From assembly GCA_003151395.1 (NCBI GenBank), contig PLXJ01000037.1, positions 15,377 through 76,344 of the forward strand: a stretch of 60,968 bases of DNA. The letters are read 5' to 3'. Every line of letters begins with the position of its first letter. The stretch's first letter is position 1. Shown one piece after another: positions 1 through 60,968 of this stretch. The notes below the pieces were generated by a model, which saw nothing but the letters and a program-made list of their open reading frames with translations, was not told the origin of the DNA and ran no database searches. This stretch comes from Actinomycetota bacterium (GTDB taxonomy: Bacteria > Actinomycetota > Actinomycetes > Nanopelagicales > Nanopelagicaceae). Position numbers and translations under genes: made by a program.

Positions 1-252
1 ACCCCGTCTTTCTTGGGGGCATTCCTCCTCTTATTTGCAAACTCCTTTTCTGCTTATGCGACTGCAGCCTCTCTTATCAGCCAGGGTTCAATAATTACTC
101 CACTCGAGATTAGCACCGCTTTATCAAGTGAAACTGGTGCCAACAATCCAGCGCTCGCCAAAAGTCTCTCCTTGGCAATGGTCGTTGTCGTCGTGATCGT
201 CATGGCGCTTTATACATTATTGCGGCGCCGAGTGAGTAAGTGGGAGCAATGA
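1..252 (+). CDS. ABC transporter permease, C-terminal part (cut by window start)
   Basis: The reading frame is open to base 1, so the gene begins outside the window and only its last 83 codons are visible. They carry the inner-membrane permease signature of polyamine/iron-type importers (PotB-like): the FANSFSAYATA stretch, a LISQGSIITPLEI segment, a final hydrophobic helix rich in Val and Leu, and a basic tail LLRRRVSKWEQ. The stop overlaps the start of the next permease as ATGA. A second permease, an ATPase and a metabolic enzyme follow in coupled order, so this is one half of a heterodimeric channel. The substrate-binding protein is presumably just upstream, outside the window. The substrate cannot be read from the permease. 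Confidence 0.85.
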   Translation, partial: TPSFLGAFLLLFANSFSAYATAASLISQGSIITPLEISTALSSETGANNPALAKSLSLAMVVVVVIVMALYTLLRRRVSKWEQ

Positions 253-1046
253 GCGTTCAAAATCAGAGTTTAGGAATTAAGACTTGGCGACGAGCAATTA
301 TTCTCTTTGTCGCGATTTACTTATTACTTCCAATCGCCGCAATGCTCGACTTTTCGACAAAATCACTCTCAGGCAAAAGGGGTCTCTCCTCCTGGAGAGC
401 GATTTTTCAACAACCAGATTTAATTGCAGCAGTAGGGGTGTCACTAGAACTCGCTGCAATTGTCGTAGCACTTGTTTTCTTTCTGGTTGTCCCAACCGTG
501 GTTTGGGTGCATCTGAAATTACCTAAATTGCGCCGCCCCATCGAATTAATCTGCTTACTGCCACTGGCGATACCTGGGATTGTTTTGGTTGTCGGAGTAG
601 CGAGTATTTATCGATGGATTAGCATCCATGTCACAGAATCACCTTTGATGTTGGCTGCCGTTTATTCGATGCTGGTTCTTCCGTACACCTACCGATCACT
701 TTCAGCCGCGCTCAATTCCGTTGATATTCATACCCTTGCAGAAGCTTCAAGAACACTAGGCGCCTCTACCTATCGCATGCTCTTTGGCGTGGTATTTCCG
801 ACGATTCGCTCTGGCGTAATGTCAGGCGCCGTGATTGCGATCGCGTTGGTATTGGGCGAATACACGATTTCTTCTATATTGAATTTTTCAACAATGCAAG
901 TCGAAATTAACTTAATAGGACAGACTGATGGGTTTGTCGCCGTAGCCATTTCCCTCGCATCACTCATCTTTGTCTTTCTTCTACTAGTAGTTATCCCAAC
1001 CACCGTTAATCATAGGAATGAAGTTCTAGAGGCCGAGCACTCATGA
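249..1046 (+). CDS. ABC transporter permease (PotC-like)
   Basis: Second inner-membrane permease of the importer, 265 aa, with about six hydrophobic segments. The EAA-loop region lies around residues 150-200 (LAEASRTLGASTYRMLFGVV and the following helix), where the ATPase docks. A GTG lies 9 bases upstream at 240. I chose ATG 249 because it overlaps the upstream stop as ATGA and has GGGAG just before it. The protein should pair with the truncated permease at the window start and the ATPase at 1063. Family placement in the polyamine/Fe3+/thiamine-type permeases is secure. The transported compound is unknown; coupling to an enolase-superfamily enzyme hints at an organic or sugar acid rather than a polyamine. 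Confidence 0.87.
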   Translation: MSVQNQSLGIKTWRRAIILFVAIYLLLPIAAMLDFSTKSLSGKRGLSSWRAIFQQPDLIAAVGVSLELAAIVVALVFFLVVPTVVWVHLKLPKLRRPIELICLLPLAIPGIVLVVGVASIYRWISIHVTESPLMLAAVYSMLVLPYTYRSLSAALNSVDIHTLAEASRTLGASTYRMLFGVVFPTIRSGVMSGAVIAIALVLGEYTISSILNFSTMQVEINLIGQTDGFVAVAISLASLIFVFLLLVVIPTTVNHRNEVLEAEHS

Positions 1047-1062
1047 TCGAGAGGATCAATCC

Positions 1063-2127
1063 GTGAGCACAAATGTCCGAGGCTCGTCTGCCGCCGTTAA
1101 GTTGATTGGCTTGGAAAAGTCATTTGGTTCAGTAAAAGCACTTGATGGTTTAACCATTGAAATTGGTCCCGGTGAACTAGTCGCGCTATTAGGCCCTTCT
1201 GGGTGCGGTAAAACGACTGCCCTCAGAGCGTTGGCTGGCCTACAGAATTTAGATCACGGTCAAATTTTTGTAGACGAGAAAGATGTTACCTTTTTGGCGC
1301 CAAACCGCAGAAATATGGGGATGGTATTTCAGGCATATAGCCTTTTCCCCCACATGTCCGCGCTCGCAAATGTCGAATATGGACTTACCCTCAAGGCGCA
1401 TAAAACTAGTTCTGATAAACGCTCTGCCCGTGGAAAAGAATTGTTAGATCTTGTTGGATTGTCTACGCATGCTAAGCACTATCCGCATCAATTATCTGGC
1501 GGACAGCAGCAACGTGTTGCCCTTGCCCGAGCACTAGCAATCTCTCCACAAGTTCTTCTTCTCGACGAACCGCTATCGGCACTTGATGCCAAAGTTCGTA
1601 CTCAGCTTCGCGATGAAATTCGAAGAATTCAACTTGAAGTTGGTACCACTACCTTGTTTGTAACCCACGACCAGGAGGAAGCACTTGGTATCGCCGATCG
1701 AGTCGGTGTTATGCGAGGAGGAATTCTGGAGCAAATTGCTGTACCCGCCGAACTTTATGACAGGCCAGCCTCTGCTTTTGTTGCGGAATTTGTAGGACTC
1801 ACAAATCCAATTCGTGGAAATGTATCTGCAGGATTTATCGAAATTCTGGGTCTGCGTGTACCCACTCTGCCCGGTTCGATTTCATCAGGAACCGGAATCG
1901 CCTTAGTGCGTCCGGAATCTCTGAAAGTTGAGGCGACAACGGAGGCAAACGGAAAAGTATTTTCTGCAAGTTTCCTTGGGGCCTCCTGCCGATTAACCAT
2001 CGATCTATCAGCCGGCGGACGAGTTGTGGCTCAAGTCCCCAGTTCTGATGCGGCTTCATTAGGAGCAGGCGCCAGTGTAAAAGTCGCATTCAGGTCAACG
2101 CCTGTCTTTGTAAAAGCTGAGCAATGA
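1063..2127 (+). CDS. ABC importer ATP-binding protein (PotA/UgpC type)
   Basis: Cytoplasmic ATPase of 354 aa. Walker A is GPSGCGKTT (about residue 45). The Q-loop is MVFQAYSLFPHM, the signature is LSGGQQQRVALARAL, Walker B is VLLLDEPLSALD and the H-loop is TLFVTHDQEEA. The last 110 residues form the TOBE-like regulatory domain typical of this class (QIAVPAELYDRP, then a beta-rich tail with ALVRPES). The GTG start is preceded by GAGAGG. It lies 16 bp after the permease stop and overlaps the following enzyme gene as ATGA, so all four genes are probably translated from one message. The substrate is not determinable from the ATPase. Confidence 0.93.
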   Translation: MSTNVRGSSAAVKLIGLEKSFGSVKALDGLTIEIGPGELVALLGPSGCGKTTALRALAGLQNLDHGQIFVDEKDVTFLAPNRRNMGMVFQAYSLFPHMSALANVEYGLTLKAHKTSSDKRSARGKELLDLVGLSTHAKHYPHQLSGGQQQRVALARALAISPQVLLLDEPLSALDAKVRTQLRDEIRRIQLEVGTTTLFVTHDQEEALGIADRVGVMRGGILEQIAVPAELYDRPASAFVAEFVGLTNPIRGNVSAGFIEILGLRVPTLPGSISSGTGIALVRPESLKVEATTEANGKVFSASFLGASCRLTIDLSAGGRVVAQVPSSDAASLGAGASVKVAFRSTPVFVKAEQ

Positions 2128-3233
2128 CCCTTGGCTCCATAAAATCAATCGAAACTTTCAATGATGATTTTGTTTGCTTTGTAAAAATAACCACAGATAG
2201 CGAAAATATTGGTTGGGGCCAGACCTCCACCTATAACGCTGATATCACCACCGAGGTATTTCACCGCCAAGTTGCGCCGTGGGCCCTTGGGAGAGATGCG
2301 ACCAATATCGGCGATCTCGTGACCAGGGTGGAAGCTAAAGAGCATAAATACCCGGGTAGTTACCGAGCCCGCGCTATAGCGGGCCTAGACACGGCGCTAT
2401 GGGATTTACGAGGCAAGGTGGAAGACAAACCAGTCGTCGAGTTGCTCGGTGGAAGCCCAAAGACGTTGCGGGCATATGCCTCTTCGATGAAGCGTGATAT
2501 TTCACCAACTTCAGAAGCTGCGCGTTTTGTTAAGTTACGCGATGATTTTGGATTTACGGCGTTTAAATGGCGCGTGGCCAGCGAGTGTGGAAACGATATT
2601 GACGAGTGGCCTAATCGAACAGAAGAAATAGTTCCCACTGTTTCTAATGCGCTTGGAGATGGAGTGGCGAAGTTGGTTGATGCCAATAGTGGGTACTCCC
2701 CCAAGCGTGCCATAGAAGTCGGCAAGCTCCTTGAGGAGAATGGTATTTCGCATTTTGAAGAGCCATGTAAATATTGGGAACTGCTTGAAACTAAAGCTGT
2801 CACGGATGCGCTCTCCCTTGATGTGACGGGTGGTGAACAAGATTGGGATCTTGCAATTTGGCAACGCATGATCGATTTACGAGTAGTGGATATCGTGCAA
2901 CCGGATGTTATGTATATGGGTGGAATCTGGCGCACCCTTAAAGTTGTTGAGATGGCTGCAGCGGCAGAAATACCCGTAACTCCACATAGTGCAAATCTCT
3001 CGCTCGTGACCATTTGCACGATGCACTTACTGGGAGCGATTACTAATCCAGGAAAGTATCTAGAACTATCTATTGAAGGCCCTGACTACTATCCGTGGCA
3101 GGAGAAGTTATTTTTAGGCGACCCATTTAAAGTGGAAAATGGTCAGGTGACTATCCCATCTGAGCCCGGTTGGGGTGTAGAGGTAAATCCAACTTGGCTC
3201 GCTAAGGCCCACTACAAAATTTCAAGTATTTAA
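2124..3233 (+). CDS. enolase-superfamily enzyme (mandelate racemase / acid-sugar dehydratase type)
   Basis: A 369-aa member of the mandelate racemase/muconate lactonizing group: an N-terminal capping domain (to about residue 115) followed by a TIM barrel. Likely metal ligands are D186 (VDANSGY), E213 (FEEPCK) and E238 (TGGEQDW). A His-Asp pair is visible as D261 (VQPDVMYMGG) and H288 (TPHSANLS). The usual KxK base motif appears as K148-W-R150, so the second lysine is replaced by arginine. That argues for a dehydratase-like or one-base reaction rather than racemisation. The start overlaps the ATPase stop by 4 bp, so the substrate is probably what the transporter imports. Exact specificity (acid sugar or other) cannot be assigned from sequence. 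Confidence 0.85.
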   Translation: MTLGSIKSIETFNDDFVCFVKITTDSENIGWGQTSTYNADITTEVFHRQVAPWALGRDATNIGDLVTRVEAKEHKYPGSYRARAIAGLDTALWDLRGKVEDKPVVELLGGSPKTLRAYASSMKRDISPTSEAARFVKLRDDFGFTAFKWRVASECGNDIDEWPNRTEEIVPTVSNALGDGVAKLVDANSGYSPKRAIEVGKLLEENGISHFEEPCKYWELLETKAVTDALSLDVTGGEQDWDLAIWQRMIDLRVVDIVQPDVMYMGGIWRTLKVVEMAAAAEIPVTPHSANLSLVTICTMHLLGAITNPGKYLELSIEGPDYYPWQEKLFLGDPFKVENGQVTIPSEPGWGVEVNPTWLAKAHYKISSI

Positions 3234-3235
3234 TT

Positions 3236-3631
3236 ATGGGTTATCCATCAAAATCTGCAAGATACGTCATCTTTGCCCTCTCTTGGGCCTTTCTCCTATT
3301 CATCCTTGCGCTTACTCTGCCATTTGTAACGGCCCGCGATTCAAACAAAGTCATAACCTACGTGGCTCTTGATGGAAACGCGCCTCTCATATGGATCTTA
3401 GGACTAATCGCCCTTGCACTACTCGTAGGCTTTCTTTTGCGTTACGGGGCTAAAATGGGGGACACGCTGGTTGTAAGCCTGGCATGGCTATTGTCAGGAG
3501 CTATCGTTGTGGCAGGAATCATCGGGTTCTTGACCCTACTATTCATCTCGGGTTTAGCAATGGCTCTAGTAGGCGTTTTTCTACTCAAGGCATGTAGTTG
3601 TATTGCTCCTTTTCGAACCAAACGTAACTAA
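3236..3631 (+). CDS. small membrane protein, unknown function
   Basis: A 131-aa hydrophobic protein with four likely membrane helices (about residues 10-30, 50-68, 80-100 and 100-122) and short basic ends (KSARY at the start, FRTKRN at the end). It starts two bases after the enolase-family gene stop and therefore probably belongs to that operon. No family is recognised and there is no catalytic motif. It faces the phosphoesterase gene tail to tail, with one base between the stops. An accessory membrane subunit for the transporter is conceivable, but only position suggests it. Confidence 0.6.
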   Translation: MGYPSKSARYVIFALSWAFLLFILALTLPFVTARDSNKVITYVALDGNAPLIWILGLIALALLVGFLLRYGAKMGDTLVVSLAWLLSGAIVVAGIIGFLTLLFISGLAMALVGVFLLKACSCIAPFRTKRN

Positions 3632-3632
3632 A

Positions 3633-5192
3633 TTACATCCGATTTGGAATTCGAAGGACGGTATTCCTGACCTCTGGAGTCCCAGGCCCAAAAGAGAAAC
3701 CTCCAGAACTACCCAATTCTTCACGTTTTTGCCATACATTTGCGCAGAGTAAACGGGACAACGCTGCAAGTTCAAGAGGAGTTTTGGCCTCGGAATAATC
3801 AACATCACCAGCATGGTCAACCACGGTCAAGGCAATATAAATATCTCCAGCGCTGTCACGGACAACTTCTATCATGCGGCTTTGCTGCGGCCAATCAATA
3901 TGCGATGCGGTTTCGACCTGCCACAAACCAATATTCTCTTCCTGCTGGCCAATCCACTCCACTTGATGACGATGCTCATGACCCGCCAACCATAAAATAA
4001 CTTGGGGATATTTAACTAACATTGCAGTGATTTCTTCTCGACAGATTCTCCGCCCAATGGGGGCATAGTCGTTAAACATTGTTACCAACGGATGATGCGA
4101 GGCCAGGACCACTGGCTTTTTCGAATTCTTGATTTCAGTTTCAAGCCAGGCAAATTGCGGTTCATCTAAAGACCCTTGCCACCCACCAAATTGGTTCACA
4201 GAATCCATCACTATCAAACGAACCGCGCCTAAATCAGTTGCGTAGTACATCGTCTTCTCTTGAACATTTTGATGGGTAAAGCCATGTCCTTTTGGGAGAC
4301 CATTTGCTGCAATATGTTTGCTGGCAAATTCACCGCGTTCAACCGCGCGCCTGAGAATATCCGGAGTCACTTGCACATAGGGCGCGTCACTCACTCCAGG
4401 AAAATCTGCTGGTCCTACTTCATTAAAGGCAGATAACGTGGCTTCTAAGGAAAGCGAAGTGGGCAATCCTTCAAATCGACGGCCAGCAATTTGTGCAACT
4501 TGGGTTGCCTCACTTGGTGTGACTGTACCTTGCAAGAGCGCATCATGGTTTCCATGAACGGCAAACCATGGAACGCTCAAACCACTGGCTTTAAAAGGAG
4601 CGCGGCAACTATCAAGCAATCCGGCAACTACCGGGAATCCGTACTTGCTGCGTGCATCATCATCTTCGCACCCAATGGGAGTTCCATGCGGATGCCAGTA
4701 TTTAACATCATAATGCTGCGGATTCTCGTCCATCACTCCTTCATATTTTTCTAATGAACCAGAATCAGGATGAATATGCCCGCCATTTAGTATTGATATG
4801 TACCAATCAACTTCATTAACTTGTGCATTGTCGGTTGTATCTCCCGTGACGATAGCAGCAGTCACTGAGTGACCAGAGAGCGGTCCGACAGATATCTTAT
4901 TGAGCGCTTGAACCATCGCTTCAACCACCTGAGTGGCCAACATTGAATGTGGACGATACGTACCGATAGTTCCGACGATTTCGCGGATCGGGCTATCGGG
5001 ATCGGCCCATCTATCCAAGTATTCAGGTCGCAAGGGTGATTGGGCATCGCAGACATGTAAGTCGGACAAGTGGTGCAAAATTAGTAACGGCTCGCTTTGA
5101 ATCGGGAAATCCTCACCGAGATGCTGTGGATCCGGAACTCGTACCAATTTACGCCAACCCTTATCGTCGGGTTCTCCACGTTTAAGCGCCAT
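3633..5192 (-). CDS. calcineurin-like metallophosphoesterase (TIGR03767-like)
   Basis: A 519-aa member of the dinuclear-metal phosphoesterases. The metal-binding motifs occur in order: LSDLHVCD near the N-terminus, VTGDTTDNAQ, HGNHDALLQG, ASHHPLVTMF and LAGHEHRHQVEW. Length and overall pattern recall an actinobacterial family (TIGR03767) of unknown substrate. A TTG 18 bases upstream (5210) extends the frame, but ATG 5192 gives the N-terminus MALKRGEPDD, which fits relatives better. It is transcribed away from moaD and is not functionally linked to it by any visible sign. No clear signal peptide is seen, so it probably acts in the cytoplasm. Confidence 0.85.
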   Translation of the reverse strand: MALKRGEPDDKGWRKLVRVPDPQHLGEDFPIQSEPLLILHHLSDLHVCDAQSPLRPEYLDRWADPDSPIREIVGTIGTYRPHSMLATQVVEAMVQALNKISVGPLSGHSVTAAIVTGDTTDNAQVNEVDWYISILNGGHIHPDSGSLEKYEGVMDENPQHYDVKYWHPHGTPIGCEDDDARSKYGFPVVAGLLDSCRAPFKASGLSVPWFAVHGNHDALLQGTVTPSEATQVAQIAGRRFEGLPTSLSLEATLSAFNEVGPADFPGVSDAPYVQVTPDILRRAVERGEFASKHIAANGLPKGHGFTHQNVQEKTMYYATDLGAVRLIVMDSVNQFGGWQGSLDEPQFAWLETEIKNSKKPVVLASHHPLVTMFNDYAPIGRRICREEITAMLVKYPQVILWLAGHEHRHQVEWIGQQEENIGLWQVETASHIDWPQQSRMIEVVRDSAGDIYIALTVVDHAGDVDYSEAKTPLELAALSRLLCANVWQKREELGSSGGFSFGPGTPEVRNTVLRIPNRM

Positions 5193-5247
5193 GGAACTAG
5201 CGTAATTCAAGTTCGCTTCTAGTTCGCCAAAAAGGGATAATTTGTAA

Positions 5248-5490
5248 ATGGAATCTGTTCAAGTGCGCTTTTTTGCGGCTGCTCGCGCCGCTGCTCACAC
5301 CGATCGACTGGAAGTACCTTCTGGGACATTGCGGGAAATCTTGGCGAACTTTTCAAGCACGAGCACTGATCTCGGACGGATAATTCCGCAATGTTCCTTT
5401 CTTGTGGATTCTGTTATCTGTCATGACTTTGATAAAACAATAGCCCCAGGGAGTGAGATCCACGTTCTACCTAAATTTGCAGGGGGTTAA
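5248..5490 (+). CDS. moaD: molybdopterin synthase small subunit MoaD
   Basis: An 80-aa ubiquitin-like sulfur carrier ending in the required Gly-Gly (LPKFAGG). Its terminal thiocarboxylate donates sulfur to precursor Z in the MoaD-MoaE complex; MoeB (9862-11007) would activate it. The start has an AAGGGA Shine-Dalgarno 11 bases upstream. It is the only molybdenum-cofactor gene here on the plus strand, and it meets moaA tail to tail with one base between the stops. The 37-bp gap to the divergent phosphoesterase must hold its promoter. Short MoaD/ThiS-fold proteins are hard to tell apart by sequence alone, so the assignment rests on the GG terminus plus context. Confidence 0.88.
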   Translation: MESVQVRFFAAARAAAHTDRLEVPSGTLREILANFSSTSTDLGRIIPQCSFLVDSVICHDFDKTIAPGSEIHVLPKFAGG

Positions 5491-5491
5491 C

Positions 5492-6493
5492 TCACCCTCC
5501 GATAGCCGACATTGGTCGACGTGGCTGAATAAAAGAGGGATCATTTATTCCGTGGCCTGGAAGTTTGCCAGCAACAGCTTTATAAAAACGATCCGATAAT
5601 TCCTGTGTAATTTGATCCTGCGAATAATCTAAACTTCGAAGTACTTTCCGTAGATCCATTTCTTCCAATGAGAACAAGCAGGATCGAAGTTGACCATCGG
5701 AGGTCAATCGAAGTCGGTCACATGCACCACAAAATGGTTCAGTAACACTGGCAATGATTCCGACGGTCGCTTGCGTACCGTTAATGTAAAACTCTTGCGC
5801 AGGAGATGATCCACGTCCTGGAACAGGCGCTAATTCAAATTCTTCGGAAAGGGAAGCAAGTATCGCATCGGCGGTCACCATGGTTGCCCGATCCCAAATA
5901 CCGCCAGCGTCAAGCGGCATCTGTTCAATAAAACGAAGAGAATACCCTTCTGCCAGCGCCCACTTGAGCAACGAGGGGGCTTCATCGTCATTAATGTCCT
6001 TAAGTAAAACACTATTGATTTTTATTGGAGCAAGTCCCGCTTCACGAGCCGCGTGAAGTCCGGCGAAAACATCTTCAATACGATCGCGGTGAGTCAGAGC
6101 CATAAATCGACTCCTGTCCAAAGTATCTAGACTGACATTAATTCTCTGAAGCCCGGCTTCTGCCAAGGGTTTAGCTAGTTGAACAAGGCGCAAGCCATTG
6201 GTAGTTAAGGAGACGCTCGGGGCATTTGCGAGCGCAGAAATCCTGGAGACGATCTCAACGATGTCGGCGCGCAAGAGTGGTTCGCCTCCCGTAAGTCGAA
6301 TCTCTTCTATACCTACCGCGACCGCCACGCTAACAACGGTCATCAACTCATCGGTGTTTAGTAGGTGCTCAGACTTGAGCCAATCAGAAAAATCATGAGG
6401 CATGCAATAGGCACAGCGAAGTGAACAGCGATCAGTCAACGAAACGCGAAGGTCCCGATGTTTGCGGCCATAGCTATCTGTAAGTGAACTCAT
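5492..6493 (-). CDS. moaA: GTP 3',8-cyclase MoaA
   Basis: Radical-SAM enzyme of 333 aa that makes the first intermediate of molybdopterin from GTP, together with MoaC. The N-terminal cluster motif CxxxCxxC is at C23, C27 and C30 (DRCSLRCAYCMP). The SAM-binding LTGGEPLL follows. The C-terminal cluster cysteines appear as FCGACDRLRL and LRSCLF. The protein ends in the functional Gly-Gly (SAIGG). An upstream in-frame ATG at 6508 exists, but ATG 6493 overlaps the moaE stop as ATGA and fits the family N-terminus. It is the last gene of the long minus-strand molybdenum run. Confidence 0.96.
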   Translation of the reverse strand: MSSLTDSYGRKHRDLRVSLTDRCSLRCAYCMPHDFSDWLKSEHLLNTDELMTVVSVAVAVGIEEIRLTGGEPLLRADIVEIVSRISALANAPSVSLTTNGLRLVQLAKPLAEAGLQRINVSLDTLDRSRFMALTHRDRIEDVFAGLHAAREAGLAPIKINSVLLKDINDDEAPSLLKWALAEGYSLRFIEQMPLDAGGIWDRATMVTADAILASLSEEFELAPVPGRGSSPAQEFYINGTQATVGIIASVTEPFCGACDRLRLTSDGQLRSCLFSLEEMDLRKVLRSLDYSQDQITQELSDRFYKAVAGKLPGHGINDPSFIQPRRPMSAIGG

Positions 6494-6903
6494 GCAGTAT
6501 TCACCCACTCAGCGCTTCCATCAGAAAAGACTTGGTATTTCCAAATTGGAAGGCGAGATTTTATTTCGTCGACGAGTTGCGAGCAAGCGGCCAGTGCTGG
6601 AGCGCGGTGAACCGCGGATACCGCAAGAACGAAGGCACTCTCACCGATTTCAATGGAACCGTAGCGGTGTGCAGCGGCAACATTTCCGATCTCGTATTGA
6701 GTTGCAACTTCGGTAACTATTTCAAGCAATACGTCTTGCGCCGACGGATGTATCTCATACATTAAAGAAGTCACAACCTTGTCACTATCGTTGTTCCGAA
6801 CATTTCCAGAAAAAGTAACGACGGCGCCGTAGTCCTCTGACTCAACACTCTTGGCAAGGTCCGTCGCACTTATGATCTCAGAAGTTACCAAAGCTGTGAT
6901 CAT
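6490..6903 (-). CDS. moaE: molybdopterin synthase large subunit MoaE
   Basis: A 137-aa catalytic subunit that uses MoaD thiocarboxylate to convert cyclic pyranopterin phosphate to molybdopterin. Recognisable family segments are GAVVTFSGNVRN (residues 26-37), YEIHPSAQ, HRYGSIEIGESAFVLAVSAV, and the C-terminal lysine-containing active-site region PIWKYQVFSDGSAEWV. The stop overlaps the moaA start by 4 bp, and the gene follows the mog-like gene directly. Its partner moaD sits 1 kb away on the other strand rather than in tandem, which is less usual. Confidence 0.95.
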   Translation of the reverse strand: MITALVTSEIISATDLAKSVESEDYGAVVTFSGNVRNNDSDKVVTSLMYEIHPSAQDVLLEIVTEVATQYEIGNVAAAHRYGSIEIGESAFVLAVSAVHRAPALAACSQLVDEIKSRLPIWKYQVFSDGSAEWVNTA

Positions 6904-7395
6904 TTAGTGATCAACTCCGTGCAATTGATCCAAAATGTGACCAGCTAAACGCTCAATGATCACCAATCCATCACGCACTCCACCAGTCGATCCAGGTAGA
7001 TTGATAATGAGCGAGGTTCCGTGAGTTCCAGTTAAGCCGCGACTGAGATCCGTCGTTGGAACGTGAACGCGCGAATACGCACGAAGCGCTTCGCCAAATC
7101 CCGGAATGAGTTTTTCGAGAAAGGGGGCCGTAGCCTCTGGTGTGATATCAGTTGGAGAAACTCCTGTTCCCCCCGTGGTCACAATCAGATTGATATGAGA
7201 ATCTAAGGCGCGTGAAATTTCTCGAGCAATTACTACTGAATCATCAGCAACGAGTACTAGTTCAGAAACGGCATATCCGAGGGCAGTCAAACCATCGATA
7301 AGAATATTTCCACTGAGATCTTCGTATATCCCAGCTGCCGCACGATTGCTAGCGGTAATGACTTGTGCGGTGTAACCCGTCAATCTCGTATCCAA
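6904..7395 (-). CDS. mog: molybdopterin adenylyltransferase MogA/MoaB-like
   Basis: A 163-aa single-domain MoCF_biosynth protein that adenylates molybdopterin before metal insertion by MoeA. The nucleotide/pterin-binding motif TTGGTGVSPTDITPEAT and the following NLPGSTGGVRDGL loop are intact. The farthest start is TTG at 7395, which overlaps moaC by 16 bp. A second TTG at 7383 overlaps the moaC stop as TTGA and is equally possible. It sits between moaC and moaE in the same operon. Mog and MoaB cannot be separated by sequence alone; in actinobacteria the MoaB form commonly carries the activity. Confidence 0.9.
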   Translation of the reverse strand: MDTRLTGYTAQVITASNRAAAGIYEDLSGNILIDGLTALGYAVSELVLVADDSVVIAREISRALDSHINLIVTTGGTGVSPTDITPEATAPFLEKLIPGFGEALRAYSRVHVPTTDLSRGLTGTHGTSLIINLPGSTGGVRDGLVIIERLAGHILDQLHGVDH

Positions 7396-7859
7396 TTGCC
7401 GTTTCTGCCGCCAGATTTCCGGTCAACTCGAATATCACAGAGGGTTGCGCCTGGATCCAAGGCCTTGACCATATCGATCACCGTTAATCCAGCTATCGAT
7501 ACGGCTGTGAGAGCTTCCATTTCTACACCGGTTCGATCAACAGTCCTGACTTCAACGCTCATTGCGACTCCCGCATCAATAATTTCTAATTCGACATCCA
7601 CGCCATGAATGGCAATTGGATGACACAAGGGGATCAAATCCGAAGTTCGTTTGGCACCCAATATTGCCGCCACTCGCGCGGTTGCTAACACGTCCCCCTT
7701 CGGTATTCCGCCTTCCCGCAAGAGAGCTACAACCGCAGGTGTGAGTTTCACCCAGCCAGAAGCGAGAGCGATACGAACCGTAATTTCTCGATCGGCCACA
7801 TTAACCATATGAGCCTGACCTTTATCATTGAGATGCGTAAGAGAATTTTCCGTTGTCAT
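7380..7859 (-). CDS. moaC: cyclic pyranopterin monophosphate synthase MoaC
   Basis: A 159-aa enzyme that completes the first step of molybdenum-cofactor synthesis with MoaA. Key segments are MVNVADREITVRIA, LIPLCHPIAIHGVDVE (active-site His region), ALTAVSIAGLTVIDMVKA and the C-terminal KSGGRNG. A longer frame reaches GTG 7895 inside moeA. ATG 7859 is preferred because it has GAGGA about 11 bases upstream and gives the family N-terminus (LTHLNDKGQAHMVNV). It lies 17 bp after moeA and overlaps the next gene. Confidence 0.96.
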   Translation of the reverse strand: MTTENSLTHLNDKGQAHMVNVADREITVRIALASGWVKLTPAVVALLREGGIPKGDVLATARVAAILGAKRTSDLIPLCHPIAIHGVDVELEIIDAGVAMSVEVRTVDRTGVEMEALTAVSIAGLTVIDMVKALDPGATLCDIRVDRKSGGRNGNWIRD

Positions 7860-7876
7860 AGCGTTTCTATCCTCAT

Positions 7877-9052
7877 TTAAGGGAGCGGTAACCATAACAC
7901 GGCAGCTCCGACTTCGTGCGTTCCACTATCCACCACTGCGAACCCGGACGACTGTGCTAATCCGCGAAGCATCGCCGATCCCAAAAAATCGCTCTCTTCA
8001 AAATATCCACCATCTACATTGCCCAAAATCAATCTGGTAAAACCTTCAAGCGTCCTGATCTCTCTGCTGGAGCGAACGGTATCCAACTCTTTGGTAGGGC
8101 GCCCTAATAACTTATTAAAAAGCGGTTGACCCAAGGTCAATAACGCCACAATTGCAGATTGTGGATTCCCGGGGAGTCCGAGGAGCGACACAGTCTTAAT
8201 CTTTGCCACCAACATAGGGTGGCCGGGACGCACCTTTACCCGATCGACAACCAGGAGGCCACCCACTGTCTCAAGGGCGGCGTGCAAATGATCGCGCGGA
8301 CCATCGGCAGTTCCCCCAGTTGTAATCACAACATCGGCCCGGCGACACGCCCCCTCAATTGCTTCAACAACCAAGGTAATTTCATCGGTCACGTAACTCA
8401 TCGCAACAACTTCGGCGCCCATGCGGGTAAGCCATGCTGGCAATTGTGGTCCTAGTGAATCACGCACCAATCCATCAGTGGGAACTCCTTGTAGCTTTAT
8501 CTCATCACCAAATAGAAGTATTTCGACGCGAGGCTTACGGATTACTTCCAACGAATCAAAACCAGCTGAAGCAAGAAAACCAATCCAAGCAGGAGTAAGC
8601 ACCGTTCCGGCACTAGCTATGACCTCGCCCTTGCGGCATTCAACCCCAGCTGGACGGATATCTTCACCAGGAGCGACATCTCCCACTAGTACCGTGTTCG
8701 TCACTTTTGCATTTTCCCAACGGATAATTCCAATTGCACCTTCAGGCACCACCGCCCCAGTTGCAATCCGTACGGCCGTCCCCGGAGCTAGCGCTCGAGT
8801 CATGGGGGCACCAGCCTTGATATCTCCGACAATTTCCCATGGTCCCGCGCCAGAGACCGTATATCCATCCATAGCAGAGGTCTCATAGGTAGGGAGGTCT
8901 ACCAAAGAAATCACATCAGCAGCTAACGTCCGACCAATACAATCCCCAAGCGGAATTAACTCCGAGGGTAAGACTGAACCGATACTTGCGGCGGCTTTGC
9001 GTGCCTCGCTCCATATCGGTTCGTTCAACGTAATTATTCGTTCTTTGGCCAC
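7877..9052 (-). CDS. moeA: molybdopterin molybdenumtransferase MoeA
   Basis: A 391-aa enzyme that inserts molybdate into adenylated molybdopterin. Visible family features are the N-terminal segment LPTYETSAMDGYTVS, the hinge motif TGAVVPEGA, the MoCF-type domain with TTGGTADGPRDHL (about residues 245-257), and the LLGLPGNPQSAIVAL loop. It starts at a GTG overlapping the end of the DUF6457 gene by 19 bp, so translation is probably coupled. Position between mobA/DUF6457 and moaC fits ordered cofactor assembly for the formate dehydrogenase encoded in this window. Confidence 0.95.
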   Translation of the reverse strand: MAKERIITLNEPIWSEARKAAASIGSVLPSELIPLGDCIGRTLAADVISLVDLPTYETSAMDGYTVSGAGPWEIVGDIKAGAPMTRALAPGTAVRIATGAVVPEGAIGIIRWENAKVTNTVLVGDVAPGEDIRPAGVECRKGEVIASAGTVLTPAWIGFLASAGFDSLEVIRKPRVEILLFGDEIKLQGVPTDGLVRDSLGPQLPAWLTRMGAEVVAMSYVTDEITLVVEAIEGACRRADVVITTGGTADGPRDHLHAALETVGGLLVVDRVKVRPGHPMLVAKIKTVSLLGLPGNPQSAIVALLTLGQPLFNKLLGRPTKELDTVRSSREIRTLEGFTRLILGNVDGGYFEESDFLGSAMLRGLAQSSGFAVVDSGTHEVGAAVLWLPLP

Positions 9053-9258
9053 TGCTTCGCCATCTTTTCGATTGCTTCTGCTGCGGCGGGTACATCAGCG
9101 CCTCGTGCAGCCGCAAATCCCAATAAATACGTGGTAATAGGAGCTGCTGGCCTTTCAACCGCATGCGCAGCGTCACGTGCGACATTTAGAATCAAGTCTT
9201 TATCGATCTCCACATTTAGATTAAGTTCCGTTTTTAGTGCTTCAATCCATCCATCCAT
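9034..9258 (-). CDS. small DUF6457 protein linked to MobA
   Basis: A 74-aa acidic, alpha-helical protein (MDGWIEALKTEL, then RPAAPITTYLLGFAAARG). The pattern matches the short actinobacterial DUF6457 family, which occurs next to or fused with the molybdenum-cofactor guanylyltransferase. Its function is unknown to me. ATG 9258 begins two bases after the mobA stop; a TTG at 9264 is a weaker alternative. Being wedged between mobA and moeA by stop/start overlaps suggests a partner in bis-MGD assembly, but nothing in the sequence shows catalysis. Confidence 0.8.
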   Translation of the reverse strand: MDGWIEALKTELNLNVEIDKDLILNVARDAAHAVERPAAPITTYLLGFAAARGADVPAAAEAIEKMAKQWPKNE

Positions 9259-9260
9259 TG

Positions 9261-9869
9261 TCAACTCTTCTCTTTACTTGTCATTGCATGTAAAGCGCTA
9301 TACGACGCTTCTACCTCTGTTAAATTTTCCCGGGTGTCAATATCCATCAATAACCCAGCCTGTTCCCTATCAATATCAACTTGAAGCACGCGCATCTTCG
9401 CTACAAGTTTACGCATGGACGCGCCGTTTACAGTTTCAAGAGTTGAAAGCGCTCGGCTAAGAGCCTCAACTCGATACAGGGCACACAACGGCTGTATAAA
9501 CCCAGAAGTATCCAGAGGTAAAACGGCATCGCAATCTTCGTTCATCGAATTCAGTAATTGCGGAGTTAATAACGGTCCTAAAGGCATATCGGTCGCAAAC
9601 ACGGCCACCAATTCAGTTCTCACCAGTTTCAAACCCGCTGCTATTGCCGCAACTGGTCCGCTATAGGCTGGGGTTTCTTGCGTTACTTGAACCCGGGGCT
9701 CGAAGGCGGTGCGATCAGGCCCAACAACGATAATTGGAGTCTCAGCAGGAATCTCCGAAATAACATGATCAATTAGAGCGCGACCTGCAATCTTTGCTTC
9801 AGACTTATCTGAACCGAATCTCTTGCTCGTTCCCCCCGTAAGAATTATTGCGCTCCATGCATTACCCAT
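9261..9869 (-). CDS. mobA: molybdenum cofactor guanylyltransferase MobA
   Basis: A 202-aa nucleotidyltransferase that attaches GMP to molybdopterin to form the guanine-dinucleotide cofactor used by the DMSO-reductase family, which includes formate dehydrogenase. The N-terminal GTP-binding loop ILTGGTSKRFGSDKSEAK is a slightly diverged version of the family LAGGxSxRMGxDK (Thr for Ala, Phe for Met). The ATDMPLGPLLT segment (about residue 90) is the catalytic Asp region, and the FIQPLCALYR stretch follows. It overlaps the moeB end by 8 bp. Its presence fits a bis-MGD formate dehydrogenase as the main consumer. Confidence 0.93.
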   Translation of the reverse strand: MGNAWSAIILTGGTSKRFGSDKSEAKIAGRALIDHVISEIPAETPIIVVGPDRTAFEPRVQVTQETPAYSGPVAAIAAGLKLVRTELVAVFATDMPLGPLLTPQLLNSMNEDCDAVLPLDTSGFIQPLCALYRVEALSRALSTLETVNGASMRKLVAKMRVLQVDIDREQAGLLMDIDTRENLTEVEASYSALHAMTSKEKS

Positions 9870-11007
9870 TTTTCACATACTCTTCCCAAGAGTCAATGCC
9901 ACCAACTAAATGCGCTGCCGGCCCATAACCTGACTGTTTTAAGGCACTCAAAGCATGTGCCGAGCGAATTCCAAGATGACAATATAAAACTATTGGTCGA
10001 TCACTTGAAAGTTTCGCCTGTGCCCTTCCGTCGTAAAATTCTGCTTGGGGAATCAAAATTGCGCCTTCAATATGCGCTTCATCCCACTCATACTTTTCCC
10101 GTACATCTATCAATTGAATCGCTTCACCGGCTCGCAACAGAGTTGCTAACTGCCTAGCGGTGATCTCACTTCCGATACTAGGTAGTCCACAGAAATCCTC
10201 GTAATCTTCTAATAACTGGGCGTGTGAGGAATCCGCGCAAATCACGCAATTAGGGTCCTTCTTAATTTCGATCTTGTCAAAGCTAGATTCCAGACTATTG
10301 TAAAAAACGAGGGATCCAACCAGCGGTGAACCAATGCCAGTAATTAGTTTGAGAGTTTCGGTCACCTGAATAGAACCGATAGTTGCACAAAGTGCGCCCA
10401 ATACCCCACCTTCCGCGCAATTGGGAACCAACTCCTTTGCTGGTGGTTCGGGGTAAACACATCGATAACACGGACCATGTTCCGACCAAAACACACTTGC
10501 TTGTCCATCGAAGCGATAAATTGAACCCATCACACACGGCTTCTTTAGCATGACACAGGCATCATTAATAAGGTACCGGGAAGCGAAATTATCTGTTCCA
10601 TCGACAATTACGTCATAACGCGAAAATAAATCGAGAACATTCGTGACATCCAGTCGGAGATGGTGAATTTCAACTTCGACACTGGGATTAAGCTTCTGGA
10701 TCTTTGCTTTTGCGCTCTCGACTTTCTTCTTTCCAATATCTGAATGAGCATGAATTACTTGCCGTTGGAGATTGGATTCGTCAACAACATCAAAATCTAC
10801 GATACCCAAAGTGCCTACTCCGGCCGCGGCTAAGTAAAGTAAAACTGGAGACCCCAAACCACCAGCGCCGATGCAGAGCACCTTGGCGTTAGAAATTCGT
10901 CGCTGTCCAATATTTCCAATTTCGGGAATGACAACATGTCTGGCATACCTTCTGCTTTCGGCAGCAGAAAGTTCAGGACCTATTTGAACTACTGGTGGAA
11001 GAAAAAT
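9862..11007 (-). CDS. moeB: MoeB/MoeZ: MoaD-activating enzyme with C-terminal rhodanese domain
   Basis: Two-domain protein of 381 aa. The E1-like adenylation domain (about 1-240) carries VLCIGAGGLGSPVLLYLAA, the VDFDVVDESNLQRQV stretch, and zinc cysteines CYRCVYPE and CVIC. The rhodanese domain (about 280-381) has the active-site loop YCHLGIRSAHAL. It adenylates the MoaD C-terminus and supplies sulfur, as in mycobacterial MoeZ. Start choice: a perfect AAGGAGGG lies six bases before an in-frame ATT at 11005-11007, and the protein then begins near LPPVVQIG as in relatives. No ATG, GTG or TTG lies near that site. The nearest conventional start is TTG 11049 with no Shine-Dalgarno. Function is certain; the ATT start is my inference. 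Confidence 0.92.
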   Translation of the reverse strand: MFLPPVVQIGPELSAAESRRYARHVVIPEIGNIGQRRISNAKVLCIGAGGLGSPVLLYLAAAGVGTLGIVDFDVVDESNLQRQVIHAHSDIGKKKVESAKAKIQKLNPSVEVEIHHLRLDVTNVLDLFSRYDVIVDGTDNFASRYLINDACVMLKKPCVMGSIYRFDGQASVFWSEHGPCYRCVYPEPPAKELVPNCAEGGVLGALCATIGSIQVTETLKLITGIGSPLVGSLVFYNSLESSFDKIEIKKDPNCVICADSSHAQLLEDYEDFCGLPSIGSEITARQLATLLRAGEAIQLIDVREKYEWDEAHIEGAILIPQAEFYDGRAQAKLSSDRPIVLYCHLGIRSAHALSALKQSGYGPAAHLVGGIDSWEEYVKNG

Positions 11008-11011
11008 CGCT

Positions 11012-11019
11012 TCCCTCCT
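11012..11019 (-). promoter_or_regulatory. strong ribosome binding site for moeB
   Basis: On the minus strand these bases read AGGAGGGA (preceded by another A), nearly perfect complementarity to the 16S 3' end. They stand six bases before an ATT codon in the moeB frame. No ATG, GTG or TTG in any frame lies at a suitable distance, so the site itself argues for a near-cognate start. Confidence 0.7.
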
Positions 11020-11100
11020 TATTATTATTGAAATACTATCAGCCCTCAATCAATCCAGTCCGAACCCTTTTGTCTTCCTAAGGTTGATGTAGGCGTTCAA

Positions 11101-11892
11101 TCATCTAGTAAATGCTTGTGTCAGCGGCTTGCGCAATAAGAATATTACTGAGACAGCGATCAGAACCATCGCTAGACTAAGCGCGTATGCTGTATCGGGA
11201 TTTATGCTCAACTCTTGATAAATCTGCAACGTCCAAGTTTGTGTGGTTCCGGGTAACGACCCAGCAAACATCATAGTCGCGCCAAACTCCCCCAAAATTC
11301 GAGCCCATGCCAGAACTAAACCAGTCAGAATTCCACTGCGCGATTGCGGTACAGCAATCATTCGAAAGACCTGACCATCGGACGCACGGTCAATAACCGC
11401 TGCATCTTGAACGTCTTGTGGAAGTTGCCGGAAAGTTGATTCTGAAACTAAAACTAAAAATGGCAAACCCACAAAAACACCAGCAAAAATCACAGCCGAG
11501 ACCGTAAATGGCATTTGCCAGTTGAATACTTTGTAAATTGGACCCCCAAGAAGCCCGTGACGATCGAGCAAACCTAATAACGCAAGACCGGCAACTGTTG
11601 GTGGTAAGGCGATTGGCGCTAAAACAATTGGGCGAACAATATTGGTCACACGGCCAGAACTTCGTGTCAACCACCATGCGAGTGGGACTCCCAATATTAG
11701 GCAAACTAACGCGGCCAGAAGCGAAGTCCAGATGGAAAGTTTGACAGCAGTTAGTGAACCGTCACCACGAATACTTGTAAAGAAGGTAGACCAAGGAACC
11801 TTTATGAAGATCGCGAGAATGGGCAGACCGATGGTGGCAATGGCCAACCAAGCAAATATGCGGGTAATTGGATCAGTAGAGCGCTTTTTCAT
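11101..11892 (-). CDS. modB: molybdate ABC transporter permease ModB
   Basis: A 263-aa inner-membrane permease with about six hydrophobic helices. The characteristic ModB/CysT loop is ARILGEFGATMMFAGSLPG (about residues 195-213). The gene overlaps the modA stop by 4 bp (ATGA), and its product should form the channel for ModA-delivered molybdate. No ModC ATPase follows: moeB is next, after a 93-base gap to the ATT start. The ATPase must therefore be encoded elsewhere or borrowed from another transporter. Being inside the cofactor run ties metal uptake directly to molybdopterin synthesis. Confidence 0.93.
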   Translation of the reverse strand: MKKRSTDPITRIFAWLAIATIGLPILAIFIKVPWSTFFTSIRGDGSLTAVKLSIWTSLLAALVCLILGVPLAWWLTRSSGRVTNIVRPIVLAPIALPPTVAGLALLGLLDRHGLLGGPIYKVFNWQMPFTVSAVIFAGVFVGLPFLVLVSESTFRQLPQDVQDAAVIDRASDGQVFRMIAVPQSRSGILTGLVLAWARILGEFGATMMFAGSLPGTTQTWTLQIYQELSINPDTAYALSLAMVLIAVSVIFLLRKPLTQAFTR

Positions 11893-12641
11893 TGCGAAAT
11901 CGTAAAGCCACTAGCGGATAAGAATTTCTTCGCATCATGCCCATTGAGATATAGAAAAAAGGTCTTTGCCCAATGGTTCTTGGAATTAAACGTCAAATTT
12001 GATATTCCTAATTGATACTGGGTGGAGGAGGCTACGGAATTGGAAAAAGCGATCGCCCTTAATTTTGAAGCGTTGGCAATTACATCCGTTTTATAGATGA
12101 TCGCCGCATCAACTGAGCCAGCAAGTAACTTTGCCGTTGCGTTGGCATCAGAGCTCTCAAGTGAAACAGGCGAGGAGGTAACCGACCCTTCAATCTTCAG
12201 GGCGGCATCTGCCGCAATTCCACAAGGAACCGTATGGCTGCATTGCAACCACTTTGTGCCGCCGTTGAGATCAGAAACCTTGGCAAGCTTCGATCCCTTT
12301 GGTACTGCAAGTACGACTTGGTTTACCACGTAACGAATCGGGTTTGGCACTTCCGAAACTACTGAACTCATTGATGCAACATCTGCCGAGGCAAATAAAT
12401 TCGCCGGAGCACCGGCGATTATTTGGGTGGCTAAAGTTGCGGAAGAGCCGTAGGAAAATCTAACGATTACACCGGGATGAGAAGCCTGGAATTTCGCTCC
12501 AAGCTCATTAAATGCTTTGGTCAAACTAGAAGCCGCAAAAACGGTAATCGTGCTTGAACCACCAGCTGCCCAAGTGGTATTTGAGGGGAAAATAGCGCTC
12601 GTCACAATTGCGACGCTGGCAAAAATCCCTGCGATCTTCAT
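11889..12641 (-). CDS. modA: molybdate-binding protein ModA
   Basis: A 250-aa periplasmic-type binding protein. A signal sequence (MKIAGIFASVAIVTSAIF, then a likely cleavage after TTWA) is followed by the ModA motif ITVFAASSLTKAFNELG. Further family segments are PGVIVRFSYGSSATLATQI, GAPANLFASAD and GSVDAAIIYKTDV. The frame is open further upstream, but ATG 12641 starts exactly at the signal peptide and two bases after the stop of the preceding oxidoreductase. A diderm-type lipobox cysteine is not seen, so the protein may be released or retained by its N-terminal helix. Confidence 0.94.
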   Translation of the reverse strand: MKIAGIFASVAIVTSAIFPSNTTWAAGGSSTITVFAASSLTKAFNELGAKFQASHPGVIVRFSYGSSATLATQIIAGAPANLFASADVASMSSVVSEVPNPIRYVVNQVVLAVPKGSKLAKVSDLNGGTKWLQCSHTVPCGIAADAALKIEGSVTSSPVSLESSDANATAKLLAGSVDAAIIYKTDVIANASKLRAIAFSNSVASSTQYQLGISNLTFNSKNHWAKTFFLYLNGHDAKKFLSASGFTISQ

Positions 12642-12643
12642 CG

Positions 12644-14689
12644 CTAATGAGTGCTTTTTACGCTTCTCAGCAGGATCTGAGCGACATCTAGAACTTCTAC
12701 ATCCGATTCGCGCGCCGTTACTCCATCTCCCACCATAACTCGACAAAATGGGCAAGCTACAGCGATCTCTTCAGCGCCGGTAGCGATTGCTTCGTCAACG
12801 CGAGTGAGGTTTATACGTTTGCCTATTTTTTCATCCATCCACATTTGACCCCCGCCACCTCCGCAACAAAATGAACGTTCTTGATTGCGTGGCATCTCGG
12901 TTACATCGCATCCACTCGCCTGGAGTAATTCTCTCGGTGGTGCATAAATTTGATTATGGCGCCCCAGATAACAAGGGTCGTGATAGGTCAACTTTGCAAC
13001 AGATTTATGAGGACTCGGTCTTAAGCGACCTTCCTTTATCAGAGTGTTGAGAAGTTGCGTGTGGTGCAACATTTCAAGTTCAAATCCAGATTGAGCATAA
13101 TCCTTGCCAATCGTTGTAAAACAATGAGGGCACGTTACAACGACCTTCTTCTTACCTCTTGAACGATCTGCAAAAACCTCATTTAATGTATCAATATTTT
13201 CCTTGGCAAGAATTTGATAGAGAAATTCATTTCCAGATCGACGAGCAGGATCCCCCGTACAAGTTTCACGCTTTCCAAGAACGGCAAAGTTTACGCCAGC
13301 AATATGTAATAACTCAGCGACGGCCTTGGTTGTACGCCTTGCACGTTCGTCGTACGCTCCTGCGCATCCCACCCAAAACAAATATTCGACGTCATCGGGA
13401 AGGGTTCCAGTAACAACTTTGACGGGGAAATCACACTCAGATATCCAACTTTCTCGATCTTGCTTGTTTGAGCCCCATGGATTTCCTGCCTGCTCCAAAT
13501 TTCGAAAAGCGCCACCGAGTTCGCTTGGAAATTTAGCTTCTACAAGCACCTGAAAACGACGCATGTTTACAATGTGATCAATGTGTTCGATATCAACCGG
13601 ACATTCATTGACGCAAGCACCACACGATGTACAAGACCATAAAACATCTTGTGAAATTGGTGCCTTATCTCCTACCAGATTTTCCGTTTCAACAACTTTG
13701 GCCATCGCATGGTCACGTAAGGCCATAATCAATAATTTTGGCGACAAGGGTTTATCTGTATGCCAGGCGGGGCATTGAGATTGACAGCGACCGCATTCGG
13801 TACAACTGGTCATGTCCAAGAGGCCCTTCCAGGAAATGTCACTCCGGGCTCCAAGTCCGAAAAGATCGTCTTCCGAGGGATCCTCAAAATTGATCGGTAC
13901 GCCCCTTGAAAGCAATTCAGGGAGCGCACCTAGCGCCGGATTAGCAATATTCCGCTTGTAATAGATGTTAAAGAAAGCCAAGAATCGATGCCAGGCAACT
14001 CCCATAGTCAGGTTCGACGCAATAACTATAAACCAACTCATGGAGATAACAATTTTGAGTGTTGCAACTATGACAATCAAATTTTTAAGTGAGCTTTGAG
14101 AGAGCGAATTAAATGTGGAAACTGCTGGCCAAGATATTGGGTAGTGGAAGTTCCATTTGGTTACGCCAGCAAGCGCACCTTCAAGCCCACGTAGTGCCAC
14201 TACACAGAAGACAACTGCGAGAATTGTCGCTTCTACATAATAGGCCTTGCCCATACCTGAACCAGAAAAGCGATTTCGCGACCTCAATCTAGTGATTTGG
14301 CGAATCCCAATGAGGGCGACGATTCCAATTCCTGTAAGAGCCGCAATACACTCGACGAAGAATTCGTAGAGAACAAAGTGTCCGATCAGAGGTAGAGAGA
14401 AATTGGGAGATATGACTTGTCCATACGCGGTGAGTAAAGTTCCAAATAAGACTATAAAGCCGACCATCACGAACCAGTGAGCGATACCAGTACCGGTGAA
14501 GTTAAGCATTTTTGTGTGAGATAAAACTTCCTTAAACATATTTTTTAAACGTGCTGATCGATTTGCGCTGCGTGTTGGATCAGGCTGCTGTTTCCTATAT
14601 ATCGCGATTAACTGGCGTACTCGAACCACAAGCAGGACTAGGGCAAAGACGGTGATTGAGTAAGAAATAACCGCAAGAAGGATATTCAC
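12644..14689 (-). CDS. membrane iron-sulfur oxidoreductase, EtfD-like (ETF:menaquinone)
   Basis: A 681-aa membrane protein. The N-terminal half has about five or six helices (residues 5-25, 70-90, 105-130, 150-170, 200-225). Two 4Fe-4S motifs follow (C296/C299/C302/C306 and C353/C356/C359/C363). Two cysteine-rich domains come next, with VGCAGAYDERARRTTKA and ETCTGD in the first and FCCGGGGGQMW plus ACPFCRVM in the second. The pattern closely recalls mycobacterial Rv0338c, proposed to pass electrons from ETF to menaquinone. EtfBA and two ETF-type demethylating flavoproteins lie in this same window, which supports that role. A heterodisulfide-reductase or GlpC-like role is the alternative. It overlaps fdhD by 4 bp. 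Confidence 0.85.
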   Translation of the reverse strand: MNILLAVISYSITVFALVLLVVRVRQLIAIYRKQQPDPTRSANRSARLKNMFKEVLSHTKMLNFTGTGIAHWFVMVGFIVLFGTLLTAYGQVISPNFSLPLIGHFVLYEFFVECIAALTGIGIVALIGIRQITRLRSRNRFSGSGMGKAYYVEATILAVVFCVVALRGLEGALAGVTKWNFHYPISWPAVSTFNSLSQSSLKNLIVIVATLKIVISMSWFIVIASNLTMGVAWHRFLAFFNIYYKRNIANPALGALPELLSRGVPINFEDPSEDDLFGLGARSDISWKGLLDMTSCTECGRCQSQCPAWHTDKPLSPKLLIMALRDHAMAKVVETENLVGDKAPISQDVLWSCTSCGACVNECPVDIEHIDHIVNMRRFQVLVEAKFPSELGGAFRNLEQAGNPWGSNKQDRESWISECDFPVKVVTGTLPDDVEYLFWVGCAGAYDERARRTTKAVAELLHIAGVNFAVLGKRETCTGDPARRSGNEFLYQILAKENIDTLNEVFADRSRGKKKVVVTCPHCFTTIGKDYAQSGFELEMLHHTQLLNTLIKEGRLRPSPHKSVAKLTYHDPCYLGRHNQIYAPPRELLQASGCDVTEMPRNQERSFCCGGGGGQMWMDEKIGKRINLTRVDEAIATGAEEIAVACPFCRVMVGDGVTARESDVEVLDVAQILLRSVKSTH

Positions 14690-15525
14690 TCGGCCACAAT
14701 AACCTGAATAAAATTTTTAGCGATGCCATTTCGGGCAAAAGCCAATAGTGTCAAGCCAAACTCATTTGCCAAATCAACCGCCAGGGATGTCGGTGCACTC
14801 ACCCCAACAATCGCTGAAATTCCAGCACATATCGCTTTCTGAACAATTTCATACCCAACACGTCCAGACACCACCAAAGTCCAATCTGAAAGCGGAAGCA
14901 GGTGTTGCATGAGTGCTGCCCCAATCACCTTATCGACCGCATTGTGTCTTCCAACGTCTTCACGAAGCAGATTAAATTCGTTTTGCGGATTGACCAGGAG
15001 CGCAGCATGCAAGCCGCCAGTTTTGAGAAAAATTTGTTGCTGCCCTTTCAATAGTTCTGGGAAGGCAGCTAATGTGGCAGGTGATTTACTGGTTGGCATC
15101 ACTTTATTAATTCCCCGAAGACGCAAATCTGAGATGCTAGTCGACCCACATACGCCGCACGCCGATGTTATGGTAAATCTCCGATCCAAATTTCTATGTG
15201 ACAAGGGTGCGTCTAAAGACACCTCGGCAATCACTACATTTGCTCGTTGCCTTGGAGTAAGAGTGCGATCGCCACAAACCTTCACACCTAATAACTGATC
15301 GGAAGAGGTAAGAAAACCTTCTCCCCACAGGAACCCAGCAGCGAGTTCCAAGTCAGCCCCTGGAGTCCGCATGGTTATTCCGAGTTGCTCTTCAAGATCC
15401 CCCCGCCGCAACCGAATTTCAAGGGGTTCCTCCACTACAACGTTATCTGATGTTGTGAAATCTGTATCAGTTTTTTGCACCTTCACCTTCGCAATGGCAG
15501 ATGGTGCTTTTGGATCATCCGGCAT
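14686..15525 (-). CDS. fdhD: formate dehydrogenase sulfur-transfer protein FdhD
   Basis: A 279-aa accessory protein that moves sulfur from a cysteine desulfurase to the molybdenum cofactor of formate dehydrogenase. The sulfur-carrying CxxC loop is SACGVCGS (C123 and C126 counting from ATG 15525). The family segments TGGLHAALL and [15 protein letters not shown] are intact, and [14 protein letters not shown] closes the fold. ATG 15525 overlaps the choline dehydrogenase end by 11 bp; a TTG at 15540 is the alternative. It is 15 kb from the formate dehydrogenase genes but in the same cluster, and no other molybdoenzyme in the window would need it. Confidence 0.95.
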
Positions 15526-17161
15526 GGCGATAAAAATCAATGTGATCTGGTGGTAGTGGAGCCTTTCCTAAGATTAAATCCGCCGCTTTTTCGGCCACCA
15601 TCATGACTGGTGCGTATATATTTCCATTTGTTACATATGGAAATACGGATGCGTCACAAATTCGTAGCCCTTCAACGCCGTAGACTCTCATGGTTTGTGG
15701 ATCAACAACGGACATAGAATCAGTTCCCATTTTTGCTGTGCAAGAGGGGTGTAAGGCTGTTTCTCCATCCCTACGAACCCATTCCAATATTTCTTCATCA
15801 CTCGCAACAGTCGGACCAGGCGATGTCTCCCCAGCGTTGTATTCATTCATCGCCTTTTGTGTCAAAATATTTCGAGCAACCCTGACTGCCTCAACCCATT
15901 CGCGGCGATCTTGATCAGTGGATAAATAATTGAAACGTAGGGCTGGTTTCACCAAAGGATCTGTACTTTTAATTTTCACCGATCCGCGAGCATCTGAATA
16001 CATTGGACCCACGTGTACCTGATATCCATGGCCCCCGGATGGCGCAGTTCCATCGTATCGAATAGCAAGCGGCAAGAAATGAAACATTAAATTGGGGTAT
16101 TTGACGTCAGAGTTGCTACGAGTAAATCCTCCGGCTTCAAAATGATTCGTCGCTCCAGGCCCACTGCGGAAAAATAACCAGCGCGCACCAATAAAGGGTC
16201 TACGCCAAAGTTTGAGCATTGGCTGCATCGATACCGGCTTTTTACAGGCATATTGCACATAAACTTCGAGATGATCTTGGAGATTTTCTCCAACGCCAGG
16301 TAGATTCGCAATGACTTTTATTCCTAAGGCGGATAACTCTTTGGCGTTGCCAATTCCCGAGAGCTGCAGAATTTGAGGAGTATTTATTGCGCCACCACAG
16401 AGAATTATTTCTCGCGCTGAAATAACTTGCTTCTTGCCTTTCACAATTACTTCAACACCCGTTGCACGCTTTCCTTCAAAGATCACCTTAGTAACCATTG
16501 CACGGGTTTTTACAGTCAAATTCTTCCGCTTCATGGCTGGATGCAAATAGGCGCGGGCTGAGCTCAACCTCCGACCGCGACGCACGTTGCGATCGAACGC
16601 GGCAAACCCCTCTTGTCTGTAGCCGTTTACATCCGGGGTGCGCGGATAGCCCGCCTCTTCAGTGGCTTTGAAAAACGCGGCAAATAACGGACCATTAATT
16701 GGACCGCGTTCTAACTCTAAGGGTCCACTTCCTCCACGGAAAGGACTATTTGGATCAGCTATGCAATTCTCCATTTTTTTGAAATATGGCAAGCAATGTG
16801 CGTAATCCCAATTTTGCATTCCCGGATCTTTACTCCATCGTTCGAAATCAAGTGGATTCCCGCGCTGCCAGATCATTCCGTTTATGCTTCCTGACCCACC
16901 TAAGACTTTTCCGCGAGCGTGGTAAATTCGTCGGTTATTCATAAATGATTCTGGTTCAGATTCATATTTCCAGTCATAGTGTTTATTTCCTATTGGAAAT
17001 GCCAGCGCTGCGGGCATGTGAATAAAAACATCCCATTTGTAATCGGGTCGACCGGCTTCCAAAACCAAAACGTTATTATTTGAGTCAGCACTCAATCGAT
17101 TTGCTAACGAACTTCCAGCCGAGCCGCCACCGACTATCAAGTAATCATAGGTCGTGCTCAT
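15515..17161 (-). CDS. betA: choline dehydrogenase (GMC oxidoreductase)
   Basis: A 548-aa FAD enzyme oxidising choline to betaine aldehyde (and possibly on to betaine). The N-terminal dinucleotide fold is [17 protein letters not shown], followed by [14 protein letters not shown]. The GMC signature region is [19 protein letters not shown], the second signature is [16 protein letters not shown], and the catalytic His region is [13 protein letters not shown]. The ending [19 protein letters not shown] is family-typical. Similarity in the [10 protein letters not shown] stretch favours BetA over other GMC enzymes. It is downstream of proX with a stem-loop between. Electron transfer to a quinone is expected, and no partner other than the membrane pool is evident. 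Confidence 0.9.
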
Positions 17162-17188
17162 TGAGTTATCTTACCGATGTAATAGATA

Positions 17189-17228
17189 GGCACGCTAGTC
17201 AAATGAATCCTCATCTAACTAACGTGCC
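17189..17228 (-). terminator. intergenic stem-loop between proX and betA
   Basis: The plus strand reads GGCACG at 17189-17194 and CGTGCC at 17223-17228, a perfect 6-bp stem. It extends past one mismatch by TAGT/ACTA, around an 18-base loop. No run of T follows on the minus strand, so it is unlikely to be a strong terminator. It may be a processing or mRNA-stabilising hairpin that leaves the binding-protein message more abundant than the downstream betA part. Confidence 0.45.
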
Positions 17229-17262
17229 TAATGAATTGTCAGTTCAGTGATGAACCTTTAAT

Positions 17263-18216
17263 TTATTTACCCAACCATTGTTTTACAATTGCTGGGTGAG
17301 CAGTGATCCAGATTTTTGCCGCAGCATCGTCACTCAACTTGTCAACGGCGAGCGACTTTGCAACTGAGTTCTGATCAGCATTTGTCCAAGAGAAGTTCTT
17401 AAGCAAGGTTGCAGCCGGGGATCCTGAACTCATGAACTTTGCGCTGGCCACTTTATTCAGAGCATATGGTGGATAATCGCAGGCTACAGTCTTTGGATTA
17501 GTGTCACAACCAGTTGTCCACTTTGGAAGAGTTACGTGAACTAGCGGAACTTGAGCCAAGAACCACTGTGGCTCATAGAAGTAACCAATCATTGGCTTCT
17601 TCTGAGCTTGGGCGTTTCTAAATGAGGTGATGAGTGCGGCTTCACTTCCCGTATAGATAATTTTGAAATTCAATTTCAAATTTTTGACGATGGCAGCATC
17701 GTTGGTTACATATGAAGGATCACCATCGAGAAATGCACCCTGACTACCGGATTCGGAAGTCTTAAACAAACTTGCGTATTTGTTCAAGTTCTTCCAGTTA
17801 GTGATATCTGGATATTTAGCAACCAACCAAGGAACCACGTACCAACCGATGATGCCCTTGTTGCCTGTACTCCCTAGATCAACAGCAACTTTCTGCTTTG
17901 TGATGTACTTTGCCGCTAAATCTTCGTGACCCCAGTTTTCAAGAATCGCGTCAATCTGCCCTGTAGGAAATCCTTGCCAAGACACTTGCTCGCTCAAATT
18001 CTTTACTACAACCTTGCAACCAAGATTGTTCTTCATAATGTAGGAAACCACGGCCAAATCTGCTTCATATCCAACCCAAGCATTGTCGGCCAAATTAACA
18101 GTTCCGCACTTAGCAGCAGCCGCTTGCGCCGGAGCACCAGCGGAGAATGCAAATGAAATTGCGGTAGCTACGAACAGGAACACAGTTCCACGCCGGAACC
18201 GACTTGTCTTTAACAT
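17263..18216 (-). CDS. proX: glycine betaine/proline-type substrate-binding protein (OpuAC family)
   Basis: A 317-aa exported binding protein. The signal peptide spans residues 1 to about 33 (basic start, hydrophobic core, AQA sites). The mature part begins CGTVNLADNAWVGYEADLAV, an OpuAC/ProX opening with an aromatic residue of the kind that forms the quaternary-amine cage. Other aromatic sites are WGHEDL, GWYVVPW and GYFYEPQWFL. Extra cysteine-containing loops (TTGCDTNPKTVACDYPPYAL) are as in ProX-like proteins of actinobacteria. ATG 18216 has GGGGG seven bases upstream. Together with ProW and ProV it would form a betaine importer. Choline, proline betaine or carnitine are possible alternative ligands. 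Confidence 0.9.
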   Translation of the reverse strand: MLKTSRFRRGTVFLFVATAISFAFSAGAPAQAAAAKCGTVNLADNAWVGYEADLAVVSYIMKNNLGCKVVVKNLSEQVSWQGFPTGQIDAILENWGHEDLAAKYITKQKVAVDLGSTGNKGIIGWYVVPWLVAKYPDITNWKNLNKYASLFKTSESGSQGAFLDGDPSYVTNDAAIVKNLKLNFKIIYTGSEAALITSFRNAQAQKKPMIGYFYEPQWFLAQVPLVHVTLPKWTTGCDTNPKTVACDYPPYALNKVASAKFMSSGSPAATLLKNFSWTNADQNSVAKSLAVDKLSDDAAAKIWITAHPAIVKQWLGK

Positions 18217-18278
18217 ATAAAATCCCCCTGCCTCACGACCAAAGTCGTCTCAACCGCCAACCCCTTGATTAGCGGAAC

Positions 18279-20273
18279 TTACTTAGTGCGTTCGAGCGTA
18301 CTCCTGGCAGCGGCTGCCTGGGTGATTCTGTCCAATAAAATTCCCAATAGTACAATTGCTAATCCCGCCGCCAGTCCTTTGCCTGTTAGATTCAATTGAG
18401 TAAATCCTGCAACTACCAAATACCCCAAACCACCGGCTCCAACTAGGCCGCCTACGACCACCATCGCCAATACATAGATTATTCCTTGATTCGTTGAAAG
18501 TGCCAGGGCCCGCCTTGCACTTGGAAGCTGTACCTTAACTATCATCTGCCATTTGTTGGAACCAGCAGCAATACCAGCCTCTGTAATAGACGCTGGTACT
18601 CCGGCAATACCATCTGCCATCAACTTGATTGAAGCCGGCGCTGCATAAACAATTGCAGCCATAATTGCGGTAAATCTCGTCGCTCCAAAGAGGCCAAGAA
18701 ATGGAACAAGGTAAACAAAAGCAGGCAAAACTTGACCGGCGTCAAGCATTGGGCGCATTATTTGATCGGCCCGTTTGCTCCTACCGATCCATACTCCGAA
18801 AATAATCCCGATCGCGACTGTGGCTATGGCAGCCACAAGCACCGAGGCCAAAGTTGTCATCGTGTCCGACCACAAGCCTGTTCCAACGATTCCAAGTACG
18901 CAGACTGTCGAAATGAGCGCTAATTTTCTTCCGCCTAAAATCATCGCTAATAATACGAAAGCAAAACCGGTAATAAACCAAGGACTATTGGTTAATAGGT
19001 TCTGAATTGGATTTATCAGCCCATATGAGACGCCATTTGTAATGGAATTTGTTACGTTAACGAAGTGATTTTGGATCCAATTAACAATATCATCAGCGTA
19101 TCTGGCTATATCGCTTCCAATCACTCCTGTTCCTGGAAAGTTTCCAGCCCAGTTATAAATTCTTGAAATCAAAAGTGCGGCGATGGTAACGATTCCACCC
19201 GCCACTAAAATTTGGCGATGCCGCACACGGCTAACAAGATGAGAATTTTCTGCATCTACTTTTGAAGCTGCTGCAGTAGTTGTCCGATCCAATAGAACCG
19301 CCAAAATGACAATACCGAGTCCAGCTTGAAACGACTTTCCTATATCCAATGACTCCAGGGCGGTAACTACGACTTTACCCAAACCTGGAGCATCAATAAG
19401 AGCCGCAATTGTTACCATCGATAGCGCAGCCATAATCGTTTGATTGATTCCTACCACCATTGTGCGTTTGGCTTGTGGTAACTGGACTTTGCGCAAGGCT
19501 TGCATTCTTGTTGATCCCATCGAAACAGCCGCTTCCACGCTAGACCACGGAACTTCATGGAGAGCCACTGCCGTTATACGAAGCGCCGGCGGAATCGCAT
19601 AGACCATAGTTACTATCGTCGCGGATGCCGGTCCGATCAAAAAGAAGAGAGTTACAGGTGTGAGGTAAACGAAGGTTGGCATAACTTGAGCAAAGTCCAA
19701 AAATGGCGTTATTACCTTTTCAAATCGTGGAAATAGTCCCGCACAAATGCCGAGTGGAATGCCAATCAGTAAAGCCAGTACCACCGCAGCTAGAGTCAAT
19801 GCCAGGGTATCCATGGACTCTTGCCAAAAACCCAGAAGTCCCAATGAGACCAATCCGACAAAAACTAAAATAGCTACCCTAATATTGGCAACGGTGTACG
19901 CCACAAAACTTAATAGAACGACGATCCCTAACCAGCCAATCAGAGGTGAGGCGTTATTTCCGATGGATTGGCTAATTAAGTCCTGAATACCTGTTACAAA
20001 GGCGTTGATCGAATCGCGAATAACGTTTATAAAAAAGGTGAAGAATGGATTCGAATTTTGATTGTTTCCAATCCAATCACTCACATTATTTAACCAAGAT
20101 TGAAACCAGGTAAGACTCGATGTATCTAATGGGAGAGTTGCAATTCCGCGCATCAAGACCGCAAAAAATATGAAACCTGCGCTAAGGGCACCTAAGTAAA
20201 TTCCAACTTTGTATCTCTTTACAACGCTCGCTTTCAGCTCCTTCTCGGGTTTTGAAAGCATCGCTACGGACAT
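18279..20273 (-). CDS. proW: betaine ABC permease with two fused ProW-type domains
   Basis: At 664 aa this is about twice the length of a usual ProW. Two homologous permease units lie in tandem: residues about 1-330 with LTPVTLFFLIGPASATIVTM and an EAA loop (EAAVSMGSTRMQALRKVQLP), and about 345-664 with YLVPFLGLFGATRFTAIM and EAGIAAGSNKWQMIVKVQLP. Each unit has several hydrophobic helices. The importer could therefore work with one polypeptide instead of a homodimer. It starts one base before the ProV stop codon region ends (20273/20274) and lies 62 bp before proX. Such double permeases exist in other bacteria, so this is unusual rather than new. Confidence 0.9.
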   Translation of the reverse strand: MSVAMLSKPEKELKASVVKRYKVGIYLGALSAGFIFFAVLMRGIATLPLDTSSLTWFQSWLNNVSDWIGNNQNSNPFFTFFINVIRDSINAFVTGIQDLISQSIGNNASPLIGWLGIVVLLSFVAYTVANIRVAILVFVGLVSLGLLGFWQESMDTLALTLAAVVLALLIGIPLGICAGLFPRFEKVITPFLDFAQVMPTFVYLTPVTLFFLIGPASATIVTMVYAIPPALRITAVALHEVPWSSVEAAVSMGSTRMQALRKVQLPQAKRTMVVGINQTIMAALSMVTIAALIDAPGLGKVVVTALESLDIGKSFQAGLGIVILAVLLDRTTTAAASKVDAENSHLVSRVRHRQILVAGGIVTIAALLISRIYNWAGNFPGTGVIGSDIARYADDIVNWIQNHFVNVTNSITNGVSYGLINPIQNLLTNSPWFITGFAFVLLAMILGGRKLALISTVCVLGIVGTGLWSDTMTTLASVLVAAIATVAIGIIFGVWIGRSKRADQIMRPMLDAGQVLPAFVYLVPFLGLFGATRFTAIMAAIVYAAPASIKLMADGIAGVPASITEAGIAAGSNKWQMIVKVQLPSARRALALSTNQGIIYVLAMVVVGGLVGAGGLGYLVVAGFTQLNLTGKGLAAGLAIVLLGILLDRITQAAAARSTLERTK

Positions 20274-21314
20274 TTAAAACTCACTCCCTGACACAACGCT
20301 GAGCATGTCTTGAGCGGTAACCACTCCCAACAGATGTCCATTTTCCATCACTCGAATGGGGACCGAAGATTCGACAATCTGTCGCATTGAATTATGGACG
20401 GTTACCGTCGGTGGCAAAATAGGTCCGGTCAAAACTTCATTTAATTCAGGTTTCCGTGCAATCCAACGCAAAGTTAGTACTTGAGACTTAGGAAAATCCT
20501 GAACGAAATTTGCCACGTAATCATCAGCAGGCGCTGCAACCAGTTCCTCTGGAGTTCCGATTTGGACAATTGCTCCGTCACGCATAATTGCAATTCGATC
20601 TCCAAGTTTCACCGCTTCGGCCAGATCATGCGTGATAAAGACCATGGTCTTTCCAAGTTGATGATGAAGCCTAATGACCTCGGCTTGCATATCTCTCCGG
20701 ATGAGGGGATCTAAAGCGCTAAATGGCTCATCCAAAAATAGTACTTGCGGGTCCACTGCGAGTGCGCGAGCCAGCCCAACGCGTTGTTGCATTCCGCCAG
20801 ATAATTGCTCTGGATACGCCTGGCCATAGCCTTGCAGCCCCACCAATTCAATTACTTCATTGGCGCGGTGATGTCGTTCCTCTTTACTGACACCATTGAT
20901 CTCTAGGCTGTACGCGATGTTGTCAATGACTTTGCGATGTGGCAACAAGCCGAAGTGTTGGAAAACCATTGAGAATCGCGTCTTTCGTAATTCACGTAGT
21001 CGTTTCTCGTCAACTTTGAGAATATCTTCCCCTTGAAAAAAAATCTCGCCTTGAGTTGGCTCGATGAGCCGAGTCATACACCTAACTAAAGTTGATTTAC
21101 CAGATCCGGACAATCCCATGACAACGAAGACTTCACCTGGTGCTACGTCGAAAGAGACATCTCGAACTGCAATCGTATTGCCGGTCTTATTACGTAATTC
21201 TGATCGCGATAAATTGGCATCTGGGCTTCCAATTATTTGTGCGGGATTGGAACCGAATACTTTCCACACATGCCGAACTGAAATCATTGGAGCTTGGTTG
21301 TCCAAATTCGCCAC
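20274..21314 (-). CDS. proV: glycine betaine ABC transporter ATP-binding protein
   Basis: ATPase of 346 aa. Walker A is [12 protein letters not shown], the Q-loop [12 protein letters not shown], the signature [15 protein letters not shown], Walker [18 protein letters not shown], and the H-loop [11 protein letters not shown]. The N-terminal extension with a short insertion before [12 protein letters not shown] is typical of ProV/OpuAA. After about residue 265 a single CBS-like segment ([18 protein letters not shown]) remains, the element that in OpuA/ProV senses ionic strength. It lies 2 bp after the aldehyde dehydrogenase gene and abuts proW. Whether uptake is osmotically or catabolically controlled cannot be read, but the company of catabolic genes favours nutrition. 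Confidence 0.94.
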
Positions 21315-21316
21315 CT

Positions 21317-22795
21317 TTAATTTTTGTCAGCAAACCATCCTGATCTTGTTGGTGAATTGTTGACCCAAATGTGTTTAATTTCAAGGTATTCCTGTAACCC
21401 ATGTTCGCCTAACTCACGACCATTTCCAGAAGCTTTAAAACCGCCCCACTCTGCCTGTGGTTTATATGGACCGTAGTCATTGACCCAGACGGTGCCATGT
21501 CGCAATTCTTTTGAAACTCGCTCACATTTAGTCTGATCGCGGCTCCACACCGCGCCTGAAAGGCCATAAATTGTGTCGTTACCTAACTTGATGGCTTCAT
21601 CAATGGTGTCAAATACCTCAACGGTGAGAATTGGCCCAAATGACTCTTCTTGCACGCAATACATACTCGTATTGCAATCGTCTAATACTGTTGGGGGGAA
21701 ATACCAACCAGTTGATAATTTCTCTGTGGTACAACGCGTGCCCCCAACTAACAATTTTGCACCTTCAGAAATCCCCTTTGCCAAGTATTCTTCAACTTTT
21801 TTTAAGTGATTTTCACTGATCAATGGGCCGGTTTCTGCTGTCAGATCGGCTGGTCCACCTAATCGAATTTGTTTGGCCCGTCGAACAATCTCTTGTACTA
21901 CCTGATCGTGGATAGGTCGCTCCACAATTAACCTAGTCCCTGCTGAACAGACTTGCCCGGAATGCAAGAACGCTGCCGTAACCGCAAAATCAATCGCTAC
22001 ATCCAAATCGGCATCGGCAAAAATAATATTCGGATTTTTTCCGCCGAGTTCCAGGGCCACTCTTTTAACGGTTTCCGCTGCCTTGATAATTATTCGCTTG
22101 CCTGTGGGCAATCCGCCGGTAAAAGAGACAAAGTCCACTCTAGGATCGGTAGTTAGAGTGTCGCCAAATGCCGCTCCAGAGCCAGTAACTAAATTTGCTA
22201 CTCCTGCTGGAGCTCCAGCTTCTTCAATTAATTTAATTAAGTGGATGGCGGTCGAGGGGGTTAACTCACTTGGCTTTAAGATAAAAGAACAACCCGCTGC
22301 CAACGCAGGAGCTACCTTCCACGAAATTTGCAATAAGGGATAATTCCACGGTCCAATGAGGGAACAGACGCCGATAGGCTCGTAAGTGACTTTGCTTGTC
22401 ACATTTGGCAATCCACTATCCAGTACTCGATCGTGATGATCTAGGGCGAGTTTTGCAAAATGGCGGAAAGTGGCAGAAACATCGGCGACGTCGTACTTAG
22501 ATTCAATAATTCGCTTCCCAGTGTCGCCACTCTCAAGATTGGCGATAATTTCTATATCCCGCTCCAAGAGGAGGGCAATTTTTGTGAGCAACACACTTCG
22601 TTCTTTCCAACTCCACGAGCTAAACAAGCCACTATCGAAAGAGGTGCGCGCGGAGCTAATTGCGGCTAGCGCATCCGCTATTTTCCCATCCGAAACCGTT
22701 GCGACCAAAGTTCCATCGGCTGGGCTACGGATTTCCCGGGTAGCTCCATCGATCGCCGGACGCCACTTTCCATCGATATATATCGAACTTGTCAT
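21317..22795 (-). CDS. betB: betaine-aldehyde dehydrogenase (ALDH superfamily)
   Basis: A 492-aa NAD(P)-dependent aldehyde dehydrogenase. Catalytic residues are N151 (PWNYP), K174 (LKPSE), the general base E249 (LELGGKNP) and the nucleophile C283 ([11 protein letters not shown]). The [11 protein letters not shown] turn contacts the cofactor. The ending region [19 protein letters not shown] resembles betaine-aldehyde dehydrogenases. With BetA it makes glycine betaine from choline. It sits between the MttB-family gene and proV with gaps of only 8 and 2 bp, so it is co-transcribed with betaine import and demethylation. ALDH specificity is hard to fix from sequence; the context makes betaine aldehyde the best call. 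Confidence 0.88.
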
Positions 22796-22803
22796 CGTTA
22801 CCG

Positions 22804-24240
22804 CTAGTCAAGTTCGCTTTTACGCTTAGCGACAAAATCTTTCAAACCAGTCAATATCGCAGCATCCATCTCAGGTTGTTCATAATCCGCTAGCTTTTTC
22901 TTCCAAATCTCTTCCGCACGCATCCGAGTATCTCGCGCTCCTAGGCGGGTCCACCGCTCATAGTTATCACTGTTCGTTAGGAACGGTCGATAAAAACAAT
23001 CGCGGAATCGCTCCATGGTATGCGCTGCCCCCAAAAAGTGACCGCCATGGCCCACTTCTAGGTGAGCATCAAATGCGAGGGAGGACTCATTGAATTCAAG
23101 CGGGGTGAATTCAGCGATCAAACTCTGCAATATCTCCACGTCAACAATAAATTTGTCGTAAGAAGATACCAGGCCGCCTTCGAGCCATCCTGCGGTGTGC
23201 ATAACCCAGTTTGTTCCTGCCAGGAATGTAGGCATCATGGTCATCATTGTTTGATAAGCGGATTGAGCATCCACGGATTGCGATGAATTTAATCCGCCGC
23301 CGCCGCGGAAAGGCAAGTTAAAACTCCGTGCAATTTGACCCGTGCACAACAAACCAATTCCGGATTCTGGGGTACCGAACTGCGGTGAGCCAGATTGCAT
23401 ATCGATGTTAGAGAGAAAAGAACCAAAAACAATAGGACATCCTGGCCGAATTAATTGCGCTAATGCAATCGCTGAAAGCGCTTCGGCGATTTGTTGCGCC
23501 AAAGTTGCGGGAATCGTTACAGGACTCATAGCCCCCATTAACAAGAAAGGGGTGGTTACAACTGGTTGGCCAGCAAGCACATACTCGCGCATTGAATCTA
23601 ACATGCGATCATCCCAGCGGAGTGGTGAGTTGCAGTTCACGAGCGATATAAGAGCAGGTGTTTCTTCAATGGCTTGTCTTCCACCATGAATTATCTCCGC
23701 CATCGCAATTACATCGCGGGCGTTTTGGGCGGTTACGACATTTCCCATAAAGAATTTGTCAGTAAGCGTCGCAGCGGCAAATGCCATATCCAAATGTCTA
23801 CTGTCTAGCGATAAATCATTCGGTTCACATACGACTCCGCCGACGCTATCGATTGCATCAAAACTCTGTGCCAATTTACAAAAATTTTCGTAATCCGCAA
23901 AGGTGGCATCGCGGCGCGTTGAGCCTTCGAGAACAAATGGTGGGCCGTAAACGCCACCGAATACCATTGAATCGCCACCAATATGTACATTGCGCTTTGG
24001 ATTGCGAGCCCGAAGATTGAAATCCTTAGGCGCCTTTGCAACTTGCTTTAATATCCAATCTGGATCAAATTTAACGTTTTCACCTTCAACGCTCTGACCA
24101 GCTTCACGTAACATATCCACTGCCCATGGGCTAGCAAATTCGATCCCGATCTCCGAAACAATCCGGCGCCATCCCGTAGTGAGGGTTGCCATAGATTCCT
24201 GGCTCAAAATTTCATATCGTGGCATTCGGTTTTGAAACAC
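22804..24240 (-). CDS. mtgB: MttB-family methyltransferase without pyrrolysine, probable glycine betaine:corrinoid methyltransferase
   Basis: A 478-aa member of the trimethylamine methyltransferase (MttB) superfamily. Family segments include MPRYEILSQESM near the N-terminus, GGVYGPPFVLEGSTRRDA, MGNVVTAQNARDVIAMA, LVNCNSPLRWDDRML, FLLMGAMSPVTIPATLAQQI, and the C-terminal GHGGHFLGAAHTMERFRDCF. No in-frame amber codon interrupts the gene, so it is the non-pyrrolysine type, of which MtgB demethylates glycine betaine to dimethylglycine. The frame is open to 24501, across the divergent regulator. GTG 24240 is chosen because GGGGGAG lies about six bases upstream and relatives begin there. Betaine as substrate is inferred from the adjoining betaine genes; proline betaine, carnitine or trimethylamine are alternatives. 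Confidence 0.87.
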   Translation of the reverse strand: MFQNRMPRYEILSQESMATLTTGWRRIVSEIGIEFASPWAVDMLREAGQSVEGENVKFDPDWILKQVAKAPKDFNLRARNPKRNVHIGGDSMVFGGVYGPPFVLEGSTRRDATFADYENFCKLAQSFDAIDSVGGVVCEPNDLSLDSRHLDMAFAAATLTDKFFMGNVVTAQNARDVIAMAEIIHGGRQAIEETPALISLVNCNSPLRWDDRMLDSMREYVLAGQPVVTTPFLLMGAMSPVTIPATLAQQIAEALSAIALAQLIRPGCPIVFGSFLSNIDMQSGSPQFGTPESGIGLLCTGQIARSFNLPFRGGGGLNSSQSVDAQSAYQTMMTMMPTFLAGTNWVMHTAGWLEGGLVSSYDKFIVDVEILQSLIAEFTPLEFNESSLAFDAHLEVGHGGHFLGAAHTMERFRDCFYRPFLTNSDNYERWTRLGARDTRMRAEEIWKKKLADYEQPEMDAAILTGLKDFVAKRKSELD

Positions 24241-24297
24241 GCTTGCTCCCCCTTTGGAACCAACAAAACTTCGCTCTGTATGAGCCGATATTAACTT

Positions 24298-24315
24298 CTT
24301 GGGAACTTCCCCAAG
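24298..24315. promoter_or_regulatory. palindrome, second operator-like site
   Basis: CTTGGG, six bases, then CCCAAG: a perfect 6-6-6 inverted repeat whose centre GGGAACTTCCC is itself palindromic. It carries the same GGAAC-like half site as the site near iclR. It lies about 60 bases upstream of the methyltransferase GTG, where a bound repressor would block transcription. Confidence 0.55.
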
Positions 24316-24358
24316 CAGGGTATTGCACTTGAACGTCGAAAAGAATACGCTCGATAAT

Positions 24359-24387
24359 GGAACAAGTGTTCCACATCGTGGAACACT
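24359..24387. promoter_or_regulatory. operator-like palindrome in front of iclR
   Basis: AGTGTTCCAC at 24365-24374 and GTGGAACACT at 24378-24387 form a perfect 10-bp inverted repeat around a 3-base spacer. The left half also pairs with GGAAC at 24359-24363, giving three alternating GGAAC/GTTCC half sites. It ends 40 bp before the iclR ATG. Position and symmetry fit the binding site of the IclR protein, which would then control itself and both divergent arms. Confidence 0.75.
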
Positions 24388-24415
24388 ATTTTTTGAGGAT
24401 TTTAAGTAGGACCAT

Positions 24416-24422
24416 AAGGAGG
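24416..24422 (+). promoter_or_regulatory. ribosome binding site of iclR
   Basis: AAGGAGG, five bases before ATG 24428, a full-strength Shine-Dalgarno that fixes the regulator start and excludes the long upstream extension of the opposing methyltransferase frame as the likely translated form. Confidence 0.85.
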
Positions 24423-24427
24423 CACCT

Positions 24428-25213
24428 ATGGCGCAAGCGGCGCTTTCAGGCACGCAAGCTGTGGACCGGGCAACAGCCTTATTAACTCGCATAATCACCA
24501 CTACAACCCCGCCACATCTTCAGACACTGGCACGTGAGTTTGATATCCCAAAAAGCACCGCCTCTCGAATTATGAGCGCCTTAGAGCGACAAGGTTTTGT
24601 GAAGCGGGATCGAAATGGAGCATTTCTTCCAGGAGAGGTTTTAACTCAATTTGCTCGAGAGCAGAACCAGGATTCAGTTCTTGTAACAAGAATGCGTCCA
24701 ATCCTAGAAGATCTTGCACACCAAACTGGTGAAACTGCCAACTTGGCAATTACTGGAAATGGGTATTTAAAAATAATTGATCAGGTCGATAGTCTCTTCA
24801 TGCTCGGCACAACAAATTGGATTGGGAGAGATATTCCTTACCATTGCTCGGCGCTCGGAAAAGTTTTGCTCGCGTATGGTGCCATTCCAATCCCATCTGG
24901 CTCACTTCAAAAACTTACCTCAAAATCCATTATCACTCGTTCCCGACTTCTGACCGAGTTGGAATCTGTTCGGAAAATCGGGTATGCCATCATCACTGAT
25001 GAATTGGAAGAAGGACTGGCCGCAGTTTCAGCACCAGTACGCGAGAGTGATGGTCGTGTACTTGCAGCAATATCGATCTCTGGTCCGACAACAAGACTCT
25101 CAAATAAGGAACTAAATCGCATCGGCATGTTGATCGTCGAAAAGATCCACGAAGGAACTACATCGTCCCATAATCCACAACTTGTAAAGCACGGAAAGGC
25201 AGCCACCTCATGA
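24428..25213 (+). CDS. IclR-family transcription regulator
   Basis: A 261-aa regulator. The winged-helix DNA-binding part is at about residues 8-70 (AVDRATALLTRI, LAREFDIPKSTASRIMSALE, wing GFVKRDRNGAF). The effector domain follows, with GETANLAITGNGYLKIIDQV, the YHCSALGKVLLAYG family motif and EEGLAAVSAPVRESDGRVLA. It heads the corrinoid operon and is divergent from the methyltransferase gene, with a palindromic operator between. It overlaps the corrinoid protein gene as ATGA. I infer local control of methyl-group catabolism. The effector may be betaine or a demethylation product; the sequence does not say, nor whether it represses or activates. Confidence 0.93.
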   Translation: MAQAALSGTQAVDRATALLTRIITTTTPPHLQTLAREFDIPKSTASRIMSALERQGFVKRDRNGAFLPGEVLTQFAREQNQDSVLVTRMRPILEDLAHQTGETANLAITGNGYLKIIDQVDSLFMLGTTNWIGRDIPYHCSALGKVLLAYGAIPIPSGSLQKLTSKSIITRSRLLTELESVRKIGYAIITDELEEGLAAVSAPVRESDGRVLAAISISGPTTRLSNKELNRIGMLIVEKIHEGTTSSHNPQLVKHGKAATS

Positions 25214-25875
25214 CCCACGATGAAATTCTAAAAGCCTTATTTGATGAAACCTTAGTTGGTAACGCACCTGAAGTTCTGCGCCTCACTCAACTTGGAATAG
25301 AGGAGGGAATGACTCCGAGTTCAATTCTCTTCGACGCCCTTATTCCTTCGCTCGAAGAAGTCGGAGCACGATTTGAACGTGGTGATTTCTTTGTTCCAGA
25401 GATGTTGATTTCTGGAAAAGCGATGTCGGGAGCCCTCAATTTCCTTCGTCCCTTACTTGCACTTACTGGTGCACAAACCGTGGGGACTTTCCTGATGGGA
25501 ACGGTAAAAGGCGATGTACACGACATCGGCAAGAACTTGGTAAATATTATGCTGGAAGGTGCGGGATTTGAAGTCATTGATATCGGTGTTCAAGTCGCTC
25601 CCGAAAAATTTGTGGCGGCAATTCAAGAGCACAAACCGGATATCGTAGGAATGTCGGCCTTCCTCACCACGACGATGCCGATGTTCAAGGTCAATATTCA
25701 TGAAATTACCAAAGCTGGCTTACGCGACCAAGTAATTATTATGGTCGGTGGGGCGCCCGTAACTCAAGAATACGCGGATGTTGTCGGCGCAGATGGTTTT
25801 GCCGCCGATGCTTCAACCGCGGTACGCGTTGCTAAAGATTTAATTCAAAAGCGTCGCGCGCTGGTTACCTTCTGA
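25210..25875 (+). CDS. mtgC: corrinoid methyl-carrier protein (MtgC/MttC-like)
   Basis: A 221-aa two-domain protein: a helical cap (about residues 1-88, with GDFFVPEMLISGKAMSGAL) and a Rossmann-like B12 domain. The base-off cobalamin motif is DVHDIG at D102, H104 and G107, followed by the SxL element GMSAFLTTT and the GG element MVGGAPVT. It accepts the methyl group from the MttB homologue on cobalt and hands it to the methyl-THF-forming enzyme at 27182. The start overlaps iclR by 4 bp. Assignment to the methylamine/betaine-type corrinoid proteins is secure. The exact methyl donor follows from the neighbouring methyltransferase. Confidence 0.94.
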   Translation: MTHDEILKALFDETLVGNAPEVLRLTQLGIEEGMTPSSILFDALIPSLEEVGARFERGDFFVPEMLISGKAMSGALNFLRPLLALTGAQTVGTFLMGTVKGDVHDIGKNLVNIMLEGAGFEVIDIGVQVAPEKFVAAIQEHKPDIVGMSAFLTTTMPMFKVNIHEITKAGLRDQVIIMVGGAPVTQEYADVVGADGFAADASTAVRVAKDLIQKRRALVTF

Positions 25876-25884
25876 AATCCTAAA

Positions 25885-26268
25885 ATGCCAAAGTTACTCC
25901 CACTCATAGAAGACGCCATTAAGAAACCAATCTGGGGTTGTCAGATGTGTGGGCAGTGCGTTCTGCATTCAACGGGCATGGTCTGCCCAATGACCTGCCC
26001 AAAAACATTGCGCAATGGTCCATGTGGTGGCGTCCGTGAAAACGGTAACTGTGAAGTCAAACCAGAGATGCAATGTATTTGGGTTAAAGCATTCGAGCGT
26101 AAAGACAAATTACCCCTGCCTAATTCCTGGCGGGCCCACTACAACGATCTAAGACCTCCAGTGGATATGCAACTCAAAGGCACCTCTTCATGGTTAAATT
26201 TTTTAACAAAAAGAGATCAAAAAAGACCTGCAGGTTGGCCAATCCTCGCAGAAAAATCCGGTAAATGA
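25885..26268 (+). CDS. metV: MetV-like cysteine-rich partner of methylene-THF reductase
   Basis: A 127-aa protein with eight cysteines in the first half (C19, C22, C25, C34, C38, C47, C56, C64). Segments WGCQMCGQCVLHSTGMVCP and KTLRNGPCGGV are typical of the C-terminal methylene-THF reductase domain that exists as the separate subunit MetV in acetogens. It probably carries metal (zinc or iron-sulfur) and assembles with MetF. It overlaps metF by 4 bp, so equimolar production is likely. In acetogens MetVF reduces methylene-THF; here the surrounding genes suggest oxidation of methyl-THF. The direction is inferred, not shown. Confidence 0.88.
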   Translation: MPKLLPLIEDAIKKPIWGCQMCGQCVLHSTGMVCPMTCPKTLRNGPCGGVRENGNCEVKPEMQCIWVKAFERKDKLPLPNSWRAHYNDLRPPVDMQLKGTSSWLNFLTKRDQKRPAGWPILAEKSGK

Positions 26269-27164
26269 TGTCACGCGTTAGCGAAATTCTTGAAAATTCA
26301 AAAGAGCGATTATTCACTGTGGAATTTCCGGAAATTGATAGTGGAGGCATGGAGAGAATTGCGAAACATGTCGATCGCATCGGACCTTGGTTTGATGCCG
26401 CGAATTCTACGGATAACACCGCGGCGCATGCTCACGCTTCAAACACCGCAGTCGCCATTGCGATAAAAATTTATGGCATAGAGCCGATTCTTCAGATAGT
26501 TTGCCGCGACAAGAATAGGTTGGCGATTCAATCTGATTTAATGGGCGCGGCGCTTCATGGGATCGAAAATGTCGTTATGTTAACTGGGGATGATGTAAGC
26601 GCTGGAGATGAACCTGAAGCACGACGAGTATTCGATTTAGATGGACCGCAAGCGGTAGTGGTAGCCAATGTGCTTGCCACTGGCCAATATTTATCTGGTC
26701 GCAAAATTAACCCAGCCCCGAATTTCTATATTGGAGCCGTTGAAAATCCCGCAGCTCCTCCAGTGGATTATCGGATTCAACGAGCCTTAAAGAAGCACCG
26801 CGCCGGCGCTCGTTTTCTGCAATTACAGATCTGTTATCACCCAGATCGCCTCGAAAATTTCTGTCGGGGAGTTGCAGAACTCGCACCAAAACTCCACATA
26901 ATTCCAAGTGTTGTTCTTGTAAAGAATGAAAAATCCCTTAACTTTATGAATGACAAAGTTCCTGGAATTGATATTCCTCAAAGCACAATCGAGGGCGTTA
27001 AAAACAGCGCAGATCCGGGTGAATCAGCGTACCAATTGGTCCTCCAGCAATCGAAGCACGCTCTTTCCCTTCCTGGAGTCCGAGGACTTCACGTCATCGA
27101 TTTTCGTCGTGACAACTCCCTTGAACGGCTAATGCGCGAACTTGGCAGAACCCCAAAACTTTAA
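26265..27164 (+). CDS. metF: methylenetetrahydrofolate reductase MetF
   Basis: A 299-aa flavoprotein with a TIM barrel. The family core ILQIVCRDKNRLAIQSDLMG followed by NVVMLTGDDVSAGD is intact, and the FTVEFPEIDSGG opening contains the conserved Glu. Later segments are NFYIGAVENPAAPP and GARFLQLQICY. ATG ATG occurs at the start (26265 and 26268). It links methyl-THF and methylene-THF. In this operon it receives methyl-THF from the corrinoid-THF methyltransferase and would oxidise it, an uphill step with NAD that may need a different acceptor, possibly through MetV. Confidence 0.92.
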   Translation: MMSRVSEILENSKERLFTVEFPEIDSGGMERIAKHVDRIGPWFDAANSTDNTAAHAHASNTAVAIAIKIYGIEPILQIVCRDKNRLAIQSDLMGAALHGIENVVMLTGDDVSAGDEPEARRVFDLDGPQAVVVANVLATGQYLSGRKINPAPNFYIGAVENPAAPPVDYRIQRALKKHRAGARFLQLQICYHPDRLENFCRGVAELAPKLHIIPSVVLVKNEKSLNFMNDKVPGIDIPQSTIEGVKNSADPGESAYQLVLQQSKHALSLPGVRGLHVIDFRRDNSLERLMRELGRTPKL

Positions 27165-27181
27165 ACAACGAGAAAATACAA

Positions 27182-28078
27182 ATGGAGAAAATAATGCATA
27201 CCATCGTAAAGTCAGCAACCAGGTCTTTAACCATTGGCCACGATCAGCCGTTTTGCATTATTGGAGAGCGAATCAACCCAACAGGTCGAAAGAAGTTTCA
27301 AGAGCAACTTCGCGCAGGAGACCTTTCGGCCATTAATAAGGATGTTGCAGATCAAGTCGCTGGTGGTTGCAATATGCTCGATGTGAATATGGGCGTTCCC
27401 CTGACAGATGAACCCGTCCTTCTTGCAAAGGCAATCAAACTTATTCAAACGTTAACAGATCTGCCAATCTGTATTGATTCCTCCATCATTGAGGCGTTAC
27501 AAGCCGGCTTGGAGGCATACGAAGGCAAAGCGCTGGTTAATAGCGTCACTGGTGAAGATGAGAGAATGGAGATCGTACTCCCGTTGATAAAGAGACATGG
27601 CGCCGCAATCATTGCGCTGCCAAATGATGAAACGGGTATACCAGCCACGGTTGATGAGCGATTAATAATTACCGAAAAGATAATGCGTACCGTCGAAAAA
27701 CACGGGATTTCACTGGATAATTTGGTCATTGATCCTCTGGCAATGACAGTGGGCGCAGATCCCGAGGCTGTAAAAATCACTCTTGAAACTATTTATCAAA
27801 TCCGGCAACGATGGGGTTTGAATATGACATTAGGAGCTTCAAATATTTCCTTCGGTTTACCCCATCGCCATGCCCTCAATGCTGCCTTTCTTCCGGCCGC
27901 GATGAGCGCAGGATTGACTTCCGCTGTGATGGACGGCCGAACTGCACAAATAGTGGATGCCGTGCGGGCAGGCGATCTACTTTTAGGTTTGGATCCGTGG
28001 GGCGGAAATTGGATTTCAAAGTTCCGTGCAGCCCAATTGGCCCAGGCTGCCGCAACCGCGGAGGCACAACATCAGTAA
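27182..28078 (+). CDS. mtgA: methyl-THF:corrinoid methyltransferase (MtgA/AcsE-like, pterin-binding)
   Basis: A 298-aa pterin-binding TIM-barrel protein related to the MeTr domain of methionine synthase and AcsE. Visible are the opening IIGERINPTGRKKFQ, MLDVNMGVPLTDEP, ICIDSSIIEALQAGL, LVNSVTGEDERM, LVIDPLAMTVG, and MTLGASNISFGLPHR with the Asn that binds the pterin. Run in the betaine direction it moves the methyl group from cob(III)alamin-MtgC to THF. A second ATG at 27194 has GGAG six bases upstream and may be the real start. It follows metF and overlaps the next gene. Confidence 0.92.
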   Translation: MEKIMHTIVKSATRSLTIGHDQPFCIIGERINPTGRKKFQEQLRAGDLSAINKDVADQVAGGCNMLDVNMGVPLTDEPVLLAKAIKLIQTLTDLPICIDSSIIEALQAGLEAYEGKALVNSVTGEDERMEIVLPLIKRHGAAIIALPNDETGIPATVDERLIITEKIMRTVEKHGISLDNLVIDPLAMTVGADPEAVKITLETIYQIRQRWGLNMTLGASNISFGLPHRHALNAAFLPAAMSAGLTSAVMDGRTAQIVDAVRAGDLLLGLDPWGGNWISKFRAAQLAQAAATAEAQHQ

Positions 28079-29975
28079 TCACGAGCAAAAACAACCTTCA
28101 CTTTCTCACCATGACGGTACGGGGCGCATAAAACTCTCGTTTCGGACCCTTGAAAAAGATGGCACATCCGCGGGTGAAAAGGTCATATCAGTTCCTACGG
28201 GGGTTAGCGCATTTGATGCGGCTTCGTGGAATGGAATCGCTATTGATTCAACGTGCGGCGGATATGGAACCTGCAAAAAGTGCCGAATTAAAATTACGAC
28301 TGGTGAGACCGAACCTACAAAATTAGATTTCCGTGCCTTTTCAGCGGATGAAATTAGAGCCGGCTGGCGGTTGGCGTGCATGGTCCGTCCAGCAGCGAAT
28401 ATTTCTATAGATGTCCCACCACTCACCACAAGACCAAAGGCTGCAACTGTTGGGGTGGGGCGACAAGTAATATTACGTCCCGCAGTTCAAAAGCGATATG
28501 TTGAACTTAAACCGCCCACATTGCATGATCAACGGACCGACATAGTTCGACTTTTAGACGAGATCGACGATTTTGAAGCCACCGTTTCCCTCGCTGCGAT
28601 GCGCCATCTACCAAGAGTCCTGCGCAAGGCAGATTACAAAGTTACGGCGGTATTCATTGAACAAGAGCTCATCGATATTGAGCCGGGAGATACCACTTCA
28701 ATTAGATACGCCATTGCCTTCGATCTGGGGACGACCACGGTGGTAGCGACGCTACTAGATCTAAATACTGGTGCGCCCGTAGCAGTAGCTTCCATGCTCA
28801 ATAAGCAACAACCTTTTGGAGCCGATGTGATCACTCGCATCAGCACGACCATGCTTGATCCCGAGGGGCTAAATAAATTGAGAAGCCTCGCTCAGCAAAC
28901 GCTTTCTGAATTGACCGAGGAAGTTATCCTCGAATCTGGGATAGATAGAAACAATATTTATGAGGTTGCACTTGCGGGCAATGCCACCATGACCCAAATC
29001 GTCCTGGGAATTGATCCTGAACCCCTTGGAGTTGCTCCGTTCATCATGGCAAGTGCGGTGTATCCAAATGTCCGCGCCACTGAACTTGGATTGAATATTC
29101 ACCCGCTAGCCAAAGCCTTGATCATGCCTTCACTCGGGGCATACGTTGGAGGGGACATTATCGCTGGGGCTCTCGCCTCTGGAATGGATCGTGACAAGCG
29201 GCTCCGACTATTTATCGACGTTGGAACAAACTGTGAAATCATTCTCGGCGATGGTGAACGAATTCTTGCAACTGCCGCCCCTGCAGGTCCGGCCTTTGAA
29301 GCGGCCTCGATCAAGTGCGGTGTGCGAGCAGCCGCCGGCGCTATTGAGACAGTAAAAGTCAAAGATGGGCAATTGGTGATCGGGACCATCGAGGACACGC
29401 CTGCAATCGGAATCTGCGGTTCAGGATTGGTGGATGCCTGCGCGGTGCTAGTCGAGTTGGGTTTACTTGATAAATCAGGAAAATTTATTTCCGAAGAGTT
29501 GGCAAAAACTATCGCTCCACAACTATCGGATCGATTGACGATGTTAAATGGTGAACGGATCTTTGTCCTTACTTGGGGAAAAGAAATAGGAAATGCCAGT
29601 GATTCCGTCTTTCTCAGCCAGCGTGATGTTCGAGAATTGCAATTTGCGAAGGCGGCAATTGCTACTGGTTGGGCGTTACTAGTCGAAGAGTTTGGAATTA
29701 AAGAAGAGGATATTCAACAGGTTTTGCTAGCCGGTTCGTTTGGATCTTACTTGTCACCAGCATCAGCAATTAAGATCGGTTTAGTTCCAAAAATATCTGT
29801 GCTGCGCATCATCTCTGCCGGCAATGTTGCGGGAGAGGGAGCAAAGATGGTTCTCCTATCTGCACAGGAACGAAATGGTGCTGATGCGCTGCTTGAACAG
29901 ATTGATTATGTTGAACTTTCCGATCGTGCTGACTTTAATGATAAGTTCGTAGAGCGACTGGCATTCCCGAGTTAA
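28026..29975 (+). CDS. RamA-like ATP-dependent corrinoid-protein reactivase (2Fe-2S / ASKHA)
   Basis: A 649-aa protein from GTG 28026. A plant-type 2Fe-2S domain has cysteines C77, C83, C86 and C118 (CGGYGTCKKC, then LACMV). A linker of about 100 residues and an ASKHA ATPase-like half follow (AFDLGTTTVVATLLDL, ALAGNATMTQIVLG, LFIDVGTNCEIILG, GICGSGLVDACA, VLLAGSFGSYLSPASAIKIG). Such proteins reduce inactive cob(II)alamin back to cob(I)alamin in methyl-transfer systems. GTG 28026 has no Shine-Dalgarno. GGAGG six bases before an in-frame ATC at 28071 suggests a shorter form that overlaps the previous gene by only 8 bp. The iron-sulfur cluster type is family knowledge. Confidence 0.9.
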   Translation: MQPNWPRLPQPRRHNISNHEQKQPSLSHHDGTGRIKLSFRTLEKDGTSAGEKVISVPTGVSAFDAASWNGIAIDSTCGGYGTCKKCRIKITTGETEPTKLDFRAFSADEIRAGWRLACMVRPAANISIDVPPLTTRPKAATVGVGRQVILRPAVQKRYVELKPPTLHDQRTDIVRLLDEIDDFEATVSLAAMRHLPRVLRKADYKVTAVFIEQELIDIEPGDTTSIRYAIAFDLGTTTVVATLLDLNTGAPVAVASMLNKQQPFGADVITRISTTMLDPEGLNKLRSLAQQTLSELTEEVILESGIDRNNIYEVALAGNATMTQIVLGIDPEPLGVAPFIMASAVYPNVRATELGLNIHPLAKALIMPSLGAYVGGDIIAGALASGMDRDKRLRLFIDVGTNCEIILGDGERILATAAPAGPAFEAASIKCGVRAAAGAIETVKVKDGQLVIGTIEDTPAIGICGSGLVDACAVLVELGLLDKSGKFISEELAKTIAPQLSDRLTMLNGERIFVLTWGKEIGNASDSVFLSQRDVRELQFAKAAIATGWALLVEEFGIKEEDIQQVLLAGSFGSYLSPASAIKIGLVPKISVLRIISAGNVAGEGAKMVLLSAQERNGADALLEQIDYVELSDRADFNDKFVERLAFPS

Positions 29976-29976
29976 A

Positions 29977-30561
29977 ATGAATATTGGAATTGTTGCATGC
30001 GGCGCCCTTGCATTTGAAATCGAAGCTATAGCAAAAGAAAACAATTTGGACCTAACTATTTACCCACTTCCGCCTCTCCTACACAATCACCCCGAAAAAA
30101 TTGCCGGCGAAGTTGACCGACTACTCTATGAAGTTAAGGGAAAGCACATCAAATGTGCCGTTGCCTACGCCGACTGCGGAACTTATGGCGCGTTGGATCT
30201 AGTTTTGGAAACACATAAAGTATCAAGGCTAACGGGCAACCATTGTTATGACGTTTTTGCCGGAAAAGCAACGCTCGAAAAACTCATGGCTGAAAGCGCC
30301 GGCACCTACTTTCTGACCGATTATTTGGTTAAATCATTTTATAGAAGCGTAATCGTCGAACTAGGCTTAGACCGCCGGCCTGATTTAAGGGATGATTATT
30401 TCAAGAATTATTCAAAGGTAATCTGGCTGTCACAAAGCCCAACTCCCGAACTAGAGATAGCTGCCGGGGCTGCCGCAGATTTACTACAGTTACCTTTGGA
30501 AGTACGAATAGTTGGAAAAACTGGTCTCGCCGATCAGATACTGACGCTAGTGAGCAGCTGA
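29977..30561 (+). CDS. DUF1638 protein, unknown function
   Basis: A 194-aa soluble protein with the conserved features I associate with DUF1638: opening GIVACGALAFEI, then CAVAYADCGTYGALDLVL, GNHCYDVFAG and YFLTDYLVKSF. Conserved Cys and His residues (C8, C70, H88, C89) could bind a metal or a reactive ligand. The family recurs, to my knowledge, beside MttB-type methyltransferases and corrinoid proteins in archaea and bacteria, but no activity is established. It starts one base after the reactivase stop and ends the plus-strand operon. Its last 15 bp overlap the opposing formate dehydrogenase gene. A role in corrinoid or methyl handling is a guess from context. Confidence 0.85.
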   Translation: MNIGIVACGALAFEIEAIAKENNLDLTIYPLPPLLHNHPEKIAGEVDRLLYEVKGKHIKCAVAYADCGTYGALDLVLETHKVSRLTGNHCYDVFAGKATLEKLMAESAGTYFLTDYLVKSFYRSVIVELGLDRRPDLRDDYFKNYSKVIWLSQSPTPELEIAAGAAADLLQLPLEVRIVGKTGLADQILTLVSS

Positions 30562-33537
30562 CTCAAGTTCTAGGGCTTTTAGAACCACGGGAGACAATAA
30601 AGTTTTATCAACATCTTCACGCAGTCGGCGACGCATCACGGGGGTCCAGAATTGAACAATGTGGTGCGCTACTTCAATTTCAGGGGCTCCATTCGATGGA
30701 ATATTCGCTGCTATCTGATTGGCCATTCGAATAATGCCGGAAAGTTGTAAATCTTTATCTAAATCGTGTTCGTGAATTGCTCCAGGTCCCTTGGCGCTGG
30801 GACTCACTTCAACCGCAGTAACTTTGTACTCGGGACAGTTAGTCGCCCAATCGGAATATTCAGTGGTAATTACATTTGCGCCACTTTCAGGGAAATGGAA
30901 GGTTGTGTAAACAACCCCAGCCGGAACTTCATCCGTAATGCGCGCCCGCATGATTGTGTCGCCAACTCGACTAGCAAGTTTTACCCAGGTTCCATCTCTG
31001 ATTCCACGCAATTCGGCATCCGCTTCGTGAATGTCGAGCGTATCTTCTGGGTGCCAAATGAGGTTTGGCGTACGTCGTGTTTGAGCGCCAACGTTATATT
31101 GACTCAGAACTCTCCCGGTAGTGAGCAAAAGTGGATACTTTCTATTGGCTTTTTCTTCGGTCGCGACATAAGGAGTCAACATAAATCTCCCTTCACCGCG
31201 AACAAAACTGTTCATGTGCATCGTGGGAGTTCCCTCAGGCGCACTTGCATTAACCGGCCACTGCATACTGCCAACTTCATCCAGCTTCGCAAAGGTCACG
31301 CCACTAAAGGTGGGGGTTACAGCCGCTATCTCATCCATGATTGCAGCACCATTTTGATAACTCATTGAGTAGCCCATCGCCGTTGCTAAATCGCAGGTGA
31401 CCTCATATTCGCTTTTACCGGTTTTACTTAGCATCACAGGTCGAACTCGATTTATCCGACGCTCGGCATTTGTAAATGTTCCGTCTTTTTCTAAAAATGA
31501 AGTGCCAGGCAGAAAAACATGGGCGAATTTGGAGGTTTCATTTAAGAAAAGATCTTGAACAATGACCATCTCCATAGCGCGCAGCGCAGCATGCACGTGG
31601 ACCGTATTCGGATCGGATTGAGCAATATCTTCTCCCTGAATATATAGCCCTTTAAATTCACCGGCGAGGGCCGCATCAAACATATTCGGGATTCGAAGGC
31701 CGGGTTCGGTTTGGAGAGTTACACCCCATTTTTTATCGAAAATTCCTCTGGCGTCACTGTCTGATATGTGACGGTAACCTGACAATTCATGAGGGAAGGA
31801 GCCCATATCGCATGAACCCTGAACGTTGTTCTGCCCGCGAAGTGGATTTACTCCCACTCCTTTACGGCCGATATTTCCGGTCGCCATGGCAAGGTTAGCG
31901 ATTCCCATAACCATTGTTGAACCCTGTGAGTGTTCAGTAACGCCTAAACCGTAGTAGATAGCGCCGTTTTTTGCCCCCGCATAGAGCCGTGCTGCCTTGC
32001 GAATATCTTCTGCTGGAATTCGACTTACCCCCTCAAGGGCTTCTGGACTATTTTCGGGCAATCGAATAAACGTTTCCCATTCGGTAAAAGAATCCAGATC
32101 GCATCTAGAATTTATAAAATCTCGATCCATTAAGCCCTCTGTCGCAATAACGTGCGCTAGAGCATTTATTACCGCAACATTGCTCCCCGGCATTAATTGT
32201 AAATGATGGCTTGCAGCAACATGAGGTGTCCGGACCAATGGAATTGACCTTGGATCAACAACTATGAGCGAAGCACCCTTTCGAAGTGCCTTCTTCATTC
32301 TCGATGCAAAAACCGGATGAGCAGCGGTTGGATTGGCACCAATCAGCATGATCACATCGGCATGTTCAACGGACTCAAAGTCCTGAGTACCTGCAGAGGT
32401 ACCAAAAGTTTGCTTTAAACCATACCCGGTTGGTGAGTGGCAGACCCGAGCACACGTGTCAATATTATTATTACCAAAGGCTGCCCGCACCATTTTTGTG
32501 ACCACAAATACTTCTTCATTTGTACACCTTGAAGAAGAAATACCTCCGATGGAATTTAAACCTAGTTCGGCCTGGATCCGTTTTAAACCACTCGCGGCAA
32601 AATCAATTGCCTCTTCCCAGGAGACTTTCTGCCATTCATCCGAAATACTCTTTCTAATCATCGGCGTTGTAATTCGATCTTCGTGGGTTGCGTATCCCCA
32701 AGCAAAACGCCCCTTCACGCAGGAATGGCCTTCGTTTGCGCCACCGTTCTTAAGAGGCACCATGCGCACGAGCTCATCACCCTTTAATTCAGCTTTAAAC
32801 GAACAACCGACGCCGCAATAAGCGCAAGTAGTTACGACCGAACGGGTGGGGGTTCCAATTGTAAGAAGTGTCTTTTCGGTGAGCGCTCCCGTCGGGCAGG
32901 CCTGAACACAAGCACCACATGAAACACACTCTGAATCAATAAAAGATGTCCCAGAAGAGGAGACGCGCGCTTCAAAGCCTCTATTTTCAATCGTTAACGC
33001 AAAAGTTCCCTGAACTTCATCGCACGCCCGAACGCACCGATTGCAAACAATGCATTCGGTGGAGTCGAAGGTAAAGTAAGGGTTCGACTCATCTTTCGGT
33101 AGCTCTAAATGAGTTCTGCCCGAATACCTAATCTCTTTAAGTCCAACGGTTTCTGCCATCGCGTGCATTTTGCATGCATCTCCGACTGCACATTGCTCCG
33201 GATGATCGGACATGTAAAGCTCCATCACGCCTTGGCGCAAACGCGCTAATTTCTCGGACTCCGTGGCAATTTTCATTCCATCGGCTACCGGAGTAGTACA
33301 AGAGGAAGGTGTGCCATTGCGACCATCTATTTGAACAACACATAGCCGACAGGAGCCAAAAGCCTTTAGTGAATCAGTCGCACAAAGTTTTGGAACCGTA
33401 ATTCCAGCGATAGCCGCGGCTCGCATAATGGAGGTGCCTGCAGGAACTTCAACGCTTATGCCATCTATCACCACAGTGACATGGCTAGTCTCCTTACTTG
33501 GTGGCGTACCAAAATCTGGTTCAATTAAAAGCGTCAT
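30547..33537 (-). CDS. fdsA: NAD-type formate dehydrogenase alpha subunit with fused FdsD-like C-terminus
   Basis: A 996-aa molybdenum enzyme. Domains in order: 2Fe-2S (C52, C63, C66, C80); His-Cys3 ferredoxin region (112-135); two 4Fe-4S motifs (C162/165/168/172 and C204/207/210/214); the catalytic domain's own 4Fe-4S (C238, C241, C245, C273); and the bis-MGD domain with active-site C366 in RVCHSPT, cysteine rather than selenocysteine. Residues about 926-996 (GIIRMANQIAANIP, then HHIVQFWTPVMRRRL) look like the small FdsD subunit, normally a separate gene, fused here. It oxidises formate to CO2 and passes electrons by FdsG/FdsB to NAD. It overlaps fdsB by 4 bp. Confidence 0.94.
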   Translation of the reverse strand: MTLLIEPDFGTPPSKETSHVTVVIDGISVEVPAGTSIMRAAAIAGITVPKLCATDSLKAFGSCRLCVVQIDGRNGTPSSCTTPVADGMKIATESEKLARLRQGVMELYMSDHPEQCAVGDACKMHAMAETVGLKEIRYSGRTHLELPKDESNPYFTFDSTECIVCNRCVRACDEVQGTFALTIENRGFEARVSSSGTSFIDSECVSCGACVQACPTGALTEKTLLTIGTPTRSVVTTCAYCGVGCSFKAELKGDELVRMVPLKNGGANEGHSCVKGRFAWGYATHEDRITTPMIRKSISDEWQKVSWEEAIDFAASGLKRIQAELGLNSIGGISSSRCTNEEVFVVTKMVRAAFGNNNIDTCARVCHSPTGYGLKQTFGTSAGTQDFESVEHADVIMLIGANPTAAHPVFASRMKKALRKGASLIVVDPRSIPLVRTPHVAASHHLQLMPGSNVAVINALAHVIATEGLMDRDFINSRCDLDSFTEWETFIRLPENSPEALEGVSRIPAEDIRKAARLYAGAKNGAIYYGLGVTEHSQGSTMVMGIANLAMATGNIGRKGVGVNPLRGQNNVQGSCDMGSFPHELSGYRHISDSDARGIFDKKWGVTLQTEPGLRIPNMFDAALAGEFKGLYIQGEDIAQSDPNTVHVHAALRAMEMVIVQDLFLNETSKFAHVFLPGTSFLEKDGTFTNAERRINRVRPVMLSKTGKSEYEVTCDLATAMGYSMSYQNGAAIMDEIAAVTPTFSGVTFAKLDEVGSMQWPVNASAPEGTPTMHMNSFVRGEGRFMLTPYVATEEKANRKYPLLLTTGRVLSQYNVGAQTRRTPNLIWHPEDTLDIHEADAELRGIRDGTWVKLASRVGDTIMRARITDEVPAGVVYTTFHFPESGANVITTEYSDWATNCPEYKVTAVEVSPSAKGPGAIHEHDLDKDLQLSGIIRMANQIAANIPSNGAPEIEVAHHIVQFWTPVMRRRLREDVDKTLLSPVVLKALELESAAH

Positions 33538-35087
33538 TTCGTCACCGCCGATCGATTTTCAAAGTCTCCTGGGAAGTTAATCATCGCACTTTTTACTGGC
33601 ATAGGAGTTAAACCACCCATAGCGCACAATGAGCCATCCGTCATGACTTCACATAAATCAAGTAACAATTTCTTATTGGCCGCCACGTTGTGACCTTCGA
33701 TGATCTCTTGAATAGTTTCCGCCCCGCGAGTAGAACCCAATCGACAGGGCGTGCATTTACCGCAGGATTCAATCGCACAAAACTCCATTGCAAATTTGGC
33801 TTGAATTGCCAAATCTACCTCGGTATCGAAAATTACGACACCCCCATGTCCTAACATTCCGCCAGCCGCCAAAAGAGATTCGTAATCCATAGAGAGATCA
33901 AAGTTCTTTGGCGAAAAATAGGCACCTAGCGGACCACCGATTTGCACTGCTTTGATGGGTTTACCTGTGAGGGTCCCTCCCCCATAACCCGAAACAAGTT
34001 CTCCAAGCGTGATGCCAAACCCAGTTTCAACAATGCCGCCACACTTTACATTTCCACCCAGTTGAAAGACCTGAGTGCCCAGAGAGCGACCAACTCCACG
34101 TGATTTATAAGCTGATGCACCTTCTGAAATAATTGCCGGCACGCTGGAAAAAGTAAGCACGTTATTTATAACTGTAGGTTTACCAAATAGTCCTGAAATT
34201 GCAGGAAGCGGAGGCTTTGAACGAACTACTCCTCGCTTGCCCTCAATGCTCTCCAGCATTGCGGTTTCTTCACCGCATACGTAAGAACCGGCACCTGAGC
34301 GCACTTTTAGGTTAAATTCGAAGTTAGAACCGAGGATGTTCTTTCCGAGTAAACCATGCTCGCAAGCGATTGCTATTGCCGCATTCAATTTCGCAATCGC
34401 CGTTGGATATTCTGATCTCGTGTAAACAATCCCCTGAGTAGCTCCAACAGCTATTGCGGCGATTGCCATTCCCTCAATTAATGTAAACGGATCTCCTTCA
34501 ATTAAGATTCGATCTGCAAAGGTGCCACTGTCACCCTCATCTGCATTACAACAAAGATATTTGAGATCACTCTGGGCATCTAGAACAGTTCTCCATTTAA
34601 TCCCGGCCGGAAAACCGGCACCTCCTCTGCCGCGTAAACCAGACTCTAAGACCTCAGCAACGATCTCCTCTCCGCTCAATTTCAGCGCTCGTCGCAGGCC
34701 GATCAAGCCTCCATGAGCTTCATAGTCACTCATCGAAAGCGGGTCGTTTAATCCGACCCGACGAAAAGTGACACGGTCCTGCTTGGCCAACCAAGGCAGG
34801 TCCTCAACATTGCCAATACATAATTCATGGGATCCGCCTTTAAGAAATTGCGCTTCAAATAATCCAGCGACATCATCTCCCTTAATCGGGCCGTATCCAA
34901 TTCTCTTTTCGCCAACTTGTACTTCCACCAAAGGTTCCAACCAGAAAACCCCGCGAGTGCCATTTCTCACAATTTCAATTTGAATATCCGCGGCTTTCGC
35001 CAATCGTGTGATTTCTGCAACCACGTCATCTGCCCCAACTGAGACCGCAGCGCTATCTCCTGGAACAAATACTTTTGCGAAATTCAT
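33534..35087 (-). CDS. fdsB: formate dehydrogenase beta subunit (NuoF-like, FMN/NAD site)
   Basis: A 517-aa diaphorase subunit. A thioredoxin-like N-terminal part (about 1-110) precedes the NuoF core. The NADH/FMN-binding glycine-rich stretch is GLRGRGGAGFPAGIKW, followed by CNADEGDSGTFADR, RSGAGSYVCGEETAML and the ESCGKCTPCRLG cluster motif (4Fe-4S) near residue 440. It collects electrons from FdsA through FdsG and reduces NAD. It is translationally coupled to both neighbours by 4-bp overlaps. The full alpha/beta/gamma set makes this a soluble NAD-dependent formate dehydrogenase, not a membrane-bound respiratory one. Confidence 0.94.
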   Translation of the reverse strand: MNFAKVFVPGDSAAVSVGADDVVAEITRLAKAADIQIEIVRNGTRGVFWLEPLVEVQVGEKRIGYGPIKGDDVAGLFEAQFLKGGSHELCIGNVEDLPWLAKQDRVTFRRVGLNDPLSMSDYEAHGGLIGLRRALKLSGEEIVAEVLESGLRGRGGAGFPAGIKWRTVLDAQSDLKYLCCNADEGDSGTFADRILIEGDPFTLIEGMAIAAIAVGATQGIVYTRSEYPTAIAKLNAAIAIACEHGLLGKNILGSNFEFNLKVRSGAGSYVCGEETAMLESIEGKRGVVRSKPPLPAISGLFGKPTVINNVLTFSSVPAIISEGASAYKSRGVGRSLGTQVFQLGGNVKCGGIVETGFGITLGELVSGYGGGTLTGKPIKAVQIGGPLGAYFSPKNFDLSMDYESLLAAGGMLGHGGVVIFDTEVDLAIQAKFAMEFCAIESCGKCTPCRLGSTRGAETIQEIIEGHNVAANKKLLLDLCEVMTDGSLCAMGGLTPMPVKSAMINFPGDFENRSAVTK

Positions 35088-35509
35088 TTCATTGCCGCGG
35101 CAATCTTTTCAGGAGTTGCTCTCCCAATGAGAACCCCATTAACCATCGCTGCTGGACCAAGTGCACAATTTCCAAAACAAAATACATCTCGGACTTGCTC
35201 CCCATGAGCAAGCTTTAACGCCTTTTCCAAACTTCGCGAACCGACTGCCTGACAGGCTTCGGCAATGCAAACGTGAATCTCATTCGGAAGTGGAGGGCTG
35301 GAACTTAGATCCTCATAAAAAGTTAATACGCCATGTACATCCGCACGCGAAACATTAAAGAAATTGGCAACAATTGCAACCGCCTCGGCGGGAATGTAAC
35401 CGAACTCGCGTTGAAGTGCCTGCAGGGAAATTAAAACTGGACCTGGTTCATCGCGGAATGGCTCCAGCACCGCCAAACCGGCACTTTTCGACCAAGTCGC
35501 ATACTTCAT
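35084..35509 (-). CDS. fdsG: formate dehydrogenase gamma subunit (NuoE-like 2Fe-2S)
   Basis: A 141-aa thioredoxin-fold subunit. Four cluster cysteines are expected: CIAEACQAVGS gives two, and CFGNCALGPAAMVNG gives the other two. The first half carries the helical segment typical of NuoE (LISLQALQREFGYIPAEAV and VHGVLTFYEDL). It relays electrons between FdsA and FdsB. Its ATG overlaps the fhs stop by one base (TAATG) and its stop overlaps fdsB as ATGA. Confidence 0.93.
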   Translation of the reverse strand: MKYATWSKSAGLAVLEPFRDEPGPVLISLQALQREFGYIPAEAVAIVANFFNVSRADVHGVLTFYEDLSSSPPLPNEIHVCIAEACQAVGSRSLEKALKLAHGEQVRDVFCFGNCALGPAAMVNGVLIGRATPEKIAAAMK

Positions 35510-37173
35510 TAGAAGAGTCCAACCACCTTGCCGTCGATGTAATCAATACGTTCACTAGAGGGTACCTTAGGCAGACCCGGCATGGTCATAATTTCTCCAC
35601 AAACAATTACGATGAATTGCGCACCAGCGGAGAGTCTCACCTCACGAATATTTAATACGTGGTTGGAAGGTGCACCTCGAAGCGTCGCATCCGTAGAGAA
35701 CGAATACTGAGTTTTGGCTATGCAAATGGGAAATTCGCCATAACCAGAGTCTTGAAGTTCCTTCAACTTATTTCGAATTTTGACGTCTGCGCTCACCTCG
35801 CTCGCGCCATAAATCTTGGTTGCAACTGAGTTGATTTTTTCCCAGAGAGATGCGGAATCTGGATAAACAAATGACATCTTGTTTGGCTCTTCGCAAAGTT
35901 CTACAACCACTCGGGCTAATTCTTCTGCCCCGGCTCCGCCGCGCGCCCAGTGATCAGCCAATACGATTTTAACTCCCATTGCTTCGACTTTCGTTTTTAG
36001 CAGAGCGATCTCAGCGTCGGTATCACTGGTGAATTTATTTATTGAGACGACCACGGGTAGTTGATACACATCGCGAATATTTCGAATATGGCGCTCTAAA
36101 TTCACCATTCCGGCTTCCAGCGCTTCTAAATTTTCGGCGGTAATAATTTTCAAATCTGCACCACCGTGGTATTTAAGAGCTCGAATGGTGGCCACGAGTA
36201 CGCAAGCCGAAGGTTTCAAGCCAGACTTGCGGCATTTTATGTCAATGAATTTTTCAGCCCCTAAATCTGCTCCAAACCCGGCTTCTGTGACAACATAGTC
36301 CGCCAACTTCAGAGCCGAAGTCGTGGCAATAACCGAATTACAACCGTGGGCAATATTTGCAAAAGGTCCGCCATGAATAAATGCCGGAGTGTTTTCTAAA
36401 GTCTGCACCAAGTTGGGCGCAAACGCGTCCTTCAGAATCACAGTCATTGCGCCTTGTGCATTCAAATCTCTCGCATAAATTGGAGCCTTATTTCTTGAGT
36501 AACCGATTACGATATTGCTTATTCTCTCCTTGAGATCCTCGATTGAAGTTGCTAAGCAAAAGATAGCCATAATTTCAGAAGCAACAACTATGTCAAATCC
36601 ATCGCTACGCGGAAAACCATTACCTACTCCGCCTAGTGACTGAACAATTTCGCGAAGGGCTCGATCATTCATATCAACTACCCGCTTCCAACTGATGCGG
36701 CGAACATCAATATCTAGCGCATTACCGTGATGAATATGATTATCTATGAGTGCCGCTAGTAAATTATCGGCCAGGGCAATGGCGCTAAAATCCCCCGTAA
36801 AATGAAGATTGATATCCTCCATGGGCACCACCTGTGCGTATCCCCCACCAGCAGCACCACCTTTCATTCCAAATACCGGACCAAGCGATGGCTCGCGCAG
36901 AGCGAGCATGGCTTTTTTACCAATGTGACGAAGTCCATCACCTAGCCCAACAGTGGTAGTAGTTTTACCTTCACCGGCTGGGGTAGGACTGATTGCAGTA
37001 ACCAAGATCAATTTACTATTAGCGCGATCGGGCAATGATTTCAGATACTTCAGCGAGACCTTGGCCTTGTAGCGACCATAATTTTCTAAGTGCTCTTCTG
37101 AAATACCAAGTGACTTCCCAATCTCAATGATTGGCTTCATCACTGCGCTCTGCGCTATTTCGATATCCGACAT
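35509..37173 (-). CDS. fhs: formate-tetrahydrofolate ligase Fhs
   Basis: A 554-aa enzyme interconverting formyl-THF plus ADP and formate plus THF plus ATP. The P-loop [17 protein letters not shown] is at about residues 67-83. Family segments include [38 protein letters not shown] and [14 protein letters not shown]. Length and motifs are standard. Placed directly upstream of formate dehydrogenase and downstream of EtfBA, it most likely runs in the ATP-yielding direction, releasing formate for oxidation. The alternative, formate assimilation, cannot be excluded. It lies 2 bp after etfA and overlaps fdsG by one base. Confidence 0.95.
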
Positions 37174-37175
37174 GG

Positions 37176-38132
37176 CTAACCCCTTGCTGCTTTTACTGCT
37201 GCGGTTAAAGCTGGAATTACTTTGTGTAAATCCCCGATGATTGCATAATCTGCATAACTCAGAATTGGTGCCTCTGGATCGGTATTAATGACTACGATGG
37301 TTTTGCTGTTCTTGCAGCCTGCGATATGTTGCATGGCTCCACTTATGCCGCAAGCTAGATAAAGTTCCGGGGCGACTTTTGTTCCCGTCTGACCGACTTG
37401 TTCCGCATGAGGCCTCCATCCGGAACTCGTAACAACACGAGAGCAACCAACGGTTCCGCCCAAGAGATCTGCTAGCTCTTCCAGGATTCCAAAACCCTCT
37501 GGGCCGCCAACTCCACGACCACCAGAAACAATCACTTTGGCATCTGTCAGAGATATCCCGCCAATTTTGCTTTCACTGCCCCGGCCAATTACTCGAACCA
37601 AAGTGTCTGCAGGTTCTAGCTTTACCTCGAATTCCTTTAATTCGGCGGTGCCACCCACCATTTCTGGTTCAACGGAAAAAGCCAAAATAGTGGCGATGAG
37701 TAACTCGGAGTGAACGAGCGCTTCTTCAAAGATGTTTGCAGCCCATCGTGCGCGAGTCACTTGATGTGGGTTACCAATTTTGATGGAACTACATTCAGCC
37801 GCCATCGGTAGATCCATAAACGCCGCTAGATGCGCGAGCTGTTCATTTCCGCGCGGACTTCCTGCTGCCAAAACGGCTTCGGGATTCACCTTTGCTACTA
37901 GTTCGAGGAGTGCTTTTCCGCTAGCCATCGGTGTGTAATCCGCAAATACATCATTGGTAGCAACAAAAAAAGTACTCGCGCCATATTCGCCGACTTCCTT
38001 TATAACTTTGGCGCCGTCGCGTCCGATCACCACCGCTTGGACATCAGCCGACAACTTGCGAGCCGCAGTCAAGGCACGAAGGGATAATGGGTCAAGTACG
38101 CCTCGATCGTGATCAACCAATACAAGAATCAT
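37176..38132 (-). CDS. etfA: electron transfer flavoprotein alpha subunit
   Basis: A 318-aa FAD-binding subunit. The C-terminal FAD domain carries [14 protein letters not shown], the [20 protein letters not shown] stretch and [11 protein letters not shown], all standard for EtfA. The N-terminal half has the ETF fold with [21 protein letters not shown]. It forms a heterodimer with EtfB, encoded immediately upstream with a 4-bp overlap. Located below a dimethylglycine dehydrogenase-like gene, the pair most likely accepts electrons from that flavoprotein and delivers them to the EtfD-like protein at 12644-14689. Confidence 0.94.
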
Positions 38133-38887
38133 GCGAGGATCCCAATCTTTTTTAGCACTTCGATTAAAGCGGGGACAGCTGCTTCGCCTTCTCCGAGAAT
38201 TTGTGCACCTTTTGAATTCGATGGTGCGACAGCGAGTTGCAATTTCTCTAGTTTCGGCACGCGGGGAACCGCCTTTTTTATATCTATCGGCTTCTTTCGC
38301 GCTTGAATTCGGCCGGGTACGGAGGGATACCGCGGAATATTCAAACCATCGCGCACCGTGACAATCGCGGGAAGGGGAGCCTCATACAATTCACGCTCAC
38401 TTCCTGCAATTCGTTCACAGTTCACCACTCCATTAATAACTGTCATGGCCTTTACGTTGGTGATAATTGGGCGGCTCAGCGCGTGAGCCACACGAATATG
38501 AATTTGATATCCCGCGCTATCGGCAGATTCTGCACCGAAAAATATTAAATCAAATTTTGTCTCTTCGGCATTGATCGCCTCGACTAGCGCAGTTGCGGTT
38601 GCCTGAGGATCCCAATCTTGACCATCGGTTTCAAGCAAGATGGCTCTAGATGCACCGATCGCAAGTTGTGCTCGCAGTTGTTCTTCTGCATCCGTTGGGC
38701 CGAGGGTCAATAAAGTAAGAGAGCCGCCCATCTGTTCTACGAGTTGAACCCCAGCCTCGACCGCATTCTCTTCATGCGGACTAACGCCAAATCCCAGGTG
38801 TTTGGTCTCTATATCGCGATTATCTGCCGTTAATAGAAAGGTTCCTCCTGCAATTGGAACTCGTTTTAAGCAAACAAGTACATCCAT
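38129..38887 (-). CDS. etfB: electron transfer flavoprotein beta subunit
   Basis: A 252-aa subunit. The family core is GVSPHEENAVEAGVQLVEQ and DLIFFGAESADSAGYQIHIRVAHAL, where the usual Asp-Gly-Asp-Thr-Ala-Gln region reads ESADSAGY. The signature VRDGLNIPRYPSVPGRIQARKK is well preserved. It carries AMP in the classical ETF and docks the partner dehydrogenase. Its ATG overlaps the dehydrogenase stop by one base (TAATG). This strict coupling of etfB to a DMGDH-type gene indicates a dedicated electron carrier. Confidence 0.93.
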   Translation of the reverse strand: MDVLVCLKRVPIAGGTFLLTADNRDIETKHLGFGVSPHEENAVEAGVQLVEQMGGSLTLLTLGPTDAEEQLRAQLAIGASRAILLETDGQDWDPQATATALVEAINAEETKFDLIFFGAESADSAGYQIHIRVAHALSRPIITNVKAMTVINGVVNCERIAGSERELYEAPLPAIVTVRDGLNIPRYPSVPGRIQARKKPIDIKKAVPRVPKLEKLQLAVAPSNSKGAQILGEGEAAVPALIEVLKKIGILA

Positions 38888-41406
38888 TACGACAAAATCC
38901 TCTCATTTGTTGGATCAAACAATGGAGTTGCCCCAACGCCAGCAACGCTCACTGGGTAGAACTCGCCGAGATACTCAACCAGGAACTTATTTCCTACAAC
39001 CGCGAGTTCAGTTGGTAAATATGTCATCAAAATATGTTTTCCTAAGGAGGGTGCTGAACCAGCACTCGTAACATAGGAACGTCGCCCATGCGAGTCCACT
39101 ATTGGACTCTTGTCAGGCATCAATATCGGTTCCTTGCCCAGCATGTAACGTTTCTCACCCGTTGAAGATGTGTGATCGTCAACAAAAAGTGAAACCAGAG
39201 TGGTGACTGGATTAGAACTACGATGCTTTTCGTGAGCCGCACGTCCAATGAACTCTTGCTCTTTTAGCTTTGGTGTCTGCATTCCAGCTTCCACGACGTT
39301 GTATTCGGTTTCAAGTTCGGCGCCATAAGCGCGGTAATTCTTTTCGAGGCGGCCGGTTGTGCCATAGACGCCAATTCCAACCGGGATGAGTCCGTACTTT
39401 TTCCCGGATTCCCAGATCATCTCCCACAATTTTGCGCCTTGTTCCATCGGAATATAAAGCTCCCACCCGAGATCTCCAACGTATGAGATCCGAGAAGCCA
39501 GAACCTGCAACGGCCCAATCTCAATGGTGCGACAGGTGCTGAATTTAAAGGTTTCTTTGGATAAGTTTGCTGAAGTAATTGCAGCGAGAATCTCTCTTGC
39601 CTTGGGGCCCCACACCCCAATAGTGGTGTAGTTCGAAGTTAGATCAACGATTTGTGCGGTTCCATCAACTGGCAGTTGATCCCTAAACCACTTTTTATCT
39701 GACATACCGTGAGCGCCACCGGTTACCACTCTGAAATGGTCGGCTCCCAATCGCATGATCGTTAAGTCAGATTTAAAACCACCGTTAATTCCCAAAACTG
39801 GGGTATATACAACACGGCCGATCGCTACATCCATTTGGCGTAACGCAACTTTTTGAACGACCGATAAAGCGCCCGGCCCTATTAGGTCAAATATTACAAA
39901 TGCGCTTAAATCAACAATCCCCGCGGTCTCCCGCATTTGTAAATGTTCTGCATTAATAATTGGCGACCACCAGCGGGCTTCCCACTCGGCCGTCCTCGGC
40001 ATGACCTTTTCACCAAACTTTTCAACCAACTGTGCATTCGATTCATACCAAAAAGGTCGCTCCCAACCCGCGGTTTCGTAAAATACAGCGCCAAGTTCTT
40101 TCTCTTGCTCAAAAAACGGGGACAATCGAACGTTCCGATTGCTCGCCCACTGTTCATTTGGGTGAACAATTCCATAGGTCTTGTTGAATCCTTCACCGCT
40201 ACGAGCCTTGATATGAAAAACTGTTTTTTGATGCTCGTGAAACCTGGATATATCCGAGGAATGCATATCAATTTCTGATTCCCCTAGCACCATCCATTCC
40301 GCCAACGCTTTGCCCGTACCCGGACCTTCCTTAACCCAAATTGCTGACGCGGTCCAAAGTCCCTTCACTTCAGGTGTCTCACCAACAATAGGCATTCCAT
40401 CTGGAGTCAAGGAAAGAATTCCATTGATTGCATACTTTTCTCGAATATTTTCATCGCCAATAATTGATGGCATTAGCTCTAGCGAATGTTCGTCTTGCAA
40501 ATCAAAATCTACTTGCGTGAACGGAAATTCTGTTGGCGAAAGGGCTGCGGCAGCGTTAGAAGGAATGTCCTGCGGGGTATACAAAATTGGTCGATGCGCA
40601 TATGAACCAACTTCGAGACCAGTCCCGTGTTGGCGCTCATACATATTGGTATCCATATCACGGACTATCGGCCATTCGATATCGCCCTTTGTATCCTTAA
40701 AGAATGGAACAGGCCCGATATCTTTCATCTGGTGCACTGCAGGTGTTAATGGAATAAATGCACCCGCCATGGCTGCCAATTTTGGACTCCAACATCCGGT
40801 GGCAATGACTACATACTCAGCTTCGATATCACCGTGATCGGTTCGAACTCGCTTAATATGGCCATTTTCGACATCCATACCTAAAACTTCGATATTGGCG
40901 AAAGTTTGTAGCGCGCCCATCGAGACTGCTTCCTCGCGCATCAAGGTACCAGCTCGTACAGAGTCGACTACGCCTACTGTTGGAGAGTAGAAGCCACCCA
41001 ATATTACGGATTCATCAATATAAGGAACTAGCTCTTTCACTTGAGCAGGAGTCAGAACTTTGGTACCCGCAACTCCCCACGAGTGCGCAGAAGCCATTCG
41101 ACGTTGCAATTCCTGCATGCGTTCAGGTGTTCGCGCGACTTCGATCCCGCCACATTCCGTAAAAGTTTCTCGTTCTTTATATTGCCGCATTGAATCAGCA
41201 GTAATTGCGGTCATTTCCTTGGAATGATCAGTTGGAAAAATGAAGTTCGAGGCATGTCCAGTAGAACCTCCTGGGTTTGGCAACGGACCTTTATCAATTT
41301 GAACTAAGTCACGCCAACCCAATCGCGCCAGATGATAGGCAACGCTATTGCCGACAATACCGGCACCAATTACTACCACTTTTGCTTTTGCTGGAAGTGT
41401 GCTCAC
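38887..41406 (-). CDS. dimethylglycine/sarcosine dehydrogenase-type flavoprotein with GcvT domain (paralogue 1)
   Basis: An 839-aa two-part enzyme: an FAD oxidoreductase domain (about 1-400; VVVIGAGIVGNSVAYHLARLG) and a C-terminal folate-binding aminomethyltransferase-like domain (about 430-830; YVGDLGWELYIP, VEAGMQTPKLKEQEFIG). H51, in GSTGHASN, aligns with the histidine that binds FAD covalently in dimethylglycine dehydrogenases. It should demethylate dimethylglycine or sarcosine, forming methylene-THF. The C-terminal region reads GTTGRLEKNYRAYGAELETEY, diverged from the second paralogue, so the substrate may differ. GTG start with AGGA seven bases upstream. It is first in the operon with etfBA, fhs and formate dehydrogenase, behind gntR. 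Confidence 0.88.
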   Translation of the reverse strand: MSTLPAKAKVVVIGAGIVGNSVAYHLARLGWRDLVQIDKGPLPNPGGSTGHASNFIFPTDHSKEMTAITADSMRQYKERETFTECGGIEVARTPERMQELQRRMASAHSWGVAGTKVLTPAQVKELVPYIDESVILGGFYSPTVGVVDSVRAGTLMREEAVSMGALQTFANIEVLGMDVENGHIKRVRTDHGDIEAEYVVIATGCWSPKLAAMAGAFIPLTPAVHQMKDIGPVPFFKDTKGDIEWPIVRDMDTNMYERQHGTGLEVGSYAHRPILYTPQDIPSNAAAALSPTEFPFTQVDFDLQDEHSLELMPSIIGDENIREKYAINGILSLTPDGMPIVGETPEVKGLWTASAIWVKEGPGTGKALAEWMVLGESEIDMHSSDISRFHEHQKTVFHIKARSGEGFNKTYGIVHPNEQWASNRNVRLSPFFEQEKELGAVFYETAGWERPFWYESNAQLVEKFGEKVMPRTAEWEARWWSPIINAEHLQMRETAGIVDLSAFVIFDLIGPGALSVVQKVALRQMDVAIGRVVYTPVLGINGGFKSDLTIMRLGADHFRVVTGGAHGMSDKKWFRDQLPVDGTAQIVDLTSNYTTIGVWGPKAREILAAITSANLSKETFKFSTCRTIEIGPLQVLASRISYVGDLGWELYIPMEQGAKLWEMIWESGKKYGLIPVGIGVYGTTGRLEKNYRAYGAELETEYNVVEAGMQTPKLKEQEFIGRAAHEKHRSSNPVTTLVSLFVDDHTSSTGEKRYMLGKEPILMPDKSPIVDSHGRRSYVTSAGSAPSLGKHILMTYLPTELAVVGNKFLVEYLGEFYPVSVAGVGATPLFDPTNERILS

Positions 41407-41442
41407 AATAATTTCCTATCTGTATTTTGACTAGTAGTTAAT

Positions 41443-42105
41443 TCATAAACTCTTTCGAATACTTGTTTCAAACCCTTCCACATGCTCTTTCATCGCCTTA
41501 GCTGCCGCCTTGGAGTCGTTCTGTGATATTGCTTCGAGCAATACGCGATGCTCGATAATGGCATCAGCCAAACCAACAACTCTATCTAGTGCTAGAAACC
41601 AGATACGAAGTGCATGGGCGTAATAATTTTCAAGCGTCGAAGCTAAGAATTCATTGTGAGTACACTCATAAATATGATGATGAATGCGTTGATCCAAGCC
41701 AATGAGCTTCGCCATGTCAGGCTGACCTTTAATCGCCTTAATTTCTGCGATTAACTTTCTGGTTATTTCATGATCAGCGGGGGTTGAGCGTTCTGCAGCC
41801 AACTCTGCAGCTTTAATTTCCAAGACCGCTCTCACTTCAGAAATCGCCGATAAATTTTTCACGTCAACGCTAGCGACGAACATTCCCCGTCGTGGATAAA
41901 CCTCAACCAATTTTTCATTCGCCAACGCCCGCAGCGCTTCCCGAACCGGGGTGCGGCCAAATTTCAATTGAAGCATCAATTCGCTCTCAATAATTAAGGA
42001 CCCGGGCTTCAGTTCGAGTCGAATAATCATTGAACGAATCTGGCTGTACGCCTCTTGCGATAAGGAGGAACTCTCGCGGGAGAGAATATGAATGGCCTGG
42101 TTCAC
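41443..42105 (-). CDS. GntR-family regulator (FCD/FadR subfamily)
   Basis: A 220-aa regulator. The winged-helix domain spans about residues 10-75 (AYSQIRSMIIRLELKPGSLI, FGRTPVREALRALANEKLVEV, PRRGMFVASV). The all-helical FCD domain follows, with expected metal ligands in LDQRIHHHIYE, IIEHRVLLEAI and MKEHVEGFE. It lies 36 bp before the dehydrogenase-etf-fhs-fds operon on the same strand and most likely controls it. FCD regulators commonly sense small carboxylic acids, so a dimethylglycine-, sarcosine- or glycine-like effector is plausible. The GTG start lacks an obvious Shine-Dalgarno. Confidence 0.92.
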   Translation of the reverse strand: MNQAIHILSRESSSLSQEAYSQIRSMIIRLELKPGSLIIESELMLQLKFGRTPVREALRALANEKLVEVYPRRGMFVASVDVKNLSAISEVRAVLEIKAAELAAERSTPADHEITRKLIAEIKAIKGQPDMAKLIGLDQRIHHHIYECTHNEFLASTLENYYAHALRIWFLALDRVVGLADAIIEHRVLLEAISQNDSKAAAKAMKEHVEGFETSIRKSL

Positions 42106-42663
42106 GGTTGGATGGTATATCAGTTAGTGTCGAATAGATACACAAGGTTTACCGTCCACTGGATCCTGCGACTACTGCTACCCCGCCGGTCCCCCACCGA
42201 TGATGCCATTCCTTCGAGGGATGATGGGTTGACCCCAGGCGTGAAAGGGGAGTCCTCAGTCGCAGGCGGAGAAGTCCCCCTCAAATAAATAAGCAACCCA
42301 ATTCGAGGCCAATTTTTTGGAATGGTCTTGGCAAGTCTTAAAAATAGTCTCTAGTTATCGACACGCAATCAATACTTGATCTCAGAGAGCCAAGTTATAA
42401 AGTCCCAAAGAGCCTTCAAGATTCGACGCACTCCAGTGTCCTCTTTCGTATTAGAGTCCAGATTCTGCTGCAAATGTACCAATAGATTCGATCAAAACGA
42501 GAAGGCTTGATCCCGCGCTAAGAACGAGGGCATTGGCAGTTGAGATAGCTTGTGTTACTCCCCCTTACTTTCGTAGTACTTTTAACTGGACTGTTAAGAG
42601 TGCATGGGTTTGGGTCAATATGACTCAAAACTTATCCAATTTTCCCCTAGCTCCCCAGGTGAT
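42106..42663. other. 558-bp region without a convincing gene
   Basis: No reading frame here has plausible composition or a ribosome binding site. The first part (42110-42160) is a possible gntR promoter and contains an imperfect inverted repeat, GTATATC at 42115-42121 with GATACAC at 42136-42142. The GC-rich middle (42160-42285) folds into a branched structure, listed separately. The rest (42300-42660) is AT-rich with no motif I recognise. Confidence 0.6.
42165..42266. ncRNA. candidate structured RNA (strand uncertain)
   Basis: A perfect 9-bp outer stem, CCTGCGACT at 42165-42173 with AGTCGCAGG at 42258-42266, encloses three further hairpins: CGGT/ACCG at 42187-42199, ATTCC/GGGAT at 42208-42222, and GACCCC/GGGG(A)GTC at 42231-42254. 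GGGGA at 42247-42251 can alternatively pair with TCCCC at 42275-42279, an arrangement like a riboswitch expression platform. The region is much richer in GC than its surroundings. On the minus strand it would be the leader of gntR; on the plus strand a free RNA or long leader of the 43004 operon. I could not match it to glycine, SAM, TPP, cobalamin, THF, ZTP or c-di-AMP riboswitch consensus, nor to RNase P RNA, SRP RNA or tmRNA. Confidence 0.4.
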
Positions 42664-42819
42664 CTAATGCATGAACTTGAGAATTACTCCCAAGATTGCG
42701 CCAATCAATAGGAGCGAAACGGCGAAAATTGTAAGTTTAGGAGAGTCCAAAACGTCAAAAAACGTGTCCAGCACATTTAACACTTTCAGAAGTCCTCTCT
42801 TAATTTTCCAACTAGTCAT
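42664..42819 (-). CDS. possible small membrane protein
   Basis: A 51-aa frame (MTSWKIKRGLLKVLNVLDTF and onward) with an amphipathic basic start and one hydrophobic helix (LTIFAVSLLLIGAILGVIL) ending in KFMH. GGGAG lies ten bases before ATG 42819, and the composition looks like a real single-span protein. The frame extends up to ATG 42879, but without a good site. It stands alone between two non-coding stretches and no homologue is recognised. Confidence 0.45.
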   Translation of the reverse strand: MTSWKIKRGLLKVLNVLDTFFDVLDSPKLTIFAVSLLLIGAILGVILKFMH

Positions 42820-43003
42820 TTGCGGATATCTCCCTTTATTGGCTAACGGGTGTTCAGAGGTTTCCAATTTGCCGATCATAAATCCAAATATGCGCTGACG
42901 TCTTCATTTCAATCCAAGCAAATTCTGATGGGTAACGCGCCAGGGTTGTATCCGCAGCGGCACCCCGGTCAATCTGCCCTACTCATGCGAATAGACTCTG
43001 GCG

Positions 43004-43306
43004 GTGAGCGAATACCAGATTATGCGTTGGCGCGAAATCCCCTCTTTGGTGATCGCGCGTGGCGACGGAGCTCAGGTAAAAGTTATGCTCCCCGCCAGAT
43101 TTCAAGAGGCCATTGACGAGGCGGCCATGCGACTCGGAGCACTAGATGCGGATGCTTACACGAACGGCTGGGTTCGCGACCCTTGGGTGAGCTCAGAGGA
43201 AGAACCGGGCAACCTAGCTTCGAGAGTGGCCGCAGAAATCGAGCGAGATTTGAGCGAGGAAAAGCTTGCAAATCTACTGGATTCACTAACTGCGGAGAAC
43301 AGTTGA
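43004..43306 (+). CDS. small PF13769-type (so-called virulence factor) protein
   Basis: A 100-aa soluble protein: YQIMRWREIPSLVIARGDGA, then VMLPARFQEAIDEAAMRLG and an acidic C-terminus. The pattern matches the small family named virulence factor (PF13769). The name has no biochemical basis I know of. In several bacteria the family accompanies methyltransferase genes. Here its TGA overlaps the following homocysteine methyltransferase start by one base (TGATG), so the two are translationally coupled. A helper role for that enzyme, or for folate/B12 methyl transfer, is possible but unproven. GTG start. Confidence 0.75.
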   Translation: MSEYQIMRWREIPSLVIARGDGAQVKVMLPARFQEAIDEAAMRLGALDADAYTNGWVRDPWVSSEEEPGNLASRVAAEIERDLSEEKLANLLDSLTAENS

Positions 43307-44187
43307 TGTCATCCATTTACGAAGCTCTAGAAAAATCAGCCCTTACCTGCGACGGCGCCATGGGAACGATGTTGCAGGAAGCAGGACTAAGTGATGGCAG
43401 CTCCCCTGAACTTTGGAACGTAGAAAAACCTGAAGAAGTTGCAAAAATTCTTGAGGCCTATGCCACGGCTGGTGCAAAATTCCTCACCACAAATACTTTT
43501 GGTGGAACTCGTGGGCGACTTGCCATGCATGGATTGGAAGATCGAGTCGAAGAGGTAAATAAGGCGGGGGCACAAATCGCTCGCAAAGTAGCAGATAGCC
43601 ACCCTGGCACTTTTGTCTTAGGCGATATTGGTCCTTCTGGCGATTTGATGGAACCAATGGGAACTTTGACTTTGGAAAGTGGAAAGGCGCTATTCGGCGA
43701 ACAAATTCGCGGACTAGTTGCCGGCGGTGTTGATGCAATTCTCATCGAGACCATGTCGGATTTAAGTGAAGTCGAAGCAGCGGTTAGCGCCGCAAATGAA
43801 TTTGCCCCTGGGTTACCGATCATTGCCACTATGAGTTTTGATACAAACCTACGCACAATGATGGGCGTCAAACCAGCGGCGGCTGTGACCTACCTGTCTT
43901 CATTGGGAGTGCGAATAATCGGTGCAAACTGCGGCCGAGGTGTTGATGAGATGCTTCAAATCGCCAAAGAGTTGGTACACGCTAGACCAGAAGGTGTTTT
44001 CATAATTACCCAATCCAATGCCGGCCTTCCTAAACTACATGGTGATGAATTTATTTATGATGGAACCCCGGAGGAAATGGCAAAGTATGCTCGAGAAATG
44101 CTTGAGCTCGGAGTAAACATCATTGGCTCCTGCTGCGGTTCGACTCCCGCCCACACAAAGGCGATCGCGCTAACTCTTCAAAGTTAA
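43306..44187 (+). CDS. betaine-homocysteine-type S-methyltransferase
   Basis: A 293-aa homocysteine-methyltransferase domain protein. The opening is LTCDGAMGTMLQEAGL, and TTNTFGGTRGRL follows. The zinc-binding cysteines are C209 (GANCGRG) and C276/C277 (GSCCGSTPAHTKAI). Such single-domain enzymes transfer a methyl group from betaine, S-methylmethionine or another donor to homocysteine. The neighbourhood makes betaine (giving dimethylglycine and methionine) the best guess. It also resembles the N-terminal module of MetH. ATG 43306 is chosen over upstream starts because GGAG lies eight bases before it and it overlaps the preceding stop. Confidence 0.88.
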   Translation: MSSIYEALEKSALTCDGAMGTMLQEAGLSDGSSPELWNVEKPEEVAKILEAYATAGAKFLTTNTFGGTRGRLAMHGLEDRVEEVNKAGAQIARKVADSHPGTFVLGDIGPSGDLMEPMGTLTLESGKALFGEQIRGLVAGGVDAILIETMSDLSEVEAAVSAANEFAPGLPIIATMSFDTNLRTMMGVKPAAAVTYLSSLGVRIIGANCGRGVDEMLQIAKELVHARPEGVFIITQSNAGLPKLHGDEFIYDGTPEEMAKYAREMLELGVNIIGSCCGSTPAHTKAIALTLQS

Positions 44188-44217
44188 TGAATCGCGATTC
44201 GCAGAGAATTAGTCATT

Positions 44218-45126
44218 TTATAATTTGTTGAGTTGTTCGTTAAAAAATTTCGAACCCAGTTCGCGTTGCGCAGTTTCATACTTGATCATCGCCCAACTCC
44301 AAAAATCAAAATCAATTTGAGAAATTGAACTTTGAATCGCCCCCCAAAGCGTCCAGCCATAATTGGCTAAAACCGAGTAAAGCCAAGCCCGAGCGAATTT
44401 ATCTGGCCTTTCTTCGCCATAGTATGCGGTCACCAATTCGTGCAGCGCATCAAGTTCTAGATGAGCCTCTGACCATATGTTTCCGAGCTCAAAGCAGGGA
44501 TCGTTATTTCCCGAATACTCATAATCTATCAGCCAAATTTTAGAGCCATCGTCAATAAAATTTGCAGGCAATAAGTCATTATTGCATGGTACGAGTTTCT
44601 GTACATGTTGCGCAAAAGCTTTGGCTAGAACTGGGACATGGTGGAGCAGATCATCATAATTATCAGGCTTGCGAAATTTTCTTTCATTCACAATATTGAG
44701 GTAATTCCCTTGGACCTGGAACATATTGAAATCACGTAAAAATGGTTTCGCGCCATGAAGCGTTCGACAACTTTCGGCGATTCGTGAGAGATTATTTGCT
44801 ACTCCAGAACTATCCAGCGCTGATCCTGGTAGAAATCCAATGACTAGTAGGCCGCCACCAGGTAAATAGTCATATACGGGTGCACCTATTCCCACTTCAG
44901 CAGCCAACTTTGAGTTCTCAAATTCAGAATCTCGATCGATTGCAAGCAAACTCGATTGGTTACTTGAGATTCGTACAACATAAGTACCCTCAGGAGTGGA
45001 CACTTTTAGATTTCGATTCGTTAGTCCACCAGAAAGTTCAGAAATAGCGGTGCGACCACGCAAGATTTCAACACGATCCATTAACTCACCGAAGGATTGA
45101 TTCAGTTCTGTTGCGGACAAACTCAC
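44218..45126 (-). CDS. choline-kinase-like phosphotransferase with altered catalytic motif
   Basis: A 302-aa APH/choline kinase-fold protein. The nucleotide-loop region is SELSGGLTNRNLKVSTP. The catalytic loop reads CNNDLLPANF, where choline kinases have HNDLLxxN: histidine is replaced by N182, while D184 and N189 remain. The metal motif WLIDYEYSGNNDP (D201) is canonical for the choline/ethanolamine kinase family. It is divergent from the second dehydrogenase gene, only 22 bp apart if both farthest starts are used. A start at ATG 45081 would leave more promoter room. It might phosphorylate choline or a related amino alcohol, or be a binding protein with weak activity. Confidence 0.82.
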   Translation of the reverse strand: MSLSATELNQSFGELMDRVEILRGRTAISELSGGLTNRNLKVSTPEGTYVVRISSNQSSLLAIDRDSEFENSKLAAEVGIGAPVYDYLPGGGLLVIGFLPGSALDSSGVANNLSRIAESCRTLHGAKPFLRDFNMFQVQGNYLNIVNERKFRKPDNYDDLLHHVPVLAKAFAQHVQKLVPCNNDLLPANFIDDGSKIWLIDYEYSGNNDPCFELGNIWSEAHLELDALHELVTAYYGEERPDKFARAWLYSVLANYGWTLWGAIQSSISQIDFDFWSWAMIKYETAQRELGSKFFNEQLNKL

Positions 45127-45148
45127 TTAAGAAGGATACATTTATGCC

Positions 45149-47596
45149 GTGTCAATGTCACAGGTGCCGAGCCGTGCAAAAATCGTGGTTATCGGAGGCG
45201 GTGTAGGGGGAACCTCGGTCGCTTATCACTTAGCAAAAAATGGCGAACGAGATGTCGTTTTATTAGAAAGAAGCGAACTAACTAGCGGCTCGACTTTTCA
45301 TTCGGCTGGCTTGGTGGGGCAACTTCGCGCAGACCCAACGCTGACTAAAATGAATATGTATTCCGTCGAGTTATATCGAGAATTGCAAGAGACCGATTCA
45401 CCACCTTCTTGGAATGAGTGTGGCAGCATCAAATTGGCGTCTACTCCCGAGCGGATGCAAGAAATCAAACGACAGATCGGTTGGGCCAAGACTTTTAACC
45501 TGGATCTTCATGAAATCTCACCGCGGGAGGCGCAGGAGAAATTTCCATTAATAGATCTCACCGGAGTGGTTGGCGCTTGCTACATGGGATCAGATGGACA
45601 AGTCGATCCATCTCAGTTGGCACAAGCGATGGCAAAAGGCGCTCGTAAAAATGGGGTAGCTATATATACAAATACCCGAGTGTTAGCAATTACGCAGAAA
45701 GCCGGGCGCGTCACCGGCGTTCTAACCGACAAGGGCGAAATCGAATGCGAAGTTGTCGTGAATTGCGGGGGCATCTATGCCGGCGAGATAGGGCGGATGC
45801 TTGATGTTCGAATCCCGATCGTTCCCATGAGTCACCAGTACCTAATCACCGAGAATTTCTTGCCTTCAGGGGAAGTAACACTTCCCTCACTACGTGATCC
45901 GGATTTGCTGATCTACTTTAGACAAGAGGTCGGCGGGCTATTGATGGGTGGGTATGAAAGAAACTCCCGCCCATGGCTAGCCACACGGGAAGCCTTCGAA
46001 GAGATTCCACAGAACTTCAATTCCCAATTATTGCCAGATGATTGGGATCGATTTGAAGAAATTGCGGTCAATTCCCAGATTCGAGTACCTAAGATGGCAG
46101 AACTTGGTATTAAGAATTTCGTAAATGGGCCAGAAGGCTTTACTCCTGACAATGAATTTTGTTTGGGAGAAACTAGCGTTGGCGGATTTTATGTTGCAGC
46201 AGGATTCTGCGCGCACGGAATCGCCGGAGCTGGTGGAATTGGAAAAGTAGTTGCTGAATGGATTATCGGTAACGAGCCACCATTGGATTTATGGCATATG
46301 GATATTCGCCGTTTTGGCGAATCCTATAAATCTCCAGCATTTACCCTGGATCGAATTCAAGAGAATTATGAGCAGTACTATGACATTCACTATCCCCTTG
46401 AAGAACGTCAGACCTGCCGCCCAAAGCGTACTTCGCCAGTATATGAATGGCACAAGGCCAACGGAGCGGTATTCGGTGAAAAGGCGAGCTGGGAGCGCGT
46501 TAATTTCTATGAAACCAACCAGGGGGATGAACAATTAAGACCCACTGGATGGGCTGGGAAAAATTGGTCTGATTCTGTTCAGGTGGAACATAAAACTACT
46601 CGCGAAACCGCTGGGATCTTTGATGAATCTAGTTTCGCAAAATTCAAAATATCAGGTAGCAGAGCGGGTGAATTCTTAAATCTCGTATGTGCCAACAATG
46701 TCGTTCGAGGACCGGGGAAAACTACCTATACCCAGGCGCTTACCACCAAAGGTGGAATTGAATCCGATTACACCGTTACCCAATTGAATTCCGACGAATT
46801 TTTGATCGTTACGGGAACCGCTTTTGGCAACCATGACATTGAATGGCTTAGAAAACAACAACGCGAACACTTTTTTACCGATGTAAGTGTTACAGATATA
46901 ACCTCTGATTTGGCTGTCTTTGGAATCTGGGGTCCAAAGGCTCGTGAAATTCTAGCTACCGTAACCAGTACAAGTTTAAGTAATGAAGATTTTCCCTTTA
47001 TGACTTCAAAAGAACTTGAAATTGCCGCTGTTCAATTGCGAGCAACCCGAATTACATATGTAGGAGAACTAGGGTGGGAACTTTATATTCCAGTGGCAGG
47101 TGCGATGAAAGTTTGGGAAGTTCTCGTCGATGCAGGAAAAAAGTTTGGTGCGATACCGTGCGGTTATCGGGCTATTGAATCCCTTCGCATGGAAAAGGGA
47201 TATCTGGCTTGGGGAGTGGAGATTTCCACTGAGACATCTCCGGCAGAAGCCGGGCTAGATTTCGCCGTTTCAAAGAAGAAATTAGAATTTATTGGCAAAA
47301 AAGCAATCGATGCAGCGCCGATGATTTCGCGAAAACTCGTCGTGATCACCTTCGATGATATTCGCGATGTTCCGCTAGGTAATGAGCCGATCAGAGTCGC
47401 TGGAAATATTATAGGACGGGTAAAGAGCGGCGGGCAGGGTTACTCAATCGGCAAAGCCATTGGGTATGCCTATCTACCACTTGCCAATTCTGTCGAAGGT
47501 GCGATCGTAGAGGTCGAATTTTTTGGAGAATGGAAAACCGGGACGATTAGTAAATCTCCACTCTTCGACCCGACTGGAATTCGAATTCGATCATAA
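45149..47596 (+). CDS. dimethylglycine/sarcosine dehydrogenase-type flavoprotein with GcvT domain (paralogue 2)
   Basis: An 815-aa enzyme with the same architecture as the 38887-41406 protein. The FAD domain opens IVVIGGGVGGTSVAYHLAKN, and H51 in GSTFHSAGL is the covalent FAD histidine of this family. The C-terminal aminomethyltransferase-like half has YVGELGWELYIP and RMEKGYLAWGVEISTE, the canonical folate-site sequence, better preserved than in paralogue 1. It should oxidise an N-methyl group of dimethylglycine or sarcosine and trap it as methylene-THF. GTG 45149 (or ATG 45155) follows AAGGA. It has no etf genes of its own, so it probably shares EtfBA. Its last bases overlap the opposing MMPL gene by 6 bp. 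Confidence 0.89.
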   Translation: MSMSQVPSRAKIVVIGGGVGGTSVAYHLAKNGERDVVLLERSELTSGSTFHSAGLVGQLRADPTLTKMNMYSVELYRELQETDSPPSWNECGSIKLASTPERMQEIKRQIGWAKTFNLDLHEISPREAQEKFPLIDLTGVVGACYMGSDGQVDPSQLAQAMAKGARKNGVAIYTNTRVLAITQKAGRVTGVLTDKGEIECEVVVNCGGIYAGEIGRMLDVRIPIVPMSHQYLITENFLPSGEVTLPSLRDPDLLIYFRQEVGGLLMGGYERNSRPWLATREAFEEIPQNFNSQLLPDDWDRFEEIAVNSQIRVPKMAELGIKNFVNGPEGFTPDNEFCLGETSVGGFYVAAGFCAHGIAGAGGIGKVVAEWIIGNEPPLDLWHMDIRRFGESYKSPAFTLDRIQENYEQYYDIHYPLEERQTCRPKRTSPVYEWHKANGAVFGEKASWERVNFYETNQGDEQLRPTGWAGKNWSDSVQVEHKTTRETAGIFDESSFAKFKISGSRAGEFLNLVCANNVVRGPGKTTYTQALTTKGGIESDYTVTQLNSDEFLIVTGTAFGNHDIEWLRKQQREHFFTDVSVTDITSDLAVFGIWGPKAREILATVTSTSLSNEDFPFMTSKELEIAAVQLRATRITYVGELGWELYIPVAGAMKVWEVLVDAGKKFGAIPCGYRAIESLRMEKGYLAWGVEISTETSPAEAGLDFAVSKKKLEFIGKKAIDAAPMISRKLVVITFDDIRDVPLGNEPIRVAGNIIGRVKSGGQGYSIGKAIGYAYLPLANSVEGAIVEVEFFGEWKTGTISKSPLFDPTGIRIRS

Positions 47597-49738
47597 ATCC
47601 GAATCAACAGGGTCTACCGATAGATGAGGCAGACGCCGATCTAGCCACGCTGGAATCCACCAATTTGATTTACCAAAAAGATGCATGAGCGCTGGCACCA
47701 AAATCGTACGCAAAACAAAGGCATCGATAAAAACCGCGGCGGCAAGTCCTATCCCGAACTCCTTGATGACCTTTTCTCCACCAAAGACAAAGGAGGCAAA
47801 TACCGTGATCATAATAAGCGCTGCCGAAGTAATGATACGACCGGTTTCGGTCTGCCCAACCACGATGGCTCGGCCATTTTCCTTGGTGTGTACCCACTCT
47901 TCGTGCATCCGACTCACCAAGAAGACTTGATAATCCATTGATAAACCGAAGAGGATCGCGAGCATAATCACTGGTAAGAATGCTTCTATCGGCCCGGATC
48001 CAACGTTCAGAAGTTTTTGGCCCCAACCCCATTGGAACATGGCAACCACGATTCCAAATGATGCTCCTGCGGCGAAGAGGTTCATAACTCCTGCGGTGAG
48101 TGGAATTACGAAACTTCGGAATGCTAATAACAGAAGTAGACAGCCGAGAAGAATGATCACGCCGATGAATAATGGCAACTTTCCGCTAATGACACTGGCA
48201 AAGTCGTCGAATATCGCAGTAGTTCCACCAACGTAAATCGAAGTCGTGCTTCCGGCAAGAGCCGCTGGAATCACAGTTGAACGAAGCGATTTGATGAGGT
48301 TGCTCGTTTTAATATCCTGCGGTCCAGTCGTTGGAATCGCTTGTAGAAACCCAACCGTCCCGTCGGGTGAGGTAATAAGAGGACTGACTTGCACGATTCC
48401 CGGAGTTTTAGCCAGTGCGTTGGCAACCAGTTCTAGCGCCTGCTTATCTGCGGGTGATTTGATTTGAGCAATAACCTGCAAAGGACCATTAGTTCCTGGA
48501 CCAAAACCCGTTGCCAACAAATCGTAGGCAGATCGAGTTGTTGTTCCTTTTGGATTATTACCTTGATCAGAAGAACCTAGATGTAGTGAGAAAAATGGAA
48601 TCGACAAAAGAACGATAATTGCTACCGCTCCCAGAGAGAGTGATCGTGGCGCGCTCGCTACGGTCCGAGACCATTTAGCCCAAAGGCTTTGTTCATGGTC
48701 TTTCAAAGTGCCACCGTCTATGTTCCTACGTGAACGGCGCGAGTGAACCCTTCGCTTCATTACTCCAAAGAGCGCTGGTAGCAACGTGAGAGAGGCGGCC
48801 ATCGTGACCAGAACCGTTGTCGATGCCGCGATTGCAACTCCGTTGAGGAACGAGAGTCGCAAGACGAATAGACCTAAAAGCGCAATGCAAACTGTTGCGC
48901 CCGCAAAGAGAACTGCGCGGCCCGAAGTATCAATGGATTTGGAAGCCGCGTCCTCTGGGTCTACTCCTTGTGAGATTTCGCGTCGGTATCGCGACACTAT
49001 AAATAGTGCATAGTCGACTCCAACGCCAAGTCCGATCAACGAGCCCAATATCGGAGCAAAACTCGCGATACCGATTGAATGTGTCAGGAGCGTAACAATT
49101 CCAGAGGCGGTTCCAAGCGCCAATAGCGCAACCCCTAATGGTAAAAGCATCGCAAAGAACGAACCAAATGAAATAAAGAGAATGACTCCAGCGGCAAAAA
49201 TACCGATGATTTCTCCCGGACTTCCTTTAGGCGCATTGAGCTGTCCGACGGCCTGACCGCCAAATTCAACTTCAAGGTTTGGCGTCGTTGCGGCTTTACC
49301 AATGCTCACAAGAGCCTTTACATCCTTAGTCTTGAGCAATCGCGCATTGACCGAGAAAACTACGGGTGCGTAGGCGGTCTGTTGGTCCCGGCTGATTTGT
49401 TGCGCGTTTAACGCATCATAAGGTGACTTAACCACTCCGACGGAAGCAATTCCCGCTACTTTGGTGAAGACGGCTTGCATCGCACTTCTTACGGCAGGAT
49501 CATTCACTGTTCCCGACTTAACATGGAAGACGATGGTTTCGGTGTCCCCTGCTTGCCGAGGAAATGCCTTCCCAAGGAGTGCTAAAGCTTTAGTCGAATC
49601 AGTCCCAGGTAATGAGAACGAGTCGCTGAAGTTAGATCCAACCGATTGCGAGATTGCAGTTATGCCGAAAAGGGCGATTAACCAAAATCCGATGACATAG
49701 TATTTTTTACGGAATGCGAAACGACCGAGTGACTTCAT
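47591..49738 (-). CDS. MMPL/RND-family membrane transporter
   Basis: A 715-aa exporter with twelve expected membrane helices in two repeats: a first helix, then a large extracytoplasmic loop (about 40-170), helices 2-6 (about 170-335), a basic cytoplasmic stretch (RRVHSRRSRRN), helix 7, a second loop (about 385-525) and helices 8-12. The family GLGVGVDYALFIVSRYRRE and FGLSMDYQVFLVSRMHEEW segments carry the Asp-Tyr pair of the proton relay. Substrate (lipid, drug or other) is not indicated. It stands alone between the demethylation genes and the methylcitrate operon. Confidence 0.93.
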   Translation of the reverse strand: MKSLGRFAFRKKYYVIGFWLIALFGITAISQSVGSNFSDSFSLPGTDSTKALALLGKAFPRQAGDTETIVFHVKSGTVNDPAVRSAMQAVFTKVAGIASVGVVKSPYDALNAQQISRDQQTAYAPVVFSVNARLLKTKDVKALVSIGKAATTPNLEVEFGGQAVGQLNAPKGSPGEIIGIFAAGVILFISFGSFFAMLLPLGVALLALGTASGIVTLLTHSIGIASFAPILGSLIGLGVGVDYALFIVSRYRREISQGVDPEDAASKSIDTSGRAVLFAGATVCIALLGLFVLRLSFLNGVAIAASTTVLVTMAASLTLLPALFGVMKRRVHSRRSRRNIDGGTLKDHEQSLWAKWSRTVASAPRSLSLGAVAIIVLLSIPFFSLHLGSSDQGNNPKGTTTRSAYDLLATGFGPGTNGPLQVIAQIKSPADKQALELVANALAKTPGIVQVSPLITSPDGTVGFLQAIPTTGPQDIKTSNLIKSLRSTVIPAALAGSTTSIYVGGTTAIFDDFASVISGKLPLFIGVIILLGCLLLLLAFRSFVIPLTAGVMNLFAAGASFGIVVAMFQWGWGQKLLNVGSGPIEAFLPVIMLAILFGLSMDYQVFLVSRMHEEWVHTKENGRAIVVGQTETGRIITSAALIMITVFASFVFGGEKVIKEFGIGLAAAVFIDAFVLRTILVPALMHLFGKSNWWIPAWLDRRLPHLSVDPVDSDL

Positions 49739-49818
49739 GGGTACCTTAATTATTTATGAGAATTAGTTAATGAATAATCCCAAATCTTACCGTGCAATCC
49801 TGAGAGTGCAGTCCAGGG

Positions 49819-51273
49819 TCAAGACTTGATGAACAGCGATAGATAATCAACCACGGGCATCGCCTCAAGAGCCTTTCGATTGAGGCTTACATCGGCAATC
49901 GCAGCCTGTTCAACCTCCGAAAAGATGCGCGCCAAATTTGTCCGGAACTTCGTCACGAGCAACGGAATTCCTTCCTTACGTCGTCGTGCGTGACCGATTG
50001 GATATTCCACGACAACCTCATCGATTACTGTGCCATCGATCAATTCGACGGTTAGCGCATTTGCAATGGATCGCTTGCTGGGGTCGTGGTAGTCGACCGT
50101 AAATTGTTTATCTTCGATACAGACTATTTTCGCTCGCAAGGTATCTATCCGTGAGTCACTTGCAACATCATCCTCATAATCTCTAGCGGTGAGGCGACCA
50201 AAAATTAGGGGCACGGCAACCATATATTGAATGCAATGATCTCGATCAGCGGGATTATTGAGCGGGCCGGATTTATCAATAATTCTGATGCAAGCTTCAT
50301 GTGTTCTTATTGTGATTTTCTTGATATCACTCGCACTCTTGCCCAAACTTTGAAGTTTTTTGTTCAGGGTCATTGCTGCTTCAACTGCAGTTTGAGAATG
50401 AAATTCTGCTGGGTAAGAAACTTTAAAGAGAATATTCTCCATTACATAGGAGCCGTAAGGGCGTTGAAAAGTGAAAGGTTTTCCTTTAAATGAAACATCA
50501 TAAAACCCCCACGTCTTAGCGGTGAGGACAGTTGGATAACCCATTTCACCAGCTTGCGCGATCAGTGCAAGTCGAACCGCTCGGGAGGTTGCATCACCGG
50601 CAGCCCACGATTTTCGCGAACCCGCATTAGGAAAATGGCGGTAAGTTCGCAAAGACTGACCATCGACCCAGGCTAATGAGACCGCATTAAGTTGTTGTTG
50701 GCGTGAAAGCCCCAGCATTTGTGAAACAACGGCGGTGGATGCAACTTTTACGAGTACGACATGATCCAATCCCACCTTATTAAAAGAATTTTCCAATGCG
50801 ATGCAACCTTGAATTTCATGGGCTTTAATCATTGCGGTCATCACATCTCGCATTGTGAGTGGCTTTAAACCATTCGTAGAAACGTTGCGAGAAATCCAGT
50901 CCGCGGTCGCCAAAATTGCGCCTAAATTGTCGGAAGGATGGCCCCACTCCGCTGCAAGCCAGGTGTCATTGAAATCGAGCCATCGAATCAAGACCCCAAT
51001 ATTGAATGCACCTTGAACGGGATCTAATTCGAAATTCGTTCCCGGAACACGTACGCCATTCTTTACCACGGTTTGCGGCACTATCGGCCCAAGTAATTTG
51101 CGACAAGCCTCATATTCCAGAGCTTCAAGACCGCAACCCATGGTGTCGAGCAGAGAGTTCCAGGCTATTTCGTATGCAAGATCGGAGGTAATAACGTAGT
51201 CTCGAACATAGTCAACAATGTCAATTATCTCTTGATCAAATTCCTGGTTCGGAGCTTTTGCGATTGATGACAC
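49819..51273 (-). CDS. prpD: 2-methylcitrate dehydratase (MmgE/PrpD)
   Basis: A 484-aa MmgE/PrpD-family protein. Visible features are LDTMGCGLEALEYEACRKLLG, WLDFNDTWLAAEWGHPSDN with the Asp and His pairs expected at the active site, DGQSLRTYRHFPNAGSRKSW, and FHSQTAVEAAM. It dehydrates 2-methylcitrate in propionyl-CoA oxidation. It follows prpB and prpC in order on the same strand, 26 bp after prpC. GTG start. A separate MmgE-like role is unlikely given the complete operon. Confidence 0.93.
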   Translation of the reverse strand: MSSIAKAPNQEFDQEIIDIVDYVRDYVITSDLAYEIAWNSLLDTMGCGLEALEYEACRKLLGPIVPQTVVKNGVRVPGTNFELDPVQGAFNIGVLIRWLDFNDTWLAAEWGHPSDNLGAILATADWISRNVSTNGLKPLTMRDVMTAMIKAHEIQGCIALENSFNKVGLDHVVLVKVASTAVVSQMLGLSRQQQLNAVSLAWVDGQSLRTYRHFPNAGSRKSWAAGDATSRAVRLALIAQAGEMGYPTVLTAKTWGFYDVSFKGKPFTFQRPYGSYVMENILFKVSYPAEFHSQTAVEAAMTLNKKLQSLGKSASDIKKITIRTHEACIRIIDKSGPLNNPADRDHCIQYMVAVPLIFGRLTARDYEDDVASDSRIDTLRAKIVCIEDKQFTVDYHDPSKRSIANALTVELIDGTVIDEVVVEYPIGHARRRKEGIPLLVTKFRTNLARIFSEVEQAAIADVSLNRKALEAMPVVDYLSLFIKS

Positions 51274-51299
51274 GTTGGTTTCCTTTTTTTTAAGTGTAT

Positions 51300-52442
51300 T
51301 TAGCGATCAGAGAGGGGGACGAAGCTTCGATCTTCGGGGCCAATATACGTGGCACTCGGTCGGATAATCTTATTATCGTTGCGTTGCTCAATAATGTGAG
51401 CCGACCAACCAGCAGTTCGGGCCATCACAAAAATTGGAGTGAAGAAACTAGTTGGAATTTTCATCTTGCTATATGCAACTGCCGAAAACCAATCCAAATT
51501 TGGGAACATCTTCTTGGCCTCCCACATCACACTTTCTATCCGTTCTGCAATGTCAAAAAGCGCCATCGAACTTTCGGCCGTAGACAAATCTTTAGCGATG
51601 GATTTAATAATCTGGTTTCGGGGATCAGAAACGGTATAGACCGGATGACCGAAGCCGATGACAACTTCCTTCCTTTCTACACGAGCTCGAATATCCTTTT
51701 CGGCCTCCCCTGGAGTCGAGTAGCGCTCTTGAATTTCAAGGGCTACCTCATTCGCTCCGCCATGCTTGGGTCCACGTAGCGCACCGATTCCACCAGTGAT
51801 ACACGAATAAATATCAGATCCAGTCCCAGCAATAACTCGAGTTGTAAAAGTGGATGCGTTAAATTCATGTTCTGCATAAAGGATCAGAGATGCATCCATG
51901 GATTTGATCCAGAGCTCGTTCGGTTTTTCTCCATGCAGTAAATGAAGGAAGTGTTCCGCGATCGATTCATCGTCAGTTTCCACTTCGATTTCCCTGCCAC
52001 TGTTGGCGAAGTGATACCAGTAAAGCAACATCGACCCCAAGCAAGCTAGTAAGCGATCTGCTATTTCTCGCGCAGCAGCTTCGCTATGTTCCAAGCTCTC
52101 TGGGCTATCGCATCCGAGAGCAGATACCCCCGTCCGCAAGACATCCATCGGATGAGCAGTCGGTGGCAGCGCTTGCAAGACTTGTCGTACGGAGTGCGGC
52201 AAGCCGCGTAGGGTCTTTAGCTTTAATTTATAACCCGCCAATTGCTCTTTGTTTGGAAGTTCACCGTGTACAAGTAAATAGGCAACCTCTTCAAATTCAC
52301 AATTTCCGGCTAGATCGGCAATATCAAAACCGCGATAATGTAAATCATTCCCTGATTTCCCTACCGAGCAAAGTGCTGTACTTCCGGCTGATACCCCAGA
52401 GAGTGCAACAGATTTTTTAGGTTTGAAATCGACGGTGCTCAT
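51300..52442 (-). CDS. prpC: 2-methylcitrate synthase (citrate synthase family)
   Basis: A 380-aa type II citrate-synthase fold enzyme condensing propionyl-CoA with oxaloacetate. Visible motifs are [12 protein letters not shown], the acyl-CoA/oxaloacetate His region [24 protein letters not shown] in which the active His sits, [13 protein letters not shown], and [17 protein letters not shown]. The short length without an N-terminal extension favours PrpC over a TCA-cycle citrate synthase. ATG 52442 begins one base after the prpB stop; an upstream in-frame GTG/ATG extension to 52484 lies inside prpB and is rejected. Confidence 0.92.
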
Positions 52443-52443
52443 T

Positions 52444-53328
52444 TCACTCCTCCGATCCACTAAATTTATCGAGTGCCTTCTCAAACTCGTAATAATTAAT
52501 ACGTTCGTATAACTCTTCTCGAGTTTGCATTGTTTTCAAGACACTTTGCTGCGTTCCCTCGCGGCGAATAACTTCAAAAACGTTCTCGGCTGCCTTATTC
52601 ATAGCGCGAAATGCCGAAAGCGGATAAAGCGCTATCGACACCCCTGCACTCTCTAATTCCTGGAGCGTAAACATTGGTGTTAATCCAAACTCAGTGATAT
52701 TGGCCAGGACTGGCACATTGATGGCCGCAGTAAATTTCTTGTAAGTTTCAAGATCGACTATTGCTTCAGGGAAAACTGCATCCGCTCCGGCTGCGACATA
52801 AGCAGCAGCGCGTTCGATCGCCGCCTCCACCCCTTCATTCGCGATTGCATCTGTACGCGCCATGATGAGAAAATCTGAATCTTCGCGACCATCCACCGCG
52901 GCTTTAATGCGATCCACCATTTCGTTCTTAGAAACTATCTGTTTATTCGGTCGGTGACCACATCGCTTTGCACCAGCCTGGTCTTCAATGTGAAGTCCTG
53001 CCGCTCCCGCTTTAGCAATGTCCCTCACAGTACGTGAAATATTGAATGCTGATGTTCCAAATCCTGTATCTGCATCTACAAGTAGTGGAAGGTCGCAGAC
53101 AGCCGTAATGCGACGGACGTCTACTAGGACATCTTCAAGAGTTGTTATTCCTAGATCAGGCACTCCCAGTGATCCCGCAGCAACGCCTCCACCTGAAAGA
53201 TAGATCGCCTTATAACCTGCACGCTTAGCAAGTAAAGCATGATTTGCGTTGATAGTTCCGACGATTTGCAGCGGTGATTCTTCTGAAAGGGCTTTACGCA
53301 ACAATGTTCCTGCACTTATGTGAGTCAC
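52444..53328 (-). CDS. prpB: 2-methylisocitrate lyase
   Basis: A 294-aa isocitrate-lyase superfamily enzyme splitting methylisocitrate into pyruvate and succinate. The catalytic loop [11 protein letters not shown] carries the KRCGH signature cysteine. Metal ligands lie in [10 protein letters not shown], and [14 protein letters not shown] continues into [14 protein letters not shown]. The end [18 protein letters not shown] is family-typical. It is the first prp gene, starting at GTG 53328 with AAGGTGA shortly upstream, and 46 bp after the AceE-like gene. The pyruvate made here is the substrate type of the enzyme encoded just upstream. Confidence 0.94.
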
Positions 53329-53374
53329 ATCGTCACCTTATCACCTTCTCTTTTCTACAATTTCCTCGGTTTTT

Positions 53375-55747
53375 TTAAACATTAAGACTTAATGCGGCGA
53401 GCGCACCATTAACGATTGAGCCATAATCAAGGTCATGAATCTTATATAAATCTCCAATAGTTGCGGATTGACCGAATGAATCCACACCCATTGCAACTTG
53501 TGGCATACCAAGGGCGGAACCAAGCCACGACATGGCGTGCGAAGCCCCATCATGTACCGAGACAATTGGTGCACGTTCGCTAAAAATTGGACGAAGCGAG
53601 CCTGGGAAAGAGGGAGTACTTGCAGTTCGAATTCCTTGTTTTAATGTTCGCTGCCAACTCCCGTAGAGCCGTCCTGGTGATGTCACATCAATCACGTGAG
53701 CGATTACACCTTCAGATGCTAATTCTTTAGCCGCTTGAATCACTTCTGGAAGTACTGCACCAACTCCAACTAGGTGAACGACAGGTGCCTTCTCCTCACC
53801 CACGTCATGGACATTTTCACGCCCATCAATGAGGCGGTAAGCGCCTGCGAGAACTTGGCTGCGAAGGAGCGCCTCGCCCAGTCGCTCCTTTGCCGCGTTA
53901 AAGGGGGTTTGATCTATAGGTCGGGTAGTTAATCTAAAATAAAAGGCCATCTCCTCTGGTCGCAGATCTGGTGTGGTGTTGCTCTTACTACCTGCAACGT
54001 GAGCAACCGAATCACAGAAGAGCCAATCAAGAGCTTGTGCATACGCTGGCTCTATCAGAACCACTCCCGGTAACTCGATACCTACGGAAGGTGTAATTGT
54101 CGATTGATGTGCACCACCCTCCGGCGCGAGAGTAATGCCCGATGGTGTTCCAGTAACTATAAATTTGGATCCCGAGTAAACGCTATAAATAAAGGCATCA
54201 AGTCCACGCAGAACAAATGGATCATAGACGGTTCCGATCGGAATTAACGCTTGACCCGAATGATCCCAGGAGAGTCCTAACTGTCCAAGCAGCGTAAAAA
54301 GGTTCATTTCGCTGATACCCAACTCAATGTGTTGACCTGTCGGACCTTCAGCCCACTTCAATATCGGATCTTCATTCCAACGGCGGCGAACTTCTGGATG
54401 GAAGACTCCCGTCCTGTTGATGAATCCGCCTAAATTGGTAGATGTCGCAACATCCGGTGCCGTTGTAACTAAGTAAGGGCGAATCTCCTCGTTGCGACTT
54501 ATTTCAGTAAGAACGCGTCCAAACACCTCCTGAGTCGAAATTGTTCCAGTGCTCTTCACATTTGTCGCAATTGGAACTGAAATCCCCAGGCCTGGCTTTG
54601 ATTCAGGGCGCTCTAATTCTCTACTCCGGGCCAGACAATGCTTCCCTTCCACCGAATCTGGAGGGAAACTATCCCATTCATTCTCGGGCGTTAAACCAAT
54701 TTGGTCACGAAGCGCAACGATCTGGCTCTCCGAAATTTGTGCCGAGTGATTTCTTGGATCACCAGCAATCGGAAGACCATAACCCTTGATCGTGTAAGCA
54801 AAAACCACGCTCGGTCGATCAGTGACGGCATCACATTCTGCAAATCCCTCTAAAAGCGTTTCGAGGTTGTGTCCACCTAGATCAGTTACGATTTGAAATA
54901 GTTCTTCATCCGAGTACTTTGCGAGAAATTCGAAAACGCCAGTGGGTGCTCCATCCAAGAACCGGTTTCGCACCTCCTCAGGTTTTTGACTAAAGAGTGA
55001 TTGATACTGTTCATTCGGAATATCATCAAACCACTTTTTGAAACTCGCGCTACCTTCTTCGGCAAATACCTTTTTTAACCTCGAGCCGTATTTAATCTCA
55101 GAAACGTGCCACCCAGCGCCTTCAAATTGCGCACGCCATTGCGCAATTCGTATCCCCGGAATAACGCGGTCCAACGACTGCCGATTTAAATCAACTACCC
55201 ACATTACTTTGCCCAAACCGTCAGTCGCCGGATCGGCGACCGCCTCCCAGACATTTCCTTCGTCAAGTTCGGCATCGCCAATAAGCGCAACAAATCGAGA
55301 GTCAGGCCGCCTTCCAAAATGTGCATCGACAAAGCGACGGGTTGCCGCGGCAAAAAGCGGTGCGGCTGCGCCTAGTCCAACGGAACCAGTCGAAAAATCA
55401 ACTTTGTCAGGATCTTTGGTTCGTGATGGATAGCTTTGGAGCCCGCCGGCCGAACGTAATTGAGTTAAATATTTCCTATCTAAATTCCCCAAAAGATATT
55501 GAATAGAGTGGAAAACGGGAGATGCATGGGGCTTGATGCTGACGCGATCATTAGGACTTAAATATTTAAAATAGAGCGCGGTCATTATTGAGACCATGGA
55601 TGCGCTGGAGGCTTGGTGCCCTCCCACCTTAATTCCATCGGTATTTTCGCGTTCCCGATTCGCATAATCAATCATTCGAACAGAAAGCCAAAGAGTTCTT
55701 GCCTGGATGCTCTCTAGTGTTTTGCGCTCGCCATCTGCAAATACCAC
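53375..55747 (-). CDS. AceE-like pyruvate dehydrogenase E1 / transketolase-family ThDP enzyme
   Basis: A 790-aa thiamine-diphosphate enzyme related to homodimeric pyruvate dehydrogenase E1 but about 100 residues shorter. Family segments include GIKVGGHQASSASM, SIKPHASPVFHSIQYLLG and GGLQSYPSRTKDPDKVDFST. The ThDP motif is IGDAELDEGNVWEAVADP with VDLNRQSLD, and the pyrimidine domain has LAPEGGAHQSTITPSVG. The glutamate region HIELGISEMNLFTLLGQ contains the catalytic Glu. No E2 or E3 gene is near, so it uses subunits encoded elsewhere or acts alone. It precedes the prpBCD genes by 46 bp, suggesting use of methylcitrate-derived pyruvate or a branched 2-oxoacid. Confidence 0.82.
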   Translation of the reverse strand: MVFADGERKTLESIQARTLWLSVRMIDYANRERENTDGIKVGGHQASSASMVSIMTALYFKYLSPNDRVSIKPHASPVFHSIQYLLGNLDRKYLTQLRSAGGLQSYPSRTKDPDKVDFSTGSVGLGAAAPLFAAATRRFVDAHFGRRPDSRFVALIGDAELDEGNVWEAVADPATDGLGKVMWVVDLNRQSLDRVIPGIRIAQWRAQFEGAGWHVSEIKYGSRLKKVFAEEGSASFKKWFDDIPNEQYQSLFSQKPEEVRNRFLDGAPTGVFEFLAKYSDEELFQIVTDLGGHNLETLLEGFAECDAVTDRPSVVFAYTIKGYGLPIAGDPRNHSAQISESQIVALRDQIGLTPENEWDSFPPDSVEGKHCLARSRELERPESKPGLGISVPIATNVKSTGTISTQEVFGRVLTEISRNEEIRPYLVTTAPDVATSTNLGGFINRTGVFHPEVRRRWNEDPILKWAEGPTGQHIELGISEMNLFTLLGQLGLSWDHSGQALIPIGTVYDPFVLRGLDAFIYSVYSGSKFIVTGTPSGITLAPEGGAHQSTITPSVGIELPGVVLIEPAYAQALDWLFCDSVAHVAGSKSNTTPDLRPEEMAFYFRLTTRPIDQTPFNAAKERLGEALLRSQVLAGAYRLIDGRENVHDVGEEKAPVVHLVGVGAVLPEVIQAAKELASEGVIAHVIDVTSPGRLYGSWQRTLKQGIRTASTPSFPGSLRPIFSERAPIVSVHDGASHAMSWLGSALGMPQVAMGVDSFGQSATIGDLYKIHDLDYGSIVNGALAALSLNV

Positions 55748-55864
55748 TACAACATCCCCATCGCAGACTTCGACTGAGCTCTTCTAACTCCCGGCATACC
55801 GAAATTCTAAGGGACGCTTCCTTAGATGTAAACAGTTAACAGAAGCCGTCTCACTTCTCGGACT

Positions 55865-57493
55865 TTAAGGCAACGAACTAATGAGAATTGTCTTAGTCCG
55901 AGCAGGAACATCTGGAATCGCTGGCCTCCATTTGCCCAATGGTCCTTTGGTCAAACCCTTGAGAATTTGGATAGTAACAAGTCGAGAATCGATCTGGGTG
56001 TCCTTTGAGATATTGGGATGCCAAGGGCAAATATTATCGATGGCGCAGGTCCAGCCATTTGTACCGATATCCATGACTCCAGCACCTTTTGAATTTGTGT
56101 AATAGGTAGCCATTGTCGTGACCTTTTTTCCACTAAATATGATATCCGCGCGAGCTAAAGACTCAACTGCTGGACCTGGCGAGTAAAGAGGAGAATCGAC
56201 TTCTAATCCCACAATACTGTTTAGCATATTTGGATGCCGCTCTGTATTAAAAGGCCAGCGGTTAGGATTTTGAATCCGGTAATTTCCATCGACTCCAAGC
56301 CCAACATACTGAGATCCAAGGAGCACCGACTCTGGCTGGAGAATGGGAGGTGAGCGCCAAACTGACGTCGCTAACAATGGATCTAGATTAGAAGGATCCG
56401 ATTTTGAACCCCTCCACATAATCATCTCTCGAGTTTTAGAATCGTAGCGAGGGCGATTGTAAACCGCGTTTCCACCGAACGAAACTAGGTTTACTCCGCG
56501 ATCTACAGCTGATTGCAAAGAAGCACGCATTACCGTCGTCCAATACTCGGCGTGACCGCCGAGAACGATCGAACTAGTATTGGCAAGAGATGATGCGTTC
56601 TGATTGAGTTCAAGGTCGGTAACATAATTTAAATTGAGACCTAGTTGTTCTGCCAATTTCAATATTGGGTACTCCATATATCTAAATTGACCGTCTCCAG
56701 AACCGTCGTATGGACGATTGAACGAAACTACATTTGCTCTCGTGAGGCGATTTCGGTTGGGCCCTCTATATAAAGAATAGCCTCCCCATTGATTGTAGGA
56801 CTGCCAAGTCAAAACGGATGAAACCATCGTAATGTCGCTTTTGCTCTGCGGATTGGTAATCGTTAATGGGACTAGGGATGAGTCACTCCCACCATCATCA
56901 AGTCTAAATAAATATTGTCCGGGCGGCGTGGCTTTAGTTACTTTGAAGCTCCAAGTAGTCGGCCAACTTGTAGTAACGGTAGATTGTGGTGCTGGCGTGA
57001 CATGAAACTTTGAATTTGTTGGAACTGGTTTGGTGACAATTGTTTGAATCAGCCGCGCACCAGCACCTTTGTAATAACCCATTCTGAAAACTTTCACTGT
57101 AACGGGTCTGCCATTGCCAGTCACGTGTAGACCAACGACGTCCCCGCAGCGTGCACTCGATTGATCGAACCAACCTTCAACAGCCTTAGCATTTGGATTC
57201 GGAGCCGGAGTGATAACCAGAGGAGCTTTCGGCTCTACAACTGTGTAATCGCCGCTATATTCCAAGGGGATGCCAACGGCCCATGATGGCGTACCTGCAT
57301 GAAGGTTTTCTCGCAATACCCACCCGGAAGCTGTATCCCATCCGCATTGAGAAGATGGAGAAGATGGAGAAGATAGAGAAGAAGTCACAGACTTAGGGGT
57401 AGCGGAAGTCAAAAAAACTGAACCCATCGTCAAGAGGAGCAAACAAGCTACAGCTACGATCATTGCAGTCTTGAACTTCTTGGGCATTTTCAA
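55865..57493 (-). CDS. exported N,N-dimethylformamidase beta-subunit-like protein
   Basis: A 542-aa protein with a signal/anchor helix (about residues 9-30) and a Ser/Pro-rich linker (SSPSSPSS). A beta-sandwich region comes next (GDVVGLHVTGNGRPVTVKVF), then a domain resembling the large subunit of N,N-dimethylformamidase: SVLTWQSYNQWGGYSLY, GGHAEYWTTVMRASLQ and VNLVSFGGNAVYNRPR. The Tyr and Glu residues in GYSLY and HAEYW match positions that bind iron in that enzyme, so amide hydrolysis is possible but unproven. No small alpha subunit gene is adjacent. Export fits an action outside the membrane. A released dimethylamine product would be chemically close to the methyl metabolism in this window. 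Confidence 0.75.
   Translation of the reverse strand: MKMPKKFKTAMIVAVACLLLLTMGSVFLTSATPKSVTSSLSSPSSPSSQCGWDTASGWVLRENLHAGTPSWAVGIPLEYSGDYTVVEPKAPLVITPAPNPNAKAVEGWFDQSSARCGDVVGLHVTGNGRPVTVKVFRMGYYKGAGARLIQTIVTKPVPTNSKFHVTPAPQSTVTTSWPTTWSFKVTKATPPGQYLFRLDDGGSDSSLVPLTITNPQSKSDITMVSSVLTWQSYNQWGGYSLYRGPNRNRLTRANVVSFNRPYDGSGDGQFRYMEYPILKLAEQLGLNLNYVTDLELNQNASSLANTSSIVLGGHAEYWTTVMRASLQSAVDRGVNLVSFGGNAVYNRPRYDSKTREMIMWRGSKSDPSNLDPLLATSVWRSPPILQPESVLLGSQYVGLGVDGNYRIQNPNRWPFNTERHPNMLNSIVGLEVDSPLYSPGPAVESLARADIIFSGKKVTTMATYYTNSKGAGVMDIGTNGWTCAIDNICPWHPNISKDTQIDSRLVTIQILKGLTKGPLGKWRPAIPDVPARTKTILISSLP
57351..57386 (-). repeat. 9-bp tandem microrepeat inside the exported protein
   Basis: Three copies of GAAGATGGA (third with one change) followed by GAAGAAG. 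On the minus strand they encode the Ser-Ser-Pro linker behind the membrane anchor. Copy number may vary by slippage, changing linker length without a frameshift. Confidence 0.7.
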
Positions 57494-57640
57494 CTCCGAG
57501 TCACTTAAGAATCAAACTCTTATGACTATAACCCCTTCGCCTCAAATCGGATGAGGGGTGCCCCCCACGTTAACTGTACTTATGCTCACATTTTGAGCGG
57601 GATTGTAGGCCGTTGAAGGAATTGAAGAAGCAGACTTAGA

Positions 57641-58864
57641 TTATGACTTCGCTTTCCGAAAAACTTGAAGAGGCGAGACTCTCTTGGAATATTCAATGGA
57701 CCCGTATCGAAAGAGCCTCATTGCAAGTTTTAAGACAATAAAACCGAAAATGAATAGTTCGGCAATGACGATGGCAGCCCTTCCTGCCCCTAGGGACCCC
57801 AAGCCATTTCTCATCATGGAGGTTACGGTGGCTGAATATGGGAAATAAGTAAAGACCTGAACAATGAGAGAATTTGGATCAGATGCAACCAAAGTAATTA
57901 TCCAAAATGGTGCAAAGAGCAAGGCCATAACGACTCCAAACACATTACCGGCCTCCTTTGCTGTCGGCATAATCGCACCAACTGCCACCAACGTGCCAGT
58001 GAACAGGGTAAATCCACCAACTAATAATAGGAAACCGATGATCATAGGTACGGCATGAAAATTAAGAGTGGAGAGATCAATATTAGGTAGCCGAAGATCT
58101 TTTCGGAAAAAGGAATATCCGAGAATAACAGGTGAGGCAAAAACCGTTATTTGAACCACGCCAATGACAAAGAGCGAGACAATTTTTCCAAGAATCAGAG
58201 TATTCGGATTAAGAGTCGTCAAGATTATTTCGGTTACTCGGTTCTCCTTCTCCTCTTGAGTGCTGGTGAGCATCTGATTTCCCAATAAAAGTAAAACCAG
58301 ATAGAAAATTAAGAGAAAAATCATTGGTGGAATTGCATCACCAATGCTTCCAGATTCTTTGCCTCTTAAAAATGAAGTTGATTTAACTTTTACTTTTCCT
58401 GCAATTAAGGAGGCCAACTCCCTATTTCCAATTCTGTTTTGAACACTAAGTTGCAGCAACTGGGTAGCAACTGCCGAATACTTTCCATTGTCAAAAATCC
58501 CTTTATCAATTCCATAGACACTGATGATTTCAACAGTAGGGTCTTTGGGATAGTTAAAGAAGGCTTCGCTATTGGCACTCTTAACATTTGCAACACCTAC
58601 AGCTGAGTCAGTGATTTCACTTCCACCGAGAGCCCTAGCTATTGAAGAATTGATAAGACCAGAAGAATCAACATAGTTGAATGAGAATTTGGCATTCTTC
58701 TGTGTGTCCACTTTATTAGCAGTGGTGGTGTTGGATATTACATTCAATCCAAGAATCAGCGCTATTGCAAATGGCACGGTCAACGTACCGAGCCAGAATT
58801 TCTTCTTTTTTAAAGTTCTAGAGACTTCAAAGGAGACCACGGTGCCAAGATTGTGCCTAGACAA
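57641..58864 (-). CDS. ABC-2 type permease (NatB-like)
   Basis: A 407-aa membrane protein with an N-terminal helix (about 25-45), a large extracytoplasmic domain (about 50-180) and five or six clustered C-terminal helices. The segment LTSTQEEKENRVTEIILTTL between helices is typical of the NatB/YhaP exporter family. It starts 2 bp after the ATPase gene on the same strand and forms an exporter with it. The usual role of such pairs is Na+ or drug/peptide efflux; nothing here fixes the substrate. Confidence 0.9.
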   Translation of the reverse strand: MSRHNLGTVVSFEVSRTLKKKKFWLGTLTVPFAIALILGLNVISNTTTANKVDTQKNAKFSFNYVDSSGLINSSIARALGGSEITDSAVGVANVKSANSEAFFNYPKDPTVEIISVYGIDKGIFDNGKYSAVATQLLQLSVQNRIGNRELASLIAGKVKVKSTSFLRGKESGSIGDAIPPMIFLLIFYLVLLLLGNQMLTSTQEEKENRVTEIILTTLNPNTLILGKIVSLFVIGVVQITVFASPVILGYSFFRKDLRLPNIDLSTLNFHAVPMIIGFLLLVGGFTLFTGTLVAVGAIMPTAKEAGNVFGVVMALLFAPFWIITLVASDPNSLIVQVFTYFPYSATVTSMMRNGLGSLGAGRAAIVIAELFIFGFIVLKLAMRLFRYGSIEYSKRVSPLQVFRKAKS

Positions 58865-58866
58865 AA

Positions 58867-59793
58867 TTAGGTCATCTCCTTAATCGGTTCATCGCCGTAA
58901 ATGTGAATAAAAATTTCATCCAGTGAAGTTTTCTTTTCCGCAAAACTTTTGACTTGCACGCCAAGTAGAACTAATTCCTTGAGAATTGATTCCGGTGTAT
59001 TGCCAACGCTCGCGACAATCTGAGTAATGTCTGGATTAGACCGAAGTACGCGATAACTATCCGAGAGAGGAATTTCACCCAACAATTCAATATCGATTGA
59101 GGTAGATCCGAATTCGTCCTGAACTTGCGAAACCGTTCCGTAGGCTCGCGCCTTCCCATCCTTGAGAAGAAGAACTCGATCGCAGAGTCTTTCCACCTCT
59201 TCCATTTGGTGTGTAACCATAAGAACAGTAGTACCGGCAATTCGCTGCTCGTCGATAATTTCCATGAGCAACCGTCGATTAACGGGATCAAAACCTTTGG
59301 TAGGTTCGTCAAGGATGAGCAGAAGCGGGTCATTCATGATCGTTATGCCTAACTGAACTTTCTGCTGCTCGCCACTGGAAAGTTTGTCCAGCCTGACTTT
59401 AGCTCTCGAAGCAATCCCGACGCGCTCGAGAAAATTCATGGACCAGTTGACCGCATTGACTTTTGAAAGTCCCTTCAACCTTCCGAAATAAACCATGACA
59501 TCAAGAGTGACTTCCTTTTTATACAAACCACGTTCCTCGGGTAGGTAACCCAAGTTAATATTTCGATCAGGCGAGAACGGCGCCCCTCCGATGTGCAGAG
59601 TCCCAGAAGTGGCTTGGTAAATACCTAAAAGGGAGCGGATTGTGGTCGTCTTGCCCGAGCCATTTGAGCCCAAAAAGCCAAAAGTTTCGCCTTGATAGAC
59701 ATCGAAAGAAAGATTCTCGATAACCTTGGTGGAGCCAAAACTCATCTGAAAGTCCTGGACATGTACCAGAGGTTCACCTTGTCCAAGATCCAT
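58867..59793 (-). CDS. ABC exporter ATP-binding protein (NatA-like)
   Basis: A 308-aa ATPase. Walker A is FLGSNGSGKTTTIRSLLG, the Q-loop region is LGYLPEERGLYKK, the signature LSSGEQQKVQLG, Walker B LLILDEPTKGFDPVNRR, and the H-loop MVTHQMEEVERL. The LPEERGLY variant of the Q-loop and the DUF4162-like C-terminal part (after about residue 215) are characteristic of the NatA family paired with ABC-2 permeases. The partner permease follows 2 bp downstream, with no other gene in the operon. Confidence 0.93.
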   Translation of the reverse strand: MDLGQGEPLVHVQDFQMSFGSTKVIENLSFDVYQGETFGFLGSNGSGKTTTIRSLLGIYQATSGTLHIGGAPFSPDRNINLGYLPEERGLYKKEVTLDVMVYFGRLKGLSKVNAVNWSMNFLERVGIASRAKVRLDKLSSGEQQKVQLGITIMNDPLLLILDEPTKGFDPVNRRLLMEIIDEQRIAGTTVLMVTHQMEEVERLCDRVLLLKDGKARAYGTVSQVQDEFGSTSIDIELLGEIPLSDSYRVLRSNPDITQIVASVGNTPESILKELVLLGVQVKSFAEKKTSLDEIFIHIYGDEPIKEMT

Positions 59794-59855
59794 TTCAGTA
59801 TCTTATTCGGCAAATTTCGCTAGTAGTAAGTAAGTTGGTAAGTCGAAGATGTGGC

Positions 59856-59940
59856 TGGTGGCGGGTGAAGGATTTGAACCTTCGAAGGCAGAGCCGGGGG
59901 ATTTACAGTCCCCTCCCATTGGCCGCTCGGGCAACCCGCC
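59856..59940 (-). tRNA. tRNA-Tyr (GTA)
   Basis: An 85-base type II tRNA on the minus strand. The acceptor stem is GGCGGGT with ACCCGCC, the discriminator is A and CCA is encoded. Anticodon GTA lies at 59904-59906 in GACTGTAAATC, with a long variable arm and a T-arm containing GGTTCAAATCC. The size and the GTA anticodon agree for tyrosine. It lies upstream of the ABC exporter and is read in the same direction. Confidence 0.96.
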
Positions 59941-60036
59941 AGGGCTATCTTTTGAAGCAGCCAGCGAAGATTACTCCATTTAGCGGGAGGTAAATAATCG
60001 GGTCATGATCACAATTAATTTCCCCGTTCTAGATTC

Positions 60037-60968
60037 TTAAAGAGTGATATATCCCAAAACCAAACCTAACGCGGTCAACCAGACCAATGCTCCCAATAGT
60101 CGTTTATGCCAATTTTCAGGCCAATTTCCGCCTTCATGCCCAAAGGTCGCAATGCATCCAGCGATGATTCCTGGCACCATTATTAGCGCATAAGTACTTT
60201 TGATTTTTTGATCTGAAGGGTGTGAGCCAAGAATCCACCCACTTACATAAATTCCTATAACCATCATTAATAGAAAATTAGCAACTCCGCGCGGCAACCA
60301 TTTATTTATTTCAGAAGAATTTGGTAACTTTTCTTCGAAGATTTTTAAGATCATCATTGACGCAGTAAGCGCCGCTGCGATGAAGGTATATTTTCCTAAA
60401 CCAAAGAACGGGGAGGCGATAAGAATAAAGACGGCTGTTTTGCCGAGAATTGTTAGCCAAACAGAAGTCTGTGACTGGCTAGAAAGTTTTCCGGGTTGGC
60501 ATGCTAAAGACCTTTGTGGATACCAGTGCAAGGCTATATCTTCCATCAACAATCTAATCAAGAAGAAAATAATTACAACTGCTCGAAGTTTTCCAAATTC
60601 TGATTTGTTAACCAATTCAAATCCACTCAAACCATTTAACGCTTTAAACATGGAGGATGCTGCAAATGCCAGAAATATAGGAGGCATTGCATAATCAGCT
60701 AGTCGGTCAAACTTCTGTAGCAGCGTTCCTTCCTGATCTCGACGAAGTGGTCGAATGGCATGTGCAAGGAGCGAAATTGATGAAAATAGTACAAACATTC
60801 CAAGAATTGTTCTCAGTTCTGACCAATTGGTTATATGCCCGGTTAGGAGTGCCAGAAGAGCAATAGAAACCCAAGCCAGCGCCCCAGCCGCCGAATCTAA
60901 TATTCCTAGCGCAACAATAATTAAGACGAAAATAAGTTTAGGTGGCAGAGCTTGAAACTTGACCTGAG
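60037..60968 (-). CDS. polytopic membrane protein, N-terminus cut by window end
   Basis: A stop at 60037 ends a minus-strand frame with no stop up to the last complete codon of the window, so about 310 codons are visible and the start lies beyond 60968. The sequence has perhaps eight or more hydrophobic segments (ALPPKLIFVLIIVALGIL, FVLFSSISLLAHAI, AVVIIFFLIRLLM, VFILIASPFFGLG, FLLMMVIGIYVSGWILG, LIMVPGIIAGCIATFG) and loops with HEGGNWPENWHKR. An ATG at 60798 is internal and not the start. No family recognised; the pattern suggests a transporter or channel-like protein. Confidence 0.75.
   Translation of the reverse strand, partial: QVKFQALPPKLIFVLIIVALGILDSAAGALAWVSIALLALLTGHITNWSELRTILGMFVLFSSISLLAHAIRPLRRDQEGTLLQKFDRLADYAMPPIFLAFAASSMFKALNGLSGFELVNKSEFGKLRAVVIIFFLIRLLMEDIALHWYPQRSLACQPGKLSSQSQTSVWLTILGKTAVFILIASPFFGLGKYTFIAAALTASMMILKIFEEKLPNSSEINKWLPRGVANFLLMMVIGIYVSGWILGSHPSDQKIKSTYALIMVPGIIAGCIATFGHEGGNWPENWHKRLLGALVWLTALGLVLGYITL

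Follow-up and report, generated by a model that had tools for sequence, protein, structure and literature searches.

The gene at positions 22804-24240 (minus strand) belongs to a freshwater acI actinobacterium and most probably encodes MtgB, the methyltransferase that acts first in corrinoid-dependent demethylation of glycine betaine; we assign this reading a probability of about 85%. The gene lies in a window of 60,968 nt, by which we mean the whole stretch of DNA analysed (Actinomycetota bacterium GCA_003151395.1, contig PLXJ01000037.1, positions 15,377-76,344, forward strand). The Pfam MTTB match, the predicted fold and the conserved start identify it as an mtgB-like gene for a non-pyrrolysine quaternary-amine:corrinoid methyltransferase of the MttB superfamily. 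The best relatives of its product are 87-96% identical proteins of uncultured actinobacteria, one of them from a Candidatus Planktophila genome (Nanopelagicaceae), and the source genome is a member of the acI lineage of fresh waters (Nanopelagicales), whose actinobacteria rank among the most abundant bacteria of lakes. The kind of enzyme and its pathway are known, and the protein is a member of the aerobic MtgBCD kind; what appears not to have been described before is its presence in the acI lineage, as our literature search, with subscription papers mostly outside its coverage, found no acI paper describing this pathway.

Reading frame, start and divergent promoter

The gene has 479 codons including the terminal TAG (478 sense codons from GTG 24240) and contains no internal TAG, TAA or TGA. 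The first-pass annotation had held that no amber codon interrupts it; indeed, the sole TAG is the stop, which rules out pyrrolysine or readthrough. Pfam MTTB (PF06253) covers the full length of the protein with 613.8 bits against a curated cut-off of 25, and a search of the 1.85-Mb genome (93.6% complete) turned up no second MTTB gene. The arrangement of the neighbours is likewise as first annotated: the stop lies 8 bp before the betB ATG (22795), and the gene is divergent from its corrinoid partner mtgC, which sits on the plus strand behind an IclR regulator gene.

The start had been moved to GTG 24240, and this placement stands. A Shine-Dalgarno sequence, GGGGGAG (24246-24252, minus strand), precedes it by 5 nt, and most orthologues have a purine-rich site there too. 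Of 22 orthologues from the order, 19 carry a GTG or ATG in the position of GTG 24240, and the remaining three have a GTG that is one codon further upstream. Upstream of the start, the orthologue frames stay open for 4 to 107 codons, in three species for only 4-6. The long reading frame to 24501 crosses the regulator start, as had been stated, and shares 74 bp with the 5' end of the IclR gene; a conserved IclR-type operator occupies part of the region that it would translate, which argues against it, and on this palindrome inside the would-be extension together with the orthologue starts we rejected it. Since synonymous sites are saturated, we dropped the dN/dS ratio and quote pN alone, which is ~0.03 against the closest relatives. 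Judged from these sequence comparisons, the gene is intact, under strong purifying selection and not a chance reading frame.

The divergent promoter contains the palindrome AGTGTTCCAC-GAT-GTGGAACACT (24365-24387), with perfect 10-bp arms, followed by a third conserved half-site, GTTCCA (24358-24363). The operator half-sites are kept in the window and 22 orthologues, with a mean column conservation of 0.83, while the remainder of the leader, at 0.28, has drifted. The IclR-family regulator gene itself (24428-25213, plus strand; Pfam IclR_C, HTH_IclR) is adjacent in acI loci. The palindrome can be read as the operator of this adjacent protein, which likely controls both divergent operons. Without mismatch, the 17-bp operator pattern has only two occurrences genome-wide; the other perfect GTTCCA-N5-TGGAAC, at 25340-25356 of contig 14, is a possible second IclR target. 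No riboswitch in the window matched Rfam at the gathering threshold.

Fold, predicted betaine pocket and phylogeny

The AlphaFold2 model of the protein has a mean pLDDT of 92.5. Among PDB structures, it matches 4yyc with a Z score of 61.5 (rmsd 1.3), 2qne with 61.0, 9yce with 60.9 and MttB of Methanosarcina barkeri (7xcl) with 51.4. The entries 2qne and 9yce are Desulfitobacterium hafniense MtgB, which is proven on glycine betaine, while 4yyc is 100% identical to a Sinorhizobium meliloti protein over 476 aligned residues; the predicted fold therefore resembles both almost equally (Z about 61-61.5). The S. meliloti gene is flanked by genes for a cobalamin-binding protein, DUF1638, MetV, MetF, a methyl-THF:cobalamin methyltransferase, an ASKHA protein and bmt, a gene content from which we take 4yyc to be, very probably, MtgB from the S. 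meliloti locus that PMC12478193 discusses.

Docking of betaine in D. hafniense MtgB placed residues Y94, N199, R309 and H345 and the aromatic F353 at the ligand (PMC6855144). Our protein keeps the first four as Y98, N202, R312 and H348, whereas the MttB residues at these sites are F, C, Y and Y. In place of F353 it has Gly356, the local motif being ILQYF in D. hafniense MtgB and WLEGG here; a nearby tryptophan, Trp352, is present in every locus sequence compared. The modelled structure and the pocket residues favour MtgB over MttB.

A trimethylamine methyltransferase or a generic methylamine enzyme would be suggested by the family name MTTB only, and we give this reading next to no chance. The fold of M. 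barkeri MttB is similar at 22% identity, but MttB needs pyrrolysine and its pocket residues are unlike those found here. Specifically, codon 317 (TTA, Leu; 23290-23292, minus strand) stands at the position of Pyl334 in the HMMER alignment to 7xcl, and a histidine stands where MttB has Tyr364. Furthermore, the protein scores 250.7 bits against TIGR02369, the MttB trimethylamine equivalog model, with a cut-off of 525, so that it carries neither of the two marks of MttB proper, a score over that cut-off and pyrrolysine at 334. The earlier statement that this is no true trimethylamine enzyme is borne out.

In a phylogenetic tree, built quickly, with a very long MttB branch and with MtpB, MtcB, MtyB and R. 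pomeroyi MtgB1/2 left out, the protein groups with other acI proteins (100% SH-aLRT) inside an Actinomycetota group, which two Chloroflexota proteins join at 80%. Most members of a second group (89%), which includes 4yyc, are proteobacterial, and D. hafniense MtgB and MttB fall outside both groups (99%). On this sequence evidence the protein is MtgB-like, yet no member of the narrow D. hafniense MtgB branch; its place is beside the clade of 4yyc. The MtgB-like reading of the first-pass annotation thus gains support from the fold, the four pocket residues and the gene context, with the refinement that on the tree the protein stands apart from D. hafniense MtgB, in a separate clade with the group of the S. 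meliloti protein.

Two divergent operons, their neighbours and their distribution

The plus-strand operon opens with iclR. The mtgC-like corrinoid protein encoded next (25210-25875) has the Pfam domains B12-binding and B12-binding_2 and a DxHxxG cobalamin motif (DVHDIGKN); its best NCBIfam model is MtgC, at 198.8 bits below the cut-off of 370. There follow a metV-like gene (DUF5981; 25885-26268; PF12225, 90.9 bits) for a MetF partner, a metF-like methylene-THF reductase gene (26265-27164; Pfam MTHFR), whose product is expected to run in the oxidative direction, and an mtgA/mtgD-like methylcorrinoid:THF methyltransferase gene (27182-28078; NF005719, 306 bits against a cut-off of 259). The operon continues with a RACo/RamA-type corrinoid reductive activase (28026-29975; Pfam RACo_C_ter, Raco_middle, RACo_linker, Fer2), the true start of which is probably downstream of 28026, and a DUF1638 protein (29977-30561; PF07796). 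The set that marks aerobic MtgBCD systems, namely MtgC, an MtgD-like pterin protein, an activase, DUF1638 and metF, is co-located here, and DUF1638 is a frequent companion of that set, a role also put forward in PMC12478193.

The minus-strand operon runs in the order mtgB, betB, choline/betaine ABC transporter, betA and fdhD. The best NCBIfam match of the betB product (21317-22795), a betaine-aldehyde dehydrogenase, is BADH, at 544.6 bits below the cut-off of 668.6. The transporter genes (17263-21314) encode an ATPase, a fused permease and a binding protein (OpuAC), with TIGR01186 at 362.5 bits and the choline permease model TIGR03416 at 389.8, each over its cut-off. The betA product (15515-17161) matches choline dehydrogenase TIGR01810 at 852.6 bits, over the cut-off of 732.1. 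The segment 12644-15540 (minus strand) combines fdhD (FdhD models) with a membrane Fe-S oxidoreductase (CCG and Fer4 domains) that presumably resembles DgcB. Beside fdhD, at 5492-12755 (minus strand), lie reading frames that by eye resemble molybdenum-cofactor biosynthesis and molybdate transport genes, as if serving formate dehydrogenase.

Further genes for one-carbon and dimethylglycine oxidation lie on the other side of the plus-strand operon. NAD-type formate dehydrogenase subunits and a formate-THF ligase are encoded at 30547-37173 (minus strand; TIGR01591 885 and NF010030 898 bits, both over cut-off; Complex1_51K, 2Fe-2S_thioredx), and an electron-transfer flavoprotein pair with a dimethylglycine/sarcosine-dehydrogenase-GcvT fusion at 37176-41406 (minus strand; ETF domains; DAO, FAO_M, GCV_T). 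A second such fusion is found at 45149-47596 (plus strand; DAO, FAO_M, GCV_T, GCV_T_C), and an MtgE/Bhmt-like homocysteine methyltransferase at 43306-44187 (plus strand; Pfam S-methyl_trans). A gene resembling choline/ethanolamine kinases (44218-45126, minus strand) sits between these last two. Downstream of the choline cluster, at 49819-53328 (minus strand), reading frames look by eye like methylcitrate-cycle genes (2-methylcitrate dehydratase, citrate/methylcitrate synthase and methylisocitrate lyase).

The order fdh, mtgC, iclR, mtgB, betB, transporter, betA is repeated in long acI loci. In the order Nanopelagicales, mtgB occurs in 44 of 151 genomes, about a third of those sampled. All 44 carry betA (40 complete and over cut-off, 4 as fragments), whereas betA over the cut-off is found in none of the 107 genomes without mtgB; FAO_M dehydrogenases occur in 44/44 genomes with mtgB and in 19/107 without it. 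As the genomes are related and the genes linked, Fisher P values for these co-occurrences are not independent tests.

The S. meliloti mtgBCD locus offers a close parallel in parts, sharing MtgB, MtgC, DUF1638, MetV, MetF, the pterin methyltransferase, an ASKHA activase and bmt/MtgE, with mtgB again divergent from mtgC. Its MtgB is 44% identical, however, and the other parts 29-49%, and the acI cluster has an IclR gene between mtgB and mtgC and adds BetA, BetB, the choline transporter and formate dehydrogenase. D. hafniense MtgB, likewise a non-pyrrolysine member of the superfamily with Z about 61 and the four docked pocket residues in common, differs in its 40% identity and separate branch and comes from an anaerobe. 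The MtgBCDE system of Ruegeria pomeroyi (PMC12478193), compared by module types, has a RamA-like activase, DUF1638, MetF2 and C1 oxidation via THF in common with the acI system; the latter differs in that its genes form one cluster and its genome encodes MetH as well.

A proposed choline-to-glycine route and its alternatives

The sequences, fold, pocket residues, synteny and conserved operator described above are observed, and from them we infer the substrate, the direction of flow and the regulation in this organism. By far the simplest substrate, given the gene context, is glycine betaine: BetA and BetB of the same operon would make it, and enzymes of the dimethylglycine/sarcosine-dehydrogenase type for its product lie nearby. 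The cluster is a plausible route from choline to glycine plus CO2. Once imported, choline would be oxidised by BetA and BetB to glycine betaine, from which MtgB would move one methyl to the cob(I)alamin of MtgC, with dimethylglycine as the product; as the quaternary nitrogen is already activated, pyrrolysine would not be needed. The MtgA/MtgD-like protein would pass the methyl to tetrahydrofolate, and methyl-THF would be oxidised to CO2 via MetF/MetV, formate-THF ligase and formate dehydrogenase. Dimethylglycine would be converted to glycine through the two dehydrogenase-GcvT fusions and the electron-transfer flavoprotein. The RACo-type protein and DUF1638 would keep the corrinoid reduced, and binding of the IclR regulator in the shared promoter region would control both divergent operons. 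R. pomeroyi mutants in mtgC and mtgD do not grow on betaine (PMC12478193), which supports the same roles in the acI cluster; for the aerobic clade, the MtgB role rests on proteomics and these mutants, not on purified MtgB (PMC12478193).

Several points count against MtgB: the protein lies outside the proven enzyme on the tree at 40% identity, F353 has become Gly356, and MtgC scores below curated cut-offs. Another quaternary amine as the main substrate, be it proline betaine, carnitine, gamma-butyrobetaine or choline itself, is nevertheless unlikely. Each of these is the substrate of some member of the MttB superfamily (PMC8604678, PMC12155760), the ABC transporter models span choline, betaine and proline, and the lost residue is one of the docked aromatics. 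Against this, glycine betaine is what BetA and BetB of the same operon produce, two dehydrogenases of the dimethylglycine-using type lie nearby, betA accompanies mtgB in every one of the 44 genomes, and carnitine or proline betaine breakdown genes were not recognised among the genes examined.

We regard as highly improbable that betaine is demethylated instead by the Bhmt-like protein, with direct transfer to homocysteine, and that MtgB serves something else. The best NCBIfam match of the Bhmt-like protein is indeed betaine-homocysteine methyltransferase, but at 284 bits it stays below the cut-off of 338; moreover, its gene lies outside the mtgB operon, and it is 42% identical to S. meliloti bmt, which has been reassigned to MtgE for want of betaine-binding residues (PMC12478193). 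The oxygenase route for betaine was rejected, as a search for the Rieske-type family to which GbcA belongs found no member in the genome, a draft in which absences are weak evidence. The aerobic MtgBCD system doubles as methionine synthase by way of MtgE (PMC12478193). Here the genome with the MtgE/Bhmt-like gene encodes a long MetH-type protein too, and methionine synthesis may be shared or divided between them; MetE was not found, subject to the same caveat of a draft assembly.

The MtgB reading bears on the B12 economy of the lineage. According to one metabolic model, acI-B would degrade glycine betaine and be unable to make B12, apparently with no enzyme named for the degradation (PMC5574706). 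CobS was not found in our genome, and although absence from a draft says little, this agrees with the B12 auxotrophy published for acI. We lean towards the view that part of the genome-streamlined, B12-auxotrophic acI lineage has a complete oxygen-independent route from choline to glycine plus CO2, in which an IclR-controlled corrinoid demethylase from a distinct actinobacterial/chloroflexal MtgB clade takes part; for some of the commonest bacteria of lakes, betaine use would then depend on B12 made by other organisms. If true, the cluster would provide a concrete mechanism for betaine degradation in acI, extend the marine MtgBCD pathway to fresh water, and link choline and betaine turnover in lakes to B12 supply.
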